Of a DNA stretch of 32,010 nucleotides, positions 1-32,010 are shown one piece after another. Source of the stretch: Chitinophagaceae bacterium (GTDB lineage Bacteria; Bacteroidota; Bacteroidia; Chitinophagales; Chitinophagaceae); the NCBI GenBank assembly GCA_009885535.1, contig VFKL01000154.1, positions 1 to 32,010 on the forward strand. The letters run 5' to 3'. Below the pieces are notes generated by a model. It was not told the DNA's origin and did not search any database. It saw nothing but the letters and a program-made list of their open reading frames with translations. The position numbers and the translations under genes are program-made. Every line of letters starts with the position of its first letter. Positions within the stretch are counted from its first letter, which is position 1.

Positions 1-2323
1 TGTTTTTAACGCGATGATGCACTTCCGTAAGCAAGATGTTTTTTTCGGAAATCAACAGATCTTTTTCATTAAGTGTTTGGGTTAAACTATTGGTACGCTC
101 CTGCACTTTGCGCTCCAGTTTTATATTTGCAATTTTAAAACTTTTGATACGTATGAAATAAATCAGTAAAATCAGAATTACCAATACAGCAAATGAGGAT
201 ATCCAAAACCAAATTTTCAGATAATAGGGCTTGAGTACCATTATGGGAATAATAATTTCCTGCGCATTCCAAACGCCGGTTGACAATTGCGCTTTAATAC
301 GAAGTTTTAAATCACCATAAGGCAGACCGCTGATTCTGATATTGTTTTCAGTTATGTAATTCCAATCGTTATCCATCCCTTCTATACGATAAGCATATCT
401 GTGCGTTCTATTTTCAAAATCAAGTAGAGAAAAAGAAACCGTTAGGAAGCGATCGCCAACTTGCAAAGTCAGTTTATTACTGGAGTTGAAGTCATGTAAA
501 ACATCAACTAGTTTATTTTCCTTTGCAGAGAATTTAGTAAAGTCAACCAACTGAAAAGATACATTATTCACTTCTTGATCATCTTTCAATTGGGCAGGAT
601 TAAATGCATCCACTCCATTAAACCCGCCAAAATAAATCTTGCCATTTTCATCTTTAAAAGAAGAAACGCGATTGAATTCTGTATTAGCCAAACCATCTTT
701 GGATTGATATACTTTGGCGGAGAAATTAGTTTTATTAAATCGCACCAAACCATTGTAACTGCTGATCCATAAGTTATTGAACGCATCTTCTTCAATTCGA
801 TACAGGATATTATCTGGCAGTCCATTGTCAACCGTAAACCGCTTTATATTTTCAGATGCTATTGATTTTTTTGCATTCCAATCCCATCTAACCAATCCTT
901 CTCCATTTGTTGCCAACCAAGCTATCCCCTTTTTGTCTTCAAAAAAATCATAGATACCGGTAAAGGGTAAACGCTTTTCTACTTGCGGATGCCGACTTCC
1001 ATAATAATCATAAATCACAAACTGATCGTTGATAAAATAGATGCCATTTTCTGCAACAGCTACCCAGCCTTTTTTGGTAGTTTTTAAGATTCGATAAACA
1101 CTTTTTGGAAGTTCTTTTATTTTTGAATCAAATTGAATTGGATTTATTTGTTTTGAATTTTCATTGTATGTAACAATTCCATAAGAACCTCCCAACACAA
1201 TAATGCTATCCGACAAAGCCGCCAAGGACCAAGCCTCACCAATGCCAGCATTCTTTACCAATGTGACGATTGAATTGCTGATTGGGTTATATCTTGTTAA
1301 GCCGGTGTTAGAAATATAAAATTGATTATTTCTTTTTAGTAATGCGAATCCGGGTGTCGAATTAATTTCGTTAATTCCACTTGTTGATTGTTCTAACATA
1401 TTTGCACTTTCACACAATGCATATATTTTGCTTTCGTTTTTTTTGTATTGATCTGAATAAATTCCCCTGATTGAATATTGAAATTTAATGCTTTTATTAT
1501 TTGTAAATAATTGTTGGAATTTATTTTCGCGAATGGCTACTTGAAACACCCCTCTAGTAGTAGAAAACCAAATATTATTTAGCTTGTCACGAAAAAAATT
1601 CTCAATGCCAATCTCTCCTGCATTACGAATATCAATGGTATCACGGACTAAAATATATTCATCTCCTTGCCTTACAAACCATTGATTGAAGTTATCTATT
1701 TTATAATCTGGAAGTAGCTGCTTTAAATCAAAGACATTTATCGAATCAGTTGTGAAATTATTTTTTATAGCGGAGTGAAGTCTAAACCCTGATTTTATAT
1801 TGTATGTATACCTCTGATTGGGGTTCGAAATAATGAAAACCAAACTCCCCGATTCGTCAGCCGATACTTTTTGAATACGATTTGATTGAAATGGAATTTT
1901 TTGAAATAAAGCTTCTACATTTTTAAAAGTATAATCATTCAAATCCAATACTTGTACATTGACAAAAATGCCTTTATTATTTTCAGGTGCATCACTCATT
2001 ACAAACAGGTGATTTTCTGCATCAATAGCAATGTTGGAAATTGCATTAGACAAGAGCTTACTGTTTTTAATATTAAAGGTTTTGAAATGGTTACCATCAT
2101 ACCTACAAAGTCCATTTGCGGTGGCAAACCACATAAACCCAGCTTTATCTTGAGCAGCCGCTTTGACGGTTCTTGATGGCAGGCCATCTTCTACAGAGAG
2201 CAAGCGTTTGGTGATGATGTAGTTTTGATTGAAGGATTGGTTTTGAGCATAGGAGGAAACCCCCGTTACTACAAGCGCAATAAATAATACAAGTTGCTTT
2301 ATATGAGAATAATATGACTTCAA
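1..2323 (-). CDS. Two-component regulator propeller / Y_Y_Y domain sensor histidine kinase (HisKA_2 type), 3' part outside window
   Basis: Own translation of the minus strand, open from a TTG at 2321-2323 to the left edge: LKSYYSHIKQLVLFIALVVTGVSSYAQNQSF (signal peptide), ITKRLLSVEDGLPSRTVKAAAQDKAGFMWFATANGLCRYDG (propeller blade), ...HRYAYRIEGMDNDWNYI...LPYGDLKLRIKA (Y_Y_Y), hydrophobic TM segment, then LLISEKNILLTEVHHRVKN (HisKA_2 phosphoacceptor region). Not listed in the ORF track, probably because there is no stop inside the window. Confidence 0.85.
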   Translation of the reverse strand, partial: MKSYYSHIKQLVLFIALVVTGVSSYAQNQSFNQNYIITKRLLSVEDGLPSRTVKAAAQDKAGFMWFATANGLCRYDGNHFKTFNIKNSKLLSNAISNIAIDAENHLFVMSDAPENNKGIFVNVQVLDLNDYTFKNVEALFQKIPFQSNRIQKVSADESGSLVFIISNPNQRYTYNIKSGFRLHSAIKNNFTTDSINVFDLKQLLPDYKIDNFNQWFVRQGDEYILVRDTIDIRNAGEIGIENFFRDKLNNIWFSTTRGVFQVAIRENKFQQLFTNNKSIKFQYSIRGIYSDQYKKNESKIYALCESANMLEQSTSGINEINSTPGFALLKRNNQFYISNTGLTRYNPISNSIVTLVKNAGIGEAWSLAALSDSIIVLGGSYGIVTYNENSKQINPIQFDSKIKELPKSVYRILKTTKKGWVAVAENGIYFINDQFVIYDYYGSRHPQVEKRLPFTGIYDFFEDKKGIAWLATNGEGLVRWDWNAKKSIASENIKRFTVDNGLPDNILYRIEEDAFNNLWISSYNGLVRFNKTNFSAKVYQSKDGLANTEFNRVSSFKDENGKIYFGGFNGVDAFNPAQLKDDQEVNNVSFQLVDFTKFSAKENKLVDVLHDFNSSNKLTLQVGDRFLTVSFSLLDFENRTHRYAYRIEGMDNDWNYITENNIRISGLPYGDLKLRIKAQLSTGVWNAQEIIIPIMVLKPYYLKIWFWISSFAVLVILILLIYFIRIKSFKIANIKLERKVQERTNSLTQTLNEKDLLISEKNILLTEVHHRVKN

Positions 2324-2507
2324 GTGAGGGCAAAGTAAAGAAATTAATTTGGAAGGTGTTATTTAAGAAATGAAATTCTTCATGCATTCCTAACAAAGTC
2401 AGCCTAATTATAAATAAAGATTTAATTGATTTTCATAGGAATTATAAAATTTAAAAAAAGAAAAAAAATGGTTGAAACCATTACACACAAGACAATGATT
2501 TCTTCCA

Positions 2508-2885
2508 CCCACGGTTGAAACCATGGGCTATGAAAAACAAATGCCGTCATAATCGTTTTAACGGTTTGCGTGAATAAAATCAATTTTTAAAAAATGACTT
2601 TGTTGTATCAATTGAAAAAAATCTTTACAATAGTATTTTATTGGAAATTATAAATTCCTTTTTTAGCCCATGGTTTCAACCGTGGGATATGAAAACAAAT
2701 GCCGTCATAACCGTTTCAACGGTTTGTGTGAATAAAATCAATTTTTAAAAAATGACCTTGTTACATCAATTGAAAAAAATATTTACAATAATATTTTACT
2801 GGAAATTATAAATTCCTTTTTTAGCCCACGGTTTAAACCGTGGGATATGTGATGAGTTTGTTGCTCCATAACCGTTTCAACGGTT
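2508..2885. repeat. ~158-bp tandem repeat (about 2.4 copies) containing three paired palindromes (20-bp HP1 + 16-bp HP2), REP/BIME-like
   Basis: HP1 at 2508-2527 (CCCACGGTTGAAACCATGGG), 2667-2686 (CCCATGGTTTCAACCGTGGG), 2825-2844 (CCCACGGTTTAAACCGTGGG, perfect); HP2 at ~2551-2566, 2709-2724, 2870-2885 (AACCGTTTCAACGGTT); AT-rich linker TGAATAAAATCAATTTTTAAAAAATGAC...GGAAATTATAAATTCCTTTTTTAG repeated nearly identically. Confidence 0.85.
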
Positions 2886-2918
2886 TGCGTATCATTCAAC
2901 CCATTATCCATTATATCA

Positions 2919-2956
2919 AAAAAAAACCGCTCCAGTATTTTACTACTAGAGCGGCT
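2919..2956 (-). terminator. Rho-independent terminator of the giant minus-strand gene
   Basis: Minus strand reads GCCGCTC-TAGTAGTAAAATACTG-GAGCGGTTTTTTTTT; stem CCGCTC (2927-2932) / GAGCGG (2949-2954) with a U-tract, about 30 bp past the stop codon at 2988. Confidence 0.75.
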
Positions 2957-2987
2957 TTAAAATTCAATCGATTTATTAAAACTTCAA

Positions 2988-3222
2988 TTAAAATTTAACC
3001 AATCGAACTGTTTTTGTTTTATTGCCTTCATTTACTTCTAAAAAATAAATGCCTGGTTTTAAATCATTCCCTAACTCAATCGTTTGATTAGCATTTATGG
3101 TAAATGTTTTAAGCACTAATCCACGTAAATCTCTAATCTTAGCTTTTGTATCCTTACCATTTCCTTCCAACGCAATTTTGAATGCACCTCTAGATGGATT
3201 CGGATATACTTTCACCATCATC
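2988..3222 (-). other. T9SS type A C-terminal sorting domain coding segment
   Basis: VKVYPNPSRGAFKIALEGNGKDTKAKIRDLRGLVLKTFTINANQTIELGNDLKPGIYFLEVNEGNKTKTVRLVKF: NPS/G, D.RG, L..GIY and K.VRLVK hallmarks. Confidence 0.88.
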
Positions 3223-6200
3223 TCTGTTGGTTTCGTTGATACAGTTTCTGTTGGCGTTTGAGCAATTGGGTTTGCATTTTTTGTAATCAAACATCCTGTT
3301 TTAACAAGATTAGATAATCTAATCGCTTTGTTAGCACTATTTCCACAAGTAGACGTGTATGCCAATCTAATGCTATCTCCAGTAGCTGCTGCTGCATTGC
3401 TGCTGTAGACAATTCGAATTACTTGAGATCCCAATGAACCAGAATCCAATGTTCCTGTTGCTCCTAAAGTTCCAACTGGCATCGACCATGCATAACCGGT
3501 AGGTGCAGTGAAAGACAAGTTTGATACACCCGGAAGAACTGGTGCTTTGTAACGATAAACCCTTGCGCCACAAACATCACTTACCAATTCTGCAGTAATA
3601 GTTGCTGGTGTAAATGGTACATTAACACCAGGATTAGGGAAAATCATTGATTTGCTTGCTCCAATTCCACAACCTGAATTATAAGCAACCTTGATGCTAT
3701 CGCCAATGAAAGAAGATGCGGTGTTCAAATATCTAACTACTACTACATTTCCTTCTGCACTTCCCGAATCTATCGTAGCAATTGCATTTGAATTATTACC
3801 CATCGTCCATACATAACCGGTAGCTGGTGCAAATAATGCTGGAGCTGTATAACGATATACTTTTTCACCGCAATTATTTACCAATAATACTGATGATATT
3901 GAAATTGGTGCAATTGGCGCTGTCAATACAGTGTTGATTAATTTAGCTGCTTTGAAATAACCTGTACCACAAACTGAAGTGTATGCTACTTTAATACTAT
4001 CTCCTGTTGCAGCTGCTTCATTGCTTGAGTATTTAATTCTAATGGTTTGAGATGACAAACTACCCGAATCCAACACACCAGTTGAACCAACAGTTCCAAT
4101 TGGCATTACCCATGCGTAACCGATGGCACTGTTTTGTCCAGCTGTAGCCGTGTATCTGTACACTCTTTCACCACAATAATTGCTTACTAAAGTTTGCGTA
4201 ATTGCATTTGGTGCAGTTAACTGAACACTTAAATTACTTAAAAGTATATTAGTAAGTTTCACTGATAACGCACTACTGTTTCCACAACTAGAAGTATATG
4301 CCACTTTAATGCTATCTCCTTCAGCTGCTTCTGCATTACTGCTGTATTTAATTAAAATTGTTTGAGATGATAAGCTACCAGAATCTAACACACCTGTAGA
4401 ACCTACTGCTCCAATTGGCATCGACCATGCATAACCGGTTGCAGCTGTGTACGACAAATTGTTTACACTTGCTAAAGCAGGTGCACTATAACGGTAAACT
4501 CTAGCCCCACAATCATCACTTACCAAATCTACTGTCATGCTTGCTGGTTTAAGTGGAATGAATGATGCTGTATTGATTAATCCTAAAGTTCTGTATGCAC
4601 TTAATGCACAACCTGATGAAAACGCAGCTCTTATGCTATCTCCAGAGCCTGCTATTGAGTTGCTAACGTATCTAATAATTATTGTTTTAGAATTCAAACT
4701 TCCTGAATCTATTACACCAGTTGAACCGTAATTACCTTCAGGCATACTCCATTGGTAAACGATAGCAGTTCCTTGAACTTCAGACATGGTGTAACGATAC
4801 GCTTTTTCACCACAATTGTTTAATACCAATGTTTGCGTAATAGATGCTGGCGTAGGTACTACAGATAATGGCAATGTTATGTTAGATAGCATTACTGTAC
4901 GCGCATTACTATTTCCACAACTAGATGTGTATGACACTTGGATGCTATCACCAGCAGTTGCACCTGCATTACTGCTGTATCTAATTCTGATTGTTTGAGA
5001 TCCTAATGTACCTGAATCCAATTGACCATTTAATCCCAATGTTCCAATTGGCATTGACCATGCATAACCTGTTGCTGCTGTATGAGCCATATTGGTGATA
5101 CCTGGCATACTTGCTGCTTTGTATCTGTAAACACGTGAACCACAATAATCTTCCACCAATTCGGTAGTAATACTAACTGGTGCTAATGGAGCATTTACTG
5201 CAGGATTAGGGAAAATAATTGATTTGGTTTCACTATTTCCACATAAAGAAGTATATGTTACACCGATACTATCACCAATGCTTTCAGATGAACTATTAAA
5301 GTATCTCACAATAATGGCGCGTCCTTCTATATCTCCCGAATCTAATGAAGCACTTGATCCTAATGTAAGCGTGCTATAAGACCAAATATAACCAGTGGCC
5401 GCCATTGTATTTTGTGTAGCTGCTGGTAATGCTGGAGCTACATAACGATATACTTTTTCGCTACAATTATTCACCAATAAAGTAGCCGTAATACTTGCTG
5501 GTGCTGCAGGAATAGTAACAATATTTGAGTTAGATAACATAACTGCTTTGTAAGGACTAATTCCACAACTAGATGTGTATGCCACTTTTATACTATCGCC
5601 GATTCTAGCCGCAGCAGTATTGGCGTATCTAATTTTGATGGTTTTAGAATATAAACTACCTGAATCTAATACACCTGTAGAACCTAATGTTCCGATAGGC
5701 ATTAACCATGAATAGCCTGTCGCTGCTGTATACGTCATGTTTGTAATCGTAGGGAATGAAGACACAGTGTATCTGTAAACCCTTTCTCCACAAACATCAC
5801 TAACCAATTCGGTTGAAATACTAGCTGGAGAGAATGGTGCGTTAACTACTGGGTTAGGGAAAACAATTGTTCTGTTGGGGCTTAAACCACATACAGAATT
5901 GAATGCAACACTGATGCTATCTCCAACACTGCTTGATGCGTTATTGAAATATCTCACAATAATTGCTTTTCCATCCATTGTACCCGAATCAAGCAATAAT
6001 GTTGATCCTGCTTCATTGATATTAAACGACCATGCATAACTTGTAGCAGCAACTGTAGAATTTGTTGCCGGTGTTAAGTTTGGCGCTACATAACGGTATA
6101 CTTTTTCACCACAATTATTCGACAACAATGTAGTTGAAATTGATGTCGGTGCAGCTAAACCTCTTTTTATGATATTGGTTAATGGTGTAGTACGGTATGC

Positions 6201-9200
6201 ACTAATTCCACAACTTGATGTCGTAAATGCCACTTTAATGCTATCACCTGCAGAAGCGCCATTATTGCTTCTGTATTTAATTCTAATGGTTTGAGATGAT
6301 AAGCTTCCTGAATCTAAGTCACCCATTTCACCCAATGGACCAATAGGCATCATCCACGCATAACCAATGGCTGGTGTTGCAGAAATGTTATTCACAATGT
6401 TAGGGAAATTAGCTGCTTTATATCTGTATACCCTTGCACCACAATCGTCGCTCACTAACTCTGCTGTAATACTTGATGGTGATGATGGAAGCATTACTGC
6501 TGGACTTGGTAACAAAATTGATTTATTTAAGCTGATACCACAGTTTGAAGTATATGCAAGTGCAATACTATCATCAACATTTACTAATGAATTGATATAA
6601 TATCTTACAATGATTGATTTACTGTCATAAGAACCTGAATCCAAGATAACCCTTGAACCAGAATTCATAAATAATGACCATACATATCCTGTGGCTTGAA
6701 CTAAATTTTGATTAGCCGCAGGAAGTGAAGGCGCTGTATAACGGTAAACTTTTTCACCGCAGTTATTAGCCAATAATGTAGTGATTATGTTAGAAGGCGA
6801 AGCCGGAACAAAAGCAACAGGATTGGTTAAACTAAATGCTTTGTATAAGCTGCTTCCACATAAAGATGTGTATGCTAATTTAATGCTATCTCCAGCAGAA
6901 GCAGCCACATTAGATGCAAATCTAATGATGATTGCTCTTGAATCTAAGCTACCTGAATCCAATGTACCTATTGAACCTAATGAACCCTCTGGCATGGTCC
7001 ATAAATAACCCGTTCCTGCGCCAGTTGTTTGCGTTGCTCCAGGAAGAATTGGTGCAACATAACGGTAAACTTTTTCAGAACAATTGTTTACCAATAAAGT
7101 ACTCATCATACTTGAAGGCATGGCAGGAACACTTAGGTTTGAATTAGACAAGTTTACTACTTTGAAAGCGGTATTCCCACAACTTGTTGTGAATGCTACC
7201 TTGATGCTATCTCCGATAGAAACTCCAGCATTACTGCTGTATTTGATTCTTATGGTTTGAGAGCCCATTGATCCAGAATCCAATACTCCATTAGAGCCCA
7301 AAGGACCATAAGGCATCGACCATGCATAACCGTTAGCAGCTGTGTAAGACAAATTGTTAACTGCTGGTAATTCTGATGCTTTGTAACGATATATCCTTGC
7401 GCCACATTCATTGCTCACCAATTCTGTGGTTATAGATGCAGGTGAATTAGGTATGTAAATTACTGGTGTAATTAATCCTGAAGTTTTAAACGCACCCATG
7501 CCACAAATAGAAGTGAAAGCCACTTTAATACTATCACCAGATCCAGCAATAGCATCTGTATTGAATCTAATCAAAATTGATTTTGAAGTCAATGTTCCAG
7601 AATCCAAAGTACCTAAAGTACCATAAGCTCCTGTTGGCATTTCCCATTTGTAACCTGAAGCATTTGTAGCAAGTGTAGGTACAGTGTAACGATAAACCTT
7701 TTCTCCACAATTGTTTAATTTCAATTCTTGGAACACTGCTCCTGGAGTAGGAATAACTGTAGCTGGCATAAAAATGTTAGAAAGCATTGTTACATTATTT
7801 CTACTGTTTCCACAACTTGACGTGTATGCCAATTTGATGCTATCTCCAATATTTGCCGGTGCATTACTGCTGTATTTAATTTTAATGGTTTGAGAACCTA
7901 ATGATCCAGAATCCAACACCCCAGTTAATCCCAAGGTACCGATTGGCATCGACCATGCATAACCGGTAGCTGCTGTAAATGACATGTTTGTAACACTTGG
8001 TAATGTAGCTGCTTTGTAACGATAAACCCTTGCGCCACAAACATCACTTACCAATTCGGCAGTAATACTTGTTGGCATCAATGGCGCACTAACTGTTGGG
8101 TTAGGGAAGATCATGATTTTGTTTGCACTATTACCACAACTTGATGTGTATGATACGCCTATGCTATCTCCAACACTTACAGTTGAGCTATTGAAGTATC
8201 TTACTATTATCGCTTGACCTTCTAATGATCCAGAATCCAATGTGGCACTTGATCCTAAAGAAAGTGTATTGAAACTCCATGCATACCCTGTTGCCGCCCA
8301 AGTATTTTGAGTAGCTGCAGGTAATGATGGTGCTACATAACGATATACTTTTTCACTACAATTATTTATTAATAGCGTAGTTGTAATGTTTGCAGGAGCT
8401 GCAGGAGCAGTTACTTTAACATTAGGTAATCTTATTGCCTTGAATAAACTATTTCCACAACTAGATGTGTATGCCACTTTGATGCTATCGTTAATTGAAG
8501 CTGGAGCATTACTGTTGAACGCAATTCTAATGATTTGAGAACCTAAAGTTCCTGAATCCAAACTAGCTGTATTAGCCAATGGACCGGTTGGCATCAACCA
8601 TGCATAACCTGTAGCGGCTGCATAGGATAAGTTGCTCACCCCTTGAATTGGCGTTGATTTGAAACGGTAAACCCTTGCGCCACAAGCATCACTTACCAAT
8701 TCAGATGTAATATCTGTAGGTGTTAATGGCACATAAATTGGCGGATTTAATAAAGCCAATGACCTGTAAGTTCCCACTCCACAATTAGACTTAAATGCTA
8801 CTCGTACTGTATCACCAGCACCAGCCGTTAAGTTCGTGATGTATTTAACTATTATAGATTTCGATGTCAATGTACCTGAATCTAATGTTCCGACTGAACC
8901 ATAATTACCTACTGGCATTTGCCACTGATAACCTGTTGTGTTTGTAACAAGAGATGGTGCGGTATAACGATAAGCCTTTTCGCCACATTTATTTAAAATT
9001 AACTCTTGCATTACCACAGCTGGTGTAGGTATTACGGATGTAAGCAATAATGCATTGGTCAATTTTATTGCAGCCGCTTTACTATTGCCACAACTAGATG
9101 TAAATGCTACTTTGATGCTATCGCCTGTTGCAGAACCTGCATTGCTGCTGTATCTGATTTTTATTGTTTGAGAACCTAGCGTTCCTGAATCCAATACACC

Positions 9201-12200
9201 TGTTAAACCTAAGTTACCAAAAGGCATCGTCCAAGCATAACCGGTAGCCGGTGTATAATCTGATGCTGTTACACTTAATATTGCAGGTGCTTTGTAACGA
9301 TAAACCCTTGCTCCGCAAATATCACTTACCAATTGAGTAGTGATTGTTGTTGGAGCCAAAGGAGCAACTACAGCAGGATAAGGGAAAATGATTGATTTAT
9401 TTGCCCCTACTCCACATGTTGATGTATATGCTAAGCTAATGATGTCATTCCAACTATTTGAAGTACTATTTGAATATCTTACAACGATGACTTTACTCTC
9501 CATTGAACCTGAATCCAATGTAGCATTTGATCCATTTGTATTTACATTGAATAACCATTTGTAACCGTTTGCTGCCACTGTTGTAGCTGTTGCTACAGGA
9601 AGTGATGGCGCAACATAACGATATACTTTTTCTCCACAATTATTTAATACCAATGTACTTGTAATGGCTATTGGTGCTACTGGCACCGTTAATACAACAT
9701 TCGTAAGTGGTGTAACTTTATTTAAACTATTACCACAACTTGAAGTGTACGCAACACTAATGCTGTCGCCAGCAGAAGCACCTGCATTGCTGCTGTATTT
9801 AACCCTTATTGTTTGAGATGACAAACTACCAGAATCCAATATACCGGTTGAACCTAATGAACCAGTTGGCATCAACCAAGCATAACCGTTAGCTGCAGTA
9901 TAAGACAAATTGATGGTACTTGTCAAAGCAGCTGCTTTGTATCTGTACACTCTTTCGCCACATACATTACTTACCAATTCGGCTGTAATGCTTGCTGGGC
10001 TAGTTGGTGCTTTTACCAATGGATTTGCGAATATCATTTTCTTTTTTCCGCTTATGCCACAACCTGATGTGTACGCAAGACTAACGCTATCTCCAATACT
10101 TACTGATGAATTATTAAAATATCTGATGACAATTGTTTTTCCATCTGCAGATCCTGAATCCAATACAGCGGAACTACCTACTGCATTTGTATTAAATGAC
10201 CATGAATAACCAGATGCAGCTACTGATGTTGCAGTTGCCATTGGAAGAGATGGAGCTACATAACGATATACTTTTTCGCCACAATTGTTTACCAATAAAG
10301 TACTTGTAATTAATGTTGGCGCTAATGGTACGTTAAACGTTGTCAACGCTATTTTGGTCAACTTGGTGCTCAATAATGGTGTGTTACCACAATTAGTAGT
10401 GTACCCCACTTTAATTGAATCGCCTAAGCCCGCAGCTGCATTGCTGCTGTATTTGATGCATATAACTCTTGAAGTTAAAACACCAGAATCCAAAGCACCT
10501 GTAGATCCTACAGTTCCAATTGGTAACGACCATTGGTATCCCATAGTATTTGATGACGGCAGAGCAACTGAATATCTGTATACTTTAGTATTACAAGTAT
10601 TGCTTACCAATGTTTGTGTTAATGAAGTTGGTGCAGTTAATTGTACTGTTGGTGAACTGTACACAATATTTGTAAGTTTTGTTGCCAACACACTGCTGTT
10701 TCCACAAGTTGAGGTGTAAGCAACTTTGATGCTATCTCCAATAGATGCTGCAGCACTGCTGGTATATTTAATTCTAATGATTCTTGAACTTAAGGTCCCT
10801 GAATCCAATACGCCTGTTGAACCAACCAATCCGATTGGTAACGACCATGCATAACCGTTAGCCGCTGTATTTGCACTATTGGTTACAGTTGGTAATGAAG
10901 GCGCTGTGTAACGATAAACCCTTGCACCACAATTGTCACTTACTAATGAAGTTGAAATGCTTGTAGGTGCTAAAGGCGCACTTACTGTTGGGTTAGGGAA
11001 TATGATGATTTTATTTGCACTTAATCCACATTCTGAAGTGAATGCCAATTTGATGCTATCTCCTATTGAAATATTTGTTGCATTGTTGTATGTAACTACA
11101 ATTGATTTGCTACTTAAACTACCCGAATCCAATGATGAACTTGACCCTTGTCTTGAAACATTTATTGTCCATACATAACCCGAAGCCGCAATATTATTCA
11201 ACGTTGCTGTTGTTAAATCTGGTGCTGTATAACGGTATGTTTTTGAACCACAATTGTTTGCCACCAAAGTACTTGTTATAGCCAATGGAGCAACTGGTAC
11301 AGTCAACAATGTATTGGTTAACTTAATTGCTTTAGGAATAGAATTTCCACAACTTGATGTGTATGAAACTTTGATACTATCTCCTACAACTGCAGCTGCA
11401 TTACTGCTGTATTTTATTTTAATGACTTGACCACTTAATGATCCCGAATCCAATACACCGTTTTGCCCTAATGCACCATAAGGCATTGTCCATGCATATC
11501 CTGTAGCTGCCGTATATGATACGTTTGTTACTGCAGGTAATTCTGATACTTTGTAACGATACACCCTTGCACCACATACATCACTTACCAATTCAGAAGT
11601 TACACTAACTGGTGATAATGGCAAGTAAATAACAGGTTTAGGATAAATGGTAGATTTAACCGCACCATTACCACATGCAGAAGAATAAGACAATTTGATG
11701 GTATCGCCTATGTTTGTTGAATTTGCATTTGTATATCTCACAACGATTGTACCTGAATTCAATGTTCCCGAATCCAATAAAGCTGTGGTGCCTGTTGATG
11801 AAATATTTAATGACCAAATATATCCTGTTGCTGCTCCGTTTGTTGCTGTTCCTAGTGGTAAAGAAGGCGCAAAGAAACGATAAACAGTTTCACCACAATT
11901 ATTTGATACTAGTGTACTACCAATAATTGTTGATGGTGATAAAGGCGGATTTAAAATGGCGTTTGTTAATTTAACTCCTTTAAATGCGCTGTTGCCACAA
12001 CCAGAGAAAGCCAATACTTTAATACTATCTCTTGTTAATGCCGCTGCATTTGATGCAAATTTAATTTTGATTGTTCTTGATCTATTGATGTTTCCAGAAT
12101 CTATAGTTACACCTGATACGCCACCAACAGAAGTTGGTAACAACCATCTGTAACCGTAAGCATTTGCCACTGCTGAAGTTACCGTAAAACGATAAACACG

Positions 12201-15200
12201 TGCCGCACAATTGTTGCTTACTAATGTTTGTGTTATACCTGTTGGAGCGTTTGGTTTTACGGAATTTACCGTTACGATATATGTAATAACGCTATCACAT
12301 CCGTCAGCCTTTCTGAGTGTGATGGTATATGTACCTGCACTTGTAATACTAGTACCATTAAATGTATATGGTAAACTTGTAGTAGTACAAATAGCAGTAT
12401 CTATTGTACTGTATGTATTGTTTTGAGCAATTGTAAGATTTAATACCGCTATACTATCACATCCTGCAGCATTTGTTCCATTCCAAGTTCTTGTACCAGC
12501 TGTTGAATAAGTTACCCCATTCCAAACGTAGGTAATACATGCTGATACATTTGCTACAGATGAACTGCTTTTTCTAACGGTTAAGTTTAATGTAGCTACC
12601 GAATCACATCCCACAGCATTTGTCGTTGTGTATGTATAAACACCACTATTGGTATACGTTATGCCATTCCATAAGAATGAATTACAAATTGATTCTGTTC
12701 TTGTTGATGTACTGCCATACTTTACAGTTAAGTTCAATGTTGCTACTGAATCACATCCCACTGCATTTGCTGTTGTATATGTATAAACACCACTTGTGGT
12801 ATAGTTTACGCCATTCCATAACAATGAATTACAAACAGTTACTGAACTTGTTGAAGTGCTTCTGTAATTAACGGTTAAGTTTAATGTAGCTACTGAATCA
12901 CATCCTACAGCATTCGTAGATGTAAATGTTTTTATACCACTTGTTGTATAAGTTGTACCATTCCATAAGAATGAGTTACATACAGTTTCTGTTCTTGATG
13001 ATGAAGTGCTATATTTTACCGTTAAGTTTAATGTAGCTACTGAATCGCAACCACCAACATTTGTTGTATTGAATGTATAAATGCCACTTGTATTGTACGT
13101 TACACCATTCCATAACAATGAGTTACATACGGTTTGTGTAGATGTTGACGAATTGCTATAATTAACCGTTAAGTTTAATGTAGCTACTGAATCACATCCT
13201 GCTGCATTTGTTCCAGACAAAGTTCTTGTTCCTGAGGTGGTATAGTTAACGCCATTCCATTCAAATGAATTACAAGCCGCTTGATTTAAAACTGAAGATG
13301 TTGCTCTTCTTATTGTTAAGTTCGCTATCGCAAATGAATCACAACCGACAGCATTAGTTGTTGTAAATGTTTTTACACCACTTGTAGTGTAAGTTGTTCC
13401 ATTCCATATGAATGAGTTACATACTGTTTCTGTTATTGTTGATGATGAACTATTTTTGATTGTTAAGTCAACTATCGCAAATGAATCACATCCACTAGCA
13501 TTAATTGTATTATAAGTGTACACACCGCTTGCTGTATACGTTATATTATTCCAACGGAAAGCATCACAAGATGTTTGTGTTGTTGATGATGTCGTTGAAA
13601 GAGCAACAACATTTGCAGTTAGCGCAGTTCTAGTTGCAGATATACAACCTGTAACCGTATCTCTTGCTTCTGCATAATAAGTAGTGTTTGTTGAAATTGT
13701 TGGCGTTGTAAATGCATTTGTACCTAAAGCCATTAAAAATCCTCCAGTTGCACTATCATACCAATCAATTTTTGCTCTTGTGCTTGTAGTTGCAGAAAGC
13801 GTTGTAGTTCCTGTTTCACAAATATTAGCACCTCTTGAAGATGTAAGTATTGTTGGTAATGGGTTGATGTTAGCCGTTACAGTTGTTCTTGGATTACTTA
13901 ATATGCTACTATTCCCAGCAACAAAGTTTGATGAAGCTCCAGACAAAGTAAAATTGCTAACAGTACCATTATTATTATTGCCTGAAGCATCTAATGTTGT
14001 TGTTATTGTTGAATTATTTGCACTTGCTACACCTTGATTAAAATGATATGAAGCAACTAATCCAGATTGTTGATTTAATTCATTATATAAATTTGCTTGT
14101 ATCTCTGTTTGAGTACGAGCAACATTCCAAATCCTAACTTCATCTAAAGTTCCACTAAAGAATCTATCGTTACCCCAAGAACCAATTGTAAATGGCGTTG
14201 AACCTACAATACTAGGGAATGAATTGTTGGTTATTGTATTTTGTAAAATACCATTTACGTAAAATTTAAGTGTTCGAGTTGATGTTGAAGTTGAGTATAC
14301 TGCAGCTATATGATACCATGTATTTATGTTGAAACCATATGAACAAGCATTGTCATTGCCGCCATTTACATCAAAACGAATTTGATTCCCTGCAAATTGG
14401 AAATGAACCATTCCGGCTGACCATCCAATGTGATTAATTATTGACTTTACACCGCCAAAAGAATTTGAATTAACCCAAGCTTCATATGTTATATCACTAG
14501 TTGATGTAAAATTAGTGATGCTCGATGTTACTTTATCATTTAGACCATCAAAATTAATCGCGTTTGATGATTCAGATTGTGCTGAAATACAACCTGTTGT
14601 AACATCTCTCGCTACTACATAATATGAAGTAGAAGATAAAAGACTTGGCGTAGTGAATGTATTAGAGCCTACTAATAATGGCGTAGTTGATGTAGATGTT
14701 TCATACCAATCAACTTCAGTTCCTGCGGTAGAAGTAGCGATTAAGGTTACTGTATTGCCAGCACAACTAGACCCATTGGTAACCACAGGTTTAGCTGGTA
14801 TTGCATTTATCGTTAAGTTCAATGTTACCACACTATCACAACCTGTTGCATTTGTACCTGACCATGTTTTTGCACCCGATGTAGTGTATGTTGTTCCTTT
14901 CCACAAATACGACCCACAAGCTGTTACTGATTCTGATGATGCTGATGGAGAACATAATTTTAATATTAAAACACTTACCGCACATCCACTTGTTCTAACG
15001 TAAGTGCCACTAGCAGTGTATACCGTTCCATTCCATGTATAACTTGTAGCACCATTTGTAATATTTACTCTTGATGTATCATAAGTACTTGAACCTGCAC
15101 TAACGGTGATGGTTATTTTAGTTCTTGAGTTAGCAACAATGCTGTCATATCCAGCAACAAAATTTGAAGTACTTCCTGTTAAAGCAAAATTGCTAAATGT

Positions 15201-18200
15201 TGCATGATTTGCATTACTTGTTAAATCTGTTAATGAAGTAATACTTGTATTTGTTCCACCTGGTGTTCCCTCATTAAAGTTATAATAAGCCACCAATCCT
15301 GCTTCTGATCCTGTTAACTGAGTAAACATAGATGACTGAATTTGAGCTGGAGTAAGTGCTACATTCCAAATACTCAATTCATCCATTATACCATTAAAAA
15401 CTGGATCACCCCAATTGCTTGCGCCTATTAAACATTTCGTTCTTGTAACATTTGCAGGTACAGGGAAATTAGCTGTTCCAGATGCCTGACCATTAACGTA
15501 TATTGTAGCTGTAGTTCCATTTAAAGTTGCCGCTACGTGATTCCATTTATTTAAAGTAAGTTGTCTATTCGCTTGAAATTGTGCACCACCTACATAAAAA
15601 CCAGGATATCCACCTGTTCCATAAGTTGCACTTAGCAATACACAATTATTACCTGCGCCATTTCCGAAATCTATTATTCTAGACCAATTGGCAAAGCTTC
15701 TAACGTAAACCCATGATTCAATGGTGAAATTACCGTTGAAATAAACACCCGATTTCGCTGTTAAATAATCATTTGACCCATCAAAATTCAACGCATTGGT
15801 TACTCCAGGCTGAGCAGATACACAACCTGTTACCGTGTCTCTCGCTACTAAATAATATGTAGCATTAGCCGATAAGTTTGGTGTTGTAAATGTATTTGAA
15901 CCTGATAATAATGGTGTTGATGATGTTGCTGTTTGGTACCAATCTACTACAGTTCCAGGAGTAGATGTAGCACTCAAAGTAATCGGCACACCAATACAGC
16001 TTGCCACACTATTGTTAACTACGGGGCTAGCAGGGAATGCATTGATTGTTAAATTCAATGTTACCACACTATCACAACCTATTGCACTTGTACCTATCCA
16101 AGTTTTTGCTCCCGAAGTAGTGTAGGTTGTACCTTTCCAAGCATATGATCCGCAAGCTGAAACCGTTTGCGAACTGGTAGATTTTACTTTTACTGTTATT
16201 ACAGCAGTTTTATTAGTGGTACATCCATTAGACGATGTAAATGTATAATTCGCGGTTGTTGTACCCACTGATAATCCAGTTAGCAAACCGGTGCTGCTTA
16301 TAGTTGCATTGGTTGAATCTGATAATGACCAAACTCCACCCAATAAATTAGTTCTCAATTGATTTGTACCATTTACACAAACGGTAATTGCACTAGAAGT
16401 AGATGCTATAGATCCAATAGCATCTATTGAAAAACTATTGGCAACCCAGTTTGAAGCAGCACCATTTAATGCCATATTGGTTACTGTACCATTATTTGCA
16501 TTACTAGTGCGATCTGATAAAGTGGTAACACCGGTATTTGTACCTGCAGCTATACCATGATTGAAATCAAAATAACTTGCTAAGCCAGGTTCTGTGCCTG
16601 CAAGCTCTATGCCCAATGAACTTCTAATTTGAGCTTGTGTTCTTTGCGTACTCCAAACACGCACCTCATCAATAGATCCTTTAAAATCTTGACCCGTGTT
16701 GGGAAGGTTTGTACCAATAAATAAACTTTCATTTTGATTCAAAATGGTATACGTTGTAGTAAGTTTCAATACACCATCAATATAAATATAAGAGCCATCG
16801 GTAACGCCAGCATTATAAGTAAAGGCAACGTGATGCCATTTGTTATCAGCTAAATTAATTCCTGTAGATTTATCCCCTACATTAAAATTGTGCGCAATTA
16901 ATATTCCATCTTTTAAAAACAATCCATATGCATAAGGTTTAACTACAATTCCTCTATATCCACTACCTGCATTTGATGTTTTTATCCATGCTTCTATGGT
17001 ACCTGTTGTATTTAATTGTAAACTGCTGCTATTGGTTGATTTTACATAATCGTTTGAACCATCAAAATCCAATGCATTTCCAAAATTACCTGGAGCGTTT
17101 GATACTACAATTTTTCCCGTTACATAAGTTGTACCACAACCAGCAATTAAAGGAATGGAATAATTATATGTACCCGATACATTTGGTGTACCACTTATTG
17201 TTAAAATATTGGTTACAGTAGAAAATACCGCCGTTACACCTGCTGGTAAATTAGTAGGAGTACCTATGCTAGTAAACCCTGAAGTATTGTAAAGGATATT
17301 GGTTATTGCTGTACCCAAACATAATTTTTGATTATCTGTATTGGCTACGGTTAAAGAAGTTGAGGTTGATCCGCAATTCCACTTAGCGTATAAATTTGTT
17401 GTAGATATTGATTCAAACAATTGTACTTCAGCCAACTGAAACATTCCATCACCACATGTGTTTGTAACATTAACCCTGTAATGTAAAAATGGACTGGTGT
17501 TTGAAATATCAAATGTTCTAGTGAAAAATCTAGTACCAATACAAGGGATTGTTCCAGTGCCAACAGAAGTAAAATTAACTCCATCGTTAGAACCAAAAAC
17601 TTCGAAATTTTTAGGATCTCTGCCAGAACCATCATTGGCCGTTGTAATGGCAATTTTTGTAGCCGTTCTAGCGGTACCGCCAAGATTTACTGTAAAGCCC
17701 ATTCCATCACCCGCATTAAAATCCAGATATTTAGTACCGACATTACCATCAATAATGTTCATGAATTGTTCATTCCCAGGAGATCTCACCGATCCAAAAG
17801 GAGTAATGCCCATGGTTCTTGTAAAAATCGGTATATCGCCGGCTGTGCCTGAAGTAACGCTTGAGGCGTTTGCGCTTGTAATGGTATATGTAGAACCAGC
17901 TGCGTAATTTGTTCCGGTGCCAATTGCATTTGTGTTCCAACCTGCAAAAGTAAATCCTGATCTCACCAAATTACCTGTGTTATCAGGAATGGTAAATGTT
18001 TGATTAATGGTCGAAGACAATACCGGTGGAACAGTTCCACTTGTGCTACCATTTCCATTGTAGGTAATGGTATATTTTATTGGACGCCATTTTGCATAAA
18101 GTGTGGTTACGTTTCCAGGGATGGTAAATGAAGCACCAGCTGCATAGTTGGTACCCATTGTATCCGCAGATGTATTCCAACCGGCAAAAGTAAATCCTGT

Positions 18201-20342
18201 TCTTACCAAAGCACCCGAATTTGTAGCAAGGGTAACCGCTGTGTTGTATGTAGCAGTATTACTAGCAGGTGCGGCACCTCCAGTGTTTCCGTTTCCATCA
18301 TAATTTACAGCATAACTATTTATAGTCCAATTTGCAAACAAAGTAACATCAGAAGTAACTAAAAAAGATGTACCAACTGCATAGTTTGTTCCTGCAGATC
18401 CAAATAATTGAACTTCTGCAAGGCTTAAACAGTTTTGACCTGCAAGCTGAATACGCACGTATCTGGCGTCTTTATTTATTAAGAAATTTCTATTGCCGTA
18501 AACATATACTTCATTAGTTACGTATTTAGAAGAAACATTTGGGTCTCTTAAAGTTGTTGCAAGATCTTGAGAAGTAAATGGTACTGCAGAAGTTAAAATA
18601 TGAAAATTTTGTAAACGGTCATTACAGCAATCCAATCTGTTCCAAATGGTAATAGAGCCGATAAAATAAGTATTTTGTAAATCCAACTGCCACCAGCCCT
18701 GATTTTCACAATTATTATGTGTAACAGAATTCCCACCCCATTGTTGGTTTGTATTTCCGTCTATAGCCCTAGAAGCATCTCCTCCATGCCCTGTACTATT
18801 TTGTGTTGCTGGTTTACCAAGTGTAGGAATTTGTTGTTGTACACCTGAATTTGCCGTATTCCAACCAGCAAACGTGTAACCTGTTCTAACCAAACTACCC
18901 GAATTGGAAGGCAACAATAATGAGGTATTATATTTTGCTGCTCCATTTGGAGGAGGTGTTCCACCAGTACTTCCATTTGGATTATATGTTATGTAATAAG
19001 TATTTAAACGCCATTTTGCATAAAGTGTTCTGTTTGCTGAAGGAATGGTAGAAGAAGAACCAGCCGCAAAATCATTTCCGGTTGTATCTGCAAAAGTATT
19101 CCAACCCATAAATGTGTAGTTTGCTTTTGCCATTGTACCCACAGTTGCCAATGTAAATGTGTTGTTGTACACATCCGTAATGCTAGCAACAGATGGAGCA
19201 CCTGTTGCACCATTGGCATTATACGTAACGGTATAATTTGTAAAAAGCGAATTGTCATTTGTTACATAATTGCTCGAAGCGCCTGATAACGTAAAATTAT
19301 TTAAAGTACCATTTTTTTCATCAGTACCCATTTCAAACAAATTAACGACTCCGGTATTGTTACCAGCAGCTGTTCCCTGATTAAATGTAAAGTAACTTAA
19401 TAAGGCAGTTTCATTTCCCTTTAACTCATCATACATGCTGCCTTTAATTTGAGCCGCTGTTCTTTGGCTAGTCCAAGTTCTCACCTCATCCATTTTACCA
19501 TTAAAATAACCATCTGATGACCAACCACTTTTTCCAATGTAATTCGCAGTGTGTGTAACATTCTGAGAAAAAGCATTTATAAATGTTTTTGTACCATTCA
19601 ATTCACCATTAATGTATAAAGCCACCGAAGTTCCATTTATGGTTGCCGCTATATGCGTCCATTGGTTTAATGGAATTTGTTGAGTCGCCGTTATCACTTC
19701 TTCATTAACACCAAAAGCAGGCTTACCTGTAGAACCTGTACTTGATAAAAGATATATTGAATTCGCATTTGAATTTGCAGTTGAGCCAATTTGAATTATT
19801 CTAGACCAGTTTGTGGTTTCTGTTGGATAAACCCAAGCTTCAACCGTAAAAGAAGAACTCGTTGTTGCATAACCACTTGGCATTGAAACATAATCATCTA
19901 CCCCATCAAACGACAATGCGTTATTTCCATTTCCACCGGCAACCCCAACAGTTTTAGGAATCCACTGTGCAAACAAAGTTGTATTAGCCGTTAACGTAAT
20001 ACTACTGTTGAAATAGTACCTTGTTCCTGTTCCGGCAGCGTTGGTGTTCCAACCGCCAAAAGAGAATCCCGTTTTGTACAACCCTGTTTTGCTGTATTGC
20101 GCCACATTTGCCGAACCACCAGATACAATACCAGTTACCGTTGTTGGAACAGTTCCTCCAGTAGCACCATTTGAATTGTACACAAGGTCTAATGCATAAG
20201 AGAAACAAGTAACCATCATCAAAATGGTTAACATGCTCAAGCGCATAAAAATGTTTTTGCTAAAAATTGAAAGCTCAAACGAACGTCTTTTTGGGTTAGC
20301 TTGAAATGAAATTGGTTGCATTGTTAATGATTTTTTTGTCAT
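2988..20342 (-). CDS. Giant secreted multidomain repeat protein/adhesin (5784 aa) with type A T9SS C-terminal sorting domain
   Basis: Uninterrupted ORF; N-terminal hydrophobic signal (FMRLSMLTILMMVTCFSYA); InlB/Flg_new-like repeats (GFTFAGWNT...LYAKW), LamG (NALSFDGVDDYV, NALDFDGSNDYV, NALNFDGSNDYL, NAINFDGLNDKV), F5/8C-like modules, Cys repeats, PKD-like repeats, and C-terminus VKVYPNPSRGAFKIAL...RDLRGLVLKTF...GIYFLEVNEGNKTKTVRLVKF (TIGR04183-like). Confidence 0.93.
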   Translation of the reverse strand: MTKKSLTMQPISFQANPKRRSFELSIFSKNIFMRLSMLTILMMVTCFSYALDLVYNSNGATGGTVPTTVTGIVSGGSANVAQYSKTGLYKTGFSFGGWNTNAAGTGTRYYFNSSITLTANTTLFAQWIPKTVGVAGGNGNNALSFDGVDDYVSMPSGYATTSSSFTVEAWVYPTETTNWSRIIQIGSTANSNANSIYLLSSTGSTGKPAFGVNEEVITATQQIPLNQWTHIAATINGTSVALYINGELNGTKTFINAFSQNVTHTANYIGKSGWSSDGYFNGKMDEVRTWTSQRTAAQIKGSMYDELKGNETALLSYFTFNQGTAAGNNTGVVNLFEMGTDEKNGTLNNFTLSGASSNYVTNDNSLFTNYTVTYNANGATGAPSVASITDVYNNTFTLATVGTMAKANYTFMGWNTFADTTGNDFAAGSSSTIPSANRTLYAKWRLNTYYITYNPNGSTGGTPPPNGAAKYNTSLLLPSNSGSLVRTGYTFAGWNTANSGVQQQIPTLGKPATQNSTGHGGDASRAIDGNTNQQWGGNSVTHNNCENQGWWQLDLQNTYFIGSITIWNRLDCCNDRLQNFHILTSAVPFTSQDLATTLRDPNVSSKYVTNEVYVYGNRNFLINKDARYVRIQLAGQNCLSLAEVQLFGSAGTNYAVGTSFLVTSDVTLFANWTINSYAVNYDGNGNTGGAAPASNTATYNTAVTLATNSGALVRTGFTFAGWNTSADTMGTNYAAGASFTIPGNVTTLYAKWRPIKYTITYNGNGSTSGTVPPVLSSTINQTFTIPDNTGNLVRSGFTFAGWNTNAIGTGTNYAAGSTYTITSANASSVTSGTAGDIPIFTRTMGITPFGSVRSPGNEQFMNIIDGNVGTKYLDFNAGDGMGFTVNLGGTARTATKIAITTANDGSGRDPKNFEVFGSNDGVNFTSVGTGTIPCIGTRFFTRTFDISNTSPFLHYRVNVTNTCGDGMFQLAEVQLFESISTTNLYAKWNCGSTSTSLTVANTDNQKLCLGTAITNILYNTSGFTSIGTPTNLPAGVTAVFSTVTNILTISGTPNVSGTYNYSIPLIAGCGTTYVTGKIVVSNAPGNFGNALDFDGSNDYVKSTNSSSLQLNTTGTIEAWIKTSNAGSGYRGIVVKPYAYGLFLKDGILIAHNFNVGDKSTGINLADNKWHHVAFTYNAGVTDGSYIYIDGVLKLTTTYTILNQNESLFIGTNLPNTGQDFKGSIDEVRVWSTQRTQAQIRSSLGIELAGTEPGLASYFDFNHGIAAGTNTGVTTLSDRTSNANNGTVTNMALNGAASNWVANSFSIDAIGSIASTSSAITVCVNGTNQLRTNLLGGVWSLSDSTNATISSTGLLTGLSVGTTTANYTFTSSNGCTTNKTAVITVKVKSTSSQTVSACGSYAWKGTTYTTSGAKTWIGTSAIGCDSVVTLNLTINAFPASPVVNNSVASCIGVPITLSATSTPGTVVDWYQTATSSTPLLSGSNTFTTPNLSANATYYLVARDTVTGCVSAQPGVTNALNFDGSNDYLTAKSGVYFNGNFTIESWVYVRSFANWSRIIDFGNGAGNNCVLLSATYGTGGYPGFYVGGAQFQANRQLTLNKWNHVAATLNGTTATIYVNGQASGTANFPVPANVTRTKCLIGASNWGDPVFNGIMDELSIWNVALTPAQIQSSMFTQLTGSEAGLVAYYNFNEGTPGGTNTSITSLTDLTSNANHATFSNFALTGSTSNFVAGYDSIVANSRTKITITVSAGSSTYDTSRVNITNGATSYTWNGTVYTASGTYVRTSGCAVSVLILKLCSPSASSESVTACGSYLWKGTTYTTSGAKTWSGTNATGCDSVVTLNLTINAIPAKPVVTNGSSCAGNTVTLIATSTAGTEVDWYETSTSTTPLLVGSNTFTTPSLLSSTSYYVVARDVTTGCISAQSESSNAINFDGLNDKVTSSITNFTSTSDITYEAWVNSNSFGGVKSIINHIGWSAGMVHFQFAGNQIRFDVNGGNDNACSYGFNINTWYHIAAVYSTSTSTRTLKFYVNGILQNTITNNSFPSIVGSTPFTIGSWGNDRFFSGTLDEVRIWNVARTQTEIQANLYNELNQQSGLVASYHFNQGVASANNSTITTTLDASGNNNNGTVSNFTLSGASSNFVAGNSSILSNPRTTVTANINPLPTILTSSRGANICETGTTTLSATTSTRAKIDWYDSATGGFLMALGTNAFTTPTISTNTTYYAEARDTVTGCISATRTALTANVVALSTTSSTTQTSCDAFRWNNITYTASGVYTYNTINASGCDSFAIVDLTIKNSSSSTITETVCNSFIWNGTTYTTSGVKTFTTTNAVGCDSFAIANLTIRRATSSVLNQAACNSFEWNGVNYTTSGTRTLSGTNAAGCDSVATLNLTVNYSNSSTSTQTVCNSLLWNGVTYNTSGIYTFNTTNVGGCDSVATLNLTVKYSTSSSRTETVCNSFLWNGTTYTTSGIKTFTSTNAVGCDSVATLNLTVNYRSTSTSSVTVCNSLLWNGVNYTTSGVYTYTTANAVGCDSVATLNLTVKYGSTSTRTESICNSFLWNGITYTNSGVYTYTTTNAVGCDSVATLNLTVRKSSSSVANVSACITYVWNGVTYSTAGTRTWNGTNAAGCDSIAVLNLTIAQNNTYSTIDTAICTTTSLPYTFNGTSITSAGTYTITLRKADGCDSVITYIVTVNSVKPNAPTGITQTLVSNNCAARVYRFTVTSAVANAYGYRWLLPTSVGGVSGVTIDSGNINRSRTIKIKFASNAAALTRDSIKVLAFSGCGNSAFKGVKLTNAILNPPLSPSTIIGSTLVSNNCGETVYRFFAPSLPLGTATNGAATGYIWSLNISSTGTTALLDSGTLNSGTIVVRYTNANSTNIGDTIKLSYSSACGNGAVKSTIYPKPVIYLPLSPVSVTSELVSDVCGARVYRYKVSELPAVTNVSYTAATGYAWTMPYGALGQNGVLDSGSLSGQVIKIKYSSNAAAVVGDSIKVSYTSSCGNSIPKAIKLTNTLLTVPVAPLAITSTLVANNCGSKTYRYTAPDLTTATLNNIAASGYVWTINVSRQGSSSSLDSGSLSSKSIVVTYNNATNISIGDSIKLAFTSECGLSANKIIIFPNPTVSAPLAPTSISTSLVSDNCGARVYRYTAPSLPTVTNSANTAANGYAWSLPIGLVGSTGVLDSGTLSSRIIRIKYTSSAAASIGDSIKVAYTSTCGNSSVLATKLTNIVYSSPTVQLTAPTSLTQTLVSNTCNTKVYRYSVALPSSNTMGYQWSLPIGTVGSTGALDSGVLTSRVICIKYSSNAAAGLGDSIKVGYTTNCGNTPLLSTKLTKIALTTFNVPLAPTLITSTLLVNNCGEKVYRYVAPSLPMATATSVAASGYSWSFNTNAVGSSAVLDSGSADGKTIVIRYFNNSSVSIGDSVSLAYTSGCGISGKKKMIFANPLVKAPTSPASITAELVSNVCGERVYRYKAAALTSTINLSYTAANGYAWLMPTGSLGSTGILDSGSLSSQTIRVKYSSNAGASAGDSISVAYTSSCGNSLNKVTPLTNVVLTVPVAPIAITSTLVLNNCGEKVYRYVAPSLPVATATTVAANGYKWLFNVNTNGSNATLDSGSMESKVIVVRYSNSTSNSWNDIISLAYTSTCGVGANKSIIFPYPAVVAPLAPTTITTQLVSDICGARVYRYKAPAILSVTASDYTPATGYAWTMPFGNLGLTGVLDSGTLGSQTIKIRYSSNAGSATGDSIKVAFTSSCGNSKAAAIKLTNALLLTSVIPTPAVVMQELILNKCGEKAYRYTAPSLVTNTTGYQWQMPVGNYGSVGTLDSGTLTSKSIIVKYITNLTAGAGDTVRVAFKSNCGVGTYRSLALLNPPIYVPLTPTDITSELVSDACGARVYRFKSTPIQGVSNLSYAAATGYAWLMPTGPLANTASLDSGTLGSQIIRIAFNSNAPASINDSIKVAYTSSCGNSLFKAIRLPNVKVTAPAAPANITTTLLINNCSEKVYRYVAPSLPAATQNTWAATGYAWSFNTLSLGSSATLDSGSLEGQAIIVRYFNSSTVSVGDSIGVSYTSSCGNSANKIMIFPNPTVSAPLMPTSITAELVSDVCGARVYRYKAATLPSVTNMSFTAATGYAWSMPIGTLGLTGVLDSGSLGSQTIKIKYSSNAPANIGDSIKLAYTSSCGNSRNNVTMLSNIFMPATVIPTPGAVFQELKLNNCGEKVYRYTVPTLATNASGYKWEMPTGAYGTLGTLDSGTLTSKSILIRFNTDAIAGSGDSIKVAFTSICGMGAFKTSGLITPVIYIPNSPASITTELVSNECGARIYRYKASELPAVNNLSYTAANGYAWSMPYGPLGSNGVLDSGSMGSQTIRIKYSSNAGVSIGDSIKVAFTTSCGNTAFKVVNLSNSNLSVPAMPSSMMSTLLVNNCSEKVYRYVAPILPGATQTTGAGTGYLWTMPEGSLGSIGTLDSGSLDSRAIIIRFASNVAASAGDSIKLAYTSLCGSSLYKAFSLTNPVAFVPASPSNIITTLLANNCGEKVYRYTAPSLPAANQNLVQATGYVWSLFMNSGSRVILDSGSYDSKSIIVRYYINSLVNVDDSIALAYTSNCGISLNKSILLPSPAVMLPSSPSSITAELVSDDCGARVYRYKAANFPNIVNNISATPAIGYAWMMPIGPLGEMGDLDSGSLSSQTIRIKYRSNNGASAGDSIKVAFTTSSCGISAYRTTPLTNIIKRGLAAPTSISTTLLSNNCGEKVYRYVAPNLTPATNSTVAATSYAWSFNINEAGSTLLLDSGTMDGKAIIVRYFNNASSSVGDSISVAFNSVCGLSPNRTIVFPNPVVNAPFSPASISTELVSDVCGERVYRYTVSSFPTITNMTYTAATGYSWLMPIGTLGSTGVLDSGSLYSKTIKIRYANTAAARIGDSIKVAYTSSCGISPYKAVMLSNSNIVTIPAAPASITATLLVNNCSEKVYRYVAPALPAATQNTMAATGYIWSYSTLTLGSSASLDSGDIEGRAIIVRYFNSSSESIGDSIGVTYTSLCGNSETKSIIFPNPAVNAPLAPVSITTELVEDYCGSRVYRYKAASMPGITNMAHTAATGYAWSMPIGTLGLNGQLDSGTLGSQTIRIRYSSNAGATAGDSIQVSYTSSCGNSNARTVMLSNITLPLSVVPTPASITQTLVLNNCGEKAYRYTMSEVQGTAIVYQWSMPEGNYGSTGVIDSGSLNSKTIIIRYVSNSIAGSGDSIRAAFSSGCALSAYRTLGLINTASFIPLKPASMTVDLVSDDCGARVYRYSAPALASVNNLSYTAATGYAWSMPIGAVGSTGVLDSGSLSSQTILIKYSSNAEAAEGDSIKVAYTSSCGNSSALSVKLTNILLSNLSVQLTAPNAITQTLVSNYCGERVYRYTATAGQNSAIGYAWVMPIGTVGSTGVLDSGSLSSQTIRIKYSSNEAAATGDSIKVAYTSVCGTGYFKAAKLINTVLTAPIAPISISSVLLVNNCGEKVYRYTAPALFAPATGYVWTMGNNSNAIATIDSGSAEGNVVVVRYLNTASSFIGDSIKVAYNSGCGIGASKSMIFPNPGVNVPFTPATITAELVSDVCGARVYRYKAPVLPGVSNLSFTAPTGYAWSMPVGTLGATGTLDSGSLGSQVIRIVYSSNAAAATGDSIRLAYTSTCGNSANKAIRLSNLVKTGCLITKNANPIAQTPTETVSTKPTEMMVKVYPNPSRGAFKIALEGNGKDTKAKIRDLRGLVLKTFTINANQTIELGNDLKPGIYFLEVNEGNKTKTVRLVKF
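3295..12255 (-). repeat. 28 in-frame PKD-like protein repeats of about 90-110 aa
   Basis: Counted recurrences of (L/V)(V/L)x(N/D)xCG(A/E)(R/K)VYRY...GYxWxMPxGxxGxxGxLDSGxLxSxxIxIxYxSN...GDSIxVAYTSxCGNS in the 5784-aa translation. Confidence 0.9.
12425..13605 (-). repeat. Eight tandem ~49-aa (147-bp) Cys repeats: S(T/S)SSxxTVCNSFLWNGxTYTTSGxxTxTxTNAxGCDSVATLNLTV
   Basis: Eight consecutive copies read in the translation; two more isolated copies lie between LamG modules (ACGSYAWKGTTYTTSGAKTW..., ACGSYLWKGTTYTTSGAKTW...). Confidence 0.9.
13920..14570 (-). other. LamG/concanavalin-like module 4 (approximate boundaries)
   Basis: NAINFDGLNDKVTSS...YEAWVNS...WYHIAAVY...KFYVNGILQ...FTIGSWGNDRFFSGTLDEVRIWNVARTQTEIQ. 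Confidence 0.85.
15160..15795 (-). other. LamG/concanavalin-like module 3 (approximate boundaries)
   Basis: NALNFDGSNDYLTAKSGVYFNGNFTIESWVYV...NKWNHVAATLNGTTATIYVNG...FNGIMDELSIWNVALTPAQIQ. Confidence 0.85.
16440..17085 (-). other. LamG/concanavalin-like module 2 (approximate boundaries)
   Basis: NALDFDGSNDYVKSTNSSSLQLNTTGTIEAWIKTS...KWHHVAFTYN...IYIDGVLK...FKGSIDEVRVWSTQRTQAQI. Confidence 0.85.
17402..17880 (-). other. F5/8C (discoidin)-like module inserted in the fifth InlB/Flg_new-type repeat (approximate boundaries)
   Basis: FMNIIDGNVGTKYLDFNAGDGMGFTVNLGGTARTATKIAITTANDGSGRDPKNFEVFGSNDGVNFTSVGTGT...FLHYRVNVTNTCGDGMFQLAEVQLFE. Confidence 0.7.
18400..18855 (-). other. F5/8C fucolectin-like module inserted in the third InlB/Flg_new-type repeat (approximate boundaries)
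   Basis: LGKPATQNSTGHGGDASRAIDGNTNQQWGGNSVTHN...WWQLDLQNTYFIGSITIWNRLDCCNDRLQNFHI...ARYVRIQLAGQNCLSLAEVQLFG. Confidence 0.8.
19255..19935 (-). other. LamG/concanavalin-like module 1 (approximate boundaries)
   Basis: NALSFDGVDDYVSMPSGYATTSSSFTVEAWVYPTETTNWSRIIQIG...QWTHIAATINGTSVALYINGEL...FNGKMDEVRTWTSQRTAAQIKG. Confidence 0.85.
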
Positions 20343-20393
20343 TTTAATTTAAAATTGTAGGTAATTTCTGAGTATTAGGTGTTTATAAGAACG

Positions 20394-20424
20394 CAAATTT
20401 ATTATGTTTGTTTTAACAGTGCAA
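20394..20424 (-). promoter_or_regulatory. Bacteroidota-type promoter (-33 TTG, 20-nt spacer, -7 TAAATTTG) for the giant gene
   Basis: Minus strand TTG CACTGTTAAAACAAACATAA TAAATTTG matches the established TTG-N(19-21)-TAnnTTTG consensus; about 50 bp upstream of the start at 20342. Confidence 0.65.
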
Positions 20425-20646
20425 GTAGTGTCAACTCGCTTTCAAGCTTTTAGAAACAAATTCTAAGAAATAACAAAAAGTATTTTGTAATAAACTTGCA
20501 ATTTCCTTTAATTTGATATTTTTCAATTTTTTCATTAAATGTTAAACGGATTCTAATGAAATAAGCCAATTTCAGTTTTTCGAAATCAAACTGGAATTTT
20601 TTAAACCCGTATTTTAAAATTTGTACAAATGAATAATACTTTTTTT

Positions 20647-21879
20647 TTAAAATTCTTGAGGTGAAATCCCAATTATTTCTTTAAAAGCATAGTAGAAAGG
20701 TGTATAGGAGGAGAACCCTACATACTTAGATAGAGAATCAAGTGTGTTTCTTTTTAAGTAACCAGACTTGATCAAAATCGTTGCAAAGTTAATTTGGCAT
20801 TTTTTTCGGTAATTAATAAAGCTCAATTGGCTGCAATATTTGAAAATAAACTTCACATGACTGATTGGAATTTTAACCATTGAAGCCAACATTTCTAAAT
20901 CAAAATCATTTTTACAAACCACTTCGTATTGTAAAAAAACCCCGTCTATTTTTTTAAAGTAATCCGATAATTTGTCCTCAATATTGGAGAATAGTTTTAT
21001 ATCATTAGGGTTAATCATTTCTTTAATGGGCAAATTACTCCAACTGTTAAAATGAATTTCTTCACCTTTTTCTCGTTCAATTTCAAGTTCTATTTCTTTT
21101 TCTTTTACAATTTCTTTTTCTTTTAATTCAACGATTACATTTGAATATGGCGTTTTATACACCACATTTTGTACAGAAGTTTGCAAATTAAATCCATACA
21201 AAATTTCAGGCGAAATGATAATTCTTACAAAAATAGCCAGCCACAAAAAAGCACTTATCCATATCAATTCCATATTCTCAGGACCAAATACATTAGATGA
21301 AAATCTGATGTAAAATCCAACCACTATTCTTACCGCTATTAAAAACAACATTGCAGATAAAAACAAAAGCCAATGTTTAATTGCTTTCGGTTGTGTTATT
21401 TCGGATTGTTTTTTTTGTAAAAAATTAATGTTCAACATGTTGAATATGGCTACTGTATAATAGCCCAATAAAACACAAGTTGCTATCATGTTAAGACAAA
21501 CAAACCCAAGTTTTAAATCAGATTCTTCGTGTATGCCAAATGCAATTATTGAAAAAACAAGAATGACATTGGGTGCAATAAAATGGTACATGTCTTTTTG
21601 TGTCCATTTATCTTTGTTCAATACCTCTCTAAAATATAAAAAGCAACATGGAATAATATTTAAAGAAAACAACTCTCCCAATTTTGAAAATATCAATATA
21701 ATTTCATGATCAACAAATTGAGAAATCCCATAAAGCGTATATCTAAAAATAATATTGATCAACGTCAATTTCAGGTATCTATTTATTAAAACAGATGACT
21801 TTTTGAATTTGAATTGCAACAATAAAAACAATAAACAACCTACAAACGCTGTTAGAAAAAATAAAAATGCCTTTAACAT
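20647..21879 (-). CDS. Membrane-embedded AraC-family transcriptional regulator
   Basis: N-terminal multi-TM region (MLKAFLFFLTAFVGCLLFLLLQF..., ...HWLLFLSAMLFLIAVRIVVGF..., ...LIWISAFLWLAIFVRIII) and C-terminal AraC HTH (LASMVKIPISHVKFIFKYCSQLSFINYRKKCQINFA...LDSLSKYVGFSSYTPFYYAFKEIIGISPQEF). Confidence 0.88.
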   Translation of the reverse strand: MLKAFLFFLTAFVGCLLFLLLQFKFKKSSVLINRYLKLTLINIIFRYTLYGISQFVDHEIILIFSKLGELFSLNIIPCCFLYFREVLNKDKWTQKDMYHFIAPNVILVFSIIAFGIHEESDLKLGFVCLNMIATCVLLGYYTVAIFNMLNINFLQKKQSEITQPKAIKHWLLFLSAMLFLIAVRIVVGFYIRFSSNVFGPENMELIWISAFLWLAIFVRIIISPEILYGFNLQTSVQNVVYKTPYSNVIVELKEKEIVKEKEIELEIEREKGEEIHFNSWSNLPIKEMINPNDIKLFSNIEDKLSDYFKKIDGVFLQYEVVCKNDFDLEMLASMVKIPISHVKFIFKYCSQLSFINYRKKCQINFATILIKSGYLKRNTLDSLSKYVGFSSYTPFYYAFKEIIGISPQEF

Positions 21880-21901
21880 TATAAAAATTAGCTTGAAAAA
21901 A

Positions 21902-23920
21902 TTAATCTATTAATACAATTACAGACTTTCGGTACTTCCATCTGTCTGTATCAGAAAGCGTTTTAAATGTTTTGCCAAAATGAATTAAAGAAATGATTTT
22001 CTTATCTATTCCTTTGGCAATCAAATATTTTTTTACCGAAATCGCCCTGGATTTCGACAATTTCAAATTGTGTGATTCGGTTCCTATATCATCGCAAAAT
22101 CCTTCTACCAATAATTTCACCCCAGGTTTTATTTTTTGATTTGAAATAAATTGATCAATGATTAATTTACTCGAATCTGATAACGATGATTTGTTGAATT
22201 CAAAATAAACATTGGTCATCTCTCCTTTTTCAATCATCAACTTATTGGTTAGATGTACAATTGATTTCTTGCTGCTGTCTTTTTGAATTTTATTTATCTC
22301 CTTTAGGTCATTGGGAACCTTATTAGAGGCATCAATTTGTGGTTGACTATTTTTATTATCTGCTATATCTGAATTCTTTTCTTGGACTTTCGAGTTTGCA
22401 ATATTATCAGGCTGAGCAAGCTGAACAACAATAGCAGAATCACGTTTCATTTTTTTTGGTTGGTTGTTATTCGATGCTATTGGATTTTCAGAATTGATGT
22501 TTTTTACGGAATCAAAATCAGATTTATTTTCTTTTTGCATTTGCTTAACCAATAAGGTACTATCTGATTGATTAATATCTAAATCTTTTTTATTGGAAAC
22601 AATTATTTTATCGGGATTGGTATTCTTAATGGAATCAATTACACCTTTACCTGCAATCTGGTTATCAAGCTGATTTGTTTTAGCGAGGTCTGAATTTAAT
22701 GATGTTGCTGAAGAATCAATCAACACATCCTCAGTTTTTATTTCAGGTTTTTGAACAATTTCGTTTTCAACCACAGGATTATTTTTTACAACATTTGCAT
22801 TTTCTGTTTCATGGTTTGTGTACACCAAAACCGTATCATTTTTATACACAAAAATGGTATCGTGTACGTTAACCACTTTAGTAAAATCATTTTCATTTAA
22901 AAATACGCTATCGCCAAAACTAGCAACTGTAGGCAATTCAACTGATTTCTTTTTTTTCTTATCAATATAAATAAATGAAATGCCCATTTGGGTTGGATTA
23001 TCTAGATCTTTTCTAAGTGGCAGTTCGTAACTCAATTGAGTGTTAATGTTTTTAAACAATTGTATACCAAAAATCAATGAAAATGCTTTAACTGAACGAG
23101 AGCGCAATCCTATATTGTACGGTATTTTATTTACGTTTTCATACATAAATCCGTAGGTTACTTCTTTTATACCAATGGAATCTGCCAAAATAATTTCTTG
23201 ATCACTATCAAAAAAATGTCCTTCTTGCCAAGTTAATTGCTCGAATTTCACATGACTATATTTATTTAAAGCATACTTAAATGATAAGTTTGTCGTCAAT
23301 CGTCGCCTTTTTCTTGAAATGTCTTTTTTTTGAGTAAACCACAATAAATTATACATAGAGCCAGTAGCTTCGAAGCAAATCTTATTAATGTTATACGTAT
23401 AACTAAGGCCAATATTAGAGCCCCAATATTGATTCGAATATTTTAAAGAATCTGGTACTCTAGATGTTTTTGTAAATGGGAAAGCCCTAGGGTCTAAGTA
23501 AGCGTTGTATCCTTTTTTATTTTTCATATAAACAGGACTTAAAAAATTAAATACACTTCCTATTCTCAATTGGTGCAAATGATTTTTATCGATAAAAAAC
23601 GATTTTGAAATTCCTAACCCGAAATAATCACCAGAAACCGCAAAATTTTCAGAACCCGTTTTCATATAGTTAAACCCTAATGACAAACGATTATTTTTCG
23701 TTTTAAAATCTGCGCTAAGATTGAACACATTGTTGCTCAATTTATCATCAGTAGCATAATTGTAGTATCCAATAACTCTTGATGAACCATCGAAATTTCC
23801 AATAAGCGAAGGGCTCATCATTAATGGCAACTTCTCATATTGCGTTAACCTTGCATCTTGTGCAAAGAGTTTGCTTACAATAGATAAAGTAATCACCAAA
23901 AATGCGATTGCATTTTTCAT
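21902..23920 (-). CDS. PorP/SprF-family outer membrane protein fused to an OmpA C-terminal peptidoglycan-binding domain
   Basis: Likely start MKNAIAFLVITLSIVSKLFAQ (23920) rather than the track start at 23968, which overlaps the upstream gene. PorP/SprF-like: AQDARLTQYEKLPLMMSPSLIGNFDGSSRVIGYYNYATDDKLSNNVFNLSADFK...LSLGFNYMKTGSENF. OmpA_C: VYFEFNKSSLSDSSKLIIDQF...LLVEGFCDDIGTESHNLKLSKSRAISVKKYLIAKGI. Confidence 0.85.
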   Translation of the reverse strand: MKNAIAFLVITLSIVSKLFAQDARLTQYEKLPLMMSPSLIGNFDGSSRVIGYYNYATDDKLSNNVFNLSADFKTKNNRLSLGFNYMKTGSENFAVSGDYFGLGISKSFFIDKNHLHQLRIGSVFNFLSPVYMKNKKGYNAYLDPRAFPFTKTSRVPDSLKYSNQYWGSNIGLSYTYNINKICFEATGSMYNLLWFTQKKDISRKRRRLTTNLSFKYALNKYSHVKFEQLTWQEGHFFDSDQEIILADSIGIKEVTYGFMYENVNKIPYNIGLRSRSVKAFSLIFGIQLFKNINTQLSYELPLRKDLDNPTQMGISFIYIDKKKKKSVELPTVASFGDSVFLNENDFTKVVNVHDTIFVYKNDTVLVYTNHETENANVVKNNPVVENEIVQKPEIKTEDVLIDSSATSLNSDLAKTNQLDNQIAGKGVIDSIKNTNPDKIIVSNKKDLDINQSDSTLLVKQMQKENKSDFDSVKNINSENPIASNNNQPKKMKRDSAIVVQLAQPDNIANSKVQEKNSDIADNKNSQPQIDASNKVPNDLKEINKIQKDSSKKSIVHLTNKLMIEKGEMTNVYFEFNKSSLSDSSKLIIDQFISNQKIKPGVKLLVEGFCDDIGTESHNLKLSKSRAISVKKYLIAKGIDKKIISLIHFGKTFKTLSDTDRWKYRKSVIVLID

Positions 23921-23948
23921 ATAAAATATTTGTTTGAAAGGATTGGAA

Positions 23949-25292
23949 TTAAAATGCATTCGGGTCACCGAAAGTCATTCGATAAATGGTAAGGAAAAGT
24001 ATTTTAAAATCAAGTAAAAAATTCCAATTTTCGATATACCAAATGTCGTATTTAACGCGATTTTCCATGTCCACCACTTCTTTTGTTTCGCCTCGAAAAC
24101 CATTTACTTGCGCCCAACCGGTAATGCCTGGTTTTATAAAATGACGCACCATAAAATCATCAATTTGTTCGCTGTATGATTCGGTATGCTTAAGCATGTG
24201 AGGCCTTGGACCAATGACAGACATTGATCCTAAAAAAACGTTGACGAATTGAGGCAATTCATCCAAATTCGATCTTCTTAAAAATGCACCTATTTTAGTA
24301 ATTCTTGGATCGTCTTTAGTGGCTTGAATTTCATCGGATTCAGCATTGACTTTCATTGTTCTAAATTTATAACAATAAAATTCTTTGCTGTTTTCTCCGG
24401 AGCGAAGTTGCTTAAAAAAAACAGGTCCTTTTGTAGTTAATTTTATCAACAATGCAATTAATGGAAACAACCAAGAAAAAATAAACAAAATGACAACAGA
24501 TGAAAACACAATGTCAAATATTCGTTTTAATGAACGATTAATTTGTTTTTCTAATGGTTCCTTTCTAAAAGTATATGCAGGTAAATCACCGTATTCAACA
24601 ACAACAAATCTTTTGAAAGACCCTAAAGGAATAAGATTTGGAATAAATCGAATTCTTGTCATTTTTAAATTGCAAATATTAATCACCTTTTTTAAATCAG
24701 CTTGATTAAAACAATTTGAAGTAATAAAAAGCTCATCTAATTTCTTATTGTTTTCAATGAATTCTACAACATCATTTAAATTGCCCAGATGGGATTCTTT
24801 TACATCGGAATTTTTATTGTCATCGAAATATCCTTTTATATTATAGCCAATTGATGGGTCATTTTTAATGACATGATGAAATTGATTAACGTACGAACTC
24901 CATCCACAAAAGGCAATTGTTCTGTAGTTGTATCCACGCTTTCGAAGTTGCTTAATCAGCTTAACAACAAAAATTCGTTGAGGTATGAGCACAAATAAAA
25001 AAATGACATAAAAGAAAAAAAGCTGAAAAATCGTAAGTCCACTAAACTTAAATAGAAATATACAAATCAATACAACATGTAAGATAAATGCATTTAGCAT
25101 TCTGCTCACATAAACCGCCACGGTTTCCATTCTTAATTTTTTTTCGGCATGGAGCCACAATACCACCAATACCCACAAAAGATTAATGACAAATAATTCC
25201 AGTTGAATCAATTTTATAGACAATAGATTTATGCTACCCCACTTTAAAAAAAGTGAAAATAAAAACACTGCATTCAACACTATTAAATCCAA
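23949..25292 (-). CDS. Exopolysaccharide biosynthesis polyprenyl glycosylphosphotransferase (WcaJ/undecaprenyl-phosphate sugar transferase-like)
   Basis: KRIFDIVFSSVVILFIFSWLFPLIALLIKLTTKGPVFFKQLRSGENSKEFYCYKFRTMKV...ITKIGAFLRRSNLDELPQFVNVFLGSMSVIGPRPHML...KPGITGWAQVNGFRGET. Track start is TTG; open frame extends upstream to about 25331. Confidence 0.93.
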   Translation of the reverse strand: MDLIVLNAVFLFSLFLKWGSINLLSIKLIQLELFVINLLWVLVVLWLHAEKKLRMETVAVYVSRMLNAFILHVVLICIFLFKFSGLTIFQLFFFYVIFLFVLIPQRIFVVKLIKQLRKRGYNYRTIAFCGWSSYVNQFHHVIKNDPSIGYNIKGYFDDNKNSDVKESHLGNLNDVVEFIENNKKLDELFITSNCFNQADLKKVINICNLKMTRIRFIPNLIPLGSFKRFVVVEYGDLPAYTFRKEPLEKQINRSLKRIFDIVFSSVVILFIFSWLFPLIALLIKLTTKGPVFFKQLRSGENSKEFYCYKFRTMKVNAESDEIQATKDDPRITKIGAFLRRSNLDELPQFVNVFLGSMSVIGPRPHMLKHTESYSEQIDDFMVRHFIKPGITGWAQVNGFRGETKEVVDMENRVKYDIWYIENWNFLLDFKILFLTIYRMTFGDPNAF

Positions 25293-25422
25293 TGCCAGTT
25301 GAATAAGTCGTATGTATCTGTAAATTTTGATAGAATTTTTTTTTCTAAAAAGAAAATATTATGTGAAGTGAAAAGTCAAAATTTAAAATTCAAAAAAATA
25401 AAATTACTGAATACCTTATTTT

Positions 25423-25752
25423 TTACTTTTTACTTTTTGAATTTGGGCTAGCCAATACTGTAAAAAAAATGAACAAATAAAAAACAAACGCACCCAAAAC
25501 ACTACCAAAAAATCCATAAAAAACATCCATTAAATCTGGGCTGCGATGTACTATAAAAAACTGTCCTATTTCTGCAATGATTACCAAAAAAATGGAAAAC
25601 AAAATATTTTTAAAGAAATGTTTTAATTTTTGAGTAACCGAGTAATTGTTGTTGAAAGATTTAAATTCCAAAATAAATCCGATAAAAATAAACGGCACCG
25701 CTGTTCTGAAATTGTAATATTCATTGCACCAATTGCGAACATATAAAGGCAT
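25423..25752 (-). CDS. VanZ-like small membrane protein
   Basis: EIGQFFIVHRSPDLMDVFYGFFGSVLGAFVFYLFIF resembles the VanZ-like E-GQ...R..D..D...N..G motif; upstream in-frame sequence encodes another TM helix (IKNKSTLYIASLFILAICVFYFSWIPNPGFET), so the true start is probably near 25857. Confidence 0.65.
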   Translation of the reverse strand: MPLYVRNWCNEYYNFRTAVPFIFIGFILEFKSFNNNYSVTQKLKHFFKNILFSIFLVIIAEIGQFFIVHRSPDLMDVFYGFFGSVLGAFVFYLFIFFTVLASPNSKSKK

Positions 25753-26016
25753 ATAAGTTTCCGTTTCAAAACCAGGATTAGGAATCCATGAAAAATAGAA
25801 AACGCATATTGCTAAAATAAATAAGGACGCAATATATAATGTAGATTTATTTTTGATGGGTTATCAATGTTTTGTTTTTATCAATGATGCAAAATAACAA
25901 AACAAAAAATGATAATTATTTATTATTCTAAAAATTTATTCTTTTAATAACCTTCAACATGAAATACTTCAAACAGGAAATTCAAACTTTTTCAAATTTG
26001 ACTTTTCACTTTTATC

Positions 26017-26760
26017 TTAATTAATATACTGCCTAATTGCCAATAACTTTTTTTGAAAAACCGATTTGTATGCAGACAGGCCATGACTTTTATAAATCTT
26101 GAAATCTTCTTTAAAAACTTCAATCATTTTTCTACTACTTGTACTCAATCCGCCCATGCGCATTTTCACAATGTATTCGTTTAAATAAATCAATTTAATC
26201 TGATGTTTTAATAAATACCTTAATAAAAGTTCGGTATCAGAAGCGATTTTGTAATCAATATCATAATAACCGAATTTCTTTTTGATGTCGCCCCTAATGT
26301 ATACGGTAGGGTGCAAAGGCAACCAACCTGATTTTATTTTTTTCATACTAAAATCACCACAAATTCTATTGCGTACTAATTTTTCGTGTTCATCATTTGT
26401 TACATAAACTCCGTTTCCGTAAACTCCTTGCGAATGCGGATTATTTTTAAATAAGGAAACAATTTTTTCTACAACATCATTGGTATAATACTCATCATCA
26501 GAATGCATCAAACCAATAATATCACCAGTTGCCAATTTTAATCCCTTGTTGATGGCATCATACATTCCTTTATCAGGTTCAGAAATAAATGTGCTGATTT
26601 TACTGCCATAAGCAGCAATAATTTCTTTTGTTCCGTCCGAAGAGCCTCCATCAATAATGATATATTCGATGTTTGGATAATTCTGCTTCAATACGCTATC
26701 AATTGTTTTTGATATGGTATTTTTTCGATTGTAGCAAACGGTGATGATTGAAACTAGCAT
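26017..26760 (-). CDS. Glycosyltransferase family 2 (WcaE-like)
   Basis: LVSIITVCYNRKNTISKTIDSVLKQNYPNIEYIIIDGGSSDGTKEII...EPDKGMYDAINKGLKLATGDIIGLMHSDDEYY. Confidence 0.93.
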   Translation of the reverse strand: MLVSIITVCYNRKNTISKTIDSVLKQNYPNIEYIIIDGGSSDGTKEIIAAYGSKISTFISEPDKGMYDAINKGLKLATGDIIGLMHSDDEYYTNDVVEKIVSLFKNNPHSQGVYGNGVYVTNDEHEKLVRNRICGDFSMKKIKSGWLPLHPTVYIRGDIKKKFGYYDIDYKIASDTELLLRYLLKHQIKLIYLNEYIVKMRMGGLSTSSRKMIEVFKEDFKIYKSHGLSAYKSVFQKKLLAIRQYIN

Positions 26761-26785
26761 ATAAGATGTTTGTTAGCCCCCTCAG

Positions 26786-26800
26786 TCCCCCGAAGGGGGA
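26786..26800. repeat. Short GC hairpin TCCCCC-GAA-GGGGGA in an AT-rich intergenic region
   Basis: gccccctcagTCCCCCGAAGGGGGAagttgggaat: perfect 6-bp stem, 3-nt loop. Confidence 0.7.
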
Positions 26801-26851
26801 AGTTGGGAATTATTTTAAATTATTGAAATATTTGTACCGGATGAATATTTT

Positions 26852-26932
26852 AAACCTCTTGAACGCATTGAACCTTTTGAACCTTTTGAACATCTCAAAC
26901 CTCATAAACATCAAAAACCTCTCAAACCTTTT
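26852..26932. repeat. 9-bp tandem minisatellite, nine units
   Basis: aaacctctt gaacgcatt gaacctttt gaacctttt gaacatctc aaacctcat aaacatcaa aaacctctc aaacctttt; last units overlap the stop codon of the adjacent CDS. Confidence 0.8.
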
Positions 26933-27761
26933 TTCTCTGCTCAACTATCTTGCAATAAACCTGTGTGAAATATGCCGCTTTAAGAATTGAAAAAGCGAAT
27001 CCTCTTGCGCCATCTCTGAAACCTGCTAATAAAAAGTAACTGCCTAAAAAATACAATGGACCTATAAAAGGTGTAAGCATTAATTTGTATTTAAGCTTTT
27101 GTTTCCAAGTCCAAGTTGCACTTATTGTTTTATCGTTTAACGATTTTAAAATGCGTTGTGCTTCCCAACTGGCGTATTCATTATGTTTGGAGATATAATG
27201 CGAAATACTTCTAAAATCCAAGTGATCAATTTCGCTTTTAATTTTTCCGGTATTTCCAATTAAAATGGGGTGCTCATGAATCTCCATATCAAACTGACTC
27301 CAATTATTTTCATCAATTTTTTCGTATTCCCCTGCCCCTACTTGAAACAAAGCCAACTTTAATAAAGGATAACCACCTTTAAGTTTTTTTCCTAAAAAAT
27401 ATCTGCTGTAGGTAAGCCAATACCCTACTTTGTTTGAACTAATTAAATTCGATCTTACCTCATTTTTAAATGCATCAGTAATGTATTCATCAGCATCTAA
27501 AAACAACACCCATTTTGTTTGAGGTTTGTGGCTTTGTAAAAACCAGTTTCTTTTTTTCGGGAATTGACCGTTCCAATTAAACTGAATGACTTCAATATTA
27601 TTTGCTTTTGCAATTGCCAAAGATTCATCTGTGCTCCCAGAATCTATAATGACAATATGTTTTGCAAAATCTTTCCCAATAGCGTCTATGCATCCCTGTA
27701 ATAATTTTGCTTCATTTTTAATGGGAACAGCAATGGTTAAATCTAAGTTGATATTATTCAT
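26922..27761 (-). CDS. Glycosyltransferase family 2 (waaE/KdtX-like)
   Basis: Likely start MNNINLDLTIAVPIKNEAKLLQGCIDAIGKDFAKHIVIIDSGSTDESLAIAKANNIEVIQFNWNGQFPKKRNWFLQ...WVLFLDADEYI; the 54-aa N-terminal extension in the track overlaps the upstream CDS. TAATG overlap with the preceding stop. Confidence 0.9.
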   Translation of the reverse strand: MNNINLDLTIAVPIKNEAKLLQGCIDAIGKDFAKHIVIIDSGSTDESLAIAKANNIEVIQFNWNGQFPKKRNWFLQSHKPQTKWVLFLDADEYITDAFKNEVRSNLISSNKVGYWLTYSRYFLGKKLKGGYPLLKLALFQVGAGEYEKIDENNWSQFDMEIHEHPILIGNTGKIKSEIDHLDFRSISHYISKHNEYASWEAQRILKSLNDKTISATWTWKQKLKYKLMLTPFIGPLYFLGSYFLLAGFRDGARGFAFSILKAAYFTQVYCKIVEQRKKV

Positions 27762-28318
27762 TAAACAGAAGTGAAATTTTTTCTTTCTTTGATAAATTTT
27801 GCGGGGTTGCCAGCATAAACCGACCATGGTTTTAAATGACATGAAGCTACAGCACCTGCGCCTAAAACTGAGCCTTCCCCACAAATTACATTGGGCAACA
27901 CAATCGACTTTGCACAAATCCAAACGTAAGACTCTATTAAAATTTCTTTTTTTATGTAGGTAAAATTTTCATTGTTGTAATCATGTGTTGCCCCACATAA
28001 AAAAGCATCTTGCGATACGATAGCAAATCGACCAATTTTACAACCAGCTGGATTATACACTTCAACACCAGGACCAATACAACTGCTATAATCCATCTTT
28101 AATAACCAAGGTGCCCATATTTTACAGCTTGAATAAATATGAACTTTTTTGTCAATTTTTCCACCAAATAAAATAACAATAAAACGTCTCCAACTATGAA
28201 GCGGATTGGGTGTCCATTTGCAAAATAGAAACCATACCATTTGCCATAACAATCTTTTTAATTTATTGCTCAATGAAAAAACGGCTATTTCATAATGGTT
28301 AATTTGCGACATGAACAA
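27761..28318 (-). CDS. WcaF-like hexapeptide-repeat acetyltransferase
   Basis: Left-handed beta-helix hexapeptide pattern (CIGPGVEVYNPAGCKIGRFAIVSQDAFLCGATHDY...VWICAKSIVLPNVICGEGSVLGAGAVASCHLKPWSVYAGNPAKFIKERK). Confidence 0.9.
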   Translation of the reverse strand: MFMSQINHYEIAVFSLSNKLKRLLWQMVWFLFCKWTPNPLHSWRRFIVILFGGKIDKKVHIYSSCKIWAPWLLKMDYSSCIGPGVEVYNPAGCKIGRFAIVSQDAFLCGATHDYNNENFTYIKKEILIESYVWICAKSIVLPNVICGEGSVLGAGAVASCHLKPWSVYAGNPAKFIKERKNFTSV

Positions 28319-28325
28319 TACTCAA

Positions 28326-29528
28326 TTATTGGTTTAAAATATCAAACATTTTTTTGGCTGCGTATTCATTTTTGAAATTATTTTCATAAATTTTTTTGGC
28401 ATTTTCTCCCATCAACACTTTACTTTCTGCATCTAATGCAATCCATTGTTTTAGATTATTTATTGTACCCGTCAATGTATCTTCTTCGATGATGCCACCG
28501 CCACCTTTTTCGATTTCTCTGTAGATATTTATTTTGTTTGTAATCAATACAGGTTTTTCGCAAGCCAATGCTTCCGCAACTGCAATTCCAAAATTTTCCT
28601 GATGGCTTGGCAATATAAATGCTTCACAACCATAGATTGCAGCCCATTTCATTTCAGCATTTATCAATCCTGTTAATATTACTTTTTGCTTTAACAATGG
28701 ATAAATTTCTATATACTTCAATAAGCCATTTCCATATTCAGAATCAAATCCAGAACCAGCTATTACTAGATCGGGTATAACATTTGGATTACTAGACTCT
28801 TGTAATATTGTATTGTATGCTTTTAACAACAAATCAACCCCTTTTTTAAAATGAATTCTGCTTAAAAATAAAAAATAAGGATTCGATTTATTGATGTTGA
28901 ATTTATTATAAAATGCTTCTAATTCAATTTCGTTTTTTTTAGGCGGCGCTTGAATTCCATATCCAACATTAATTTCTTGTTTGGGTTTATACCCATAGAA
29001 CGTTTTTTTTGCTAAAAGCATTTCTTCATAACAGGTAAATAAAACAGCATCAACTTGATTCACAACATTTTTTTCAATTAAATGCCAGTAAACCATATTT
29101 CTAATCGCTTTAATTTTTCTGGTTTTTTCTTTTTGAAACCAAGGATCAAGCATGCCATGAGGCATCAAATAAATTTTAGGGATTTTTTGATTTGAATTTT
29201 GTTTTTTAAAGTATCGCATAACTTTCAATGCGGCATAACTATGATAAGTCCACATCCCATTTACGATGATGCAATCATATTCGAGCATATGTTTTTTTAG
29301 CCAAGTCATTAAGACAGGATTTCGTTGCCAATGATTGTTCGCATTGCCCAATCCAATCAACTTTAATGTATTAGAAAAATTCCACGAATTCAAATCTGCT
29401 TGATTTTCAAAACATAGTATCGTTCTTTCAATACCTAGCATATGCGATGCTTCATGATAATTGCGAATGCCTTGTATTGGCCCGCCTGATTCAGGACTTG
29501 CACCTGAAATAATGTGTAATAATTTCAA
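28326..29528 (-). CDS. Glycosyltransferase family 4
   Basis: MKLLHIISGASPESGGPIQGI... and C-terminal PYFLFLSRIHFKKGVDLLLKAY...VIAGSG...GLINAEMKWAAIYGCEAFILPSHQENFGIAVAEALACEKPVLITNK. Confidence 0.92.
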   Translation of the reverse strand: MKLLHIISGASPESGGPIQGIRNYHEASHMLGIERTILCFENQADLNSWNFSNTLKLIGLGNANNHWQRNPVLMTWLKKHMLEYDCIIVNGMWTYHSYAALKVMRYFKKQNSNQKIPKIYLMPHGMLDPWFQKEKTRKIKAIRNMVYWHLIEKNVVNQVDAVLFTCYEEMLLAKKTFYGYKPKQEINVGYGIQAPPKKNEIELEAFYNKFNINKSNPYFLFLSRIHFKKGVDLLLKAYNTILQESSNPNVIPDLVIAGSGFDSEYGNGLLKYIEIYPLLKQKVILTGLINAEMKWAAIYGCEAFILPSHQENFGIAVAEALACEKPVLITNKINIYREIEKGGGGIIEEDTLTGTINNLKQWIALDAESKVLMGENAKKIYENNFKNEYAAKKMFDILNQ

Positions 29529-29575
29529 TTTAATTAATTGGTTTTTCTGATTTGGTAGGATTCATTTCAAAAAAT

Positions 29576-30757
29576 TTACTCAACTGTTTTTTGAGATTTT
29601 GAAAGGATATTTAAGTAAAAGGACTCTATTTTTAACAACGAATTTTCAGCATTAAATAATGATGCTTGCTGAAAACCTTTATTGGTATAATTTATTTTTT
29701 CTGTTTCGGAAAACCGAACAACTGTATCAAGTTGAACAGCTGCTATTTCAGCCCAATTGTTTACCAAATTAGATTTACTGGGTTTTCTTGGAATGAATAT
29801 TCCTGCATCCCCTGCCACTTCAATCATGGGTTGTTTATTGGTTGTTACGACAATACACCCACAAGCCATGGCTTCAATTATTGGCCAACCGAAGCCTTCA
29901 TCAAGCGAGGGGAATATCATACAAATTGCGCCCGAATACGCTTCATTCATTAAATCATCTGAAAAATTTGTTAGAAAATGAATGTCATTTTTAAAGGTAG
30001 TATTCTTTTGAATGGTTAATAAATCATCAGTAGGATTTGCACCAATCAACAACAAAGGAATTTTACGTTTATGGGTTTTTCGCCAAGCTGTATAAATCTC
30101 TATAACCCCTTTTCTGTTTTTATAAAATTGATTGCCACCAACATGCAGAAAATAACCATTGGTTAAATCTTTCTTCACGTATTCACTTAAAATGTTTCTT
30201 GCTTTGTTTGTTTCAATTGGGTTAAACATTCGATTAAACCCATTATAACATACTACACAATTTTCAATTTTTCCCGTATGAAATAATTTTAAATCAGATT
30301 TTGTTTTTTTTGAAATCGCAATAAAATGCTTCCCTGTTGAAAATCCTTTTTGAATATATTTCTGATACAACTTACCGGTAAATCCAATTTTATTTTCTGG
30401 AACTTTCTTTGTTGCAGAACGCAAAGCCATAAAATCATGACAATGCACTACATGTGGTTTATTCTTTACTAAAGGCACCCAAGGGCCAAGCGCTTGATCG
30501 GCAAAAACAAATAAGGTATCAGCAGAACATGCTTTTAATTGTTTGCGCACAACAAGTGGAAAAACAATATACTGATCAATATATCCAAACCATTTTTTAA
30601 CCGCATTATTTTCTGAAAAATTATAAAAAAAAGCTTTTGGTTTCCAAATACTAATTTCATGTCCTCTGTTTTTCAAGCCCTCAAAAAGAAAATTGGCATA
30701 CCTCGGCATGCTTTGCGAGTTAAGAAAATTGGGATGTGTAAAAAGAACGATTTTCAT
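29576..30757 (-). CDS. Glycosyltransferase family 4
   Basis: MKIVLFTHPNFLNSQSMPRYANFLFEGLKNRGHEISIW...HCHDFMALRS...YFLHVGGNQFYKNRKGVIEIY...AYSGAICMIFPSLDEGFGWPIIEAMACGCIVVTTNK. Confidence 0.92.
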   Translation of the reverse strand: MKIVLFTHPNFLNSQSMPRYANFLFEGLKNRGHEISIWKPKAFFYNFSENNAVKKWFGYIDQYIVFPLVVRKQLKACSADTLFVFADQALGPWVPLVKNKPHVVHCHDFMALRSATKKVPENKIGFTGKLYQKYIQKGFSTGKHFIAISKKTKSDLKLFHTGKIENCVVCYNGFNRMFNPIETNKARNILSEYVKKDLTNGYFLHVGGNQFYKNRKGVIEIYTAWRKTHKRKIPLLLIGANPTDDLLTIQKNTTFKNDIHFLTNFSDDLMNEAYSGAICMIFPSLDEGFGWPIIEAMACGCIVVTTNKQPMIEVAGDAGIFIPRKPSKSNLVNNWAEIAAVQLDTVVRFSETEKINYTNKGFQQASLFNAENSLLKIESFYLNILSKSQKTVE

Positions 30758-30768
30758 TATTTAAAAAA

Positions 30769-32010
30769 TCAAACAACTATTTTTTTTGGGAAATCCGTTT
30801 TTGTATTGAATGAACCGATAATTAGTCCGCCGATTAATACATAAAAACCTAGTCCATTGGGCTGCGACCAAGTGCCTTGAAAAATCTGCAAAAACCCATA
30901 GCCTAAAAGCATCCAAGGCAATTGGTTTCCATTCTTCAATGCTTTAAACGCTTTTGATGTTATTTCAAAAGTCATTGTAATTCTAAAAAAAATAATTAAG
31001 ATGCCTAAAAAAATGCCGCTTTCTCCAATCACCCTTCCCCACTCACCTTCGGAAATTAGAAATGCTGTTTTGCCGGCCAATAGCTGAGCGCCCACATTTG
31101 TGCCCATCCCAATGCCCAATCCAAAAAGGCAATGTGCATCGTCGATGTTAATAAAAGAGCCCACCAACCCGCCTAAGAAACGGTCGATAAAAACCCCATT
31201 TAATCCTCCTTCTTGTTCATTAGCCGTGGTAAATCGCTCTGTAAATGCATCAATTTGCGTGTTTAAGAAATTAACTTTTGAAAATATGAAGAGAAAAATT
31301 ATTACGCCAAAAACAATCTGTAAAACATTTTTTAAAAAATCGGGCTCATTTGATTTTGCCCACAAGAAGAAGAAGAAAATAATTACCGCTTGAAAAAACA
31401 AACTCCTACTGATACTGGTTGGAATGGAAACAACGAATGCAATTGTAGCCGCGATTAGTAAATATTTTTTAACAAGATGCGGGTTAATCCAAAAGTAAAA
31501 AACATAACAAGCCGCAAAACTAAAAAAGGAACTCACCCCGGTAATAAAAGAGAACGTACCTGGCGGTCGAAAATATTCACCGGATCCACTAAAACCAGCA
31601 CCATTCATATCATTACCAACTCCCTTATTCACCCAGGCTGTTTGTGGGCTATAAAATTGAATGGTGATTAATATTGCCATGGGAATTGAAATCCATAACA
31701 CCGCTTCTCCAAATTTTATAACGTCATTTTTATTTAACACTTTGCCAATAATAAATAACACAGGGATTTGAATAATTAAAACCCTTGCACCAAATAAAGC
31801 CACAAAAAAATTTCCATGTCCCCAATACAATGCCGTAAAAATGCTAATAAAGCCCAAAAGTATTATCAAAGAAATCCAAATTGATTTCGGAAAAATGCTT
31901 GCCCGATAAGCTTTATACATTAAATAGATAGCAATAGGATCTCTTACCAAAAGCAATGGAGTAGCCAATCCAGGTAAAAACCAACGACGCAAGCCTCCTT
32001 CAAAAATCAA
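30769..32010 (-). CDS. O-antigen ligase/polymerase-like polytopic membrane protein, 5' end probably outside window
   Basis: Many TM segments (IWISLIILLGFISIFTALYWG, AVLWISIPMAILITIQFY, FSFITGVSSFFSFAACYVFYFW); large central loop LFGLGIGMGTNVGAQLLAGKTAFLISEGEWGRVIGESGIFLGILIIFF typical of Wzy/WaaL-type proteins; track start is a TTG at the window edge. Confidence 0.7.
   Translation of the reverse strand: MIFEGGLRRWFLPGLATPLLLVRDPIAIYLMYKAYRASIFPKSIWISLIILLGFISIFTALYWGHGNFFVALFGARVLIIQIPVLFIIGKVLNKNDVIKFGEAVLWISIPMAILITIQFYSPQTAWVNKGVGNDMNGAGFSGSGEYFRPPGTFSFITGVSSFFSFAACYVFYFWINPHLVKKYLLIAATIAFVVSIPTSISRSLFFQAVIIFFFFLWAKSNEPDFLKNVLQIVFGVIIFLFIFSKVNFLNTQIDAFTERFTTANEQEGGLNGVFIDRFLGGLVGSFINIDDAHCLFGLGIGMGTNVGAQLLAGKTAFLISEGEWGRVIGESGIFLGILIIFFRITMTFEITSKAFKALKNGNQLPWMLLGYGFLQIFQGTWSQPNGLGFYVLIGGLIIGSFNTKTDFPKKIVV

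Follow-up and report, generated by a model that had tools for sequence, protein, structure and literature searches.

Organization of the giant surface protein

The minus strand of the window (the whole 32,010-nucleotide stretch of DNA analysed in this study) carries a single ORF of 5784 aa at nt 2988-20342, which encodes a giant predicted secreted multi-domain surface protein. The Pfam and NCBIfam searches showed LamG, Flg_new, F5/8C, Ig_7, and PKD_6 domains in this protein together with a C-terminal T9SS type A sorting tail, and the score of TIGR04183 on the C-terminus was 41.4 bits against a cut-off of 23, which assigns the protein to the T9SS cargo. All five Flg_new repeats matched PF09479; repeats 1, 2, and 4 were intact, and repeats 3 and 5 were interrupted in frame (Table 1). 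The C-terminal 3000 aa (2991-11999, minus strand) consist of a long array of PKD_6-like repeats of approximately 90 aa (ELVSDxCGARVYRYKA...), which is probably the stalk.

The region upstream of the gene (20647-32010, minus strand) has the look of an exopolysaccharide cluster, with a sugar transferase, several glycosyltransferases, a hexapeptide protein, OmpA, and an AraC-type regulator, and the giant ORF is flanked on its other side (2-2323) by a Reg_prop/Y_Y_Y sensor-like protein. The same genome encodes a second large protein (G000:C101, 6219-7598; L001, L020; frame of 2959 aa), whose six Flg_new repeats are all intact, with no lectin insert lying between them.

Table 1. Domains, half-domains, and inserts of the giant protein in the window
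Feature	Position (nt)	Strand	Evidence
Flg_new repeat 1, intact	19965..20180	-	PF09479 40.6 bits
LamG 1, between Flg_new repeats 1 and 2, not nested	19242..19922	-	PF13385
Flg_new repeat 2, intact	19014..19235	-	PF09479 43.2 bits
Flg_new repeat 3, N-terminal half (aa 446-500)	18843..19007	-	PF09479 1-45/65; own HMM 1-55
Insert 1, F-type lectin by sequence (aa 501-649)	18396..18842	-	PF22633 7.2e-15; PF00754 4.6e-13; PDB 3cqo FBP32 4.6e-24
Flg_new repeat 3, C-terminal half (aa 650-672)	18327..18395	-	own HMM positions 54-77
Flg_new repeat 4, intact internal control	18087..18323	-	PF09479 45.8 bits; own HMM 86.0 bits
Flg_new repeat 5, N-terminal part (aa 754-822)	17877..18083	-	PF09479 1-58/65
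Insert 2, discoidin/F5-8C domain by sequence (aa 823-980)	17403..17876	-	PF00754 5e-08; PDB 7nsn 1e-28
Flg_new repeat 5, last strand TTNLYAKW (aa 981-988)	17379..17402	-	alignment, own HMM, Pfam
LamG 2, at domain junction	16425..17078	-	domain search and boundary check
Ig_7 copy a, strands before insert (aa 1436-1511)	15810..16037	-	PF19081 1-74/84
LamG 3, nested in Ig_7 copy a (aa 1512-1739)	15126..15809	-	PF13385 2.5e-31
Ig_7 copy a, last strand RTKITITVSAG	15093..15125	-	insert-skipped PF19081 match
Ig_7 copy b, strands before insert (aa 1848-1922)	14577..14801	-	boundary comparison
LamG 4, nested in Ig_7 copy b (aa 1923-2151)	13890..14576	-	boundary comparison
Ig_7 copy b, last strand RTTVTANINPLP	13854..13889	-	boundary comparison
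Ig_7 copy c, without insert; serves as internal control for the split site in Ig_7	13596..13859	-	boundary comparison
T9SS type A sorting domain (Por_Secre_tail)	2994..3209	-	TIGR04183 1.1e-10; PF18962 1.2e-09

Interruption of Flg_new repeats 3 and 5

In repeat 3, the host residues ...GYTFAGWNTANSG stop at aa 500 (NSG), the 149-aa insert 1 follows in frame after GWNTANSG, and the host restarts at aa 650 with AGTNYAVGTSFLVTSDVTLFANW (AGTNY). In repeat 5, the host stops at ...GSTYTIT (aa 822), the 158-aa insert 2 stands directly before the last strand, and TTNLYAKW restarts the host at aa 981. The host residues were all kept at both splits, with none missing and none doubled, and visual inspection of the insert junctions gave no duplicated flank. 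The G+C contents of the two inserts were 0.358 and 0.395, and that of the gene was 0.375.

Our own Flg_new HMM was built from 94 repeats, none of which was taken from the window. As found, the two pieces of repeat 3 scored 51.2 and 13.7 bits, and repeat 5 scored 72.5 bits over positions 1-70. After the inserts were skipped in silico, the scores of repeats 3 and 5 were 81.6 and 83.0 bits, respectively, over the full length (1-77), close to that of the intact repeat 4, and each shift of the cut by 10-30 residues gave a lower score. Skipping the insert also extended the coverage of PF09479 from 1-45 to 1-64 of 65 positions in repeat 3 and from 1-58 to 1-65 in repeat 5, and both repeats were above the gathering score of this family (27 bits) already in their split form. 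Each of the five repeats has one copy of the strand-end motif [LIVFM][YF][AG].W, and the protein has no other copy, against an expectation of 0.25 in shuffled sequences; the motif comes straight after each insert. When the protein was aligned by MAFFT with 21 uninterrupted arrays from other bacteria, both gaps fell at the same boundaries within a few residues. These results indicate that the two in-frame splits are real and did not arise by chance. The sequence-only reading had claimed that modules split two Flg_new repeats and that the host resumes after each; the HMM halves, the insert-skipped scores, and the MAFFT gaps agree with this claim, and the HMM search that it proposed with PF00754 and PF09479 matched both inserts and all five repeats.

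Identity of the two inserts

By its sequence, insert 1 is an F-type (fucolectin-type) lectin, and its sequence matches in the PDB were FBP32, Sm-hPAF (4gwi, 8.9e-24), and fucolectin-related proteins. Rules for the fucose and calcium motifs of F-type lectins have been published (PMC5712786). The putative fucose triad of insert 1, which consists of His542, Arg569-Leu-Asp571, and Arg576, fits the motif H..RXDX4(R/K), its His/Arg/Arg spacing (+27, +34) is that of His52/Arg79/Arg86 in the eel lectin AAA, and AIDGN at aa 526-530 fits the calcium motif h2DGx. The text of PMC5712786 prints HX24, while its residue numbers put 26 residues between the His and the Arg, the same number as in insert 1. The intact fucose motif argues for a selected function of this lectin. 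The alignment for insert 1 included two F-type loci. An F-type lectin with 50% identity to insert 1 was observed in a 2587-aa protein (L193, plus strand, approximately 1477-1887), where it lies between calcium-type DxDxDG repeats.

The sequence of insert 2 assigns it to the discoidin domains: PF00754 scored 33.6 bits against a cut-off of 28.2, and the nearest structure by sequence was the N-terminal discoidin of the GH92 mannosidase 7nsn. Nine discoidin loci were included in its alignment. The Pfam and PDB sequence matches thus bear out the fucolectin-like and discoidin-like labels that the inserts had been given earlier. The identity between insert 1 and insert 2 was 26%, and therefore neither was copied recently from the other. 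Nothing was found when the viral contigs were scanned with each insert alone.

Structure modelling of the host halves

AlphaFold2 was run on a host alignment (A6) of 22 rows, in which the host rows were gapped across the inserts. In blocks of 10 residues, the pLDDT of repeat 3 was mostly 84-94 in the N-terminal half and mostly 92-95 in the C-terminal half, and that of repeat 5 was mostly 88-93 in the N-terminal part and 91 in the last strand. The modelled strands of repeat 3 (E22-28, E41-44, E48-50, and E63-69 before the insert, E233-235 and E240-248 after it) follow the same order as those of the intact repeat 4 (E250-256, E269-272, E276-278, E291-297, E312-314, and E320-328). The modelling therefore supports, and does not decide, that the host halves of both split repeats take the structure of an intact repeat, because the gapped host rows favour closure in the model. 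The pLDDT of the inserts was mostly below 60, since no usable homologue rows were added for them. A second model of repeat 3 with two lectin rows (alignment A9) had a mean pLDDT of 46 and was not counted as evidence. The structure prediction proposed earlier thus bore fruit for the host halves, with their high pLDDT and the repeat-4-like strand order in repeat 3, but not for the inserts. The claim of a domain-in-domain architecture with two different split points is upheld by the sequence, the complementary HMM halves, and these confidently modelled host halves.

The host profile matched the InlB B-repeat structure 2y5p in a sequence-profile search (6.9e-05), and 2y5p was absent among the 50 Foldseek PDB matches listed for the A6 model. 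These matches included GH92 and CBM32 discoidins, with 7nsn on top, and the Foldseek search of the same model against BFVD gave an InlB-like phage protein. Flg_new repeats were also observed in many viral contigs (L138-L187), and some tail proteins in BFVD resemble the modelled host repeats.

LamG domains nested in Ig_7 domains

Nesting in this protein extends to a second host fold. Ig_7 copies a and b (13854-16037, minus strand) hold a LamG domain at the identical site, before the last strand, and copy c is plain. When the insert in copy a was skipped, the PF19081 match rose from 52.6 to 70.0 bits and covered positions 1-83 of 84. The same unit of LamG in Ig_7 was found in a congener (G051, locus L296), with plain Ig_7 copies alongside. 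The DNA identity of the Ig_7 hosts was 73% over 220 bases, the nested LamG 3 and LamG 4 shared 38% aa identity, and LamG 3 was nearer to LamG 1 (42%) than to LamG 4. This pattern of identities hints at an exchange of the nested modules.

Frequency of split Flg_new repeats

The first survey covered 78 genome loci, 50 viral loci, the window, and 28 family-genome loci and gave 837 repeat matches in 166 ORFs. The second survey, which partly overlapped the first and covered mostly Bacteroidota loci, gave 238 matches in 57 ORFs. The two surveys comprised approximately 1,075 Flg_new-like matches in 223 ORFs, some of which were common to both and some weak or redundant, and the only genuine splits among these matches were the two in the window and one in an actinobacterial MAG (L101). 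By a simpler count of motifs, 422 repeats were closed, and these three were split. In L101 (3542-4399, plus strand), HMM positions 3-61 and 62-77 are separated by approximately 230 aa, and the joined repeat scored 40.2 bits over 3-65 of 65 positions with Pfam. With one other split in approximately 1,075 matches, splitting of the Flg_new repeat is therefore rare, and no split repeats were seen in the sampled congeners.

The insert of L101 resembles a LamG/ConA domain by eye only; it had no Pfam family match, a PDB sequence search gave no support for LamG/ConA, and a weak PHROG match to a virion structural protein was observed. Partial Pfam matches, among them those in G691, G298, and G169, proved on checking not to be splits. 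For a candidate SprB-type repeat split by an F5/8C lectin in L196/L198, which are relatives from the same class, joining the flanks brought no gain in the SprB score (22.0 vs. 23.4 bits), and this case is unproven.

A search for the same split repeats in other Bacteroidota had been proposed, and none was found there in the two surveys; the only other case is actinobacterial. The sequence-only reading had further suggested that the beta-grasp repeat is a display scaffold that tolerates lectin insertions. Such tolerance holds for the two repeats of the window but is weakly supported as a general property of the Flg_new repeat. It looks more like a trait of this one protein, in which LamG domains are nested in Ig_7 as well.

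Interpretation

We believe, with a probability of approximately 0.8, that this protein is a giant T9SS-exported adhesin in which sugar-binding jelly rolls are nested in the loops of stalk domains and the host repeat closes around them. By sequence, the F-type lectin sits in a loop of Flg_new repeat 3, and the discoidin sits just before the last strand of repeat 5. The two ends of a jelly roll lie side by side, and therefore the host repeat would hold the lectin by its base and push it off the stalk axis. By analogy with RTX split domains, we infer that the inserts are oriented so that the sugar pocket would face outward from the stalk. The F-type lectin is predicted to bind fucosylated glycans, the discoidin and LamG domains would bind other glycans, and the protein may attach the cell to algal, host, or biofilm polysaccharide.

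The half-repeats might instead be degenerate linkers or truncated repeats beside ordinary tandem lectins, like beads on a string, with no co-folding. In the same protein, LamG 1 and LamG 2 interrupt no host and are placed at domain junctions, and inserts often have short linkers of their own. We nevertheless consider this arrangement improbable for repeats 3 and 5, because the halves are complementary and score like an intact repeat once joined, the strand-end motif directly follows each insert at a chance expectation far below what was seen, and the host halves were modelled at high confidence. An assembly or annotation artefact, that is, a chimera or a frame error, would be easier to imagine in a genome assembly fragmented into 210 contigs, but the frame of 5784 codons is single and open, the inserts are in frame with a G+C content near that of the gene, the host boundaries are exact, and the same repeat type was split independently in another phylum (L101), so we give such an error almost no credence.

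Neutral domain shuffling, in which jelly rolls entered any surface loop that would accept them and serve no display function, deserves more weight, although we still regard it as unlikely. The insert families and sites are different and fall in two host folds, repeats 3 and 5 being themselves split at differing sites, and split repeats are rare, with none in the sampled congeners. Set against this, all identified nested modules of the protein are of lectin-type fold, a congener has the Ig_7/LamG unit at the same site, and the F-type lectin retains its full fucose motif.

Beyond the adhesin reading itself, we tentatively propose, at somewhat less than even odds, that split-domain lectin display originated independently in the T9SS adhesins of Bacteroidota, that Flg_new and Ig_7 domains serve as exchangeable sockets for F-type lectins, discoidins, and LamG domains, and that giant bacterial adhesins generally follow nesting as a design rule, whatever their secretion system. 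Should nesting mark ligand-binding modules outside the RTX adhesins as well, such modules could be recognized by a simple sequence rule, namely two complementary halves of a stalk repeat with a jelly roll between them. This rule would locate the business ends of giant surface proteins, which are now annotated as truncated repeats and stray lectins, and the InlB B-repeat would become a second, structurally different chassis for the design of lectin-display proteins.

Comparison with known systems

The InlB B-repeat, or Listeria-Bacteroides repeat (PF09479, 2y5p), is related to the host repeats by five family matches and the profile match. Unlike the PF09479 repeats surveyed, which are uninterrupted except in L101, two of the five repeats in the window hold 149 and 158 aa. 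No description of split Flg_new repeats was found in the papers searched, which is weak evidence because most subscription papers lay outside the search. Insert 1 shares its His/Arg/Arg spacing and calcium motif with known F-type lectins (AAA, MsaFBP32, and Streptococcus Sm-hPAF); these have been reported as single, tandem, or mosaic, whereas insert 1 sits inside another domain. Insert 2 is similar to the discoidin of the GH92 alpha-mannosidase 7nsn and to CBM32 modules both by sequence and by Foldseek. In contrast to 7nsn, it has no attached enzyme and is nested in an adhesin repeat.

Studies have shown that RTX adhesins such as MpIBP, FrhA, and AhLap contain split domains, in which a ligand-binding module, its termini adjacent to each other, interrupts a stalk domain and buds out of it (Graham et al. 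2024, Proteins 92:933; PMC12077191; PMC10865825). For example, the split-domain modules of AhLap and of V. cholerae and A. veronii bind fucosylated glycans (PMC12077191; PMC10865825). The protein of the window resembles them, by sequence and in part by modelling, in that a putative sugar-binding module is nested in a stalk domain that closes afterwards. The hosts in these RTX adhesins, which are proteobacterial proteins of type I secretion, are mainly Ig-like domains, with an RTX beta-roll and a vWFA domain as further hosts, whereas the hosts here are Flg_new (InlB B-repeat, predicted beta-grasp) and Ig_7 domains in a T9SS-type Bacteroidota protein, and one of the modules is predicted to be a true F-type lectin. 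RTX adhesins are defined by type I secretion and C-terminal RTX repeats, and the C-terminus here is a T9SS type A sorting domain, which points to T9SS and not type I secretion; the protein is therefore not an RTX adhesin, and we propose that it works like one. The split-domain principle is thus already known from RTX adhesins, while its predicted beta-grasp carrier and its T9SS setting appear to be new.
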